Part shown: positions 1-64,000 of the stretch, one piece after another
Layout of the letters: each line of letters begins with the position of its first letter
Position numbering within the stretch: the stretch's first letter is position 1
NCBI GenBank assembly: GCA_945910005.1
Contig: OX246747.1
Coordinates: 14,826,746-14,890,745, forward strand
DNA: 64,000 nucleotides
Source: Isoperla grammatica
Taxonomy: Eukaryota; Arthropoda; Insecta; Plecoptera; Perlodidae
Reading direction: 5' to 3'
The notes under the pieces: model-generated
What the model saw: the letters and a program-made list of their open reading frames with translations, nothing else
Database searches by the model: none
Told to the model about the DNA's origin: nothing
Translations under genes and position numbers: made by a program

Positions 1-257
1 GGCGTGCCTGGAACACAGTGAGGTGTATGTCTGCCATATGGACACCTGGTAGGGGGCGTCGCCTAGGGCTGCCACGTCATTGGTCGGCTGGGTAGTGGTG
101 GGCGGGGCCTGGTCGGCTGGCTTGCCTGGAACACAGTGAGGTGTATGTCTGCCATATGGACACCTGGTAGGGGGCGTCGCCTAGGGCTGCCACGTCATTG
201 GTCGGCTGGGTAGTGGTGGGCGGGCCCTGGTCGGCTGGCTTGCCTGGAAAACAGTGA
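1..257. repeat. 118-bp tandem repeat, about 2.1 copies
   Basis: The phrase TGCCTGGAACACAGTGA begins at 5 and recurs at 123, and a diverging third copy begins at 241, giving a period of 118 bp. The array runs off the left edge of the window, so its full size is unknown. The unit is GC-rich (GGGGGCGTCGCC, GGTCGGCTGG) compared with the AT-rich DNA that follows. Confidence 0.9.
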
Positions 258-442
258 TGAGCAAGGGTTTCCTAGCTGATAGTGATAGTTCGGTTGTACC
301 AAGAAGCAAGGTGTTGTCACGAATTACGTAATAGTCAAGTGAAGCATGTGACACAGCATTGAGATACAGATTGAAAGAATAATGTCCTCCGCTGAGCTGT
401 CTTTTGTGACCGACTTGAACTTGTCCCAACCCTTTGCTTTTT
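258..442. other. Unassigned spacer
   Basis: I see no gene or repeat here. A short minus-strand open frame crosses it, but most of that frame lies in the tandem repeat and shows no recognisable protein. Confidence 0.5.
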
Positions 443-731
443 CTTTGTAGTCAATAGAATACATTTTATTTCTTAACACGTTCTTCGTAAATCATATTAA
501 TTTTCTTGCTGCATATTGTTCGTGGCTGTGTTGATCATGAGATTTTAGATTTTTTCTCCTACGATGAAAACAACTGATTCTAATCGCCTAATTGAATCAG
601 TTGTTTTCATCGTAGGACACAAACCCTAAAATAATTATTACCATTGAGCCCCGAACAATATACACAGCAAGAAAATTGATACGATTTACGAAAAACGTGT
701 AGAAATTAAATCTTTTTTATTGACAGCAAGG
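443..731. repeat. Imperfect palindrome (foldback or MITE-like)
   Basis: The core is a perfect 23-bp inverted repeat, 558-580 against 594-616, around a 13-nt loop. The symmetry continues outward with mismatches: TTTTCTTGCTG near 505 mirrors CAGCAAGAAAA near 668, and TTTGTAGTCAATA at 444 mirrors TATTGACAGCAA at 718. Arms are about 135-140 nt. No coding sequence is inside. The size and shape fit a foldback/MITE element, but I found no target duplication, so the ends are approximate. Confidence 0.75.
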
Positions 732-1084
732 ACGTGTCCGAATTTATTAACTTCACTCGCAAACTAGCGTGCTCGCATTGCAAACTTGAATTTCGGACAG
801 TTCCGTTCATGCACGATCCAGGGATCGGCCAACAATGCTTACGAAAAGTGGGGTTATGTAGCTTTGGGAGAATTTGGCAAAGTAACTAGGCCTATAGGCT
901 ACACATTCTATTAATAATGATCATAAACGCAATTTTTGTCAACATAAAAACATTTAGGCCTATTACATAGAAATATATCCGATGCTTTCGTCACGGATAT
1001 TTGAGTCCCGAACAATCAGCGGTAATTCCGATGCCTGCATGTGGTTGGCCCATCCTCACTAACTGTGACTAATTTCCCATATGA
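732..1084. other. Unassigned spacer
   Basis: AT-rich DNA without a supported gene. It contains the phrase GCTTTCGTCACGG near 982; a related phrase recurs near 11428 and 36330, so a piece of a dispersed repeat may be present. Confidence 0.4.
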
Positions 1085-1850
1085 AACTAATTGTTTTATT
1101 AATTAATTATGGTGGATTTATTAATTAATTAGTAAATATGATAATTGATTCATGTATTGTCATTTAGAAAATACGACTGTGTGAAAACTTTCAGCTCGAT
1201 CAGACGTTGGGAAGTGGGTGTTTTATCGATTCCCATATAAAACATCAATTAAGTAATTATGATGGCTTAATTGATTATTTAGTTAAAGTGACAATTGATT
1301 CGTGTATTGTCATTAAGAATACGTCTGTGTGAAAACTTTCAGCTCAATTCAACGTTCGGAAGTGGGTTAAACATCGATTCCCATAAAAACCATTAATAAA
1401 TTATGATGAATTAATTGAGTATTTAGTAAATATGACAATTGATTCGTGTATTTTCATTAAGAATACGTCTGTGTGAAAACTTTCAGCTCAATCTAACGTT
1501 GGAAAGTGGGTGAAATATCGATTCCCATATAAAACATCAATTAATTAATTATGATAAATTAATTGATAATTTAGTAAAAATTACAGATGATTCATGTATT
1601 GTCATTAGAAATACGTCTGTGTAAACAATTTCAGCTTGATCGGATATTTATAAGTAGGTGGAATATAAACATCGATTTCCATATAAAACATAAATTAATT
1701 AATTATGATGAATTAATTGACAATTTAGTAAATATGACAGTTGATTCATAAATTGTCATTAGGAATACGTCTGTGTAAAAAATTTCAGCTTCATCGGACA
1801 TTTAGAAGTAGGTGGAATATCGATTCAAAGATTCCGTCCAGACAAACAAG
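1085..1850. repeat. ~150-bp tandem repeat, five diverged copies
   Basis: The anchor GATTCRTGTATTGTCATT occurs, with changes, at 1147, 1297, 1441, 1589 and 1743, so the spacing is 150, 144, 148 and 154 bp. Each copy also carries AATACGTCTGTGT, TTTCAGCT, ATCGATTCCCAT and a run of TTAATTAAT. The unequal spacing and base differences show an old array with small indels. Confidence 0.85.
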
Positions 1851-2344
1851 GCAAGCTAATATAAGCGTTGTAATAATAATAAAAAGAACATTTTTAGAAT
1901 TCTTCAATACATGTACAATAATACATGTAATCAGTCCTTGGGATACTCCTAATATTATAAGCGTGTCCGTGTATGTAAATAATATATTGAATGCTGTCCA
2001 TCGTTTTCAGAATTTAATATCCTATTAAATAAACAAATTGTTGTTATCAACTAATTTTATGCAAATGGCGTTTATCTTTCCTACACTGTTAAGTTCACCA
2101 ATGCTAATCATTGTTCCAGCATTATCTACCAGTGTAGAAATTATGCAGATCGAATATTGAAGGTAAAATTAACTACGGGGTACTCCCCCAATTAATTTCT
2201 TTCTTTGAAAGTATTTGTTTGCTCTTGTTTTAAATTTGGAACTTAATTGTCACGAAACCCATAACAACAAATATATTTTGATTATTTTCTAATAACTGGA
2301 ACATCGCTAGGGTATTGAACTATGGTAATAGTTTACGCTTCAAT
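1851..2344. other. Unassigned spacer before the 17-bp satellite
   Basis: AT-rich DNA. A plus-strand open frame of 95 codons (1741-2028) overlaps the last ~150-bp repeat and has no recognisable protein features, so I do not call it a gene. Confidence 0.4.
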
Positions 2345-4966
2345 CTGCTGTTGTGAGAACTCAGCTGTTGTGAGAACTCAGCTGTTGTGAGAACTCAGCT
2401 GTTGTGAGAACTCAGCTGTTGTGAGAACTAAGTTGTTGTGAGAACTCAGCTGTTGTGGGAACTCAGCTGTTGTGTGAACTCAGCTGTTGTGAGAACTCAT
2501 CTGTTGTGAGAACTCAGCTGTTGTGAGAACTCAGCTGTTGTGAGAACTAAGTTGTTGTGAGAACTAAGTTGTTGTGAGAACTCAGCTGTTGTGAGAACTC
2601 ATCTGTTGTGAGAACTCATCTGTTGTGAGAACTCATCTGTTGTAAGAACCAATCTGTTGTGAGAACTCATCTGTTGTAAGAACTCAGCTGTTGTGAGAAC
2701 TCAGCTGTTGTAAGAACTCAGCTGTTGTGAGAACTCATCTGTTGTAAGAACTCAGCTGTTGTGAGAACTCAGCTGTTGTGAGAACTCATCTGTTGTGAGA
2801 ACTCAGCTATTGTGAGAACTAAGTTGTTGTGAGAACTCAGCTGTTGTGGGAACTAAGTTGTTGTGAGAACTAAGTTGTTGTGAGAACTCAGCTATTGTGA
2901 GAACTAAGTTGTTGTGAGAACTCAGCTGTTGTGGGAACTAAGTTGTTGTGAGAGTTCAGCTGTTGTGGGAACTCAGCTATTGTGAGAACTAAGTTGTTGT
3001 GAGAACTCAGCTATTGTGAGAACTAAGTTGTTGTGAGAACTCAGCTGTTGTGGGAACTAAGTTGTTGTGAGAGTTCAGCTGTTGTGGGAACTCAGCTGTT
3101 GTGAGAACTAAGTTGTTGTGAGAACTCAGCTTTTGTGAGAACTAAGTTGTTGTGAGAACTCAGCTGTTGTGAGAACTCAGCTATTGTGAGAACTAAGTTG
3201 TTGTGAGAACTCAGCTATTGTGAGAACTAAGTTGTTGTGAGAACTCAGCTGTTGTGAGAACTCAGCTATTGTGAGAACTAAGTTGTTGTGAGAACTCAGC
3301 TGTTGTGAGAACTCAGCTGTTGTGGGAACTCAGCTGTTGTGAGAACTAAGTTGTTGTGAGAACTCAGCTGTTGTGGGAACTCAGCTGTTGTGAGAACTCA
3401 GCTGTTGTGAGAACTCAGCTGTTGTGGGAACTCAGCTGTTGTGAGAACTAAGTTGTTGTGAGAACTCAGCTGTTGTGGGAACTCAGCTGTTGTGAGAACT
3501 CAGCTTTTGTGAGAACTAAGTTGTTGTGAGAACTCAGCTGTTGTGAGAACTCAGCTATTGTGAGAACTAAGTTGTTGTGAGAACTCAGCTATTGTGAGAA
3601 CTAAGTTGTTGTGAGAACTCAGCTGTTGTGAGAACTCAGCTATTGTGAGAACTAAGTTGTTGTGAGAACTCAGCTGTTGTGAGAACTCAGCTGTTGTGGG
3701 AACTCAGCTGTTGTGAGAACTAAGTTGTTGTGAGAACTCAGCTGTTGTGGGAACTCAGCTGTTGTGAGAACTCAGCTGTTGTGAGAACTCAGCTGTTGTG
3801 AGAACTCAGCTGTTGTGAGAACTCAGCTGTTGTGGGAACTCAGCTGTTGTGAGAACTAAGTTGTTGTGAGAACTCAGCTGTTGTGGGAACTCAGCTGTTG
3901 TGGGAACTCAGCTGTTGTGAGAACTCAGCTGTTGTGAGAACTCAGCTGTTGTGGGAACTAAGTTGTTGTGAGAACTCAGCTGTTGTGGGAACTCAGCTGT
4001 TGTGAGAACTCAGCTGTTGTGAGAACTCAGCTGTTGTGAGAACTAAGTTGTTGTGAGAGTTCAGCTGTTGTGAGAACTCAGCTGTTGTGAGAACTCAGCT
4101 GTTGTGAGAGCTAAGTTGTTGTGAGAACTCAGCTGTTGTGAGAACTCAGCGGTTGTGAGAACTAAGTTGTTGTGAGAACTCAGCTGTTGTGGGAACTCAG
4201 CTGTTGTGAGAACTCATCTGTTGTGAGAACTCAGCTGTTGTGGGAACTCAGCTGTTGTGAGAACTCAGCTGTTGTGAGAACTAAAATGTTGTGAGAGTTC
4301 AGCTGTTGTGAGAACTCAGCTGTTGTGAGAACTAAGTTGTTGTGAGAACTCAGCTGTTGTGAGAACTCAGCTGTTGTGAGAACTAAGTTGTTGTGAGAGT
4401 TCAGCTGTTGTGGGAACTCAGCTGTTGTGAGAACTAAGTTGTTGTGAGAACTCAGCTGTTGTGAGAACTCAGCTGTTGTGGGAACTCAGCTGTTGTGAGA
4501 ACTCAGCTGTTGTGAGAACTCAGCAGTGGTGAGAACTCATCTGTTGTGAGAACTCAACTGTTGTGAGAACTCAGCTGTTGTGAGAACTCAGCTGTTGTGA
4601 GAACTCAGCTGTTGTGAGAACTCACCTGTTGTAAGAACTCATCTGTTGTAAGAACTCATCTGTTGTAAGAACTCAGCTTTTGTGAGAACTCAGCTGTTGT
4701 GAGAACTCAGCTGTTGTGAGAACTAAGTTGTTGTGAGAACTAAGTTGTTGTGAGAACTCAGCTGTTGTGGGAACTCAGCTGTTGTGAGAACTCAGCTGTT
4801 GTGAGAACTCATCTGTTGTAAGAACTCAGCTGTTGTGAGAACTCAGCTGTTGTGAGAACTCAGCTGTTGTGAGAACTAAGTTGTTGTGAGAACTCAGTTG
4901 TTGTGAGAACTCAGCTGTTGTGAGAACTCATCTGTTGTGAGAACTCAGCGGTTGTAAGAACTCAGC
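2345..4966 (+). repeat. 17-bp satellite, left block (~154 copies)
   Basis: The consensus unit is CTCAGCTGTTGTGAGAA. Main variants are CTAAGTTG, CTCATCTG, TGTGGGAA and GTAAGAA. CAGCTG (an E-box core, also a PvuII site) is present in most units. Variant order repeats at long range: a block with the rare unit CAGCTTTTGTGAG at 3127 recurs at 3501, exactly 374 bp or 22 units away. The left block is rich in TGTGGGAA units, the right block in CTAAGTTG units. The block ends at a 16-bp sequence that is duplicated beyond the LINE insertion. Confidence 0.97.
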
Positions 4967-5924
4967 AACAGCTGAGTTCTCAGAAACATCACCAACAATG
5001 TGACAGACCTTACAGGCAGCCAGCGAAGAGCCTTTATCCTTAGAGAAAAGAAAAGGATAGAATCCATCTGCCTGGACCAATGGCAGGAGGAATGGGACAA
5101 CACCAATAAAGGAAGAATAACAAGAAGTTTCCTTCCATCCATAGAAGACAGACTCCTTTGGGAGGGGTGGTTCTATCCTGGACTCCACCTTACGTTTATG
5201 TTGACAGGACATGGTCCAATCCGTGCTAAGCTAAAACAACTGGGCCTCGAAGAATATGATCTATGCAGATGCGGTGAATACGAAGACATCTGGCATGTTT
5301 TGGCTGAGTGTGAATGTTACTCAGACAATAGACAGGAAACGCTGGACATGACGCGCCTTCGAGCTGCCCAACAACACGGCGATCTAGGAACTCTCCTCAT
5401 AAATAGAGATACTTACAAACAACTTGAATTATTTTCAATACAAGTGTGGACACGACGTCAAGAGGAGCTACAACTGGACCTACAAGAAGCCAATGAAGAA
5501 CAAGGGGGATACGCGGCTACCAGAAGAGGGAACTCAGCAAGAAACTACTCTCCTGATACTTCCAGGAGCTCACAAGATAGACAATCTGATGATGATGACG
5601 ATGAAGAATGGCTATGAAGCCTAAGCAAACGCAAACGCAACCAAGAAAAGGAGACAAACAAAAAGTAGGTTCACAAATAACCTAATGAAGCAGAAGCAAA
5701 GAAATAAATCAAGTACTGAGTAAAGGATCAACCATAAGGAAGAGCTAAAATGAAGGCTAAACAAACTGGACTTGGAGTATTCCCGGTGGGGATCCTAGAG
5801 CCAGCCAACAGACTAAAAGGAAAAGAAGCCAGAACAAAAGGAAAAGAAGATGCGACGCATATAAGCTACGGCTTCGGTGGCGTCAAGTTAGAAGTTGGAT
5901 GTAATGAAAAAAAAAAAAAAAAAT
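4967..5924 (+). mobile_element. 5'-truncated LINE inserted in the satellite
   Basis: The insertion ends in an A-run (5907-5923) and is flanked by a 16-bp direct repeat, GTTGTAAGAACTCAGC, at 4951-4966 and 5925-5940. Its length plus one duplication is 974 bp. Removing that from the 1501-bp distance between two identical satellite blocks (4521 and 6022) leaves 527 bp, exactly 31 satellite units, which supports these ends. The first 16 nt (4967-4982) are satellite sequence in reverse orientation, so true LINE sequence starts near 4983. Plus-strand orientation, about 940 bp of the 3' end. Confidence 0.92.
5000..5617 (+). pseudogene. C-terminal end of a LINE reverse transcriptase protein
   Basis: An open frame of about 205 codons lacking its N-terminal part. 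It shows the layout known from the region after the RT (and often RNase H) of R1/I/LOA-type LINE ORF2 proteins: GRITRSFLPS, LTFMLTGHGPI, then a Cys/His cluster CRCGEYEDIWHVLAECE (C-x-C-x8-H-x4-C). The tail is acidic (run of Asp near the end) and stops at TGA 5615. The first codon of the open stretch is GTG and the preceding in-frame sequence is also open, so this is a truncation and not a start. RT and endonuclease are missing, so this copy cannot move itself. The clade is uncertain. Confidence 0.8.
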
Positions 5925-7955
5925 GTTGTAAGAACTCAGCTGTTGTGAGAACTCAGCTGTTGTGAGAACTCAGCTGTTGTGAGAACTCAGCTGTTGTGGG
6001 AACTCAGCTGTTGTGAGAACTCAGCAGTGGTGAGAACTCATCTGTTGTGAGAACTCAACTGTTGTGAGAACTCAGCTGTTGTGAGAACTCAGCTGTTGTG
6101 AGAACTCAGCTGTTGTGAGAACTCACCTGTTGTAAGAACTCAGCTGTTGTGAAAAATCAGCTGTTGTGAGAACTTAGTTGTTGTGAGAACTCAGCTGTTG
6201 TGAGAACTCAGCTGTTGTGAGAACTCAGCTGTTGTGAGAACTCAGCTGTTGTGAGAACTTAGTTGTTGTGAGAACTCAGCTGTTGTGAGAACTCAGCTGT
6301 TGTGAGAACTCAGCTGTTAGCTTTTGTGAAACCCAGCTGTTGTGAGAACTCAGCTGTTGTGAGAACTCAGCTGTTGTGAGAACTCAGCTGTTGTGAGAAC
6401 TCAGCTGTTGTGAGAACTTAGTTGTTGTGAGAACTCAGCTGTTGTGAGAACTCAGCTGTTGTGAGAACTCAGCTGTTGTGAGGCTTAAGTTGTTGTGAGA
6501 ACTAAGTTGTTGTGAGAGTTCAGCTGTTGTGAGAACTAAGTTGTTGTGAGAACTCAGCTGTTGTGAGAACTAAGTTGTTGTGAGAACTCAGCTGTTGTGA
6601 GAACTAAGTTGTTGTGAGAACTAAGTTGTTGTGAGAACTAAGTTGTTGTGAGAACTCAGCTGTTGTGAGAACTAAGTTGTTGTGAGAACTAAGTTGTTGT
6701 GAGAGTTCAGTTGTTGTGAGAACTAAGTTGTTGTGAGAACTCAGCTGTTGTGAGAACTAAGTTGTTGTGAGAACTCAGCTGTTGTGAGAACTAAGTTGTT
6801 GTGAGAACTCAGCTGTTGTGAGAACTAAGTTGTTGTGAGAACTCAGCTGTTGTGAGAACTAAGTTGTTGTGAGAACTAAGTTGTTGTGAGAACTCAGCTG
6901 TTGTGAGAACTAAGTTGTTGTGAGAACTAAGTTGTTGTGAGAGTTTAGTTGTTGTGAGAACTAAGTTGTTGTGAGAACTCAGCTGTTGTGAGAACTAAGT
7001 TGTTGTGAGAACTAAGTTGTTGTGAGAACTAAGTTGTTGTGAGAACTAAGTTGTTGTGAGAACTCAGCTGTTGTGAGAACTAAGTTGTTGTGAGAACTAA
7101 GTTGTTGTGAGAACTCAGCTGTTGTGAGAACTAAGTTGTTGTGAGAACTAAGTTGTTGTGAGAACTAAGTTGTTGTGAGAACTCAGCTGTTGTGAGAACT
7201 AAGTTGTTGTGAGAACTAAGTTGTTGTGAGAACTATGTTGTTGTGAGAACTCAGTTGTTGTGAGAACTAAGTTGTTGTGAGAACTAAGTTGTTGTGAGAG
7301 TTCAGTTGTTGTGAGAACTAAGTTGTTGTGAGAACTCAGCTGTTGTGAGAACTAAGTTGTTGTGAGAACTAAGTTGTTGTGAGAACTAAGTTGTTGTGAG
7401 AACTCAGCTGTTGTGAGAACTAAGTTGTTGTGAGAACTAAGTTGTTGTGAGAACTAAGTTGTTGTGAGAACTAAGTTGTTGTGAGAACTCAGCTGTTGTG
7501 AGAACTAAGTTGTTGTGAGAACTAAGTTGTTGTGAGAACTAAGTTGTTGTGAGAACTCAGCTGTTGTGAGAACTAAGTTGTTGTGAGAACTAAGTGGTTG
7601 TGAGAACTAAGTTGTTGTGAGAACTCAGTTGTTGTGAGAACTAAGTTGTTGTGAGAACTCAGCTGTTGTGAGAACTAAGTTGTTGTGAGAACTCAGCTGT
7701 TGTGAGAACTAAGTTGTTGTGAGAACTCAGCTGTTGTGAGAACTAAGTTGTTGTGAGAACTCAGCTGTTGTGAGAACTAAGTTGTTGTGAGAACTCAGCT
7801 GTTGTGAGAACTAAGTTGTTGTGAGAACTAAGTTGTTGTGAGAGCTAAGTTGTTGTGAGAACTCAGCTGTTGTGAGAACTAAGTTGTTGTGAGAACTAAG
7901 TTGTTGTGAGAACTAAGTTGTTGTGAGAGTTCAGCTGTTGTGAGAACTCAGCTGT
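5925..7955 (+). repeat. 17-bp satellite, right block (~119 copies)
   Basis: Continuation of the same 17-bp array after the LINE. From about 6480 it is dominated by alternating CTAAGTTG and CTCAGCTG units. The first ~200 bp repeat the left block closely: the odd unit CAGCAGTGGTGAGAA at 6022 matches 4521, with about 125 bp of identical unit order after it. The array stops abruptly at CTGTGTTACGG near 7955. Confidence 0.96.
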
Positions 7956-8671
7956 GTTACGGAATAGTTAATATCGTATGAAATTAATAAAAGTAGTAGT
8001 AATAGTAGTGAGCCTGTAGCTCTGAGTTTTAACGTTGTTACAGTAATGAATATATGCAACTTGGTATCCATGTAACTGGTAATTATCATCAATAATAATA
8101 TTGGAATGTAAAATTGAAAGCAACAATAACTGAAAGTGCATCAATGAAAATATTAAGGAATGAATCATAGCCCTCAATATCGTCTCGTCAGCCCACGAAA
8201 GTTTACTGGTTATTTATAATTGTTAATTAAATGCATAGTTATAGTCTAGTTTTTAAGTTTTCAATATATTACATTATTCAGTACTCCGCACACCAGTTAT
8301 TATACCTAATGACTCACAAGACTAACTTCGGTCAGTAGGGATAGATCAACGTAAAAACAAATGTATTGAACTCTATATTGCTTTGTAATATGTGGTAACT
8401 GAATAAAACAATTGGATTGATTTTAATATATTTCTGCGATTTTCAAAATGTTTCCTGTTGAGTTGTTTTCACAAGATTAAGAATCGACAAATAAAAGTCT
8501 TGAGCAAATAGCTTGAAAAATATTTATGAAAAAAATATAATAAAATATAAAAAATATAATAAAAAAAATATTATGCGGGCGCACTTTACAGTTTTCTTCA
8601 AAACTAATGCGAAGTTAGACAATTTCAATAAAATGTGATCAAATCGACATACATTTAAAATATTTTTTTTG
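7956..8671. other. Unassigned AT-rich spacer
   Basis: No gene, RNA or clear repeat seen. Short open frames on either strand lack any recognisable feature. Confidence 0.4.
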
Positions 8672-8683
8672 ACAATGTCTGTA

Positions 8684-8955
8684 CTGGTCGAGGAGGAGAA
8701 GTCAGACGAAATGCAGTCCACACCCCAATCCCCTTTCCGCCCCACTGTCCCATTGAATATTTGTCCTCCCACTTGGCCCTGCCCTCCCTTGCTGGACTCC
8801 CGTATGACGACTCACGCGACGTACAATGGATCTGATTCGGATGTTGCTTTATTCTTCATTATCATCTTTCTCATCTTCATTATCACCCGCTCATCGTCTC
8901 GATTAGCCATCGTTGCATAAATATGAGACGTTAAGCCCCATTCATCAATCAATCA
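8684..8955 (+). mobile_element. SINE-like / LINE-tail insertion with TCAATCAA tail
   Basis: A 272-bp insertion ending in CATCAATCAATCAA. It is bounded by a 12-bp direct repeat ACAATGTCTGTA at 8672-8683 and 8956-8967. The 3' half (TCCCATTGAATATTTRTCC, GAGACGTTAAGCCCC) recurs at 54480-54715 in plus and at 49594-49760 in minus orientation, so it is a dispersed family with a short tandem tail instead of poly(A). The open frame inside (8669-8920) starts before the element and is not a gene. Confidence 0.88.
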
Positions 8956-8967
8956 ACAATGTCTGTA

Positions 8968-9241
8968 AGTCTTGATAATATCCAGGCCAGCCCCAAATGA
9001 TTACTGGATTTTAATACCGACGAATATAATTTTTAAGATACGAACTCACAAGCTTAAATTCTCCTCTCTTCATGTAGTCAAGCCGACCATTCTTAATTGA
9101 CATATAAAAACGAATTGAATTTAATAGAAATACATCATCTCTTAAATGAACAGCACATCTACAGAATTTTGGATACTGTTCAAAAATAAAATTATTTTAA
9201 TCTGAAAGCAACAATATTTTAAATACACATATTCATCTTAC
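8968..9241. other. Unassigned; would be intron of the exon at 9242-9293
   Basis: AT-rich DNA with no recognised feature. If the signal-peptide exon just to the right is real, this is the start of its intron on the minus strand. Confidence 0.3.
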
Positions 9242-9293
9242 CTGCAAAGCAAAGGGCAGTTATGAACCCCAATACAACGATCGAACCTTTCAT
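9242..9293 (-). CDS. Possible first coding exon with signal peptide
   Basis: On the minus strand an ATG (9293-9291) opens 17 codons plus one base that read MKGSIVVLGFITALCFA with a following G, then meets the splice donor GTAAG (9241-9237). The peptide has the form of a cleavable signal: a basic residue, about eleven hydrophobic residues, and small residues before the cut. A phase-1 intron directly after the signal peptide is common in secreted animal proteins. No second exon could be identified to the left, where a SINE-like insertion and the satellite begin. There is no TATA box that I would trust. The call rests on one short exon and may be chance. Confidence 0.35.
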
Positions 9294-9648
9294 TGTTGGC
9301 AGTTATCAAGACAATGAATCTAGACATAACATGCACCAGCAGTTGAGTATTCACTATCTTTAACGATCAAGGTTAGACGAAGCATTTTTGTCAATTCTAT
9401 CCCACTTACCAGGGAATCAAAGGTTGATTTCTACACCATGGGAATAATTGTTAAATTTGGCGTACGTGACAAATCTGACAGAATTTAGAGCTTTTTATCT
9501 CTGAGCAGTGGTTATAGATATTTGATTATCTTAACGATAAGATTCTGGCACGTGTACAAATGATTACAACGTACTTGTACGTCCAAGATTAGTAACAATC
9601 CATTACTGGACAGCTTAGAACACACGCACACGCACACGCACACGCACA
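9294..9648. other. Unassigned; upstream of the possible exon, ends in CACACG microsatellite
   Basis: From 9621 the sequence is a run of CACACG units that continues to the hAT insertion at 9657. The remainder shows nothing I can name. Confidence 0.4.
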
Positions 9649-9656
9649 CGCACACG

Positions 9657-10327
9657 CAGTGGCGTAACTAGGGGGGGCGGGGTTAGGGGGTTTAAACCCC
9701 CCCCCCCCCGAAACTACATTTACTTAATATACTATATTGTAAGATCCTTAAACCACTTCAGTGTATAACAATCGCAACAAATAACATTTTTTACTATATT
9801 TATCATACCACTTCACTTAGATAAGATATATAATTTCTATCAATAACTCAATTATATTTATGTGTTCATCTACAACTAATATACATTTCGCTCGAACCAG
9901 TAAAAGTGAAGGTACCTATAAATAAAAATGCATTAATCTAATATTATAATATCACGGTCTGTGAATTTAAATTTAAACGTATGACTTGTAACCACAATGT
10001 TTCATTTCATGTTGAGATTATATTGAACAACAATAAGACATTAAAAACATAATTTCTATGCAATTCTTATTTAGAACCACAATTAATACCTACTGTGACA
10101 CTTTAACTTCAATATAATACAAACAAACGAGTAGTGGTTCGAGTAGAATTTTTTGAGTCTAAAAGGCACGAAATAATCATACAAGTGAAAAGAAAATTCG
10201 CCAGTGGCGAAATGGCCTCCTGTGGCTGGGGCTACACCCCAGACATCTTTCAGTCCCTTCATCTCATCTTTTCCCTCATTAATCCCCCCCCCCCCCCCCC
10301 CCGAAATAATTCCTAGTTACGCCACTG
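9657..10327. mobile_element. Non-autonomous hAT element, 671 bp
   Basis: The ends are 16-bp terminal inverted repeats, CAGTGGCGTAACTAGG at 9657 and its complement ending at 10327. An 8-bp duplication CGCACACG flanks it (9649-9656, 10328-10335). An 8-bp duplication and a CAGTGGCG-type end are hallmarks of the hAT superfamily. Because the target is a hexamer repeat the duplication alone is weak evidence, but with the inverted ends it is convincing. Homopolymer tracts of C sit just inside both ends (9697-9709 and 10285-10302). It encodes no transposase. Confidence 0.9.
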
Positions 10328-10335
10328 CGCACACG

Positions 10336-12585
10336 CATGCTCGTGTAGATGCTTCAAAAGGATTGGTCCTCCTCAATTGTGTCGCAATCATGGCCACTGT
10401 GAGGTCACGTGGGAACTATGAATAGGTACCTACACATTCTAAAAACAGAGAAATGTGTATGTCAAGGTAAGTAAACGATATTTATGTTCACACTTCGAAG
10501 TCATAGACGTATTACCACCATCTTTGAAGAAAGATAAGACCAACTCAGACAGGGCTTAAATTTTGGTCTCAAATGTTTGTTATTTATTAGGGTTTCCGTG
10601 GCTATGTGAAGGTCCGTATCAGCCAATGGCGTAGTGGTCCTAAAGTTAGGCCAGGCCTAAGTTAAGACTTTTTGTGAATCCGGGCCCTAGAGTACGAACT
10701 GTTTTAAGTGTTTCGGGAACGCATTTAAATAACTTTATAACACAAGGAATTAAACCTGTTTCTTTGATAATCTAGTCTTATTGGCTATAGATTCTATTGA
10801 ATGTTTGTTTTAAAGGTACAGTTGTTAAAAGATTAGGTCATCTTCTTACCAATAATCATTTTTATGTCTATGAAAAAATTGTATCAAAAACTTAGAAGCC
10901 ACAAATGTACGTCTATAAAAGGTGTTATATTTTATATTGCATTGCAAAATTGCAAAAATTGAGTAGTGGCGATTTTTTGCTACAAATATTCGTATGTAGT
11001 AGCTTGCTACTCGCTACTTTACTGCATTTTCAAAAGTAGCGCGCTACCAGTCTCGTTACCAGAAGAGTAACATGGTACTCCCCGCAAAGATTACAAACAA
11101 GTTTGTAACCTTACGACGACGAATGTCATTTTAAACGAATACAAACTAGTTTGTAGTCTTTGCTACAAGTAGCGCGCTACCTAACAACACTGATTATACA
11201 CATTGGGTGTCCGCTCCGTTTTCATATGTTAATGCCCGGAAGGTACTTAAACACCATTACATAGTACAATGAGTAAAATGTGCCCAAACAAGGTTTTGTG
11301 TCCGCTGAAACATGCTACATTTCTCGACGATATGAAACAGCGTCTGGCTGGGTGTTACATTGACGCCATGATCCTTTTGCTGCCCGTGTGCAGGCCTACC
11401 AACGTCTATAAACATCGTAGAACATCTTCGGTAATGCTTCCGTCACGGGTGGGTGAGCGGCAGCCAACCAGCGGCCATGGATAATTCAAATACCTGCTCG
11501 GGTTGGCCGAGACCGTAAACACGTCATTGATTGATGACGAAAGCACTACCGAAGTTATTGTAAGACAACTTTATTATGGGTTTCACTGCGATCCGCGAGC
11601 GCAAGAAATGGCACTGTCTCCAATTTGCCGACTGTTTGTGATTTTTTTTTTTTTTTCAACCCCTTAAGTCTTCTTTATGTTCACTTAGATTTACAAGTCC
11701 TTGCGCCATTATCTTGTCATTCAATCTTCCTCCGCTCAACGGTTGCAAACACTACCTTACCTTACATAAAGGGCTGACTGGTAAGGGGTTGCTAATTGTT
11801 CTCTTTGTATCCACTCCGACTACAATGACAAAATGCAAATTGTTCTTCGAAACAGAAATTCTAAGAAACCGGTCAGATCTGTGTAACGCTACAATTGGTA
11901 CGTTACAACATTCAGATTTGAGCTTGGCGGTTCCCACCCCAGAAGTTACGAATACCCGTCTTCAAGGTGATGTAGATACTGCACGATACGATACGAGTGC
12001 AGTAAAGACCTGTCGGTAAGCTACCTATGGCGGCCGGAAAAGGGGGCGTTTTTCGAGTTCTTGTTCGGGTATACTGCGTGTATAAGGCTCTGGGATGAAG
12101 ATAAGTAGCCGTTGTTGGCATAAAGATTATTAGTTATCGTAGTTTCGTTATTTTTCGTGGAGAAGAAACGTCTCATAGTGTGTCAAACTATGAAGTTATA
12201 TATTTTCTGTACACAAGGTGATTTTTGATACGGAGGTAAATAAGTATTCCTTATTATTTCGTTGGTGAAAAGTAAGTTAAGCTGGAGACAGTCGCTGTAT
12301 CCCGTAATTACCGCCGCATTCAGTTATTCTTCGCCAGCCAGTTGTCCACGATTTGGGAGTGGGGGCAACGCGAAGAGGCGGAAGTTCAACGCTACCCCAA
12401 TACTCGTCGTTTGTGTGTGGGGGACCGATACTTCCCGCTATCCAGGGATTCGCAAGAGGGATCAGGGAGCAGGGGAAGCCATTGGAACATCGTGCTGAAG
12501 ACGTCGCGACGCCACCGCTGCCGGACGCCGTCCTGGAACGCAGGGACACCCGTTCCAGTGGAGTAAAGCTAAGTGCCCCTGTTGG
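10336..12585. other. Long unassigned stretch with a hAT-like end
   Basis: No gene is supported. Near 10980-11192 there are GTAGCGCGCTAC phrases and an end reading ACAACACTG; its complement, CAGTGTTGTTAGGTAGCG, looks like a hAT terminus, but no matching left end was found. A 36-bp phrase at 10388-10423 recurs inverted at 32294-32329 with two mismatches. 12240-12585 is GC-richer, with overlapping open frames on both strands that show no protein I recognise. The last bases (about 12563-12585) match part of the 40-bp satellite found at 27524-31850. Confidence 0.4.
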
Positions 12586-12625
12586 TACCCTGCTTAAAAT
12601 TCCAGTTGAATACAGTTGGATACAT

Positions 12626-15600
12626 TCCACTTGAATACTGTTGAATACTGTTAAATCCAGTTCATGTTAAACTCAACTGGATTCAAGCGTGTTATGGCCC
12701 ACTTTTACGTATTCAACTGGAACTGTATCCAATGGGAAGCAAGTGGATTCAACAGGAACTGTAACCAACGGGATGCAACTGTAATCGTATTCAAATGGAA
12801 CCAACAGTATTCAACTGGATTCGTATTCAAAGGGAATCAACTGGAAACAGTAACCAACTGTATTCAAATGGAATCAACTGGAACCGAATCTAACCGTATT
12901 CAAGTGGAATCAACTGGAACAGTAACCAACTGTATTCAAATGGAACCGTATCCAACCGTATTCAAGTGGAATCAACTGGAACAGTAACCAACTGTATTCA
13001 GCTGGGTACGTATCCAATGGGAATCAACTGTAATCAACTGGAACCGTAACCAGCTGTATTTAGCAGGGTACGTTTTCAATGGGAATCAACTGTAATCAAC
13101 TGGAACCGTAACAAACTGTATTCAGCTGGGTACGTATCCAATGGGAATCAACTGTAATCAACTGGAACCGTAACCAGCTGTATTTAGCAGGGTAGTATTC
13201 AATGGGAATCAACTGTAATCAACTGGAACCGTAAAAAACTGTATTCAGCCAGGTACGTATCCAATGGGAATCAACTGTAATCAACTGGAACCGTAACAAA
13301 CTGTATTCAGCTGGGTACGTATCCAATGGGAATCAACTGTAATCAACTGGAACCGTAAAAAACTGTATTCAGCTAGGTACGTATCCAATGGGAATCAACT
13401 GTAATCAACTGGAACCGTAAAAAACTGTATTCAGCTAGGTACGTATCCAATGGGAATCATATGTAATCAACTGGAACCGTAACAAACTGTATTCAGCTGG
13501 GTACGTATCCAATGGGAATCAACTGTAATCAACTGGAACCGTAAAAAACTGTATTCAGCTAGGTACGTATCCAATGGGAATCAACTGTAATCAACTGGAA
13601 CCGTAAAAAACTGTATTCAGCTTGGTACGTATCCAATGGGAATCAACTGTAATCAACTGGAACCGTAAAAAACTGTATTCAGCTAGGTACGTATCCAATG
13701 GGAATCATATGTAATCAACTGGAACCGTAACAAACTGTATTCAGCTGGGTCCGTATCCAATGGGAATCAACTGTAATCAACTGGAACCGTAAAAAACTGT
13801 ATTCAGCTAGGTACGTATCCAATGGGAATCATATGTAATCAACTGGAACCGTAACAAACTGTATTCAGCTGGGTACGTATCCAATGGGAATCAACTGTAA
13901 TCAACTGGAACCGTAAAAAACTGTATTCAGCTAGGTACGTATCCAATGGGAATCAACTGTAATCAACTGGAACCGTAAAAAACTGTATTCAGCTTGGTAC
14001 GTATCCAATGGGAATCAACTGTAATCAACTGGAACCGTAAAAAACTGTATTCAGCTAGGTACGTATCCAATGGGAATCATATGTAATCAACTGGAACCGT
14101 AACAAACTGTATTCAGCTGGGTACGTATCCAATGGGAATCAACTGTAATCAACTGGAACCGTAAAAAACTGTATTCAGCTTGGTACGTATCCAATGGGAA
14201 TCAACTGTAATCAACTGGAACCGTAAAAAACTGTATTCAGCTAGGTACGTATCCAATGGGAATCATATGTAATCAACTGGAACCGTAACAAACTGTATTC
14301 AGCTGGGTACGTATCCAATGGGAATCAACTGTAATCAACTGGAACCGTAAAAAACTGTATTCAGCTAGGTACGTATCCAATGGGAATCAACTGTAATCAA
14401 CTGGAACCGTAAAAAACTGTATTCAGCTAGGTACGTATCCAATGGGAATCAACTGTAATCAACTGGAACCGTAACAAACTGTATTCAGCTGGGTAAGTAT
14501 CCAATGGGAATCAACTGTAATCAACTGGAACCGTAACCAGCTGTATTTAGCAGGGGACGTATTCAATGGGAGTCAACTGTAATCAACTGGAACCGTAACA
14601 AACTGTTTTCAGCTGGGTACGTATCTAATGAGAGTCAACTGTAATCAACTGGAACCGTAACCAGCTGTATTTAGCAGGGTAGTATTCAATGGGAATCAAC
14701 TGTAATCAACTGGAACCGTAACCAGCTGTATTTAGCAGGGGACGTATTCAATGGGAGTCAACTGTAATCAACTGGAACCGTAACAAACTGTTTTCAGCTG
14801 GGTACGTATCCAATGAGAGTCAACTGTAATCAACTGGAACCGTAACCAGCTGTATTTAGCAGGGTAGTATTCAATGGGAATCAACTGTAATCAACTGGAA
14901 CCGTAACAAACTGTATTCAGCTGGGTACGTATCCAATGGGAATCAACTGTAATCAACTGGAACCGTAACCAGCTGTATTTAGCAGGGGACGTATTCAATG
15001 GGTATCAACTGTAATCAACTGGAACCGTAACAAACTGTTTTCAGCTGGGTACGTATCCAATGAGAGTCAACTGTAATCAACTGGAACCGTAACCAGCTGT
15101 ATTTAGCAGGGTAGTATTCAATGGGAATCAACTGTAATCAACTGGAACCGTAACAAACTGTATTCAGCTGGGTACGTATCCAATGGGAATCAACTGTAAT
15201 CAACTGGAACCGTAACCAGCTGTATTTAGCAGGGTAGTATTCAATGGGAATCAACTGTAATCAACTGGAACCGTAAAAAACTGTATTCAGCTAGGTACGT
15301 ATCCAATGGGAATCAACTGTAATCAACTGGAACCGTAACCAGCTGTATTCAAGTGGAATCAACTGGAACAGTAACCAACTGTATTAAAATGAAACCGTAT
15401 TCAAGTGGAATCAACTGGAACAGTAACCAACGTATTTAAATAGAACCGTATCCAACCGTATTCAAGTGGAATCAACTGGAACCGTAACCAACTGTATTCA
15501 AATGGAACCGTATCCAACCGTATTCAAGTGGAATCAACTGGAACAGTAACAAACTGTATTCAGCAGGGTACGTATTCAATGGGAATCAACTGTAATCAAC

Positions 15601-16472
15601 TGGAACCGTAACCAGCTGTATTTAGCAGGGTACGTTTTCAATGGGAATCAACTGTAATCAACTGGAACCGTAACAAACTGTATTCAGCTGGGTACGTATC
15701 CAATGGGAATCAACTGTAATCAACTGGAACCGTAACCAGCTGTATTAAGCAGGGTAGTATTCAATGGGTATCAACTGTTATCAACTGGAACCATAACAAA
15801 GTGTATTCAGCTGGGTACGTATCCAATGGGAATTAACTGTAATCAACTGGAACCATAACCAGCTGTATTTAGCAGGGTACGTATTCAATGGGAATCAACT
15901 GTAATCAACTGGAACCGTAACCAACCTGTATTCAAGTGGAATCAACTGAAACAGTAACCAACTGTATTAAAATGAAACCGTATCCAACCGTATTCAAGTG
16001 GAATCAACTGAAACAGTAACCAACTGTATTCAAATGGAACCGTATCCAACCGTATTCAAGTGGGATCAACTGGAACAGTAACCAACTGTATTAAAATGAA
16101 ACCGTATCCAACCGTATTCAAGTGGAATCAACTGAAACAGTGACCAACTGTATTTAAATGGAACCGTATCCAACCGTATTCAAGTGGGATCAACTGGAAC
16201 AGTAACCAACCGTATCCAACCGTATTCTAGTGGAATCAACTGGAACAGTAACCAACTGTATTAAAATGAAACCATATCCAGCCGTATTCAAGTGGCATCA
16301 ACTGGAACTGTAACAAACTGAATTAAAATGAAACCGTATCCAAACTTATTCAAGTGGAATCAACTGGAACCGTAACCAACCGTATTCAAGTGGAATCTAC
16401 TAGAACCCTAACCAGCAGTATTCAACTGGAATCAACAGGATTTGTATAAAACGGAACAACAGGAACTGGAAC
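12626..16472 (+). repeat. 62-bp satellite, left arm
   Basis: Successive copies of TCAACTGGAACCGTAA lie 62 bp apart (for example 13281, 13343, 13405). The unit also contains GTATTCAGCTGGGTACG and CCAATGGGAATCAACTG. A variant with CATATG recurs at multiples of 124 or 248 bp, so there is four-unit higher-order structure. Units at both edges (12640-13000, 15340-16470) are shorter and more diverged. Short open frames here are by-products of the repeat. Confidence 0.95.
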
Positions 16473-16679
16473 TGTAATATCTTGTGCTGTACCTAGGATA
16501 CATATTAGTAAATAATCAACGACAATATGTATGGATATACAATTTATTATGATAACATGAGAGATACAAAAGTGACGACTATCATGTCCATGACGAAAAC
16601 CGGAAGTGCTTTCCTCCCGTCTCGACAAGATACAGCTTGCTAGATATAATTGTAGTTGTTGTTATCCTCAATTACTACA
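16473..16679 (-). repeat. 3' LTR of the outer element (207 bp)
   Basis: Begins TGTAATATC and ends TTACTACA on the plus strand, giving TGTA...TACA ends. The same sequence with indels and substitutions recurs at 23465-23659. It contains AACCGGAAGTGCT and CAGCTTGCTAGATAT in both copies. The far end of the right-hand copy (CCTCAATTACTACA) is missing. Confidence 0.8.
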
Positions 16680-16689
16680 CCTTTCCTTT

Positions 16690-17049
16690 TCAAAGATTGA
16701 ACCAAATACATGATACAAATACACACATAACACAACTTTTGTTACCCAGCGTTAATAACACCGTGTTTGTTGGTTTAAGCCCCTTTAAGCTACATTGGCT
16801 TAATTTATTGTAAGTAGCCAGCAGCAACACATTTACTTCCGCTCCAGTGTCTATTTTGAATGACACACGTTTACTTCCTAGCCACAATTTGTGATACCAT
16901 GCTGATCGGGATAGACCTTTACTAATATCTCCCGACCCAATGTAAGCAAAGTCATCTTGCGAATTCACCTCACTTTGTTCCACTGCATGCATAGCCGACA
17001 TTTTACATACCTTTGCGAAATGATTTTTTCCTTTACACTTCATGCACAC
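16690..17049 (-). pseudogene. Zinc knuckle and aspartic protease remnant (outer element)
   Basis: Read from right to left the frame gives the second half of a CCHC knuckle (CKGKNHFAKVC), a linker, and a retroviral-type aspartic protease whose active site IDTGAEVNVL follows WLGSKRVSF. The frame continues to about 16690 and then meets the purine tract and LTR, so everything downstream of the protease is gone. The first part of the same knuckle lies 5.2 kb away at about 22298-22360, beyond the inner element. The family layout (Gag, knuckles, protease) is that of gypsy elements of the Mag/SURL type; the clade is inference. Confidence 0.8.
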
Positions 17050-17229
17050 TGTTATGTTTTTACACACACATGACTATTTCTGCAAGGATAATCGGAGGGA
17101 CGAAATACAACGACACATTTAGCTGGACGCCATTACAAGACAACGTTTATTATCCCCGCCACCAGAGTGCATACATGAGCATTAAGATAAGGCGCACTAT
17201 TTGAATGTGATAACTAGCAATACATAACA
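17050..17229 (-). repeat. 3' LTR of the inner gypsy element (180 bp)
   Basis: TGTTATG...ATAACA ends; identical by eye to 22113-22292. It is an unusually short LTR. The adjoining purine tract on the right (17231-17241) is where plus-strand priming would occur in this family. Confidence 0.92.
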
Positions 17230-17230
17230 C

Positions 17231-17241
17231 TCCTTTCCCTT
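17231..17241 (-). other. Polypurine tract of the inner element
   Basis: Minus-strand AAGGGAAAGGA, two bases from the 3' LTR edge. Position and composition fit the plus-strand primer site of LTR retrotransposons. Confidence 0.75.
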
Positions 17242-17330
17242 CAAAAGAGTGTTGACATACATTTCTTCATGTAATGAATAACTAGACTACTACAGATTTG
17301 AAACACAGGTTACTTTTTTTTGTTTTATAT

Positions 17331-20300
17331 TTACAAATCTAATCTTTGAGGAGCCTTGCGGTTCCGCCCAGACCTTCTTATGTCCGGTTCCGTAGGACAT
17401 TCATATGTGTCCGTAGGAGACTCACTCACTAGATTCGGATTCACAGATGTGTTTTCCGGCTCCGGATTCACACTTGAACCTACCGGACTTGGTTTATTAA
17501 AAACACAGGGTGAATTAAGTACACTCTTGGGTAACCCAGGTTTCAGTGTTTGATCCACCAAGGGTAATTGTGAGCGCCTCAGATGATCGGCATGTACCAA
17601 TCTGATTTTATCCCGCACCCACACTAGGTACGTTACAGAGCTGATTCTCTGTTTCACCTCACCTACCAACCAATTCAATCCTCTTTCCTTAGTTGGTCCT
17701 ACCGACTTTACTAGGACTTGTTCACCTTCCTCAAATTCTGTTGGTTTATACATCTGTTTATGTGAACCATTGCTCTGGGTCATTATGTTGGTACTATGTT
17801 TTTGCAACGTAACACTTAGATTGGGTTTGAGCATATCCAACTTGGTTCGGGGTTTATACTTTAACATGATATCTACAGGTGATAGATTTGTGGCAGTATT
17901 AGGGGTGTTCCTGAAACTGAATAGGAAATTGTCAATTTTATGTTGGAGTGACATGTCACGCCCTTGATCAAATTTGTCAACATTTACATTAAACTTGTTC
18001 AGGACATGTTTAAGGGTTTGCACACCTCGTTCTGCAGCACCGTTCGAAGCTGGGTGGTAAGGCGGACTATGCAGCACACTGATACCATTCCTTCCACAAA
18101 AATCATTGAATTCTGATGAAGTAAAGGGTGGACCATTGTCAGTGACAATGGTTTCCGGGAACCCGAAGACAGAAATCACCTTCCTAAGCTTACTTATCAC
18201 CTGAGCTGCATTAGTTGACTTCATTATCCATACTTCAATCCACTTAGAATAGCTGTCAACTAACACTAGAAACGTCACATTATCCTTTTGAGCAAAATCC
18301 AAATGGATTCGCTGCCAGTGTTTGACAGGTGTTGGCCAGTTTGTCAAAGGGACAGCTGTGTTTGTGGAACGAGTGACTACACAAGCTTCGCATTCGGATA
18401 TATTTCGTTCAATATCCGCGTCTAAGCCCGGCCACCACACATGGCTTCTTGCCAACATTTTAGATCGAACCACACCAGGGTGATTTTCATGTAACAAGGA
18501 GAGTACATGATCACGCAACTTTACAGGAATGATTACCCTATTTCCCCACAACACACAGTTTCCGTCTAGTGACAGTTCATGTCTTCGAATAAAGTAGGGT
18601 TTTAAGCCTGGAATCTCAACATGCATCGGCCAGCCTTGTTGAGTGAGTGTATACACACGGGACAACATGGGATCTTGCCTAGTAGCATTTGCAATATCTT
18701 TTGCACTACAGGGACACTGCTGGAATGTTGAGGTTAAAGATTCACAAATCAACTTCACTGGACAAGAAATACTTTTGAACTCTTCTACGCCGTCACTTTG
18801 CATTGGTAAGCGGGACATAGCATCAGCTGAGGAAAGCTCTTTGCCTCTCCTGTACTCAATATCGTACTGGTAAGAAGACAATATAATCGTGCACCTTTGG
18901 AGACGTGCAGCTGCGAGGGTTGGAATTCCCTTTTTACTGCCAAGTATCGCCTTTAAAGGCTGGTGATCCGTTACTAGACGGAACTTACGCCCATAAAGAT
19001 ACTTATGGAAACGCTTGACAGCGAAGATAATACTCAAAGCCTCCTTCTCCACCTGTGCATATCCCTGCTCTGCATGGTTTAAGGTTGAGGACGCAAACAT
19101 TACAGGTCGCTCTTCACCATCCACAAGGTGCGACAGGACAGCGCCTACTCCATATTGTGAAGCATCACTCGATACTACAATGGGTTTTTGGGGATCATAT
19201 GGCACAAGAACCTGATTCTCTAGCAGCAATTGCTTGCTAAGCTCAAAAGCTTCTTTACAATCCTTGGACCAATGCCAAGTTACACCCTTTTCCAGTAGCC
19301 GGTGTAATGGTTTGATTTTCATCGACAGGTTTGGCAAAAATCTGTTGTAAAAATTTAACAACCCTAGAAAAGACTGTAGCTGTGTGACATTTGATGGTTC
19401 AGGGGCTTGCGAAATAGCTCTAATTTTCTCAGGGGTGGGATGGATACCACACTGATCAATTAGATGACCTAGGAATTCGATACTAGATTTGAAGAACCGA
19501 CATTTAGAAGCGTTAACTCTGATGGAATACCTTTCCAACCTTTGGAGAACTAACAACAAGATTCTTTTGTTTTCTTCCAAAGTCTCTCCCAGAATTAGTA
19601 TATCATCTAAATAAGCGAGGACATTGGGTATGCCCTTTAACACCTGATCGATCACTGATTGGAATATGGCTGGGGCACTCGTTACTCCAAAAGGTAACCT
19701 TGTAAACTGGTACAAGCCCAAATGGGTATTGATGGTAAGAATGTGTTGAGACCGTTTTGTTAACTTCAATTGAAGATAAGCACTTGAAAGGTCTAACACG
19801 GTGAACACCTTTGCTTTTGCCAGTGAGGCCAGAATATCATCCACGCGTGGCAGTGGGTAATGTTCCGTGTCTATGCACCTGTTCACCGTGACCTTGTAGT
19901 CAACACATAAGCGAATTTTATCCGAATCTTTCTTGGGGACAACTACTACAGGAGAAGCCCATTCGCTCCGTTTGACAGGTCTAAGGGTACCGGTTTCCAC
20001 TAGCCGCTCAATTTCATCGTTAACCTTTTCTCTCAGGGCATAGGGAACATTGTACGCTTTATGAAAAATTGGAATTGCATCATCTTTAAGGACAACATCA
20101 GCCACAAATTCTTTAATGGACGACGCCTCACTCCCCTTGAAAACGTTTGAAAACTTCTTCTGAAGCTGACTAACATCCTCAAAACTATCGAGACATTGCA
20201 AAGAATTTACCGCAGTACAACTTCCTGACAACTGTTTCCTCCAATCGGGATATAGAACATTCAACCAAGATCTTCCCATCAGGGGTGTAAAATCGTGCAC

Positions 20301-21848
20301 CTGCGCAACGATTAAGGGTAAACTATGAACTACCTGATTGGAACTATGAGAGTTTGCTACCGACACTTGTATCTCACCATAGATTTTTAGGTTTTCACCA
20401 AGAACTGATTTCAGTTTCAACTCAGACTGCGTACATGGCACATCAGAGAAAAACTCATGATACATCTCATCTGAGATTATCGATTTTGCAGAACCACTGT
20501 CTACCTCCATTTTGACAATCTTATTATTGACAGACACTGGAATCAACAACGGTTCTTTCCTTACCTTATCAACTGTGTTTGAGGAACACTTGACATTATG
20601 TTTTGACACAATATTGACATTTTCGACATTACTATCACTTGATTTGACATCAACATCACTTTGACTTGACATGACATTGACACTTTCACTTTGACTTGAC
20701 ATGACATTGACACTATCGCTTGACTTGACATCAATATCACTTTGACTTGACACGACATTGACATTATCGCTTGACATAACATTGACACTTTCACCTTGAC
20801 TTGACATGACATTGACACTTTCACTTTGACTTGACATGACATTGACACTTTCACTTTGACTTGACATGACATTGACACTTTCACTTCGACTTGACATGAC
20901 ATTGACACTTTCACTTTGACTTGTCACAACAGAGACATTCTTAATGGCACACGAATCGTCACTTTCACACTCGGTGGTTGACGACTCTGCAGACCGATCT
21001 TGACATGATTCATTTTTGACGTTCTTGACGTTCTTTCGACGGTGGCACATGCGTGATGTATGACCAATCGCGTTGCACTTGTAACATGTCCACTCCTTGG
21101 CTGGACACTTGTCCTCCGAATGGAAACGTCCACACCTTCGACATTGAAGATTTGACTTGGAACTGGACTCTTCCTTACTTGAGTTGGATTGCGACTGGGC
21201 CGACTTCGTCTCCTTAGCCTTGGCTTTTCCTTGCTTGGAGCGGGACTTTTCTCCCTTGGAATACTGTCCACGGCTCTTAGACACTTTCTTTACCTCCTCC
21301 TGACTAGGGTGAAGGAGCTTGGCATGACTCATTGCCAGTTCTAAACCGCGAGCGATTTTGCATGCTTTTTCAAAAGATAGCTCATCCTCACAGTTCAATA
21401 GCTGTCGCTGAGTTTCCTCGTCCTTGATCCCACACACAAATCTATCACGGAGTGCCCGATCAAGATAGGAACCGAAATTGCAAGTGATGGCGAGACGCTT
21501 TAATTCAACTATGTAGTTGTCGACTGATTCGCCCTCCAATTGGTTGCGCTTTCCGAATTTGAAAACCTCAGCAATGACAGACTTGGCTGGCGCAAAATGT
21601 GCCTGTAGAGCGGACACTAGTGCCGTGTACGACTTCCCTTGGGGGGTATCTGGACTTAAAATGGACTTTAACGTCGAATAGAGTTTAGCTCCCATAAGCG
21701 TTAAAAATATAGAAGCTTTCTTTACCTCAGTGGAAACTTCGTTTGCCTTGAAAAACTCTTCTAGGCGTTCCGCGTATGACTGAAAATCTTCCAACTGGGG
21801 ATCGAACTCGTCAACTTTTCCGATAAAACCCATCTTGGCACTGGACAA
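17331..21848 (-). CDS. Gag-Pol polyprotein, gypsy (Ty3) type, 1505 aa
   Basis: A single uninterrupted frame with no frameshift between Gag and Pol. Order: Gag (about 1-230, with DNYIVELKRLA); two zinc knuckles, CRRCGRFHSEDKC near 236 and CYKCNAIGHTSRMC near 255; a Ser-rich stretch of ten-residue repeats, SQSESVNVMS, at about 305-403; aspartic protease with the active site VDSGSAKSI (Asp near 450; DSG where many relatives have DTG); RT with LPFGVTSAP and YLDD near 746; RNase H with SSDASQYG; integrase with HENH near 1120, CEAC, and the catalytic Asp/Asp/Glu pattern (HLDFA, VTDNGPPF, NGAAERG). It ends about 100 bp before the 3' LTR. The start ATG was chosen because it is the first in a frame beginning ~265 bp after the 5' LTR and leads into Gag. 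All parts needed for autonomous retrotransposition appear present; activity is inference. The ten-residue repeats are unusual. Confidence 0.95.
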   Translation of the reverse strand: MSSAKMGFIGKVDEFDPQLEDFQSYAERLEEFFKANEVSTEVKKASIFLTLMGAKLYSTLKSILSPDTPQGKSYTALVSALQAHFAPAKSVIAEVFKFGKRNQLEGESVDNYIVELKRLAITCNFGSYLDRALRDRFVCGIKDEETQRQLLNCEDELSFEKACKIARGLELAMSHAKLLHPSQEEVKKVSKSRGQYSKGEKSRSKQGKAKAKETKSAQSQSNSSKEESSSKSNLQCRRCGRFHSEDKCPAKEWTCYKCNAIGHTSRMCHRRKNVKNVKNESCQDRSAESSTTECESDDSCAIKNVSVVTSQSESVNVMSSRSESVNVMSSQSESVNVMSSQSESVNVMSSQGESVNVMSSDNVNVVSSQSDIDVKSSDSVNVMSSQSESVNVMSSQSDVDVKSSDSNVENVNIVSKHNVKCSSNTVDKVRKEPLLIPVSVNNKIVKMEVDSGSAKSIISDEMYHEFFSDVPCTQSELKLKSVLGENLKIYGEIQVSVANSHSSNQVVHSLPLIVAQVHDFTPLMGRSWLNVLYPDWRKQLSGSCTAVNSLQCLDSFEDVSQLQKKFSNVFKGSEASSIKEFVADVVLKDDAIPIFHKAYNVPYALREKVNDEIERLVETGTLRPVKRSEWASPVVVVPKKDSDKIRLCVDYKVTVNRCIDTEHYPLPRVDDILASLAKAKVFTVLDLSSAYLQLKLTKRSQHILTINTHLGLYQFTRLPFGVTSAPAIFQSVIDQVLKGIPNVLAYLDDILILGETLEENKRILLLVLQRLERYSIRVNASKCRFFKSSIEFLGHLIDQCGIHPTPEKIRAISQAPEPSNVTQLQSFLGLLNFYNRFLPNLSMKIKPLHRLLEKGVTWHWSKDCKEAFELSKQLLLENQVLVPYDPQKPIVVSSDASQYGVGAVLSHLVDGEERPVMFASSTLNHAEQGYAQVEKEALSIIFAVKRFHKYLYGRKFRLVTDHQPLKAILGSKKGIPTLAAARLQRCTIILSSYQYDIEYRRGKELSSADAMSRLPMQSDGVEEFKSISCPVKLICESLTSTFQQCPCSAKDIANATRQDPMLSRVYTLTQQGWPMHVEIPGLKPYFIRRHELSLDGNCVLWGNRVIIPVKLRDHVLSLLHENHPGVVRSKMLARSHVWWPGLDADIERNISECEACVVTRSTNTAVPLTNWPTPVKHWQRIHLDFAQKDNVTFLVLVDSYSKWIEVWIMKSTNAAQVISKLRKVISVFGFPETIVTDNGPPFTSSEFNDFCGRNGISVLHSPPYHPASNGAAERGVQTLKHVLNKFNVNVDKFDQGRDMSLQHKIDNFLFSFRNTPNTATNLSPVDIMLKYKPRTKLDMLKPNLSVTLQKHSTNIMTQSNGSHKQMYKPTEFEEGEQVLVKSVGPTKERGLNWLVGEVKQRISSVTYLVWVRDKIRLVHADHLRRSQLPLVDQTLKPGLPKSVLNSPCVFNKPSPVGSSVNPEPENTSVNPNLVSESPTDTYECPTEPDIRRSGRNRKAPQRLDL
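20640..20935 (-). repeat. 30-bp coding minisatellite inside gag-pol
   Basis: About ten copies of a 30-bp unit, plus-strand form TTGACTTGACATGACATTGA, encode the SQSESVNVMS repeats. Copies differ by substitutions and by a shorter DVKSSDSVN variant, all in multiples of three so the frame stays open. Confidence 0.9.
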
Positions 21849-22099
21849 TGTAGACAGACAACCTCAGACAGACACTTTCCAAGACGGTATAACTTGTACT
21901 TGGTCCTAGGCCGAAACACGATCGGACAGGCTAGGCCTAAGGTTACTGCCCTTGGAACAATCTCGAACCGACGCGATGACGCCCCCGTGGCTTGGGCCTA
22001 CCTGTTGCATCATTTCACTGGACACAACTGAGTACTGACATTGAACCTCGCCGACGGACCAAAATGTATTCACGAGCACTGTGGGTTTTTTAAAGACTA

Positions 22100-22109
22100 C
22101 TCGTCGCCA
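22100..22109 (-). other. Candidate primer-binding site of the inner element
   Basis: Minus-strand TGGCGACGAG, three bases inside the 5' LTR. TGG is the usual start, since it pairs with a tRNA CCA end; I did not identify which tRNA. Confidence 0.55.
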
Positions 22110-22112
22110 AAC

Positions 22113-22292
22113 TGTTATGTTTTTACACACACATGACTATTTCTGCAAGGATAATCGGAGGGACGAAATACAACGACACATTTAGCTGGACGCCATTACA
22201 AGACAACGTTTATTATCCCCGCCACCAGAGTGCATACATGAGCATTAAGATAAGGCGCACTATTTGAATGTGATAACTAGCAATACATAACA
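22113..22292 (-). repeat. 5' LTR of the inner gypsy element (180 bp)
   Basis: Partner of 17050-17229, identical by eye. Followed on the right by the 5-bp duplication CACAC and the interrupted knuckle codons of the outer element. Confidence 0.92.
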
Positions 22293-22297
22293 CACAC

Positions 22298-22991
22298 TTT
22301 ACCGTAAGCTGGGCACTTTCTCGGCTTGTGGCGGTATCCACATCTCTTGCAATCAAAGGAGTCGTTCTTGCTTTCTTCACCACTTGCGCTGGAACTTGCG
22401 TTCGTAGGACCTTGTTCGACTGCTTTTTATCTTGTCCTTTGCTGTATTGTTGACCTATGACGTTCCGCACTGCATCTACTGCGTGCGGCTGCTGCTTCTT
22501 CTTGGGACCTCACTGTAGTGTTGGTTTCTCGAAGGGACTGTACTTGCTGCTTAGGTACTTGCTTCTGCGGCTCTGGATATTTGAACACACTGGTCTAAGG
22601 CAATGCCTCCTTCTGACAACAGTTTCTCTTGTAGAGGGTTGCTCCTTAGGCCAAGGCCTATTATTAACAGGTCTCGGATGATGCTGTCACGTAACTGTCC
22701 TAGCTCACACGTGGATGCGCGATCTCTTAACTCGGTTATGAATTCGTCGACACTCATATCCTGTTGTTGAGACACCCTGAAGAAATTATTTCTTTCAATT
22801 GCCTAGTTTTTGTGAGGTTAACAATAACCCGCGAACTTGTCAATCACATGTTTCAGCACTTTTTTCTGGTCATCGTTCTCGAAAGTTAGTGTGTTAAACA
22901 CGCGAACTGCGTCATATCCTAGGCATATCAGATTTAGGAATATTTGTAATTTAACCTCTTCTGGCTTCTTGGTTTTCTCGGACGCTGCCAT
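22298..22991 (-). pseudogene. Broken gag of the outer element
   Basis: From ATG 22991-22989 the frame reads a Gag N-terminus (AASEKTKKPEEVKLQIFLNL, then GYDAVRVFNTL) and stops near 22818. It resumes in another register at about 22800 with SVDEFITELRDRASTCE and IIRDLLIIGL, a Gag motif shared by gypsy elements, then a basic linker and a first zinc knuckle (CKRCGYRHKPRKC). The first Cys of the next knuckle is the last coding feature before the inner element's duplication. Several frame breaks and a missing segment near 22780-22815 mark it as dead. Confidence 0.8.
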
Positions 22992-23253
22992 CATTGGGTT
23001 TGAAATATAGGCTAGGCCTAGGTCTTCAAACACAATGCTGCCATGTATAGCCTAGGCCTAGGCCTAGGTCTATCTCAAACTGCTGGATCTAGTCTGTCCA
23101 GCTAGGCCTAGGCCTATGTGCTACCTGTTTAGCCAGTTTAGCTTCCATATTGAGAGCTGGTGGTACGCTCTCAACAAAACGTGGTCTGCTACTTGTGAGG
23201 TTATGTTGTGACACCTCACTTGTAACTCTCTTAACTGTTCACTTCTAACACCA

Positions 23254-23659
23254 TGTAATAGGCCTATCTTATGCTGTATCAAGGATACATCTTAGTAAAT
23301 ACTCAACGATAGTAGGTCTAAGACGCCTCTTTTCTACCTTCTAACACACGTTTTTCCGTGGCGTAGGCCTAGGCTTACGCTCTCGACAAAATGTGGTCTG
23401 CTACTTGTGAGGTTATGTTGTAGTACCTTACTTGTAACTCTCTAAATATTCACTTCTGACACCATATCTTGTGCTGTATCTAGGATACATCTTAGTATAT
23501 AATCAACGACAATGTATTGATAAAGATATGATTTAATATGATAACTTGAGAGAAACAAAAGTGACGACTAGGCCTAGGCCTATCACGCGTTCACACCCAT
23601 GACGGAAACCGGAAGTGCTGAGACACAGCTTGCTAGATATGATTGTTGTTGTTGTTATC
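23254..23659 (-). repeat. 5' LTR region of the outer element, partly duplicated
   Basis: An LTR-end copy begins TGTAATA at 23254 directly next to a primer-site-like CACTTCTAACACCA (23240-23253), but runs only ~60 bp. The leader phrase ACTTGTGAGGTTATGTTGT then repeats (23191 and 23404), followed by a second primer-type site (23451-23464) and a fuller LTR copy from 23465. This is a tandem duplication of leader plus LTR edge. TAGGCC hexamers interrupt it near 23568-23582. Confidence 0.65.
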
Positions 23660-26600
23660 TAAAAGGGAATCAAATGGATTCCAACCGGATTCAACAGGAA
23701 CTGGAACCAACTTTAAAAGGAAGTGTCTGTTATTATATCATGAGAATCCCATTGAATACATATGCAGATAAATATAGTTGGTTACGGTTCCAGTAGATTC
23801 CCATAGAATACATACCAAGTTAAATACAGTTGGTCACGGTTGCAGTTGATTACAGTTGATTCCCATTAAATACGTACACAGTTAAATAATACAGCTGGTA
23901 ACGGTTCCAGATTCCCATTGAATACATACACAGCTGAATACAGTTTGTTACAGTTCCAGTTGATTTCAGTTGATTCCCATTGAATACGTACCCAGCTGAA
24001 TACGGTTTGTTACGGTTCCAGTTGATAACAGTTGATTCCCATTGAATACGTACCCTGCTAAATACAGCTGGTTACGGTTCCAGTTGATTACAGTTGATTC
24101 CCATTGGATACGTAGTGGTATTACGTACCCAGCTGAATACAGTTTGTTACGGTTCCAGTTGATAACAGTTGATTCCCATTGGATACGAACCCAGCTGAAA
24201 ACAGTTTGTTACGGTTCCAGTTGATTCCAGTTGATTCCCATTAGATACGTACCCAGCTGAATACAGTTTGTTACGGTTCCAGTTGATTACAGTTGATTCC
24301 TATTGGATACGTATCCAGCTGAATACGGTTTGTTACGGTTCCAGTTGATTACAGTTGATTCCCATTGAATACGTACCCTGCTAAATACAGCTGGTTACGG
24401 TTCCAGTTGATAAGAGTTGATTCCCATTGAATACGTTGGTTCCACTTGATTCCAGTTGATTCCCATTGAATACGTACCCAGCTAAATACAGTTTGTTAGA
24501 GTTCCAGTTGATTACAGTTGATTCCCATTGGATACGTACCCTGCTAAATACAGCTGGTTACGGTTCCAGTTGATTACAGTTGAGTCCCATTGGATACGTA
24601 CCTAGCTGAAAACAGTTTGTTACGGTTCCAGTTGATTACAGTTGATTCCCATTGAATACGTACCCTGCTAAATACAGCTGGTTACGGTTCCAGTTGATTA
24701 GAGTTGATTCCCATTGAATTCGTTGGTTCCACTTGATTCCAGTTGATTCCCATTGAATACGTACCCAGCTAAAGACAGTTTGTTAGAGTTCCAGTTGATT
24801 ACAGTTGATACCCATTGGATTCGTATTACGTACCCAGCTGAATACAGTTTGTTACGGTTCCAGTTGATTCCAGTTGATTCCCATTGAATACGTACCCAGC
24901 TGAATACAGTTTGTTACGGTTCCAGTTGATAACAGTTGATTCCCATTGGATACGAACCCAGCTGAAAACAGTTTGTTACGGTTCCAGTTGATTCCAGTTG
25001 ATTCCCATTAGATACGTACCCAGCTGAATACAGTTTGTTACGGTTCCAGTTGATTACAGTTGATTCCTATTGGATACGTATCCAGCTGAATACGGTTTGT
25101 TACGGTTCCAGTTGATTACAGTTGATTCCCATTGAATACGTACCCTGCTAAATACAGCTGGTTACGGTTCCAGTTGATAAGAGTTGATTCCCATTGAATA
25201 CGTTGGTTCCACTTGATTCCAGTTGATTCCCATTGAATACGTACCCAGCTAAATACAGTTTGTTAGAGTTCCAGTTGATTACAGTTGATTCCCATTGGAT
25301 ACGTACCCTGCTAAATACAGCTGGTGACGGTTCCAGTTGATTACAGTTGAGTCCCATTGGATACGTACCTAGCTGAAAACAGTTTGTTACGGTTCCAGTT
25401 GATTACAGTTGATTCCCATTGAATACGTACCCTGCTAAATACAGCTGGTTACGGTTCCAGTTGATTAGAGTTGATTCCCATTGAATTCGTTGGTTCCACT
25501 TGATTCCAGTTGATTCCCATTGAATACGTACCCAGCTAAAGACAGTTTGTTAGAGTTCCAGTTGATTACAGTTGATTCCCATTGGATTCGTACCCAGCTA
25601 AAGACAGTTTGTTAGAGTTCCAGTTGATTCCAGTTGATTCCCATTGAATACGTACCCAGCTAAAGACAGTTTGTTAGAGTTCCAGTTGATTCCAGTTGAT
25701 TCCCATTGAATACGTACCCAGCTAAAGACAGTTTGTTAGAGTTCCAGTTGATTCCAGTTGATTCCCATTGAATACGTACCCAGCTAAAGACAGTTTGTTA
25801 GAGTTCCAGTTGATTCCAGTTGATTCCCATTGAATACGTACCCAGCTAAAGACAGTTTGTTAGAGTTCCAGTTGATTACAGTTGATACCCATTGGATTCG
25901 TATTACGTACCCAGCTGAATACAGTTTGTTACGGTTCCAGTTGATTCCAGTTGATTCCCATTGAATACGTACCCAGCTGAATACAGTTTGTTACGGTTCC
26001 AGTTGATTCCAGTTGATTCCCATTGGATACGAACCCAGCTGGGTACAGTTTGTTACGGTTCCAGTTGATTCCAGTTGATTCCCATTAGATACGTACCTAG
26101 CTGAATACAGTTTGTAACGGTTCCAGTTGATTACAGTTCATTCCTATTGGATACGTATCCAGCTGAATACGGTTTGTTACGGTTCCAGTTGATGACAGTT
26201 GATTCCCATTGAATACGTACCCTGCTAAATACAGCTGGTTACGGTTCCAGTTGATAAGAGTTGATTCCCATTGAATACGTTGGTTCCACTTGATTCCAGT
26301 TGATTCCCATTGAATACGTACCCAGCTTAATACAGTTTGTTAGAGTTCCAGTTGATTACAGTTAATTCCCATTGGATACGTACCCTGCTAAATACAGCTG
26401 GTTACGGTTCCAGTTGATTACAGTTGAGTCCCATTGGATACGTACCTAGCTGAAAACAGTTTGTTACGGTTCCAGTTGATTACAGTTGATTCCCATTGAA
26501 TACGTACCCTGCTAAATACAGCTGGTTACGGTTCCAGTTGATTAGAGTTGATTCCCATTGAATTCGTTGGTTCCACTTGATTCCAGTTGATTCCCATTGA

Positions 26601-27483
26601 ATACGTACCCAGCTAAAGACAGTTTGTTAGAGTTCCAGTTGATTACAGTTGATACCCATTGGATTCGTATTACGTACCCAGCTGAATACAGTTTGTTACG
26701 GTTCCAGTTGATTCCAGTTGATGCCCATTGAATACGTACCCAGCTAAATACTGTTTGTTACGGTTCCAGTTGATTCCAGTTGATTCCCATTGAATACGTA
26801 CCCTGCTAAATACAGCTGGTTACGGTTCCAGTTGATTACAGTTGATTCCCATTGAATACGTACCCTGCTAAATACAGCTGGTTACGGTTCCAGTTGATTA
26901 CAGTTGAGTCCCATTGGATACGTACCTAGCTGAAAACAGTTTGTTACGGTTCCAGTTGATTACAGTTGATTCCCATTGAATACGTACCCAGCTAAATACA
27001 GCTGGTTACGGTTCCAGTTGATTACAGTTGATTCCCATTGAATACGTATCCAGCTGAATACAGTTTGTTACGGTTCCAGTTGATTACAGTTGATTCCCGT
27101 TGGATACGTATCCAGCTGAATACAGTTGGTTACGGTTCCAGTTGATTACAGTTGATTCCCATTGAATACGTACCCTGCTAAATACAGCTGGTTACGGTTC
27201 CAGTTGATTACAGTTGATTCCCATTAGATACGTATCCAGCTGAATACAGTTTGTAACGGTTCCAGTTGATTACAGTTGATTCCCATTGAATACGTATCCA
27301 GCTGAATGCAGTTTGTTACGGTTCCAGTTGATTACATTTGATTCCCATTGGATACGTATCCAGTTGAATACTGTTTGTTACGGTTCCAGTTGATTACAGT
27401 TGATTCCTGTTGGTATACATACGACTTCCAGTTGGAAACAGCTAGCACAGTTGAATACGTTTGCATCCAGTTGAATACGTCTC
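23660..27483 (-). repeat. 62-bp satellite, right arm (inverted)
   Basis: The same 62-bp unit as 12626-16472 in reverse complement: TTCCAGTTGATTACAGTTGA and GTACCCAGCTGAATACAG. The first ~50 bp (23660-23710) still read in the left-arm orientation (GGATTCAACAGGAACTGGAAC), so the symmetry centre lies near 23710-23750, to the right of the LTR element. Blocks with ATACGTTGGTTCCACTTG recur at ~24430, 25200 and 26275, showing higher-order duplication. Confidence 0.95.
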
Positions 27484-27523
27484 ATGTATCCAACTGTATT
27501 CAACTGGAATTTTAAGCAGGGTA

Positions 27524-30500
27524 GTACCGGGAGAGTGAGTAAAGCTTAGTGCCCCTGTTGGTAGTACCGGGAGAGTGAATAAAGCCAAGTGCCCCTGTTG
27601 GTAGTACCGGGAGAGTGAGTAAAGCTAAGTGCCCCTGTTGGTAGTACCGGGAGAGTGAGTAAAGCTAAGTGCCCCTGTTGGTAGTACCGGGAGAGTGAGT
27701 AAAGCTAGGTGCCCCTGTTGGTAGTACCAGGAGAGTGAGTAAAGCTAAGTGCCCCTGTTGGTAGTACCGGGAGAGTGAGTAAAGCTAAGTGCCCCTGTTG
27801 GTAGTACCGGGAGAGTGAGTAAAGCTAAGTGCCCCTGTTGGTAGTACCGGGAGAGTGAGTAAAGCTAGGTGCCCCTGTTGGTAGTACCGGGAGAGTGAGT
27901 AAAGCCAAGTGCCCCTGTTGGTAGTACCGGGAGAGTGAGTAAAGCTAAGTGCCCCTGTTGGTAGTACCGGGAGAGTGAGTAAAGCTAAGTGCCCCTGTTG
28001 GTAGTACCGGGAGAGTGAGTAAAGCTAAGTGCCCCTGTTGGTAGTACCGGGAGAGTGAGTAAAGCTTAGTGCCCCTGTTGGTAGTACCGGGAGAGTGAGT
28101 AAAGCTAAGTGCCCCTGTTGGTAGTACCGGGAGAGTGAGTAAAGCTAAGTGCCCCTGTTGGTAGTACCAGGAGAGTGAGTAAAGCTAAGTGCCCCTGTTG
28201 GTAGTACCGGGAGAGTGAGTAAAGCTAAGTGCCCCTGTTGGTAGTACCGGGAGAGTGAGTAAAGCTTAGTGCCCCTGTTGGTAGTACCGGGAGAGTGAGT
28301 AAAGCTAAGTGCCCCTGTTGGTAGTACCGGGAGAGTGAGTAAAGCTAAGTGCCCCTGTTGGTAGTACCAGGAGAGTGAGTAAAGCTAAGTGCCCCTGTTG
28401 GTAGTACCGGGAGAGTGAGTAAAGCTAAGTGCCCCTGTTGGTAGTACCGGGAGAGTGAGTTAAGCTAAGTGCCCCTGTTGGTAGTACCGGGAGAGTGAGT
28501 TAAGCTAGGTGCCCCTGTTGGTAGTACCGGGAGAGTGAGTAAAGCTAAGTGCCCCTGTTGGTAGTACCGGGAGAGTGAGTTAAGCTAAGTGCCCCTGTTG
28601 GTAGTACCGGGAGAGTGAGTTAAGCTAGGTGCCCCTGTTGGTAGTACCGGGAGAGTGAGTAAAGCTAAGTGCCCCTGTTGGTAGTACCGGGAGAGTGAGT
28701 TAAGCTAGGTGCCCCTGTTGGTAGTACCGGGAGAGTGAGTAAAGCTAAGTGCCCCTGTTGGTAGTACCGGGAGAGTGAGTAAAGCTAAGAGCCCCTGTTG
28801 GTAGTACCGGGAGAGTGAGTAAAGCTAAGAGCCCCTGTTGGTAGTACCGGGAGAGTGAGTAAAGCTAAGTGCCCCTGTTGGTAGTACCGGGAGAGTGAGT
28901 AAAGCTAAGTGCCCCTGTTGGTAGTACCGGGAGAGTGAGTAAAGCTAAGTGCCCCTGTTGGTAGTACCGGGAGAGTGAGTAAAGCTTAGTGCCCCTGTTG
29001 GTAGTACCGGGAGAGTGAGTAAAGCTAAGTGCCCCTGTTGGTAGTACCAGGAGAGTGAGTAAAGCTAAGTGCCCCTGTTGGTAGTACCGGGAGAGTGAGT
29101 AAAGCTAAGTGCCCCTGTTGGTAGTACCGGGAGAGTGAGTAAAGCTAAGTGCCCCTGTTGGTAGTACCAGGAGAGTGAGTAAAGCTAAGTGCCCCTGTTG
29201 GTAGTACCGGGATAGTGAGTAAAGCTAAGTGCCCCTGTTGGTAGTACCGGGAGAGTGAGTGAAGCTAAGTGCCCCTGTTGGTTGTACCGGGAGAGTGAGT
29301 AAAGCTAAGTGCCCCTGTTGGTAGCACCGGGAGAGTGAGTAAAGCTAAGTGCCCCTGTTGGTAGTACCGGGATAGTGAGTAAAGCCAAGTGCCCCTGTTG
29401 GTTGTACCGGGAGAGTGAGTAAAGCCAAGTGCCCCTGTTGGTTGTACCGGGAGAGTGAGTAAAGCTAAGTGCCCCTGTTGGTAGTACCGGGAGAGTGAGT
29501 AAAGCCAAGTGCCCCTGTTGGTAGTACCGGGAGAGTGAGTAAAGCCAAGTGCCCCTGTTGGTTGTACCGGGAGAGTGAGTAAAGCTAAGTGCCCCTGTTG
29601 GTAGTACCGGGAGAGTGAGTAAAGCCAAGTGCCCCTGTTGGTAGTACCGGGAGAGTGAGTAAAGCTAAGTGCCCCTGTTGGTAGTACCGGGAGAGTGAGT
29701 AAAGCTAAGTGCCCCTGTTGGTAGTACCGGGAGAGTGAGTAAAGCTAAGTGCCCCTGTTGGTAGTACCGGGAGAGTGAGTAAAGCTAAGTGCCCCTGTTG
29801 GTAGTACCGGGAGAGTGAGTAAAGCCAAGTGCCCCTGTTGGTAGTACCGGGAGAGTGAGTAAAGCTAAGTGCCCCTGTTGGTAGTACCGGGAGAGTGAGT
29901 AAAGCTAAGTGCCCCTGTTGGTAGTACCGGGAGAGTGAGTAAAGCCAAGTGCCCCTATGTTGGTAGTACCGGGAGAGTGAGTAAAGCTAAGTGCCCCTGT
30001 TGGTAGTACCGGGAGAGTGAGTAAAGCCAAGTGCCCCTGTTGGTAGTACCGGGAGAGTGAGTAAAGCCAAGTGCCCCTGTTGGTAGTACCGGGAGAGTGA
30101 GTAAAGCCAAGTGCCCCTGTTGGTTGTACCGGGAGAGTGAGTAAAGCTAAGTGCCCCTGTTGGTAGTACCGGGAGAGTGAGTAAAGCCAAGTGCCCCTGT
30201 TGGTAGTACCGGGAGAGTGAGTAAAGCCAAGTGCCCCTGTTGGTAGTACCGGGAGAGTGAGTAAAGCTAAGTGCCCCTGTTGGTAGTACCGGGAGAGTGA
30301 GTAAAGCTAAGTGCCCCTGTTGGTAGTACCGGGAGAGTGAGTAAAGCTAAGTGCCCCTGTTGGTAGTACCGGGAGAGTGAGTAAAGCTAGGTGCCCCTGT
30401 TGGTAGTACCGGGAGAGTGAGTAAAGCCAAGTGCCCCTGTTGGTAGTACCGGGAGAGTGAGTAAAGCTAAGTGCCCCTGTTGGTAGTACCGGGAGAGTGA

Positions 30501-31850
30501 GTAAAGCTAAGTGCCCCTGTTGGTAGTACCGGGAGAGTGAGTAAAGCTAAGTGCCCCTGTTGGTAGTACCGGGAGAGTGAGTAAAGCTAAGTGCCCCTGT
30601 TGGTAGTACCGGGAGAGTGAGTAAAGCCAAGTGCCCCTGTTGGTAGTACCGGGAGAGTGAGTAAAGCTAAGTGCCCCTGTTGGTAGTACCGGGAGAGTGA
30701 GTAAAGCCAAGTGCCCCTGTTGGTAGTACCGGGAGAGTGAGTAAAGCTAAGTGCCCCTGTTGGTAGTACCGGGAGAGTGAGTAAAGCTAAGTGCCCCTGT
30801 TGGTAGTACCGGGAGAGTGAGTAAAGCTAAGTGCCCCTGTTGGTAGTACCGGGAGAGTGAGTAAAGCTAGGTGCCCCTGTTGGTAGTACCGGGAGAGTGA
30901 GTAAAGCCAAGTGCCCCTGTTGGTAGTACCGGGAGAGTGAGTAAAGCTAAGTGCCCCTGTTGGTAGTACCGGGAGAGTGAGTAAAGCTAAGTGCCCCTGT
31001 TGGTAGTACCGGGAGAGTGAGTAAAGCCAAGTGCCCCTGTTGGTAGTACCGGGAGAGTGAGTAAAGCCAAGTGCCCCTGTTGGTAGTACCGGGAGAGTGA
31101 GTAAAGCTAAGTGCCCCTGTTGGTAGTACCGGGAGAGTGAGTAAAGCTAAGTGCCCCTGTTGGTAGTACCAGGAGAGTGAGTAAAGCTAAGTGCCCCTGT
31201 TGGTAGTACCGGGAGAGTGAGTAAAGCTAAGTGCCCCTGTTGGTAGTACCGGGAGAGTGAGTAAAGCTAAGTGCCCCTGTTGGTAGTACCGGGATAGTGA
31301 GTAAAGCTAAGTGCCCCTGTTGGTAGTACCGGAAGAGTGAGTAAAGCTAAGTGCCCCTGTTGGTAGTACCGGGAGAGTGAGTAAAGCTAAGTGCCCCTGT
31401 TGGTAGTACCGGGAGAGTGAGTAAAGCCAAGTGCCCCTGTTGGTAGTACCGGGAGAGTGAGTAAAGCTAAGTGCCCCTGTTGGTAGTACCGGGAGAGTGA
31501 GTAAAGCTAAGTGCCCCTGTTGGTAGTACCGGGAGAGTGAGTAAAGCTAAGTGCCCCTGTTGGTAGTACCGGGAGAGTGAGTAAAGCTAAGTGCCCCTGT
31601 TGGTAGTACCGGGATAGTGAGTAAAGCTAAGTGCCCCTGTTGGTAGTACCGGGAGAGTGAGTAAAGCTAAGTGCCCCTGTTGGTTGTACCGGGAGAGTGA
31701 GTAAAGCTAAGTGCCCCTGTTGGTAGTACCGGGAGAGTGAGTAAAGCTAGGTGCCCCTGTTGGTAGTACCGGGAGAGTGAGTAAAGCTAAGTGCCCCTGT
31801 TGGAAGTACCGGGAGAGTGAGTAAAGCCAAGTGCCCCTGTTGGTAGTACC
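27524..31850 (+). repeat. 40-bp satellite, about 108 copies
   Basis: The unit starts GTAGTACCGGGAGAGTGAG, continues TAAAGCTAAG and ends TGCCCCTGTTG. Period is 40 bp with almost no indels; a 2-bp insertion (CCCCTATGTTGG) at about 29957 shifts register once. Recurrent point variants (GCTTAG, GCTAGG, GCCAAG, ACCAGG, GGATAG, GTTGTACC) are mixed along the array. The minus-strand open frames (29305-29628, 29987-30190, 30507-30710) exist only where GCCAAG replaces GCTAAG and removes a stop, so they are not genes. Confidence 0.97.
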
Positions 31851-32847
31851 GGTAAAGCAGTGTGTAGCAGGGCCTTGTTGTAGCTGTAGTTTTCTTGTGT
31901 GTATCTCCCACAGGGTGCCAGTAGGTGGCGCGCTAACGTGTAGCGTGCCACCAGATTACGTCACTCCGAGCAGCGGTCTAATAGTGATCGAGTGCGTTAC
32001 TATAAGTCATCGTATAGTATTGGTACCATACCATGCAGTATTAACTGTGGACCCTAGTTAGACGTTATAGACATATACTATATATATATAATTTAACAGC
32101 TATCTTTAGAATATAATGACGACCATACCTGGACATTTTGTGGAGCCACGTTGGTGGAGGAGCATGTAGCCTACTCCTAGCCCTTATCAATCGTCCAATC
32201 GGTCACCGACCCTGAGATCTAGCGGAAAGTGAATAGGCGGCCAGCTGCTTTATGAACTATTTGTTTATCGAACACATGTTTGAATACTATTATATTCATA
32301 GTTCCCACGTGACGTCACAGCGGCCATGAAGGACCTATCCTAAATCATTGGCAAATACTAGTCAAATTTAATAAATAAGCCTAGTTTTGAATGTAAAAGT
32401 AAACATAAGTAATAAATAAATAAACAATTGCCGCATATACCAATTTTATCTCAAAAGCAGGCTGAATTTTAGAGAACTAAGAATTTCTGTATTGTACCAC
32501 TACAGCCTTCAATTGTTTCTCCATGGCAACGTCAAAGCTTGATCACAAATGTGGCCGCCACGCACAAAGATGTGATGTACGTGCAACCTATGAATTGCAC
32601 TCTATTATTTATTTTCTGTTGGAGATAGACTTATTCTTATCCATAATTAAGTACTAGTATTTGTTGAATGCACTTAACCCTTATCGTGACACTAGGTAAC
32701 GAGGTAGATCCTCAATTCATTCGGCGTGCTTTAATAACTATACATACTATTGATTATTACAAACCATTGTTTATCACTACTATTCATTAGTACAATCCAC
32801 TGTTTATCTATATTATTATTCCTCTATATTTTACGTAATATTCATAA
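31851..32847. other. Unassigned stretch after the 40-bp satellite
   Basis: No supported gene. The 36-bp phrase at 32294-32329 (with CCCACGTGACGTCAC) is the inverted match of 10388-10423, so a small dispersed repeat lies here. Confidence 0.4.
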
Positions 32848-33187
32848 TCTATACTAATATATAAGAGCCGGGGACTTCCTGTTTCCCCCCGACTTTACAA
32901 CAGGTCTTACCCGTACTACAGGTGAGGTAGACGAAACAGGTGGAGCCACCTATCGTCGACTTCGCCGCGGACAACCTTTGTGCCAGTCTACCCCCCCCCC
33001 CCGTTCACCACATTGTTTACTTAGCCATAAGTCAGCGTGACATCTTCTACAATAATTACAATAGTGTTCACAGTTCCAATCAACCACACTAATCGGCCAT
33101 GACAGTTCCTCCCCTCATTCTTATCTTACCATCAGCAGTTCCAAAACTGCTAGCGACTCAAGGGGTGTACAGCCTGTACTGGGCTAG
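32848..33187 (+). mobile_element. Possible small Helitron
   Basis: Starts TCTATACTAATATATAA, a form often seen at Helitron 5' ends, after an A. A candidate 3' end is GGGCTAG followed by T at 33188, with the short palindrome TGTACAGCCTGTACT just upstream; Helitrons end in CTRR after a hairpin and insert between A and T. No coding capacity. The hairpin is weak, so this is tentative. Confidence 0.35.
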
Positions 33188-36041
33188 TGAGAGTAACGAG
33201 TTTTCGTAGCCTGCATAGGCGCAGAGTTTTGATTTTCCTTGGAGGGGCTCAACCTACGATCAACAGTATCTGCGCGGGAAGTCTGGGGCCGCCGGAGGAA
33301 AATTTTGTTTGGGGTACTATTGCCATCCAGATGGCCTTAGAAGCGATCTGAGGTATTATTTTGAAAGGGAAGATTTAAATACCCAGTATTAAGATATTTT
33401 ATTCTTCTATTTTAACCTTTCACCAACATTGTTTTGTAGTTCTAACCTATTATGTAAATTAATTTTGTAACTGTCTATTACAAACACTTCCTGGCTAGGA
33501 ATATATGTGTACAATGATGCATTATTTACAAGATCCTATAAATCCGTGGTCTGGCTAAACGAACGGTTTTGCAACCCACGCATTGACAGGGTGTACAAAG
33601 AAGGGGTTGGACTTTTCAAGAAGTATAAGTTTCTTCACTTAAGTTGACATTGAACATACTAGCTCTGTCAGGTGAAATCCTATAATTATAGGCTCCTTCA
33701 TAAGTGCACTGCTCTCTATTGACAGTTTTTCTCCGAAATTATCGTTAGAAAACTAATTTTTGCCACTGGGGGCCGAGCGAGATGGACTGTCAAAGAACCA
33801 AGACACACCATAAAAAGAAAGAAAGCTCTCATGTACAATACATGATATGGGAGACACAATTTGTCGATGTGCATTAATTCGAAGGACCCATTTAGCAAAC
33901 AAACAAAACTGGTAACTGTTTGAAGAACCAACTCCTGTTAGCTCCTCAGGGGGCGCCCCCCCTGCGTTACAGCTGGGGGGGGGGGGGGGGGGGGCTCGAG
34001 CCCCGTCGCCCCCCGTACTCGGCGCCTATGGGCCCTGAGGTGATCGCAGCTCGCAGTGAAACCCATAATAGTTCAAGGTCAGGGGAGGGGTTAGGGTTCT
34101 TTCAACGGTTGGTAACACTTGTTTCATGTCAACCATAACTGATACTAATGGCCGCCGATTCCTCTTCCGCGACGTATTTCACGACATTTCTACCACTTCC
34201 ACACACCATTCCACGGTTTCCACTACTTTGGGCACCTTTCCCCATCACTTCTTTCCAGTAGGCCTAAGTGCCACCACATTTCAATAGAACATTTTTTGGA
34301 TCGCTTTCCAAGCGGACACACACTATGTGTATATTTACCCAGGTGACCAAAAGAAGGTTTTACCCCGTCTTACCCTATCATGTCTATGGGCCATAGACAT
34401 GATGTGCACACGACTGATCTGTTGGCCAACTATTTTCAAATGCCAAATAGCATTGCAAGATATGGTTGGTGGGTTGGCCAACTTTGATAGAAACTCCTTC
34501 TAAAACTCACCAACTTTGGGAAAACTTGTTTTGTTTTGTTACGCTAACGTACATCTAATAAAAATTGACAGTACTCCAAATAATATTCCGAAAGTGAGGT
34601 TATGGTTTTGACAAAGTTGGGCTAATCGAGTTTGTTAGCTTTGATTAGTCGTGTGCATACTGCATCCGTCTTTACATCTTTCAATCGAAATTAATCTTGG
34701 TTCAAGTCCAATTAAGGAAATTCATTCATCCATTCATTCATTCGCTGCGCTTCCAATATTAATTGATTGAATCTCTGTACTTATTTCTTTCTCCTTACTT
34801 TTCAATTAGGACACGAACAATTTGTTTTAGTAATCATACAGGCAGCTCTAGCATGATATAAACTCTTATTATTTTGTTTTTATTTTAAATGTGAATAAAT
34901 TGAATAAACCGCGTTTGAACCACCTGTTGAGTACAATACTCATCAAGAGGGCTGTGAGCAGAAATGTTAATACAGTTTAGCCAACGTTGTAGTAGTAATT
35001 ATGTCGTTGTATTACTTTAATTTCTCATGCACGAAAGGTGTGCGTTGTGGTCTACTTATTTTTTTTACATCCTAAAATACCATCTTATATCTTATAATTC
35101 AAATTGAATAATCGTTAGCTAATATTTCTTTCACTGGCAAAGGGGACTGCTTTGAGTTACATTTTCTTTTATAACGTTACTTAACCTGTACGGTTGTCAG
35201 GCGGCGCGATTCGGCAACGACATCGTCTTGCATGTTCGTGCTTGAATATGAGGTTAGAATTCCGCTTTGCGCCGAGGTTGAACAGTTTGGTCAGCACATA
35301 AGATGTGTAAGGTATTTGTAATTTGCATCTGATTTTGTTTATTAGGCCTACTAGGACGGTAATACATTCGTCCATGCATTGACTTGAGGCTCATTTTCAT
35401 TCCGGCAAACAAAAAGTGGGTATGGTCTAAGCCTACTGTTCGGGCATGTCTAGGCCTAGGCCCTAGGGCCTTGGGTAGGCCTAGGCTAGGCCTAGGGTTT
35501 TAGATCCCCCAAACACTGTCTTAGATCATCGAAAAAGGTAACTCTTAATGTTGTAGTGGACAGCAAACCTAGTTTGGGTTTATTTTAAACATTAATCTCT
35601 AGTGGTAAGTGTTTCAAGTACTTACCGGGACGCCTAGGCCTAGGGCATAAAGCCGCGGAGCCAAATCGGGAAAATAACCCGATAATCTTGTCTAGCCTAG
35701 GCTACAATCCCTCCCTGTTGACAGGGTTGCCACGTGCCTAGAAAAGCTTGAAACCCTATTCCCACAGCAAACTTAAATCGACTTTATGAATTTCGAGAAC
35801 CTTGCCAAAATAGTAGCGAACGTCCTAACCCCAGCTAGGCCTAGACGGACGGCCACTGACAGAAAAACTATTCGTCTGCAGTTGTGGTGGCTGGCCTATC
35901 CTACGTAGGCCTATATGTCTTGACTGTGCACGGATGGCCCAGCCCTAGGTAGATATGAATTTTGAACCGACTACAAGTGTAGGTCTACGCCTAGGCCTAG
36001 TCTAGTAACTTACCTGGCCTAGGCCTACTGGTGGGCAAGTC
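33188..36041. other. Long unassigned stretch
   Basis: No gene that I can support. It contains a 20-G run at 33975-33994 in a GC-rich patch, TTCATTCATCC-type repeats near 34720-34745, and dense TAGGCC hexamers at 35440-36030. Open frames here, including the minus frame at 35181-35375, show no known motif. Confidence 0.4.
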
Positions 36042-36210
36042 ATGGCTCAGGCTCAGGGCAAAGGCCTAGTCCTATGTCTAGGAGACGTAAAGTCGGTGCA
36101 CAACGATGAAGACAGCGGGAACGCGAACGCCGAGTCAAACATTGGCGAACTTACTTTTATTATTAGCCTACCGGGATACTGGAACGGCAAGCTCAAATGT
36201 GCATCGTGTT
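36042..36210 (+). CDS. Possible first coding exon, unknown protein
   Basis: ATG at 36042 opens 56 codons plus one base, beginning MAQAQGKGLVLCLGDVKS and ending PGYWNGKLKCASC, directly followed by a strong splice donor GTAAGT (36211). The sequence to its left is rich in TAGGCC repeats and has a GC-rich promoter-like character. A possible partner exon lies at about 36815-36918 between a TTTCAAG acceptor and a GTAAGA donor, but in the phase set by this exon it stops within it. I recognise no domain. It could be a host gene start, or a chance open frame. Confidence 0.35.
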
Positions 36211-36307
36211 GTAAGTTAACACAGGATCCAACTTCGTTACCGTTTAGAATAGAATAGAATATAACTCCTTATTATAGGCCTACAATAAATTGCATTTTAG
36301 TAAGGCC

Positions 36308-36449
36308 ACCCAAGACTACCTTACGTACGCTTTCGTCACAGGCGAGGCACTCGTAGCCAACTAGCGAACTGCCCGAGACAAGCGCTCACAAATAATGATC
36401 GCTGATTGGCTACGAAAACCTCACCTGTGACAAAAGGTTGTCTTGGGTT
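36308..36449. repeat. Small hairpin (MITE-like), ~142 bp
   Basis: ACCCAAGAC near 36309 pairs with GTCTTGGGT near 36441; TTCGTCACAGGCGAGG pairs with CCTCACCTGTGACAAAA; TCGTAGCCAA pairs with TTGGCTACGA. The stem has several mismatches. No duplication was identified. A related phrase occurs at 11428 and 982. Confidence 0.7.
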
Positions 36450-37542
36450 GCGTATACTATGTAGGCCTACTCTGAACTCTGAAGGTGGGCCATACAATCA
36501 GCCCGAAACGTCAGATAATTTCCATCCATGGACGCGGCGATACCCAACAGCCAAGTTTTAATAATGACTCCGGTCACAACGAAACGTTTTAGGCCATGTG
36601 TCACATTCCAGACTGCACTGTATTGATTGTTCAGTCGTCGCGAATGTGTTATCTATTTTACAAAGCTGATGGTTTATGGAATTGCCTGATATTGTCTTCT
36701 ATTGAGAATTGAGATAGACACCTAGGTTTTAAAAATTTACATTAAATTACTATCTACTCGAATATGAATGTTTCTAGTTTCGCTGATTCTAAAATATGAT
36801 TTTTGGTTTCAAGCACGCGTCAAATGGATGGGATACTCGTTGCCACCTCGCTGGAGCTTGGGGCTTGCGGGCAAGTACAGCCAATGACCACATCGTTGTT
36901 ACGCTGTCCTGTACAAGGTAAGACGCATTACAGCAGCTTTATAAGAGTCTGCTCCTCAACCAAGCTGTGTATAATAAACACACGATTTGCTTTCGCACCT
37001 GAATAGAATCTTCGTTTGATGATTAACAGGCTTGTAGCAAATCGGAATGTTCTCCAATGCAATTTTGGTTTTTTGTAGGTCTAAATTTTGCATAGGCCTA
37101 CACAGGGTGATAATTTTCAGTGAGCAGGGTTTCGCTACGTTTCGCCAGATGCGTCGTCATTGTTGACTCGCTGATATGTGAAGCTTGATGTTTGACAAAT
37201 TCACAGCTTTCACTTTGCTTCATTAAACTCAACGATTGGATTTTGGACCCCAGTCTCTATTCGACACCTGGATGCAAATGTGTGTTTCGGGCATTGAAGC
37301 TATATGCGACCATGTAAACTTTAATTTGCGTTTTGCGTTCTTCAGGGGAGACAACGTTCTAGTATGGTAGTTCGTTCCCCCCTAAATGCCGGTTTATTGG
37401 CATATGCTTTTGAACCACTTGTTTAGTCGAAAGGAGTTCGTATGTTATCAACGTGGGAACCTGGTAGCACATTGCCAGCTAGACAGAAACATCACGAACT
37501 TTGTCCAGGGGGGCATTTGTGGTGTTGTGGTTTTCTATCTGT
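36450..37542. other. Unassigned spacer
   Basis: Apart from the possible second exon mentioned for 36042-36210, nothing recognisable is seen. Confidence 0.35.
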
Positions 37543-37550
37543 GGACATAT

Positions 37551-38198
37551 TAGGGCTGAGTCGTTTAAACGTGTAAACGCCCGCGCGAAAATATACGTGT
37601 TCAAATATTCATACGTGTTTAACCGTCATCCTATACTCTGCCGACCAATCCTCCTCCCCCAAAACCCAAACTCGCAGATTTTTCCGATGGGGCGAGTTCA
37701 GAGACCGGGCGACGAGCAACGAGGCATTGCTTAGTGTGTGGGGTCCAAATAACTGTAGACAGTTGGACAATTTCATGGTGAGTAATAAATTGCCCCCCGC
37801 CCCACGCATAACACCGCGTACACGTAACACGACCAACCCAAACGCGCAAATTTTTCCCTGTCCCCTCCCTTGTTTTTGAGCCAAAAGAACAAAGCACGCA
37901 TTGGTTAATGCACACGAGATGGAATCCCCCCTCAACCCCCTCCCCCACGTCGAATGCCAAAACCTTGTGATTTCGAACGTGCACTTCGACTTCCGTTGCT
38001 TGCTCTTGTTTAGTGTTGTTCTCGCGCCGGGTGTATTGTGTTTTTGTAAGAAAAGAATGACCTCGATCGTGTGGAAGTATTTTGATAAGAAGGGAACGTT
38101 GTTTTGTGGACGTGGACAGGTGTTACGTTTAAACGTTTAAACGCGAAAATTTAGGGATACTAAACGTTTACAAAATTAAACGCATTCTCCCAGCCCTA
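37551..38198. mobile_element. Non-autonomous hAT-like element, 648 bp
   Basis: Perfect 8-bp duplication GGACATAT at 37543-37550 and 38199-38206. Ends are inverted: TAGGGCTGAG on the left, and CTCCCAGCCCTA on the right. CGTTTAAACG motifs lie inside both ends. Overlapping open frames inside do not resemble a transposase. Duplication length and end structure fit hAT. Confidence 0.88.
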
Positions 38199-38224
38199 GG
38201 ACATATGGACATACCCTACAAAAG

Positions 38225-39239
38225 CAGTGGTTCCCAACCTTTTTCGACTCAAGGCACCCCAAGCCTACACGCGGCACCCCCCCCCCTCCTCACCACCTTT
38301 CCACGCCCCCGCTTAAAGTCAACAATTTTCAAAATATATAGGCCTACAAATTGTAAAAAAGCATTTAGGCCTACTAAATTTAGGGAATTAAATGATTTAA
38401 TTATTATAAAACCATTTACTTATAGTTTATAGTTGGATAGCCTATAGTTAACATGCATTATCAGCTCAGTGGGAAATCTAGTTTTGCCATTTTTTTTTGC
38501 AAATGTCTTTGATTTGTGGCTGGATATAGTGGAAAAATATACTCTAATTTGAGTAATTTCCCCTTCAACTGATAGAAGTTGTTATTTATTATAACATTAT
38601 AATAATGAATGAATACACGTTCAGATTATTCATGATAGGTTTATTAACTATAATCTTAACAGATGCTTACAAAGAAATGTGATACGTACATCACGCTAGG
38701 CATAGGCTAGCATAGCAGAAGTAAGTGACAGGATGTCATAATAATAAGTAATGCAATGCGCGAAGCGGCACTGCCAACTAAACTAGAACGCGCAAAGGCG
38801 GCAATTCAAGAATACATTACAGAAGTGTTTTGCTTTTCTTTGGTTTTTCAATCTCCTAACTCACACACATGAAAGTGAAAACTGCAGAAGAAATTTTATT
38901 TATTTTATTTATTATTTATTAATCATTTCCATTTACTACATGTTGTTTCTGAACTGTGTTTCGTGATGGAGTAATGCAATGCGCTTTGGATCGACGTTTC
39001 TATCCACCAATAGGAGGGTGACTGGTGAGTGGGTAAAACGTTGCATCCTCGATGTAATATGTTTCAGTGAAAATTCAATTGTGGGCAGGCTATTATACTT
39101 AAATAAATATGTTTTCGTTTTTGGTATATTAATTATTGTTTTATTTTCAAAATATTCAGAAACAAGATTTTTTCAATTTCAATGAAAATTTCACGGCACC
39201 CCTAGGAGAGGTTTGCGGCACCCCGGTTGGGAACCATTG
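38225..39239. mobile_element. Non-autonomous hAT element, ~1.0 kb
   Basis: Left end CAGTGGTTCCCAACC, right end GGTTGGGAACCATTG: a 15-bp inverted repeat with one mismatch, of the type well known from Charlie-like hAT elements. The right flank is CCCTACAG; the left flank is CCCTACAAAAG, which is the same 8 bp if the A was expanded. Interior AT-rich, with no transposase. It starts only 18 bp after the preceding element's duplication. Confidence 0.85.
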
Positions 39240-39410
39240 CCCTACAGTGATGCAAAGTGGCAAATATTGCAGTTTTCATTCCAACAATGTTATTTGTACG
39301 GGTTTTAATTGCATTCAAGTACAGTACAACCTTGATATAACCTCGCTGAAGGGACTATTGATTTTCGACGTTATATCAAGCAAGACAGTGTATCAAATTA
39401 ACTTAGGAAG

Positions 39411-40166
39411 TATGGATGGGCAAACACGTTTAGTAACCTAAACGTTTAACCTTTTTTTAAATTCACGTTTAAACCTTTGCGCCCCCCCCCCCCCCAAAGG
39501 AGGCGAGAAGAACGACCAATGCAGTAAATATCACCGAAATGTTCCGAAACTTAGGGGTAGGGTGAAATTAATTAATTAAAATTAATTCAATTAGATAAGG
39601 CACAAGACTGTCCCACAAAAGAAGTGACTTATCAGCGGTGAGAACACCCCCCCACCCCCCGCGACAAACATCGGCGCGCTCGATTTCTTCCGGCCGACCG
39701 CGGCCAGGCGCACACTGTATCAAGAACGTTTAACTGCGCCAGGCCTCGAATTTTAAATTATTTTTCACTCGCCCATCGGGCGAGTGGGGTTTCTAATTTA
39801 CTAGTCCGAAAATAAAAACACTAGTCCTACCATTTCCTTATCTTCTAATTTGTATCAACATCTCACTTTATAACTTGCCAAGAACACTGTTTTGAACTAG
39901 TTGCTGAAATTATTGGGAAGAATTATTGGCATCAAGGACAATGTCTGAATTTTGTAGCTTGTGGTAATGAAGTGTCGCATTTTTTAAGGATTTATGTTTG
40001 TTTAACAAAAGTCACCCGTCGGGCGAGTGAATTGAAAACTTTGCTCGCCCGAGTAACAATTTACTCTCCTCGGGCAACCGGGCGAGCGTTAAATTCGAGC
40101 CCTGAACTGCGCATTAAAATTTATAAACGTTGATACTCAATTCCACGTTTAAACGCCTCATCCCTA
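39411..40166. mobile_element. Non-autonomous hAT-like element with a nested hAT
   Basis: Perfect 8-bp duplication TTAGGAAG at 39403-39410 and 40167-40174. Ends TATGGATGGG and CTCATCCCTA are imperfect inverted repeats, related to the element at 37551 (TAGGG.TGAG), and both share CGTTTAAACG motifs inside. A second element (39740-40104) interrupts it. Confidence 0.88.
39740..40104. mobile_element. Nested non-autonomous hAT element, 365 bp
   Basis: Ends CAGGCCTCGAATTTTAAA and its partner TTTAA...ATTCGAGCCCTG; perfect 8-bp duplication AACTGCGC at 39732-39739 and 40105-40112. Inside the ends are GGGCGAGT repeats in both orientations. It is younger than the element around it. Confidence 0.92.
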
Positions 40167-40174
40167 TTAGGAAG

Positions 40175-40645
40175 GTAACTGATTTATGGGTGTTTGAAGT
40201 AAAAATACTCTTTGGGGTACCAGTAACATCAATAATGAAGGGACTGAAATAGTGACTGATTAGATTTGTTGCAAAGTATGACCTGCAGTATTCTATAGTA
40301 ACATTAAGATAACAAAAAATGAAATAACACATTATTTGGGGGGGGGCGTAGATGTTTGTATGGCCCGCTATCAGGGACGACGCTAGGATTCTTTGAGTGG
40401 AGGGGCCAAGGTAGGGTCACTCTTTTTCTAGGGGGGCACATTCAGATATCATCAAAACATGCCGAGTTAGTTTTACTTTCACCTAGTAATAATAATGATA
40501 AGGGATTAATAATTTAATTTGTTGTAATTATGTGCAGATGCAACTTAAACCTTAATGTAGAATAATCCTGAGTTTTTTGTGCTGCTCTCCAAATCTATAA
40601 ACTACGCAATCTATGTCCAGAACTTTGGAAATTGTTTTTTCTTCT
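40175..40645. other. Unassigned spacer
   Basis: Contains CAGGGACGACGCTAGG at 40373, which looks like a hAT end, but no matching right end was found. Nothing else is seen. Confidence 0.35.
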
Positions 40646-41389
40646 GTTAGAACAATTTCAATTCAATTTCAATTTCAATTTATTAGACATTTACAGGTAC
40701 ATATTATTTCCAGATATTTTATCATTTAATCAAGGCAACCACATAAGTAAAGAATCCTTGTTTGTGGTTGCCCTGTTACAAGTTTAGTCTTTAATATATT
40801 TTAATTGATAAGAAAATTTAGACAATTTATACATAAAACTAATCCTACTTAAACGACTAGAAGCAATGTTATTTTATTGACAATGTTAGCTCTGACAGCG
40901 CTATGGTATAAACACATTGCTATGGATACCAATTTGTGCTGACATAATTTTCATTCATATAATGTTAAAGTAAAATAAAGATACAACTGACAAAAAACTA
41001 TTATAAATTATAAAATAAGTCTGTACTTTGAAATTCGTTTAAAAATAAACTCCAAATGTGATCTAAATTCTAAACTAATAAAATCTAATGACTACGAATA
41101 ACAAACTAAAACGAACACTTTTATAAATTTCAAAAGTTACCTTCAACTCATCTGGACGTATTCAATTCAACTCATCTAACAACTCGAGAAAAGAAAAAGA
41201 AAAAACTCGAAAGCAGAATTGTGTTTGGTAAGAAACGAGAAATAATTGGCACGGGTTTTTAATCGTAAGATGGTTTTTGAGTAAGCGGTTATCCTATTTA
41301 ACTTTTTTTCGTTACAGCGTTGAGGTTTGAGAGTTAAAATGTTTTCTAATTTATTAACTGATAATGAGCAAATCCATTTATGCATTCAG

Positions 41390-41679
41390 TAACTAAAAAT
41401 AGATGTTGAACAATTTCGTAATTCTTGTGGGACTTGGTTGTACAATTTTGGCCCTAGGTATGCAACTTGTTTTTGTGCTAGAGTTTTGTTTACTCTAGGA
41501 ATTATAAGATTATGTTTGAGATTTCCTCGTGTTTTCGAATGGTGAGATATTTTTTAAAAATCTGTTGAGATTTGTACGTACAAATTTTAGGAGAGTTTTG
41601 GCATACAGCTTGTGAATGTTAAAAATGTTGCTTTCACTATACACTAGTGTTGTGGGATATAGAAAGTGTTTTTTCATTA
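41390..41679 (-). pseudogene. C-terminal part of the LINE RT protein
   Basis: Minus-strand codons read LYPTTLVYSESNIFNIHKLY near 41660-41600, then, after frame breaks, VAYLGPKLYNQVPQELRN near 41460-41400. The YLGPKLYN...P.EL pattern is typical of the extreme C-terminus of LINE ORF2 proteins. It continues the protein whose previous part is at 44537-44745, beyond the Penelope insertion. Stops and shifts make it non-functional. Confidence 0.8.
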
Positions 41680-41900
41680 ATTAAAAGATGGAAACATAGT
41701 AGAACAGGTAAAAACGTTATATAAAACCTAGTAGTTGGACTATACACTGTTCCTTGTCAAGATCAAACAATTACGTAAACCGCAATATTTCGAGCCCTGA
41801 TCAGAGCTCTTCAACGGGCGAAATCAAACTGCTCGCAAACCTGACAGCTGACACAGACACACCCCCTTCACCGCCACCTCGATCCACGACACACCGCGCC

Positions 41901-42277
41901 CAAGGTCCACTTGATCTCCGCCTAGCGGAGGCTCGTCGAACTCCCAAGTTAGGTCATCGCAACCCGTTCCACAATGTTAAAAATCACATGTTAATCAAAT
42001 GGGAGAAACGTGAAAGAAAACAAATGAAGTGATCTGTCAAATAGAATTACCTCCTAAAAAGGAAACAATCATCATATTTTATAATCTTGAATCATTGTTA
42101 TCTATCAAAATGTCTCTTTTACGTGTTTTAAGTATAGTGTTACATGATCTACAACGGATATTTAATTATTATAACAGTTTTTTTAGTGGGATACAACATG
42201 GCGATTTTGGTTCCCTTGCGACGACCTAACTTGGGAGTTCGACGAGCCTCCGCTAGGCGGAGATCAAGTGGACCTTG
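41901..42277. mobile_element. MITE with 62-bp inverted ends, 377 bp
   Basis: Terminal inverted repeats 41901-41962 and 42216-42277, starting CAAGGTCCACTTGATCTCC, match with about one difference. An 8-bp duplication ACCGCGCC lies at 41893-41900 and 42278-42285. The other Penelope arm has the uninterrupted empty site (about 44344-44351), which proves the ends. No coding capacity. Superfamily not settled: 8-bp duplication fits hAT or P. Confidence 0.95.
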
Positions 42278-42360
42278 ACCGCGCCTACCAACTCTAACAA
42301 GCGGTGCATCACAAAGCTCACAACAACCACAACCCGCCCAAACCTAACCTAACTGACACA

Positions 42361-43296
42361 TCAAAACAACGACGGAACAAACTCCGTCCAGGTGTGCGGG
42401 AACGAAATACTAGGTGAACTAATAACCTCAGTGTTAACAGACATTAAAGCAGCTTCTTTTAACTTTCTAATATAAGGGTTCTGTTCATGCAACAACGCTT
42501 TCGCCTCATTCCACCTAATGTTGTGATGATTCTCAAATACATGCTCAGCTAACCTAGACACGTCTACTTTCCTCTGTCTCACGTTCGACATATGCTCCTT
42601 CAATCTAACCTCTAAAGGTCTTTTAGATTCACCGATATAAGCAGAGCCACACTCACAAGGTATCGAGTAAACGGAATGTTTGGAGGACTGGACCTCATTC
42701 TTAGGCTTAGTAACAGTAAGAACACTACGAAACGACCCTGGAGAATTAAAAACAATTCGTATCCCATGAGGGGCTAGTAACCGACGAATCTTCTCAGACA
42801 GGTTCGGATAATAATCTAGAGTAATAGTTCTCTTAACTGTCGTCACAGCCTGCCCTAGAGCCTCATCCCTCCTCGTACGATCCCCACTAACAACTCGTCG
42901 AAACAAATCATTAGGATATCCGTTCTTTATGAATGCCTGAGCTAGATGTTGTAACTCATCCTCTACCAAGATGTCACTTGAGCAATTAGTCGAGGCCCTA
43001 TTGGCAAGACACTTCATAACACCATGTTTAACATGGGTCGGGTGATTCGAATCAGCTCTGATGTATTGATCAGTATGAGTAGGCTTTCTATAAACCTTAG
43101 TTATCAAACCCAACTCAGTTTTGGTAATAAACAAATCGAGAAAAGGAAGAGAAGCCTCCTTTTCTTCTTCAATAGTAAACTTGATATTAGGGTGAAAACC
43201 ATTTAGTTCATTTAGAAGTACAAGCAACTCATCATGAGAACCACGGTAGATGGCTAGAACATCGTCTACGTAACGGAGCCATAGATCAGGAGACAA
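42361..43296 (-). CDS. Penelope RT C-terminus plus GIY-YIG endonuclease (left arm)
   Basis: An open frame of 311 codons. It starts inside the RT: LWLRYVDDVLAIYRGS carries the YVDD catalytic box, followed by the RT thumb region (FTIEEEKEASLPFLDLFITK, KVYRKPTHTDQYI). After a linker comes a GIY-YIG endonuclease: YSIPCECGSAYIGES with following Arg (RPLEVRLKEH) and conserved HVFENHHN. This is the known Penelope-like order. Fingers and N-terminal RT are missing because of 5' truncation at the palindrome centre; the ATG shown is simply the first in frame. It would be about half of a full protein. It differs from the right-arm copy by Thr for Arg near the end. Confidence 0.93.
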   Translation of the reverse strand: MSPDLWLRYVDDVLAIYRGSHDELLVLLNELNGFHPNIKFTIEEEKEASLPFLDLFITKTELGLITKVYRKPTHTDQYIRADSNHPTHVKHGVMKCLANRASTNCSSDILVEDELQHLAQAFIKNGYPNDLFRRVVSGDRTRRDEALGQAVTTVKRTITLDYYPNLSEKIRRLLAPHGIRIVFNSPGSFRSVLTVTKPKNEVQSSKHSVYSIPCECGSAYIGESKRPLEVRLKEHMSNVRQRKVDVSRLAEHVFENHHNIRWNEAKALLHEQNPYIRKLKEAALMSVNTEVISSPSISFPHTWTEFVPSLF

Positions 43297-43323
43297 AGAA
43301 CTGGAGAAAGAACTGTTTTACAG

Positions 43324-44268
43324 GTGAGTTCTTTGTCTCCTGATCTATGGCTCCGTTACGTAGACGATGTTCTAGCCATCTACCGTGGTTCTCATGATGA
43401 GTTGCTTGTACTTCTAAATGAACTAAATGGTTTTCACCCTAATATCAAGTTTACTATTGAAGAAGAAAAGGAGGCTTCTCTTCCTTTTCTCGATTTGTTT
43501 ATTACCAAAACTGAGTTGGGTTTGATAACTAAGGTTTATAGAAAGCCTACTCATACTGATCAATACATCAGAGCTGATTCGAATCACCCGACCCATGTTA
43601 AACATGGTGTTATGAAGTGTCTTGCCAATAGGGCCTCGACTAATTGCTCAAGTGACATCTTGGTAGAGGATGAGTTACAACATCTAGCTCAGGCATTCAT
43701 AAAGAACGGATATCCTAATGATTTGTTTCGACGAGTTGTTAGTGGGGATCGTACGAGGAGGGATGAGGCTCTAGGGCAGGCTGTGACGACAGTTAAGAGA
43801 ACTATTACTCTAGATTATTATCCGAACCTGTCTGAGAAGATTCGTCGGTTACTAGCCCCTCATGGGATACGAATTGTTTTTAATTCTCCAGGGTCGTTTC
43901 GTAGTGTTCTTACTGTTACTAAGCCTAAGAATGAGGTCCAGTCCTCCAAACATTCCGTTTACTCGATACCTTGTGAGTGTGGCTCTGCTTATATCGGTGA
44001 ATCTAAAAGACCTTTAGAGGTTAGATTGAAGGAGCATATGTCGAACGTGAGACAGAGGAAAGTAGACGTGTCTAGGTTAGCTGAGCATGTATTTGAGAAT
44101 CATCACAACATTAGGTGGAATGAGGCGAAAGCGTTGTTGCATGAACAGAACCCTTATATTAGAAAGTTAAAAGAAGCTGCTTTAATGTCTGTTAACACTG
44201 AGGTTATTAGTTCACCTAGTATTTCGTTCCCGCACACCTGGAGGGAGTTTGTTCCGTCGTTGTTTTGA
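43324..44268 (+). CDS. Penelope RT C-terminus plus GIY-YIG endonuclease (right arm)
   Basis: Mirror copy of the left-arm frame, 314 codons, with the same YVDD box near residue 14 and GIY-YIG motif (YSIPC...YIGES) near residue 215. The two proteins are identical apart from one residue near the C-terminus (FPHTWREF here). The frame opens with GTG in the palindrome centre, so the start is not a real initiation codon. Stop TGA is followed by ~255 bp of 3' sequence to the target duplication. Family knowledge: Penelope elements are RT plus GIY-YIG and often occur as 5'-truncated or inverted pairs. Confidence 0.93.
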   Translation: MSSLSPDLWLRYVDDVLAIYRGSHDELLVLLNELNGFHPNIKFTIEEEKEASLPFLDLFITKTELGLITKVYRKPTHTDQYIRADSNHPTHVKHGVMKCLANRASTNCSSDILVEDELQHLAQAFIKNGYPNDLFRRVVSGDRTRRDEALGQAVTTVKRTITLDYYPNLSEKIRRLLAPHGIRIVFNSPGSFRSVLTVTKPKNEVQSSKHSVYSIPCECGSAYIGESKRPLEVRLKEHMSNVRQRKVDVSRLAEHVFENHHNIRWNEAKALLHEQNPYIRKLKEAALMSVNTEVISSPSISFPHTWREFVPSLF

Positions 44269-44536
44269 TGTGTCAGTTAGGTTAGGTTTGGGCGGGTTGT
44301 GGTTGTTGTGAGCTTTGTGATGCACCGCTTGTTAGAGTTGGTAGGCGCGGTGTGTCGTGGATCGAGGTGGCGGTGAAGGGGGTGTGTCTGTGTCAGCTGT
44401 CAGGTTTGCGAGCAGTTTGATTTCGCCCGTTGAAGAGCTCTGATCAGGGCTCGAAATATTGCGGTTTAATTGTTTGATCTTGACAAGGAACAGTGTATAG
44501 TCCAACTTCTAGGTTTTATATAATGTTTTTTCATTA

Positions 44537-45784
44537 TTACCTTCAGTAGGGCCTATGTGTTTTTGTATTGTGATAAGGGGTATAAGATGATTTAGGTAAG
44601 TTCCACCCCAAGCTAGTATTCCATATTCAAGTATAGATTGTGTTAAAGAATAGTAGAGCATTTTAAGTGCGGATAGATTAAGAAAGTTTCTAAGTGTGTA
44701 ATATTTGTACAGAGTGTTTCTAAGTTTTTTTATAGTTACACACATGGCAGTCCAATTTCATGTGTTGGTCCACAACCACTCCAAGATACTGAGTTTGGTA
44801 TACTTTCTCGATTTTTTTGCTGTTACAAGGAACTGTAATAGCGTTACATGTATTTGTATGTACAGTATTTTTAAGTAGAAGTCATGAACAGGTTGGTCAG
44901 TTTCTGTAAGAGAATGCAATGTGGAAGGTTTTATCTTTGTTGAGTGTAAGTAGATTTACATTCAAGCCATAGTTTTATTTTCCTCATTTCATTATCTGCA
45001 ATTTTGTAAGTAGTTTTCCTGTCGTCGCTAGAAAATATGAGGACAGTGTCATCAGCAAAGGTGACAATTTTACATTTTAACTTAGAATTACATAAACTAT
45101 TTATATATACTGTAAATAGTAAGTATTCCTAGAACAGTTCCTTGGGGAATGCCATACTCAATGATTGAGGAGCTACTGAAGGTATCGTTGATTTTCACAA
45201 CTTGCTCTCTGTTATTTAAGTAACTTTTTATTAGTTGTAGAGCTACACCTCGGATGCCATATTTTTCCAGTTTTGTTAAAAGTTTCTTGATTTTTTGAAA
45301 GATGTTTGGAAATATTCCTATGGTAAAGCTTAAGTCTATGATGTATTTGAGAGGTTGAACTATGTGACATTTTTTTGCTTTGATTATTTTTGTGTTTATA
45401 AGGTCGGGCCGACTGGGGCAGAGTCTGTTTTTAGCTCATTGATATTTCTTATTATTTCTTCATCAACTGTTGGACTGAGAAATATTGACGCGTTTTGACG
45501 ATGTACAGGAAAGTCATCTGCGTTTAGACGGTTGGAAGATGATTGCTTTTTTAGTAGTATGTTTTCAGCCCAACCTGCTAGTCTGCCCAAATCTAGAGCA
45601 GACTTGTACAATAGAGGATCTAATCTTAGCAAATGACAAAGCCATAAAAGTGGCGGATTTTTGGAAATTAGTTGTCTAGAACGGTGTTCCGGACACGGAA
45701 ACGAACGAGCTAATTCTTTTCCTATGTTATTAAAGTAGTTTATGAATGTTTCTGCAACTTTTTGGGGATTACTCTCTGTACTTG
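44537..45784 (-). pseudogene. RT domain of the LINE, decayed
   Basis: From right to left: VAETFINYFNNIGKELA and DEEIIRNINELKTDSAP (start of RT, ending near 45400), GIPQGTVLG near 45150, FADDTVLIFSSDD with the catalytic Asp pair at about 45059-45048, and YYSLTQSILEYGILAWGG near 44650. The motif order is that of LINE ORF2. Several frame changes and stops separate the parts. It ends at the Penelope insertion, whose duplication is 44524-44536. Confidence 0.85.
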
Positions 45785-45882
45785 CAATAGCATAGGTTTC
45801 AATTCTAAAAATAGATATCGATTGTGCATCCGCCATCTTTCTTATATCGATACTGATTTCGAGTCAAACAAACAAACCAAAC

Positions 45883-45990
45883 ATGCCGGCTACCAAGCAC
45901 TGTTGTTATGGGTTGTGCAACAGTGATTCTAGGTATTATCATAAAGAACACATTACAAATGTTACGTTTTTTACCTTCACCTCTTTTTAA
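45883..45990 (+). pseudogene. N-terminal part of a THAP-type zinc finger
   Basis: ATG 45883 opens 35 codons, starting MPATKHCCYGLCNSDSRYYH and continuing ITNVTFFTF before TAA. THAP domains begin with a Cys within the first ~10 residues followed by C-x-SD-R and a hydrophobic F.F.P segment. Here the C2CH cluster is incomplete and the frame stops where FP.P is expected, so it is a fragment or a first exon with a broken end. Very similar KHCCYG.CNSDSRY starts are common in invertebrate transposon-like proteins. Confidence 0.6.
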
Positions 45991-46009
45991 AGGTTTAGCT
46001 GTGTGAGCA

Positions 46010-46603
46010 TCAACATTCTCACTGTTGTCATGAAGCTGGCTAGAGTTTTCGTCAGAGCTTGTCTTGTCATTAGCTTGTGGCACAACAAATTCGCTTATGG
46101 ATTGTACAGATTCAATTAGGTGGTAGTACACATTACCATAATTAAATCTTTCTGGAGGAAAAATCTTCTTGTAAATCTGCTAGCCTTAGCCACGAAGCTG
46201 TTGTTGTATCAGCTCTTTGGTTGCTGGCTGCATCCAATTTGGCGTTGTACCATTTTCCGCCGTCCACAGCTGGGCTTATTGGAATATTACCAACCTTTAA
46301 AGATTGTGTCACTCTGTTGAAAAAACAAATTATTTACAACATCATAACTAGCCCAATGGAGGTTAAACTTTTATAAGAATAGGCCCTAGGCCTACCAATA
46401 TGCATGCAATCGCCAAGCTGTACTAACCTCAATATAAAATCTGGTCTTAAACCACGTTTGGGTGATTCTCTGCACTCCAACCATCTTTTTAATTGTTCAT
46501 TTGAACTACGGGATACTTCATCGTACAGTAATTTTGCCCCAGGTACCTCATTTTCATCTAAAACTACGATGTAAACATCGGTACCACCATAGTTTCCATC
46601 ACT
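46010..46603 (-). pseudogene. Two-exon SAP-like protein of unknown role
   Basis: Exon 1 (about 46603-46438) reads SDGNYGGTDVYIVVLDENEV, then QLKRWLECRESPKRGLRPDF, a SAP-like helix pair, and ends at donor GTTAGT (46437-46432). Exon 2 starts after the acceptor TTTTTTCAACAG (46314) and, in the matching phase, completes the SAP-like motif with R-V and continues DGGKWYNAKLDAASNQRADT and ASWLRLADLQ. A one-base slip in a T-run near 46165 moves the frame, after which NYGNVYYHLIESVQSISEF and an acidic-to-basic tail (AKPLKRGEGKK) follow. The clean splice phase argues that it was a real gene; the slip argues that this copy is dead. SAP domains bind DNA; the function is unknown. Confidence 0.6.
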
Positions 46604-46700
46604 GGTGTGTTTGTCTGAATGTCAAACAGCGTCGTCTGCTTGTGTGCGCGCAATATTTTGTGTGAGGTCAGGAACCAGCTATCCCAGACCTATGCTATTG

Positions 46701-47314
46701 TTTATCATTATTTTGTCTATAATATTACATTTTGCTTTTTGATTGCTTGTTGCCTCATTGATGATTTTCCACACTGTTTTAATATCTTTATTTGCATCTG
46801 CTATTTTGCTTTTTGTAGTAATCGTTCTTAGTTGACTGTATTAACCTATTTAAGTGATTCCTGTATTGTTTGTAAGAAGATCGTAATTCAACATTGTTAG
46901 GATTTTTTAGGACTTGCTTACATATTCGATCTCTGTGCTTAATTGACTGTATAAGTCCTAATGTTATCCCTGGTTTTAGTTTTTTAGTTTTATTATTTGT
47001 TTTGATTCGAAGAGCTGAGTTTCGTAAAAGTTTTAATTTTGTCAATAAATGTCTCTGTGGCTTTGTCGATGTTTTGTTCATTTAGCACTGATTCCCATGT
47101 TTAGTTTTTTAGAAAGTCATCAAGTTGCAAGAAATTCAGAATGTGTATTTGTTTATAGCTACCCTTAATATCGCTAGGCTCAATGACTGCATTTCCATTT
47201 TCCATCCCAATTATGACTTACTCGTTTGTACAATTGCCGTATGGAACTTATTAACTTGATTTGACTTAAGAAATATGTGTTCAATGCAAGTATTTGTTTG
47301 ATTGTTTACTCTAG
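46701..47314 (-). pseudogene. LINE endonuclease end and linker, decayed
   Basis: The minus strand reads NQTNTCIEHIFLKSNQVNKF and HTAIVQTSKS near 47309-47215, the C-terminal IDHIF...SDH signature of the LINE apurinic-type endonuclease with IE for ID. Then, in another frame, KPGITLGLIQSIKHRD and YKQYRNHLNRLI (46980-46830), the usual linker before RT, and VWKIINEATSN near 46760. Confidence 0.8.
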
Positions 47315-48235
47315 GCCGATCCACAATTGAAATAAGGGTTGAAATAAGAATCCGTGAAATAGTGAAATAACAACGAATTGGTTCACAACAGACCCGTAGT
47401 ACCTTATTTCAACATAGGAGAGCGTTTCAATCGAGCACTGTTCGACCGGATCTGACGCCAAAGTCACGGCCTACTCCAAACCTATAGCAGGCCGTGGCCA
47501 AATGTGGCTTTGCACTGCGACTTTTTTCCACTCGCAGCGCCAGCACCGACAAACAACGAGCTGTCAAAGTAATAAAATTGCAACATTATGAAGAAAACGA
47601 GGTATGGCAATAGTAACTGCTCACCAGTTAAAACGACTAATGATGGGCAACCAAGTTGTGAACGTTTTGTATGTTTCTTGTTTGTTTTGAAGATTTGTTT
47701 TCAAAATCAGGATATTTTATTGTTTGACAGCTTGATGTTTGCCGATCGATTCATTTATTTATTTATTTATTTGCCTGTCGATTTATACATGGTACAAATA
47801 TAGGCATCGTCAATCTTATAATATACATACTTAATATACATAAACTTAATATACATATTATGATCAGATTAAATAGAGACATTGGAGATACATATTTTAA
47901 ATCGATGAATGTGATTAACCATCTAAATCACATTTGTTTCATTGTTGTAAAACAAGCTTGCAAGAAGCCTACCTAACGTGGACGACGACGACGACAATAA
48001 CAACAACAACAACGACGATAATATCCGGTTCGACTGGAGTAGGCCTTCTCTTCTCGAGCTTTGATTGGTTCGTGATAAGAAGTTGAAATAAGAAATGGAA
48101 TTGAATAATTTCTTATGACTATTTCAATCCACTGTGACAGTTGTGAACCATAGCATTGTTATTGCATGTTCCATTTCGCTTAAACCTTATTGCTATTTCA
48201 CTATTTCAACTCTTATTTCAATTGTGAATCCGCCT
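47315..48235. mobile_element. DNA transposon with terminal inverted repeats, 921 bp
   Basis: The left end GCCGATCCACAATTGAAATA and the right end (complement AGGCGGATTCACAATTGAAA) are inverted repeats of ~22 bp with mismatches. TCTAG is present on both sides (47310-47314, 48236-48240). The LINE endonuclease frame resumes beyond it, which confirms the insertion. Inside are ACGACG/AACAAC repeats (47980-48018) and TTTA repeats (47750-47772), and no transposase. Superfamily not assigned; a 4-5-bp duplication is all I can see. Confidence 0.8.
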
Positions 48236-48240
48236 TCTAG

Positions 48241-48329
48241 TAGCATTTTCTATGAGCGGTAAAAATCCGTTAGCAAGCATAGTATTTAAATATTGTTCTG
48301 TATGTTGTGATTCACTCTCCCTCTCTTGA
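48241..48329 (-). pseudogene. LINE endonuclease fragment beyond the TIR element
   Basis: The minus strand reads ESQHTEQYLNTMLANGFLPL, then IENATR, which runs directly into the endonuclease motif left of the inserted element. HT..YLN.M...GF.P.I...TR is a conserved stretch of LINE endonucleases. LINE sequence ends near 48329 where a hAT fragment begins. Confidence 0.75.
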
Positions 48330-48580
48330 TTATGGAGTATAGCCAAGTGCATACATTTGTTAATTTAATATAATAATTATGTAGAGTACAATGATTTTAA
48401 TTAATGGCTTAATGGCAGGGTTGAATGAGAGCATAGCACACGTTTCATAGCACTTGTTTCATGCGAGTACGACGGTCTGTGAGGACGAGGTTATATTAAC
48501 TGAAAAGCGCTCTGCATCCTCCACACTATTCACAGGAGCCCAAATTGTTTGTAGGGAAGCATCAGCAAACTTTTTTTCTC
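48330..48580 (-). pseudogene. hAT transposase C-terminal fragment, copy 1
   Basis: Minus-strand codons give SLQTIWAPVNSVEDAERF in one frame and YNLVLTDRRTRMKQ in another, the hAT dimerisation motif (N-S-x-E-x-ER-FS...LTD.R). The frame break between the two, and a stop beside it, are also present in the copy at 56225-56465, with few other differences. Copy 1 stops matching at CTCTCTCAT near 48588. Confidence 0.75.
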
Positions 48581-48582
48581 TC

Positions 48583-49245
48583 TCATTTTGTTCTGGCTAG
48601 AAGAACGCTCTGGAAGTTAACAGATGCGGATGGTCTATAAAGTTTGATGGAGTTCTTGTCTATTGGTTTGAAGTAGTGAATTTCCCTGGTGTTCGGAATA
48701 GTTGAAACATTGTCATAGCTAGACATTAAAAAATTCTCTTCTTTTTCAACCATTATGAATGTCACAAAAGAAAGAAAACATCTCTTTGATTTTAGTGGTG
48801 CAGGAATCATACATTGCAAGTGGTGTAAGAATGAGTTGATCCTGCAAAGATGCTTTTGTTACTAGTAGTCGCTTGACTGTTCCACCAATCCCATCGCAAA
48901 ATCCTTTGCCATGACTGGTGGCAAAAAAGTGCCACTCGGCCATTAGTCCATAGTCTGTGACTTTCGTCTAAGACTTTCGTAATGTGTGGGGCAAAGGATT
49001 ACAATTCATTTAAGATGACTCGTTGAAAAGTGTACACTGCTGTTGTGGAGTGTTAGTGATAATCACCTTATGCACATACTTTTTGACTTTGGTTCACCGT
49101 TATCATCTTTCGAGTATAATACAAATGGATGGAGGGTCGCTTGAGCAGCCCAGTGATACGTTTGTATTTCATCCTTTACAACGAACGTGAAGTTTTCTGA
49201 AAAATCACCGCTTATTATGCATTCGTCACTTTCTTAGTTTTCTTT
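48583..49245 (-). pseudogene. HGKG-family transposon-like protein, copy A
   Basis: The minus strand reads EWHFFATSHGKGFCDGIGGT with VKRLLVTKASLQ near 48940-48840, then an Ile/Phe-rich stretch, and, after a shift, NVSTIPNTREIHYFKPIDKN ending near 48620. Upstream (49190-49060) are QTYHWAAQATLHPFVLYSKD and EPKSKSMCIR. The order matches copy B (59999-61790). I know the W.F..TSHGKG..DGIGG..KR pattern from transposon-associated proteins of many invertebrates but cannot name its superfamily with confidence. Several stops; dead copy. Confidence 0.65.
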
Positions 49246-49583
49246 TTTGTCTTTCAGAAGTAATTTTTGACCAAAATGGGGCGGGTCTAGGGTACCAGCC
49301 TATCTATAGTAAGCTACTTCGGTAGCCGAATGGTCAGCCCTAGCTCTGGGCTGTGTACTCGGACCTGTCTCTTCTACGAGCTGTCAATTTATTTTATTTT
49401 CACTCTCTCCCTCCACTCGCCCACTTCACTTCTCCAGTAGGCCTAACGCACCGTCTGTCTTTTCGCATTGTAAGCGATGCTGTAACAGCGCCAGGGGAAA
49501 GTCTCACACCAGTCATGTTTTCATTCACTGTTTTGTTGAAACCCATATTGGAAGTGGAAATTGCATCGCTGCTACCATATGTT
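49246..49583 (-). repeat. Dispersed repeat shared with 61745-62104
   Basis: About 330 bp are near-identical between the two places, including CGGTAGCCGAATGG, CTAGCTCTGGGCTGTGTA and CTTCTACGAGCTGTCAATTT. The left part is coding on the minus strand for the HGKG family (GQKFLLKDKKEN). So this is the next, mostly non-coding, part of that element. Homology stops at GATTCTTG, where a SINE-like element was inserted. Confidence 0.8.
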
Positions 49584-49593
49584 GATTCTTGTT

Positions 49594-49899
49594 GATTGAT
49601 TGGTATTTGGGCTGAACGTCTCATATTTTTGCAACTTGGCTAATCGAGACGATGAATGGGTGAAATATGAAGATGAAATTGGGGGCTCTTTGGAGGAAAG
49701 GGGCAAGTAGGAGGGCGCGTGAGGAAAGGGGAGGAAAGGGGATTGAGGTGTGGACTGCACTTCGTCTCACTTCTCCCCCCTAACCAGTCCGGCTAGGGTG
49801 GCCCTACCAGAAGCATACGCTTCCGCCGGCATAGCTCTCGGGATCAACAAAGCACGCAAACCTGCCCACCACGATAAGGTGGCAGTTGTTGGGCAGGTC
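49594..49899 (-). mobile_element. SINE-like element, minus orientation
   Basis: Flanked by the 10-bp direct repeat GATTCTTGTT (49584-49593 and 49900-49909). Its 3' end, on the left, is a TTGATTGATTGG tail followed by the complement of the GAGACGTT phrase also found at 8684-8955 and 54480-54715. Its 5' part includes the complement of TGCCACCTTATCGTGGTGGG, a phrase I know from the 5' region of a widespread LINE-derived repeat. Confidence 0.85.
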
Positions 49900-49909
49900 G
49901 ATTCTTGTT

Positions 49910-51229
49910 TCAGAGACAATTTATGTATCTTTATTACACTTAAGTTGCCACATCATGTGGTGTAGGCTTTCATTGAAATAAATAATAATAATTATAATGT
50001 CTTTATTTCATGGCAGGAAATGGGCTAATTTAAGCCGCCATAGCTTCTCTTACAACTGACTCCAACTGAATCAGTTGTTCAAGAAAGAGCATTAGTTCAC
50101 AGAAAAGAGTTTTGAGTAAATCACAGAAAACTGTCTCAATCTTAAAAAAATCATATAAAAATTAATTTAAGCTTACACAAAATTAAGTCATAGTAATTGT
50201 CATATAATTATGAAAAATAAAATACAAAGACCTAAAAAGACAAAGACAAAGACCTTTAAATAAAATTTAAAGACCTTCATGTGAGGTCATAAACCTTGTG
50301 GACTAATGCCCTTTCTTGAACAAATGAAATTTTGTATACCTACTTTATTGTACAAGTTGAAATTAATAATGGAAAATTAATGAATGTATTGTTTTTTTAT
50401 AATATAAATGTAACATTAACATTAGTAAGGCTTGAGTAAATAATAGATAAAATTAAGATTCATGCCAGGAATAAGTAAAATTAAAGGAAATAAAGAATGA
50501 TCGAATCATTTTTTAAGAATGTTTTTCATGGTTCTACTTCCAACTACTTCAATCATCTTCAACGCTGGCAGTAGTTTTCCAGGCCAGTATCTCATTGTAA
50601 AACTCCATGGCTTCTTCTGGAATGTACTGCATCAGCTTTCGAATATCTTCCATTTGTTTTATGTTTATGGGATTTTGCTGGTCTGGGTAAGCTTTATTTT
50701 CCGGAAGAAGTGCAATCAAACCTGATTGAGCTCTAGATGCACTCTAGTCAAATGTGTGTCCTCTGAGGCCACTAATGACTGTAGGGGCACTGATTTATGG
50801 TGAATAAAATTACTGGATAACGGTATATAGTTAAGTTTCAATAGCGGTGTATAAAGCGGGATTAATTTTCCAAAAGCGGTACATAAAACGGTGTTGAAAA
50901 ACGGCATTATTTTGCAAATAATGCCTGTCAAAAGAATATGCACACCTATGCAAACCACGTTGCATAAATTTGCATTTTGGATTCACAGGAACTGAAGGAC
51001 ACTATGGGTTTAGATCTAGATAATGCAATGTTTATTCAGTGGAACAAGTAAAATTTATTCTACAGATAGTGTACAATAGAAGAATGGAACACATTGCCAC
51101 ATGTTTTTCAAGTAAAACAATAAATACATATACCTATATAGCAGTCTTTGCAAACATAGAAGACTTCAGTCAGTTTAAAACTTAACAGTAACGTAAGGAT
51201 TTTTTAAAAGTTTTGATTTATTTTAGATT
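49910..51229. other. Unassigned; AT-rich, possible retroelement 3' end
   Basis: On the minus strand near 50045-49985, GCCATGAAATAAAGACATTAT contains a poly(A) signal form and could be the 3' end of a retroelement or gene. 50716-50958 has GCGGT-repeat-like phrases. No protein recognised. Confidence 0.35.
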
Positions 51230-52352
51230 TTAAATCAAGATTTTAAAATTTAAATCAACTTGTCTCCAAAGGTCAATGCTACCATTAACTCCATCCACAT
51301 TCTTCAGTCTTAAAGTGGTTCTCTTGTCTGTAAGAATGTTACTGTAGGCAGAGAACCCCCTCTCACTGTCTACATTTGAGACTGGCACCCACATTGCCTT
51401 AACTGCGCTCTCAACAAACTCTCCGCGGTCTGCCTTCAGGACTAGCAATGTGGTTAGTACATCCACCTCCTTTCCTTCAGACACTTCACTGCACACTTTG
51501 GATTTAAACGTACAGTAACCCTCCAGAAGAACATTGGTAGCTAGACCGGCAAGGAATGGTATGTTTCTAACATTGAGTTTCACTGCTACATTCATGATGG
51601 TAACCATGTTTCTGGGATCAAATAGTTGGGCAATTGAGGACAGGAAACCTTTAGCGGGATTGAGAGTTAGAAGAGATGAAAGTTTTGTGGATGATTTCAC
51701 AGCAACGTTCTTTAGTTTTTGAGAAAGGGCTGGTCTGTGTTTGGGTTGTACCTCTTGAAGCATGCCAGTTGTTTGAAAGTTGAAGTTCCCTTCACTAACG
51801 ATGGCAAGACTTCTTTGTAGATCTGTCAACTTGCCATGCAGCTTGTGGGCATATGGGTAAGACGAGCCTTCTAAGACTACTATCAAGTCAATTGTAGACT
51901 TGCAATGTTCGACGACAAATGCTGCCTGTCAGTTTTTTCATCTATTTTCAATTGCTTGAAATATTGAATTGAAGCTCCACCATCCTCATCCTTGAAGAAC
52001 TCCACCATCGGGGAAAGGTACTCGCACACATTCTCTACGGAATTGTGCCACGAGTTCCATCGTGTCATGACGGGTAGTGGAAATTGCTTAGGTGCCATGT
52101 GGTGATAATTATTTTTCAAGTGGAAGATGTAGTGGTTTTTCCGCTTACGTGCGTTGTTAAAAACATTTTTGATGTGAGTCACGCACTCGTTTAATTCAGA
52201 GAGTTCTATTTGCCAGATGTTTCCGACTAAATTTAGTTTATGTGCCCAACATTCAATATAAATTAGTTGATCACTAAGAAAACCATCTTTTAAACTCCTG
52301 AAACATTTCCCCATGTAGCTCGCCGAGTCAGATGCCATAAAAATAACACTGT
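51230..52352 (-). pseudogene. hAT-type transposase, C-terminal two thirds
   Basis: Continues the protein from 52799-53097 across a small LTR element. Segments: MASDSASYMGKCFRSLKDGF, IECWAHKLNLVGN (the C..H hAT motif), LPVMTRWNSWHNSVENV, a frame break near 51890, then LSSIAQLFDPRNMV and the dimerisation domain VPVSNVDSERGFSAYSNILT with KRTTLRLKN, ending near 51230. The order of motifs is that of hAT transposases and their domesticated relatives. The break between two overlapping frames at 51883-51886, plus the insertion, make it non-functional. Confidence 0.87.
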
Positions 52353-52798
52353 TGTTACAAGGTCTAAATTATAAGTTAAGTAGTTGGCCAACCTGTAGGC
52401 TAAGGCACGGCCAGTTGGCAAGGTTGGTAAACATATTGTATATGTAGGCCTAATGCGCCAAGGAGGCAGTGAATAAAGAATAACTAAACAAACATGGTGT
52501 CAGAAGTGGGATTATCTACTGAAATTCTCTTTCGAATACTTGATAAGTGTTTTGGCTGTCATGTCTTCTAAACTGTTTATTTCCCAATAGTCTGAGTAAT
52601 AGTCCACCATTACCAGCCATGGTTTGCCACTTACATGAAATATGTCCAGCGCAACTCTTTCCCAGGGTCTACTTGGTGTTTCGTGCGTAATCATTGGCTC
52701 TTTTTGTTGGGCTGTGGCATCTTCATTGCATGCTTCACATGTAGCCACTTTCTCTCTAATGTCTTTATTCATGCCCATAAAGAATAACTAAACAAACA
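52353..52798. mobile_element. Tiny LTR element with inverted integrase piece, 446 bp
   Basis: Flanked by the 5-bp duplication ACTGT (52348-52352, 52799-52803). The left end is a complete-looking 142-bp LTR (TGTTACAAGG...AACAAACA, 52353-52494), followed directly by a primer site TGGTGTCAGAAGTGGGA (52495-52511). The right end repeats only the last ~22 bp of that LTR (AAGAATAACTAAACAAACA). Between them lies integrase coding sequence in the opposite orientation to the primer site. This looks like a rearranged deletion product that was inserted as such. Confidence 0.8.
52512..52778 (-). pseudogene. Integrase fragment inside the tiny LTR element
   Basis: The frame reads GMNKDIREKVATCEACNEDA, covering the second half of the HHCC zinc region (C-E-A-C), then SRPWERVALDIFHVSGKPWL and VDYYSDYWEI with the first catalytic Asp of the DDE core. 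It ends before the second Asp. Typical of gypsy-type integrases. The upstream HH part and downstream D and E are absent. Confidence 0.82.
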
Positions 52799-53097
52799 AC
52801 TGTCATATGGTATTTCATATTTGTTTAATACCTCCAAGATTGCCCGCGAACACTCCTTGTGGTCAGCAGTCTGCAGGATTTTGACGCCACCAACATACAT
52901 ACTGGTCTGATCCTTGCACTCAAGCTCTTTTAACAAAACCATGAACACGCACTGGCCTTTTCGGTCCGTGGTTTCGTCACACATGACGCCCACAAACTTG
53001 CCCCGCACAGCATTTTTTAGGGAAGCTTCTTCTTGCTCGCGGACTTTAGGGACATAGGACGACCGCATAGTGTCCGCATTAGGCAAATCCCCAGCAC
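52799..53097 (-). pseudogene. hAT-type transposase, upstream exon part
   Basis: Begins after a clear splice acceptor (TTCTTTGTTTAG, AG at 53099-53098). Reads DLPNADTMRSSYVPKVREQE, GKFVGVMCDETTDRKGQCVF (with the conserved DE.TD block that holds the first catalytic Asp of hAT transposases) and LEVLNKYEIPYDS, where the LTR element interrupts. The next part of the protein is at 52338 and below. Upstream exons, including any zinc-finger BED domain, were not identified in 53100-53440. Confidence 0.85.
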
Positions 53098-53432
53098 CTA
53101 AACAAAGAACAAGTTCCGATTAGGCCTAGAGTGGGAAACATGCATTCCAATTTCCTTTTAATTAACCTAGGGGAAAGTGGTACATAGTTTTCTTGTGAAA
53201 GCATCAAAGCAAGTCGCAAATATTTTATTTTAAACATTTTGTGATTTTAAAAAGTACTAGGTGATTAAGGTACCTACTTGGGAAGTCAATTGTCGAAGGC
53301 CTATTTACCACATTCCCCTACAAGAAAAATCACCACTTATATGAGTAGTCACTCAAGAATGAAGTCATACTTTGGTTGTCTACTATGGAAATTGAAATAA
53401 AAGAGAAAATATACTTTGTGTTCAGATGAGTT

Positions 53433-53438
53433 TTTATT
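53433..53438 (-). terminator. Poly(A) signal AATAAA
   Basis: AATAAA on the minus strand, 6 nt after the stop codon (53447-53445) of the Myb/SANT-like gene. Its position right behind the stop suggests a very short 3' UTR. Confidence 0.5.
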
Positions 53439-53444
53439 GTGAGA

Positions 53445-54065
53445 CTAGGGTTTCTCAAAAAATTTACCCAACATTGCTAACATGCTGGTTTGGAATTTTT
53501 CTCTCGATTCCAATTCAGCTTGACGCCTTTTCTTCTCCTCTTCCCTCTCTGCTGCTGCCAGCTCTCTTTCTTCAAGAAGAAATTTCAAGTACGGGTCTTC
53601 TTTTGCCTTTTTGGGCTCTGCAGGGGCACCATCTTCGGTCGTTTTTTTTCTTTTTTTTTCGGAAGCACCAGAAGCCGATTCCGGAGTTGACTTACTGCCC
53701 AAATAGTTGCTCTTATATAACGAAAATTTGGGGGTTGTGGGAGTGGCGATCGGTGGCAAGTTTGTAGGGGAACTGAGGAAAACGTAGTTTGAAAAATCAA
53801 GTGGGGGAGAGGGTGAGAATGAAGAAGAGCTAGTGGCCGGTGGAGAGGGTGAGGTATTGTTAGATAGTGATGAACGGCTAGAATCTATTAGGTATGGAGG
53901 ATTGATGATGTGGCGATCCCCAAGAATGGCATCCATTGGCTCAAAATATTGCCAGCTTATTGGGCCGATATGAAAATAATTATAGGTATCAAGGGTTATG
54001 GAATGTCGTTGACAACAAAATCGTAACGTCTTAATGTCGCAATCTTGATAGTTACGGTATTTCAT
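53445..54065 (-). CDS. Myb/SANT-like (trihelix/MADF-type) protein, last exon
   Basis: Open frame of 206 codons. Its likely functional part starts with a diverged end of a Myb/SANT-like DNA-binding domain: WQYFEPMDAILGDRH near residue 38, a signature I know from proteins with Myb_DNA-bind_4-like domains that often accompany Harbinger transposases or derive from them. A Ser/Pro-rich linker follows (TSPSPPATSSSSFSPSPP), a Lys-rich stretch (EKKRKKTTEDGAPAEPKKAK), and a charged coiled coil (EERELAAAEREEEKKRRQAE) that ends AMLGKFFEKP. The exon may begin near 53965 at an acceptor just before CTGGCAATATTTTG. The ATG at 54065 is not necessarily the start, since an upstream exon is visible at 54295-54388. 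A host gene or transposon partner gene; undecided. Confidence 0.6.
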   Translation of the reverse strand: MKYRNYQDCDIKTLRFCCQRHSITLDTYNYFHIGPISWQYFEPMDAILGDRHIINPPYLIDSSRSSLSNNTSPSPPATSSSSFSPSPPLDFSNYVFLSSPTNLPPIATPTTPKFSLYKSNYLGSKSTPESASGASEKKRKKTTEDGAPAEPKKAKEDPYLKFLLEERELAAAEREEEKKRRQAELESREKFQTSMLAMLGKFFEKP

Positions 54066-54294
54066 ATTTATACAATTGCGATGCCAGCAATTGTGGTTGG
54101 GCCTTTAAGCCTACTCAGGTAGCTCTGTGTTACTATGGTTATTTGACAGCAACACAAATTCCAAGCTCGCAATTAGGAATAGCCCTAGGCCTTGGTCTTT
54201 TACATGGTATTGTTGTTTTTAGCTCATGATATCTGACAATTGAGATGGCGACAAATGAAGAATAAATGTAAGTAGTAGAGTAGTATTGGCTTAC

Positions 54295-54388
54295 ATCCAT
54301 CCCTGTTGCCCAGTACCTTGCTTGCCCGAAAAATCGTCCGAAAATTCCCCCCTCAAGCGGATCATTTCCAGGACCATCTCTTGAGTCT
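54295..54388 (-). CDS. Upstream exon of the Myb/SANT-like gene
   Basis: Bounded by a strong acceptor (TTTTCTTTTGCAG, ending 54389) and a donor GTAAGC (54294-54289). It reads ETQEMVLEMIRLRGEFSDDF then SGKQ, which matches the start of the SANT-like domain (E...LI.LR.EF...F). The middle of the domain should lie between this exon and 53965; a degenerate form (KYRNYQD) is seen near 54065. Confidence 0.55.
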
Positions 54389-54419
54389 CTGCAAAAGAAA
54401 ACACCAGTTTAAATAGACC

Positions 54420-54715
54420 CGTCTGGGCCCGGGGAAGAATAGGCCCAGAGTGACTCTGCTAGTCGTAAGAGGCGACAAAAGGAGACCCTGTCCCTTCCCC
54501 CCCACTGTCCCATTGAATATTTATCCTCCCACTTGGCCCTGCCCTCCCTTGCTGGACTCTGTATGACGACCCACGCGACGTACAATGGATCTGACTCGGA
54601 TGTGGCTTTATTCTTCATCATCATCATTCTCATCTTCATTATCATCCGCCCATCGTCTCGATTAGCCATCGTTGCATAAATATGAGACGTTAAGCCCCAT
54701 TAATAAATCAATCAT
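54420..54715 (+). mobile_element. SINE-like repeat, third copy
   Basis: Contains CTAGTCGTAAGAGGCGACAA, CCCACTGTCCCATTGAATAT and the tail GAGACGTTAAGCCCCATTA with AATAAATCAATCA, as in 8684-8955. Direct repeats not identified; it abuts a LINE 3' fragment. Confidence 0.75.
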
Positions 54716-55285
54716 TCTACAATATGGTAGGGCCTATAGTGTTTTGGGGTAGCTCGTCCTCGGCCAAGCGGGTATTTGTTGCTCAGAAGAGAGTAATCCG
54801 GTACATGGTGGGCGTGTGTAGAAGAACATCTTGCAGACCCCACTTCAAGGACCTAAATATACTGCCGTTGCCGTGCTTATACATCCGACAAGTGTGCATG
54901 TTCACCAGGGAAAACCTTCACCTGTTCCAAGCGGCTAGCCACCACTACAACAGTCGAGGATCCTCCGAATTACAGCACAAATACTGCAAGCTGAGCTTGG
55001 CTTATCATGGGATTCTACAGTCAGGTCGTAGACTCTACAACAAGCTTACAGACGAGATCAAAGACTCCCCAGATATACGAACATTCAAACGCAAAATAAC
55101 CATGTTTCTGAAAACGGAGCAGTATTATGATGTAGCCGAGTTCACCGGTCAAGGAACCAAGCTATGAGCCATACAATGACTTCAAGGCCTATACGACCTT
55201 ATGATGTAATATTTAACTCATCTTGACAATGTACATACAATCTCGTATTGTGGTTATACAGCTAAGAAATAAAATGAAATGAGTA
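54716..55285 (+). pseudogene. 3'-terminal LINE fragment with RT C-terminus
   Basis: Plus-strand frame 54724-55167: GPIVFWGSSSSAKRVFVAQK, RVIRYMVGVCRRTSCRPHFK, LNILPLPCLYI and, at the end, YNKLTDEIKDSPDIRTFKRK. WG.S......QKR.IR...G...R.SC.P.FK.L.IL is the conserved C-terminal region of RTE/Jockey/CR1-type RT proteins. A short 3' part follows and ends in AATAAAATGAAATGA near 55283. The protein upstream of this region is missing (5' truncation). The open frame is intact over its length. Confidence 0.8.
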
Positions 55286-55483
55286 GCTAAGCTACTCAGT
55301 CTGTCATTGCTCATTCTGTTACGTAAATAAGTTTTGAGTCGGCGTAAACATGAAAAAGTTCTCTCGCACGCAGCGCTCGATGATGGGATTGTCAGGCCTA
55401 TTACGCATAATTAGAGTTCTGGGAAAATAGCAGTAATTTTTTCATTTCATAGCAAAAATAAAATCCAAAATAACACTTTATAG

Positions 55484-56146
55484 CAGGGGTCGGCAACTAA
55501 ATTGTGTATAGTGCCACCTACCAGTGCTGTGTATTATTAGTACATGGGGCCACAGGTCCGGGCCACTTCTAGTGCGAGAAATTACACCCCTGTTCTTGGG
55601 CCAATTTGTTGGGCTCGCGTCTGTACAAGATATGCTTAGAACGTCCTGCAAGTGGTTATCGGGGATTTGTTAATCTAGGTTTTTACCTGATATTGTTCAA
55701 ATGTACGTAGATCCCATCATAACACACATGTGGATCGCAACTTGACTTAATCCTCGATAGTTCTGTTTTGAATCTTTTGATACATATTTTGCCTAAACCA
55801 CGTGTGGGCGTGTCCAGCAGCAGACTTCAGTGGCGAGCAGCAAATCATAATTTTCGCGTTAACGTTATCCAAGAATTCTCTGAACTCTCAGTAATCGGTA
55901 TTGTAGAGACGAGCGCTTTTATAAAATTGATTAATTTGACCAACACATCCACACATGTGTCTACTTGTATGTCTAATCACGGTAATGGTTGATGTTTAAA
56001 ATATTAACTTGAATTTTTCTAGCAGTGGTGGAAACTAGGAATAATAATTGCGATTTCCTTATAAATAAATAAATTAGTGGAGGGCCACAAAAATTAGCCC
56101 TGCATGGCCCGTACATGGCCCGCGGGCCGTCTGTTGCCGACTCCTG
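55484..56146. mobile_element. Non-autonomous hAT element, 663 bp
   Basis: Inverted ends CAGGGGTCGGCAAC and GTTGCCGACTCCTG; perfect 8-bp duplication CTTTATAG at 55476-55483 and 56147-56154. GGCCCGCGGGCC lies near the right end. This is a classic Charlie-like hAT terminus. No transposase inside. Confidence 0.93.
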
Positions 56147-56224
56147 CTTTATAGCATCTATATAGCAAAAAGGGAAAAATACACCAAACACAGGAAAATC
56201 ACTACAGAAATCATTTTCATTGAA

Positions 56225-56812
56225 ATGGAGTATAGCCGAGTGCATACATGTATTAATTTAATATATATACAGTACATTCTCAATTAATGGCTTAATGGCA
56301 GGGTTGAATGAGAGCATAGCACACGTTTCAATGGTGCTCTTGTTTCATGCGAGTACGACGGTCTGTGAGGATGAGGTTATATTAACTGAAAAGCGCTCTG
56401 CATCCTCCACACTATTCACAGGAGCCCAAATTGTTTGTAGGGAAGCATCAGCAAACTTTTGTTTTCTCTCTCATCGCCAAGAGCTGCTGAAGGATGTTCA
56501 CATTGCCGTCTTTGACTCCATTTATTAATTGACCAGAAAATACAGATAGCCTTCAATGAAACTATCTTCAGAGATGTTGTGGAAAGCAGGCATCTTGTTT
56601 TTTAACTTTTTAATTATATCCACGTTTGGGGTTGGTTGCTGCCCAGCAATGGCTGTTACACCCCTGATTAGCGGGAACAATCTAGGTGGACCTGCATGGC
56701 CGGGCTTAGCATCCAGTCGGGGTGGGCGTGGGTAGATTTGTTGCAGTGTGAAGATTGAGTAGGATGGGCTCTCAATTACGTGGCGTAATTGAGTTTGTTG
56801 TCGGGGAACCAA
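56225..56812 (-). pseudogene. hAT transposase C-terminal fragment, copy 2
   Basis: The minus strand reads QQPTPNVDIIKKLKNKMPAF and ISEDSFIEGYLYFL near 56650-56530, and, after frame breaks, SLQTIWAPVNSVEDAERF and YNLVLTDRRTRMKQ (56450-56340). This is longer than copy 1 on the 5' side. The frame break and stop between ERF and YNL are shared with 48330-48580, so both descend from an already broken copy. Plus-strand open frame 56295-56528 is a shadow. Confidence 0.7.
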
Positions 56813-56819
56813 TTTCGAA

Positions 56820-57855
56820 AGAAATCCGACTTAGTATATGAATGATAATAGTAATATATTCTGCAGCTGTCAGATCTACATAGTAGGTACCAAAACTAAT
56901 AATGAACATATAGTAAGTGCCACAACATGAAAACAAAGATAACAATATTATAGTCTCCTACTTTTCTTACAAACTACATACGTAATGCTAGGTTGTTTCT
57001 TTATATTAATGCAAACAAAGTTAATATAATATCTCTCGCTATTATAACTGCAATTGAAAGGCGACCGTGACGTGACGTATCGTATTATTTTTGTTTTGTT
57101 TCACGTAGTGACGCGGTAGTTCTTTACAGTACCAGGGGGCTAATTGGTCGTCCCAAAGAAGTGCTGGTATTCTGATGTTAGCACTGTAACAATCAGAATG
57201 ATTTGCTTTCAGTGTAGGCCAATGTGCCATACACACCGAACTTGACCGTATTGACACTGTGACAGGTCTTACCTTCTTTAATTGACCGGTGAGGTAATCG
57301 GCGGCTGAAACAACGTGGAAAATCTCATTAATTAATCCGATAATAATATCGTTCACTTTGTAGGCCTAAATATAGAATTCAAACGGTTTGAAATAACTTA
57401 TAATTTACACAGGTCTGTATGAGTCCTCGTATATTCCTTCTCGTAGGTTACCGCAACCCCACAGCGACCTGTTCTCGTCAGGGTTCGACAGAGACTGGCC
57501 CGGGTTGTTCTTGTCATTCTACGTACGCACAGATGTTGTATCGGTTATATCGTTTTGCACTTTGTTCATATGCATGTTGAAGACGTTGATAATTCGAGAC
57601 GCAAAACCTGGCGTCACATGATGGGGTTGAAACATGTGTGGGCAGCACGATAATAGGTGTTAGTGTTGTTGGCTGACATGTGAGTGTTCAACTTCACAGA
57701 ACTTAACTGTGCACATTCTTTTAGAGAAGCAGTGCTCTAATGGTTCTAGTCTTATCATCTACTTGATAGAATAGTCTAGAAGTACATACGGTTGGTAACG
57801 CGCAGAAGGAAGATTTAAATCTACTATACTATACTGTAATCTACTATACTATATT
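56820..57855. other. Unassigned spacer
   Basis: No gene or repeat recognised. TATAGTA-type short repeats occur at 57822-57853. The minus open frame 57042-57356 has no features I know. Confidence 0.4.
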
Positions 57856-58548
57856 TTATTTTATTGTTGTGTGGTACAGGCCTTTGTGTAGAGGTAAGTA
57901 CTCCCGGCATGAGTTGTTCCGAGTTCCGTGTTGAGAAGTTAAATCGGTCCGCGCTCTATCGGTGTTCTGGGTTGTTGCTAGCTGCGGCCTTGAAGACAGG
58001 TGGAGGGTTGGCATGAGGTCACTCTCTGTCAGTGGGTGGCGCGCTCTGCTCTCCACACCCCTCGAGTTTGCTTCTGAGGCCAGCAAGCGTTGTTGCCGTC
58101 TCTCGCCGCTTGTTGACAGACCGTCTTGGGTCCAGACATTCCGCATTCCCACCTTCTCAATTGCTTCCTGTAACACTTGTCTCCTTGCAGCCATGAGGTC
58201 TTCTCTTATCACAATCCTTGTTCCTCGTAGGTATCTTTTGTTTCGGTATATCACGTCCCTCTGCCTGTAGCTCGCCAGCTTTACTATGATAGGTCTTGGG
58301 GGGCCAGTTTTATCATGGGCAGGAGGGGGACCAATTCTATGTGATCTCGATATGTCACATTCCCGCATACCTAGCTCTAGGCCACCGTCGCCTATTCTAC
58401 CATTGAGGACATTGAGGACGAGCTGGTCAGTATCTTCCCCCCGTGTTTCCGGAATGCCGAAGATTCTCAGATTTTCGCGTCTTTGGTATTGCTCAAGTTC
58501 GTCACTTCTGCGGATAAGATCCTGTTCAAGGTTATTAATCTTAGCCAC
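57856..58548 (-). pseudogene. LINE ORF1 protein (L1 ORF1p-type), N-truncated
   Basis: 230 open codons: NNLEQDLIRRSDELEQYQRR (end of a coiled coil), ENLRIFGIPETRGED (start of the RRM), ISRSHRIGPPPAHD, GPPRPIIVKLASYRQRDVIY, LRGTRIVIREDLMAARR and NVWTQDG. This is the known coiled coil-RRM-C-terminal-domain arrangement of L1-type and related LINE ORF1 RNA-binding proteins (Transposase_22-like). The N-terminal coiled coil is cut off near 58550. The tail after WTQDG is basic and low-complexity and may be read-through. ORF2 is not next to it. I call it a fragment although the frame is open. Confidence 0.8.
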
Positions 58549-58549
58549 T

Positions 58550-59998
58550 TGATTTGGTCCCTTTAGCTGTCATGATCCTACAATATATTGATATTGATGC
58601 ACAATTAGTAGTTTTTTAATTTATAATTTGTCACAAAACAGGTATATACAGGCTACTACACTAATTACTTCTGAACTGCTGAAATAAACTGCTCAAATGC
58701 ACATGTACAATGTACATACTTACGGACTAGGTATAAATTAAAATATAAATATAAATAAATTCAGTATTATATGGGTCATTTTCTCAAACCTGACACATTT
58801 AGATGAACAAAATATTGGGATTAAAAATAAAAATTTTATGAAATTTTTTTGGGGGATCATAATACATAATGAAATGATACTACAGTTTTGGCAGAGCTAA
58901 AATGCTGTTTATTTATTTATAAAAGGTAATTAAATATTTTCATATATATATATCTTGACCCCGTTTCCAACATTAATTTATCGGGTAGGGGGGAGTAGCA
59001 GAGTACTCCATGTCTTGGGCTAATGTCTTCGTTGCCGGCTAGCCAGGCCTGACACAACCACCTCCTCAACCTCTTCCTCGATCACTTCTTCCGTTACCAG
59101 AGGGCTGTTTAGTAGTTCCCTCCATCTCTCACGGTTTTCCCATAGTCTTTCTGCTTCAACTTCGTTCCATGATTTCATAGTAGGGCTAATACCACTGACA
59201 TTGAAAATGGTTGCTGCGGAACACCAGTGAGTGAGTGTATTGGTAACACTACTGACAATTGCAGTTACTTCAACTGTAAATGCATATAACATGCATAATT
59301 TAACATAACACTCACTGATTCAGTCTTACATGGGTCATTCTCAAAAAAATTGACTCTTTGACAAATGCAATGCAGATTTAAAAAATGTTTACCTACGATT
59401 ATCAGAATAATAGGGTACAACAATTAATGTATCTCCTACCATGCTGTAAATGGGTTTGCCTATTTTTTAATATTTAGTAGTTTAAATATGCACTTGCGTA
59501 CTCAAATATGTCTCGGGATGTCATGAGTGTTACCGTGCAATACAATGACTAACTAAGGAGAACAAAAATAAAACACGTTAGTTTAATCTTTTGAATACCC
59601 TTTATTTTGTTCCATCATAAGGAACATACAATCATTATCCATTAGAAATTTAATTAAAGTTATTTTATCAATTCAATACTGTCATGAGTGTTACCAGTGC
59701 TAACATTTCACTTACTTTCGAACCTTGTTAATGAGGATTGGCTTTAGATATCTGATTAAATTAAATTAAGTAGTATAGGTTAAAGTATAACTAACAATAA
59801 AAGTATAATTGGAAGTACTTCATGTTTTTAAATAGTTAAATATTTAGATAAGATGGCTGGGTAGCCTAACATTCATGACATGAAGTAACATTCATGACGT
59901 TAAGTAACATTCATGACATAAAGTACCATTCATGGCAATAATAAGTTTAAATCTTATTCTTGTGGGCCATCGCCATTTCTTTTAAGATATTCAAAGGC
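58550..59998. other. Unassigned; AT-rich with a 19-bp tandem repeat
   Basis: 59867-59940 holds about four copies of a 19-bp unit, TAACATTCATGACATGAAG. The phrase ATGGGTCATTYTCAAA occurs near 58769 and 59329, and TCATGAGTGTTACC near 59522 and 59683, so inverted or repeated ends of an unknown element may be present. The minus open frame 59020-59292 is acidic (EEEVEEVV) but unrecognised. Confidence 0.4.
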
Positions 59999-61790
59999 TT
60001 ATTTCCTTTCATACAAATTAATTTCCATCGGAAACACATACAGTTCACGCCGCTCTTTCATACGTAGTGTTGGCTCCGGCAATATTTCCAGCACTTGATC
60101 GAAAGAAATAAATGAGGGTATTTCAATGTCGTTGATCGTGAAGCATGTTCCCAAGGACTGGTGTTTGAGGTATAATACCTTGATATCACCATCCTCTTCC
60201 ACACCACTTTGGCAAACTGCCACATAGCGATACTCTGTGTTGCGTGAACGCATTGCAGTAGGTAGCTCAACCAGAACGTTAGTCCCATGGCTTATGTTTT
60301 TGCAGTGAAGAGTTGTAGGTGGAATAGGTGAGCTGGATCCTGCCAACACCGGCGGTGTACTATCGACGCTCACATGTTGTGCAACAAAATTTACTAGGGG
60401 CAGATCATCGTCTTCATCTGACGTGTAGATACCTTGCCCATACCTTTCCCTTACAAAGGTTATTTTTTGCATAGGCAAATGGCAAGTACAGAGCTGGCCT
60501 TTCAATAGATCATTCTGTTCACAGAAACAAGAAATGGTGCGATAACACATGCTTCCTTGTGAGAACGTACACAGTTGGTGAATCTGACGGGCACCTTTGA
60601 TTGTTGCTAAATAGGCAACACGCGTACGATTTTTTTTGTTAAACCAAGTACTTAATTTAATAGTATATGATACACAAAGTATATTAATGGAAGTCCCAAG
60701 TAAAAAATAAATTTTTAAATAGGTTTAATGTGGTCGCATTTATTGAAGTTTAAACTCGGGGATCTGAAACGCGTACAGGTGGCTGTGACGCAATGATTCA
60801 GTAGACGTGGCGTAACAGACCAATCGCTGAGGCGGTGAGCATACACAGTACAAAACCATGACGTCAAATCCACTCTTCATGGCGGCGGCTCGTTTTTCGC
60901 GCCCTTTTATTTATCGTTACTAAACCAATTATTTTGAGGCATACACTGATCCGTTTTTCAAAATTCAAAGACACAACGTTATTAAATGAGTGACAAGGTA
61001 TTTAAAAATCGATTAAAATTTTCATACGCGTGTTCCCTATTGTTTGGAATCGTCTTGCCGATCTTTTCGATTGACTCATTGTCTACAAAAAACAAATGTA
61101 TTTTAGATGGGCCAGCCTCCTTAAGAGTTTCATACAAAACTCGAACATTTGCTATGTCATTGCCGTAGGATACTATCTTATCGGCTTGGCGTTTGACTGC
61201 ACCCCCTATCCCATCTGCAGCCCCCTTGCCATGACCTGTCTCAAGGAAAGACCAGGTTGCTGCCGAAAACCCTATCTGATAAGTGAGTGTACAGAAAAGA
61301 AAGAAAATTTTCTTCTGACGGTACTGGGATGAAGGCTCATCGGAGAAGAAATGCAGTACCTTAACTGCTGGTGATTTTTTTCTTAATGAGATCAAATATT
61401 GGTCTCATGTGGGCCCATATGGCAGGAGGCTTTTAAAAAACCATATTCATATATATTTTTAGACAGAAGATAGAAATTCCATTTTTGCTTATATTGCGAT
61501 GTTGGACCATCACTATAAAAATGGATTTGACTAACTTCAGGATGTTCAGTTCGAATAGAACAGGCTCAAGGTGCATCCATATAGCTGGCGGTCCATGCTG
61601 TAGGTTATCTGATATGGTGCCAAAACAAATGGGTTCTTTCTTGAGTATTAACCAGTGATACGTTTGTCTTTCATCCTGTACAACGAACGTGAAGTTTTCT
61701 GAAAAATCGCCGCTTATTATGCATGCGTCACTTTCTAAGTTTTCTTTTTTGTCTTTCAGAAGAAATTTTTGACCAAAATGGGGCGGGTCT
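59999..61790 (-). pseudogene. HGKG-family transposon-like protein, copy B
   Basis: Minus strand, from right: GQKFLLKDKKENLESDACII, GDFSENFTFVVQDERQTYHW (61770-61650); FFSDEPSSQYRQKKIFFLF and TWSFLETGHGKGAADGIGGA with VKRQADKIVSYGNDI (61395-61150); a possible intron (about 60980-60605); then IHQLCTFSQGSMCYRTISCF with CEQNDLLKGQLCTCH, an acidic segment, and a C-terminal region (TEYRYVAVCQSGVEEDGDIK, FDQVLEILPEPT, YVFPMEI) ending at 60001-59999. Some blocks stay open (138 and 183 codons), others are broken. Function unknown; it behaves as a mobile-element protein because copies recur. N-terminal part is at 63606-63994. Confidence 0.68.
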
Positions 61791-62104
61791 AGAGTACCAG
61801 CCTATCTATAGTAAGCTACTTCGGTAGCCGAATGGCCAGCCCTAGCTCTGGGCTGTGTACTCGGACCCGTCTCTTCTACGAGCTGTCAATTTATTTTATT
61901 TTCACTCTCTCTCCCACTCCCCCACCCCATTCGCCCACTTCACTTCTCCACTAGGCCTAACGCACCGCCTGTCTTTTCGCATCGTAAGCGATGCTGTATC
62001 AGCGCCAGGAGTGAGTCCTACACCAGTCATGTTTTCATTCACTGTTTTGTTGCAACCCATATTGGAAGTGGAAATTGTATCCGCTTCTGCCATATGGGTG
62101 ATTC
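61745..62104 (-). repeat. Dispersed repeat shared with 49246-49583
   Basis: Near-identical to 49246-49583 over ~330 bp, with a few substitutions and a small insertion (CTCCCCCACCCCATTCG). Its left edge codes for the start of the middle segment of the HGKG protein. Homology ends at GATTCTTGG. Confidence 0.8.
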
Positions 62105-62456
62105 TTGGCAAAAAGGGAATATGAGGCCTTCAAGTTTATTAACATTAACTATGAATTTTAAAAATTTGAAAAAAATTGTAGAATAAAGCTAAGGTGTTAA
62201 TCTGCTAGGTTTTCTAGTCAGCAACATAGTTTCTCAACTTAACAATGCTTTAATAAATATTTTAATTGTTGTGCTATCAGGATAATGATAAGGAACCAGG
62301 ATAATGACTTAAAATACAGCTTGTAGTTCTCATGTGAGCATATAAATATTTAAATAATTGAGAGTACAGTAGTTATTGACTTGGAAGTGAATTTAAGTGG
62401 TTACTTGAATTTATACAAATTCAAAGTTATTTTTATTCAGACTTATTATCATTAAC

Positions 62457-63605
62457 CCTTTCGCATCCAGGAGCTAGGCGCCTGTAAAACCCTAGGAATC
62501 CAGGTAGTTTTACAAAAAAAATCATAAAATACATGATAAGTTGTGTTTTCTGATATCTCGGGATCTAGTAGACCTAGAAGAAAGCTATATACATCAAAAT
62601 GCTCACAAGAAAGTAATGAATATTACTGAGAGAATTGTTTACCTCTTAAGTAGTCTTTAAGGGTGTGGTAAGGCTTAAAGTGTTCAATGCACAAAGGTAA
62701 TTTACAAGTATCACATTCATAAATGGTTTCTTTTCTCGTCTTCTTGTCAAGACAGACACGACACCTCTTTTTGGTTACTGCAACCTTGTCTGCAGTTGGA
62801 GCCATCTGGACAAGGAAGTGTCTGCCCGAAAGTCTTAAGGGGGATGGTCCAGGAATGGTTGACCTTCTTCGGTAATCTGGTACATTTGTTGCAAGGAGAA
62901 TGTCTTCAGCCAATTTCCGTTTAAACTCGTTGAAAGATCGGTCAACCTTTCCAATTACAGCCCTATGTACAATGTGGCTGTTGAGTATGGCCATGTCAAC
63001 AAAATAGAAGAAAATCTTCTTATATGCCTTCTTGGAGCGGCGCATGATGTGGAACCCACTTAGTAGTTGATCGCCTCGATCAACACCACCCATTCCATAA
63101 TTGTAATCAAGTATGCGAAGAGGCTTCAATTTTGTAGCCCCAGTTGCCCTATCTTTCTTAGATGTCTCTCCGAACTGAGGGCCATGCATTGTGGACAGCA
63201 TCTTTACGTCCTTTTTGTCTGCCCACTTCAGTGCCATCACATTTTTGCATGTTTGGAAGGACATCTCTCCCTTCCTAAGTTTTTGGGCCATCAAGGCTTT
63301 GGGCACATTTTTACGGTTGGCTTGTACCGTGCCACAGACATTTGTCCCAGCATCAAACAGTGTTTGGTACAGTATTGGGGAGCTATACCAGTTGTCTAAA
63401 TAGAGATTATAGCCACTATTTAGACAACCAATGGACTCGCACAGATCAATCACGACTTTGTGACTCGCAGGGGTGTCATCGACTTTGTCTTGGCCAATGT
63501 ATATTTTAAAATTTGAAATATAACAATTGTCCGAGTCACAAAGTTTATAAAACTTAATTCCAAATGTGGCTCTTTTGGAAGGGTTGTATTGAATGAATGA
63601 AAACC
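62457..63605 (-). mobile_element. piggyBac element, 5'-truncated
   Basis: The left boundary has TTAA (62453-62456) followed by CCCTTTCGCATCCAGG, the form of a piggyBac end at its TTAA target. The right boundary (5' side) is a break inside the transposase near 63605, without TTAA or an inverted end, so this copy is truncated. Confidence 0.8.
62623..63605 (-). pseudogene. piggyBac transposase, N-terminally truncated
   Basis: About 325 uninterrupted codons from FIQYNPSKRATFGIKFYKLC to the stop TGA 62625-62623. Motifs: YNLYLDNWYSSP with one catalytic Asp, RILDYNYGMGGVDRGDQLLS with a second Asp, IFFYFVDMAILNSHI, and a C-terminal Cys/His-rich finger RCRVCLDKKTRKETIYECDT with CKLPLCIEHF. This is the standard piggyBac layout, including the cross-brace C-terminal finger that recognises transposon ends. 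The N-terminal ~200 residues usual for the family are absent. The ATG at 63678 belongs to joined upstream sequence and is not the original start. Confidence 0.88.
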
Positions 63606-63994
63606 TGTGCAAGTAATGCCATATTAGAATGAACTGTGCATGCGCATGTTTCTCGATTCTCCACTTTGGGAGTGACAATCCAAAACGGTTTTAGAACACA
63701 AAATCTACAATAACTTACATGTTCATAAGCTTTGTATTCAGTGCAACAAAATTTGTGTAGATTGAGAAGTGAATTGTTAAGATATCTTTTCTGCTGCTTG
63801 ATTTTTCTTTTGGTGATGGTGTCTTTCTTCCCAGGACACATCCTACTACATTCATCTATTTCGAGAAACCTTTGGACTTTTTGGCAGATACCATCGTTGG
63901 CTTTACTTGAACTTTTATGTTCATACACGAGAGTTTTTGCCTCTTTGTTGGCCATTAAGCCTTTATATTTCAAGAAGTGGGTCGTAGTAGTCAT
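63606..63994 (-). pseudogene. N-terminal part of an HGKG-family protein
   Basis: The minus strand starts MTTTTHFLKYKGLMANKEAK at 63994 and continues RMCPGKKDTIT, KQQKRYLNNSLLNLHKFC, FCVLKPFWIVTP and ENRETCACTVHSN. In the family as I know it, a PGKKD...QKR.L......L...F...RPFWV...R.TC.C..H.N block lies N-terminal to the HGKG segment. It reaches 63606, where piggyBac sequence takes over, so it may be the front of copy B. The window ends at 64000, six bases upstream of the ATG. Confidence 0.6.
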
Positions 63995-64000
63995 TTTCTG

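Follow-up and report, generated by a model that had tools for sequence, protein, structure and literature searches.

FB of Drosophila melanogaster and TU of the sea urchin carry mirror-oriented arms of tandem repeats, built from nested shorter repeats, and their target duplications are 8-9 bp long. The element described here, from Isoperla grammatica, shares the mirror-oriented tandem-repeat arms with both, whereas its borders show a TA. The target duplication of Galileo is not TA either. The duplication of a TA target upon insertion is a property of the Tc1/mariner superfamily, and a TA was found on both sides of the one copy analysed here. The features by which foldback elements are recognized (long inverted arms of tandem repeats and a middle with little or no coding sequence) are likewise present.

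The nearest precedent that was seen is Tetris, a foldback element of Drosophila virilis, reported in a paper that also cites the foldback elements of fly and sea urchin (PMC4079207). According to passages of that paper, a stretch of 37 bp (about 80% alike) is found both in the domain at the outer end of Tetris and in its tandem unit, which led to the suggestion that the repeats derive from the end, and Tetris also gave rise to long satellite arrays. Like Tetris, the present element is non-autonomous, has long inverted repeats that consist partly of tandem repeats and displays no apparent coding capacity (PMC4079207). In contrast, Tetris makes target duplications of 8-10 bp, for which the Mutator superfamily was suggested, and combines repeats of ~220 bp with a flanking end domain of up to 866 bp and a middle domain (PMC4079207). 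Here the target is TA, the repeats measure 62 bp, the end 38 bp, and there is almost no middle.

In Galileo (P superfamily), the conservation between species is limited to about 40 bp at the tips, and additional transposase binding sites were found in the tandem repeats (passages of PMC3688188). Galileo copies hold remnants of a P-type transposase, and the work on Galileo included binding by transposase (PMC3688188). A table in PMC9659126 contains a Tc1/mariner MITE from Xenopus tropicalis that carries satellite repeats. The TA-type superfamily and the presence of tandem repeats in a non-autonomous element are shared with the present case; in the Xenopus MITE, however, the satellite lies within the element, while here the repeats form both arms of a palindrome (PMC9659126). 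Among the literature matches listed (titles and starts of abstracts, with few subscription papers), there was no TA-duplicating foldback element with satellite arms.

Borders, target site and later insertions

The element was located in a window of 64 kb, which is the whole stretch of DNA that was analysed. Its features and those of its target are as follows.

12557..12587, plus strand: remnant of a 40-bp unit, 31 bp, left of the insertion
12586..12587, no strand: TA, left copy, putative target-site duplication (sequence and flank comparison)
12588..12625, plus strand: left terminal inverted repeat, 38 bp, equal to the reverse complement of 27484-27521
12626..16476, plus strand: left satellite arm of 62-bp monomers, 44 of them full; their end-like motif points opposite to the left end
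16477..23659, minus strand: older LTR retrotransposon in the left arm near the centre (LTRs 16477-16666 and 23464-23659)
17050..22292, minus strand: young Ty3/gypsy-type LTR retrotransposon inside the older one (LTRs 17050-17229 and 22113-22292)
23660..23712, plus strand: left arm resumed past the retrotransposons (81% over 43 bp and 79% over 39 bp when matched with the left arm on the plus strand)
23713..23743, no strand: pivot of the palindrome, ~30 bp, about the only non-arm sequence
23744..27483, minus strand: right satellite arm, 62-bp monomer mirrored, 52 full monomers
27484..27521, minus strand: right terminal inverted repeat, 38 bp, identical to the left end, inverted
27522..27523, no strand: TA, right copy, putative target-site duplication (sequence and flank comparison)
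27520..31852, plus strand: 40-bp satellite array, the insertion target (TRF: ~108 copies, 97% matches; the TRF coordinates overlap the last bases of the element)

The perfect inversion of the two 38-bp ends, claimed in the first-pass annotation, was found again, and the match covers 40 bp when the flanking TA is counted. The same annotation had described flanks that share a TA and rejoin, at a single TA, into the 40-bp satellite unit. This also holds: when one TA is removed together with the element, the target is restored as a 68-bp match with one indel and one mismatch (left flank ...CCCCTGTTGGTA, right flank TAGTACCGGG...). It is hard to obtain by chance both identical 38-bp ends exactly at the borders and a rejoining of the flanks within one unit. 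Taken alone, the 2-bp TA duplication is weak evidence.

Since the left flank contains just 31 bp of the 40-bp satellite before other sequence begins, the insertion sits in the outermost unit of the ~108-copy array. The 40-bp units adjoining the element are about as divergent as the remainder of the array (94 units compared). If all units were equal targets, an insertion into the outermost one would be expected in ~1/100 of cases by simple arithmetic; alternatively, the edge position may reflect growth or loss of the 40-bp array on one side.

Several other classes of mobile element were considered for these borders. PiggyBac elements target TTAA, and the flanks here read GGTA and TAGT. Helitrons and Helentrons have neither a pair of terminal inverted repeats nor a duplicated target, so that a satellite-carrying member of this group is ruled out by the 38-bp inverted ends and the TA. 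A Mutator-type foldback element would need a duplication of 8-10 bp, and only TA is present. ISL2EU elements (PHIS superfamily) duplicate AT within A-AT-T and have ends that usually begin with GG, as stated in PMC4482050; here the TA lies within GG-TA-GT and the ends begin with CC.

No match was returned by an exact search of viral_contigs with three patterns, nor by a text search of the literature with parts of the end sequence and transposon terms. An 18-base part of the end occurs at 17 loci in prokaryote genomes, 12 of which represent one cyanobacterial stretch, with just 21-25 of the 38 bases agreeing. These loci were taken as unrelated because 7 to 8 chance matches are expected from the size of the collection.

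The borders at 12588 and 27521 stand as first annotated, and the element between them had been described as a unit of 14.9 kb. This part of the claim has to be given up, because 7.2 kb of the span entered later, in the form of two nested LTR retrotransposons. Without them the element measures 14934 - 7183 = 7751 bp (~7.75 kb) and is nearly pure palindromic satellite, with arms of about 3.9 kb and 3.8 kb around a pivot of ~20-30 bp.

The young retrotransposon has identical LTRs of 180 bp, and CACAC (5 bp) is duplicated on both of its outer sides. Its open reading frame (17331-21863, 1510 codons) was analysed in pieces: one contains integrase domains (Pfam), while another has 2462 relatives, and all 120 of those listed carry the reverse transcriptase PF00078. 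Of 172 aligned bases in the LTR pair of the older retrotransposon, 14 are mismatched, and a further 42 positions are gaps. Without its young insert the older retrotransposon is about 1.9 kb long, too short for a full pol. Its open reading frame at 16690-17073 displays a zinc-knuckle and a protease-like motif by eye and matched 0 families in Pfam. The minus orientation follows from a stretch beside the right LTR that we take to be primer-binding-like; a target duplication of the older retrotransposon was not recognized. If the 38-bp ends had drifted like the older LTRs (8.1%), they would have stayed identical with a chance of ~0.04. Their identity thus hints, if only mildly, at a later movement, at conversion or at constraint.

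A search for a transposase belonging to the element itself gave none inside its borders, and the enzyme domains recognized there are those of the LTR retrotransposon. The sole listed frame of at least 100 codons in the arms (stop to stop, 12655-12987, 110 codons) is satellite sequence.

The satellite arms and their likeness to the tip

As originally proposed, mirror-oriented arms of one 62-bp tandem repeat extend inward from each end (~12.9-16.4 kb and ~23.7-27.4 kb). The weaker part of the resumed left-arm match extends to 23722, and the orientation of the arms flips at about 23713-23743, where a scan for a palindrome with a perfect centre gave no hit. Autocorrelation of the arms gives 62 bp, with weaker signals at 10, 26 and 36 bp. 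Groups of several monomers are repeated inside the right arm at 24047-26737, with tandem-repeat rows of 39, 101 and 163 bp that are similarly spaced, which points to larger duplications in this arm.

The comparison of monomers used 96 of the 212 nhmmer matches, namely those on the plus strand that were nearly full-length and scored above 30 bits; matches that were partial, weak or on the minus strand were left aside. The two arms match at about 81% and differ in the monomer variants they contain, while their consensus sequences are identical at 60 of 61 bases. Mean monomer identity (0.912 in the left arm, 0.885 in the right arm and 0.891 between arms) is an average that hardly separates the arms. 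The nearest neighbours do so: 43 of 44 left and 48 of 52 right monomers (91/96 in total) have theirs within their own arm, and by our own estimate about half would do so if there were no sorting. No colinear register between the two arms stands out. Together, the nearest neighbours and the lack of a register indicate that the arms, although of common origin, were homogenized separately. A recent inverted duplication of one arm finds no support, on the same two grounds, as no register stands out and the monomers group by arm.

What the first-pass annotation had missed is the likeness between the 62-bp monomer and the end of the element together with its TA. This end with its TA (40 bases) can be aligned to the monomer in three blocks, between which the monomer has 13 and 10 extra bases; the addition of 10 bp corresponds to a repeat period of the arms, whereas a period of 13 does not stand out. 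The alignment to the monomer consensus scores 42.7 for the TAGCAGGG variant and 37.7 for the common variant. The controls stay below these values: the maxima were 28.1 and 27.4 in mononucleotide shuffles (3000 per variant), 25.3 for 5000 40-mers drawn from the window and compared with the TAGCAGGG variant, and 32.2 in dinucleotide shuffles (5000, both variants; 99.9th percentile 26.0).

The likeness depends on orientation. When read opposite to the adjacent end, each of the 96 full monomers scores at least 30.0, and in the same orientation the scores reach at most 19.0. The monomers were scored in a context of up to 140 bases, slightly longer than the consensus used for the shuffles, and the lowest monomer score (30.0) lies below the best of the 5000 dinucleotide shuffles (32.2). 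The 9-mer AGC[AT]GGGTA, which joins the tip to the TA, occurs in 60/96 monomers; four 9-mers (both of its forms, on both strands) are absent from the 36.6 kb searched outside.

It is mainly the inner block that carries the likeness. The outermost 14 bases alone score 19.0 and 14.0, below the 99th percentile of the dinucleotide shuffles (24.0). In a placement test of these 14 bases on all 96 monomers, an equal mean was reached by 8 of 3000 control 14-mers, and by the count of strong matches 2 of 3000 were equal. The direction was probably from the end to the satellite, although the end may instead derive from the satellite.

Other repeats in the window

A second palindrome is situated at 42278-44351. 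It has almost no spacer, is 99.2% self-complementary and contains the same frame in each arm (318 and 327 codons), which we assume to be Penelope-like. The relatives of this frame (120 of 823 listed) carry PF26215, PF00078 and sometimes PF01541. This palindrome may have arisen naturally as an inverted pair, or the assembly may have folded back on itself here. A satellite of 17 bp occupies about 5.6 kb at 2347-7955, with an inner frame of 213 codons (4976-5617) that matched no Pfam family. At 62623-63690 a fragment of a piggyBac-type transposase was found, whose best relative is 56% identical over 90% of its length. Among the matches listed, the named relatives of the Penelope-like, piggyBac-type and reverse-transcriptase frames are mostly from animals, with at most 57% identity. 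Three pairs of dispersed repeats are 90-94% alike (8732-8955 and 54492-54714; 49150-49591 and 61652-62107; 48332-48586 and 56225-56474). Scans of the window with Rfam (gathering threshold) and for tRNA gave no match.

Origin and mobility of the element

The findings agree with a foldback element that has arms of satellite and targets TA. The perfect short ends, the TA on both sides and the restoration of the target upon removal of one TA were observed, as were the single satellite in mirror-oriented arms, the near absence of a middle and the lack of a detected gene of its own. The element is probably a non-coding mobile element, known from one copy, whose arms are tandem repeats that resemble its own tip. 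From this single copy we infer the mobility of the palindrome. In full, it is likely that a non-autonomous foldback DNA transposon inserted at TA, with arms derived from its ends, and was later invaded by LTR retrotransposons. The foldback family with TA targets envisaged in the first-pass annotation thus agrees with the architecture and the TA, while its extent is that of one copy, in which no transposase of its own was found. The route of satellite dispersal that was also proposed there is conjectural.

Three other origins have to be weighed against a mobile foldback element. The locus could be a satellite array rearranged by inverted duplication (through template switching or break repair) that never moved as a unit, with ends that are ordinary satellite. 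The inner part of the end is indeed satellite-like (18/19 bases), and the arms are almost entirely satellite without a core. Such a rearrangement leaves unexplained why the borders carry identical 38-bp ends, why a TA stands on both sides and why the flanks rejoin in one 40-bp unit, and we regard it as unlikely. Two separate single-ended units, each an end with its array, might instead have come to lie head to head, whether or not their outer ends cooperate. Each half, taken singly, does look like one end with an array of end-like monomers behind it that point the other way, and the separate homogenization of the arms agrees with this origin. However, the pivot has only ~30 bp, no copy of the end was seen there by eye, and the outer flanks come from one target site; this origin appears quite improbable.

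An inverted join made during assembly of repetitive DNA is the least probable of the three, even though long tandem arrays are hard to assemble. It is unlikely that the assembly simply folded back here, given arms that are just ~81% alike and hold monomers of their own; the ends and the target site are also exact.

For the mobile foldback element, a possible course of events can be proposed. The monomer would have arisen from the end plus TA through small internal gains (of 13 and 10 bases) and would then have been amplified in tandem, after which the doubling of one half would have created the palindrome. A transposase encoded elsewhere, for which the TA suggests a DDE/D enzyme of the Tc1/mariner type, would bind the 38-bp ends and excise the unit, which would insert at a TA within the 40-bp array, in its outermost unit. 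Unequal exchange would homogenize each arm separately, while the true ends stay identical. The two LTR retrotransposons would have entered last, one inside the other.

A monomer could act as an alternative second end, because every monomer points the opposite way from the true end of its arm and many have kept the TA. More speculatively, and with considerable doubt, the arms may be viewed as about a hundred degenerate transposon ends, many of them with TA, so that the transposase would pair a true end with any monomer and move a satellite of variable length. No such case in a TA-targeting superfamily came up among the titles and opening lines of abstracts listed.

The birth and spread of satellites is a long-standing question, and this locus would connect the ends of a transposon with the emergence of satellite DNA. 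Should the monomers be copies of the end, one stretch holds the end, the array, the palindrome and the target site. Relatives flanked by TA and with arms of any length would then be predicted, and the foldback architecture would extend to a TA-using transposase, where passages of the Tetris paper tie foldback elements mostly to Mutator (PMC4079207). If, in addition, internal monomers serve as ends, the satellite would form a reservoir of alternative ends that the element made itself, and thereby a direct means of satellite dispersal.
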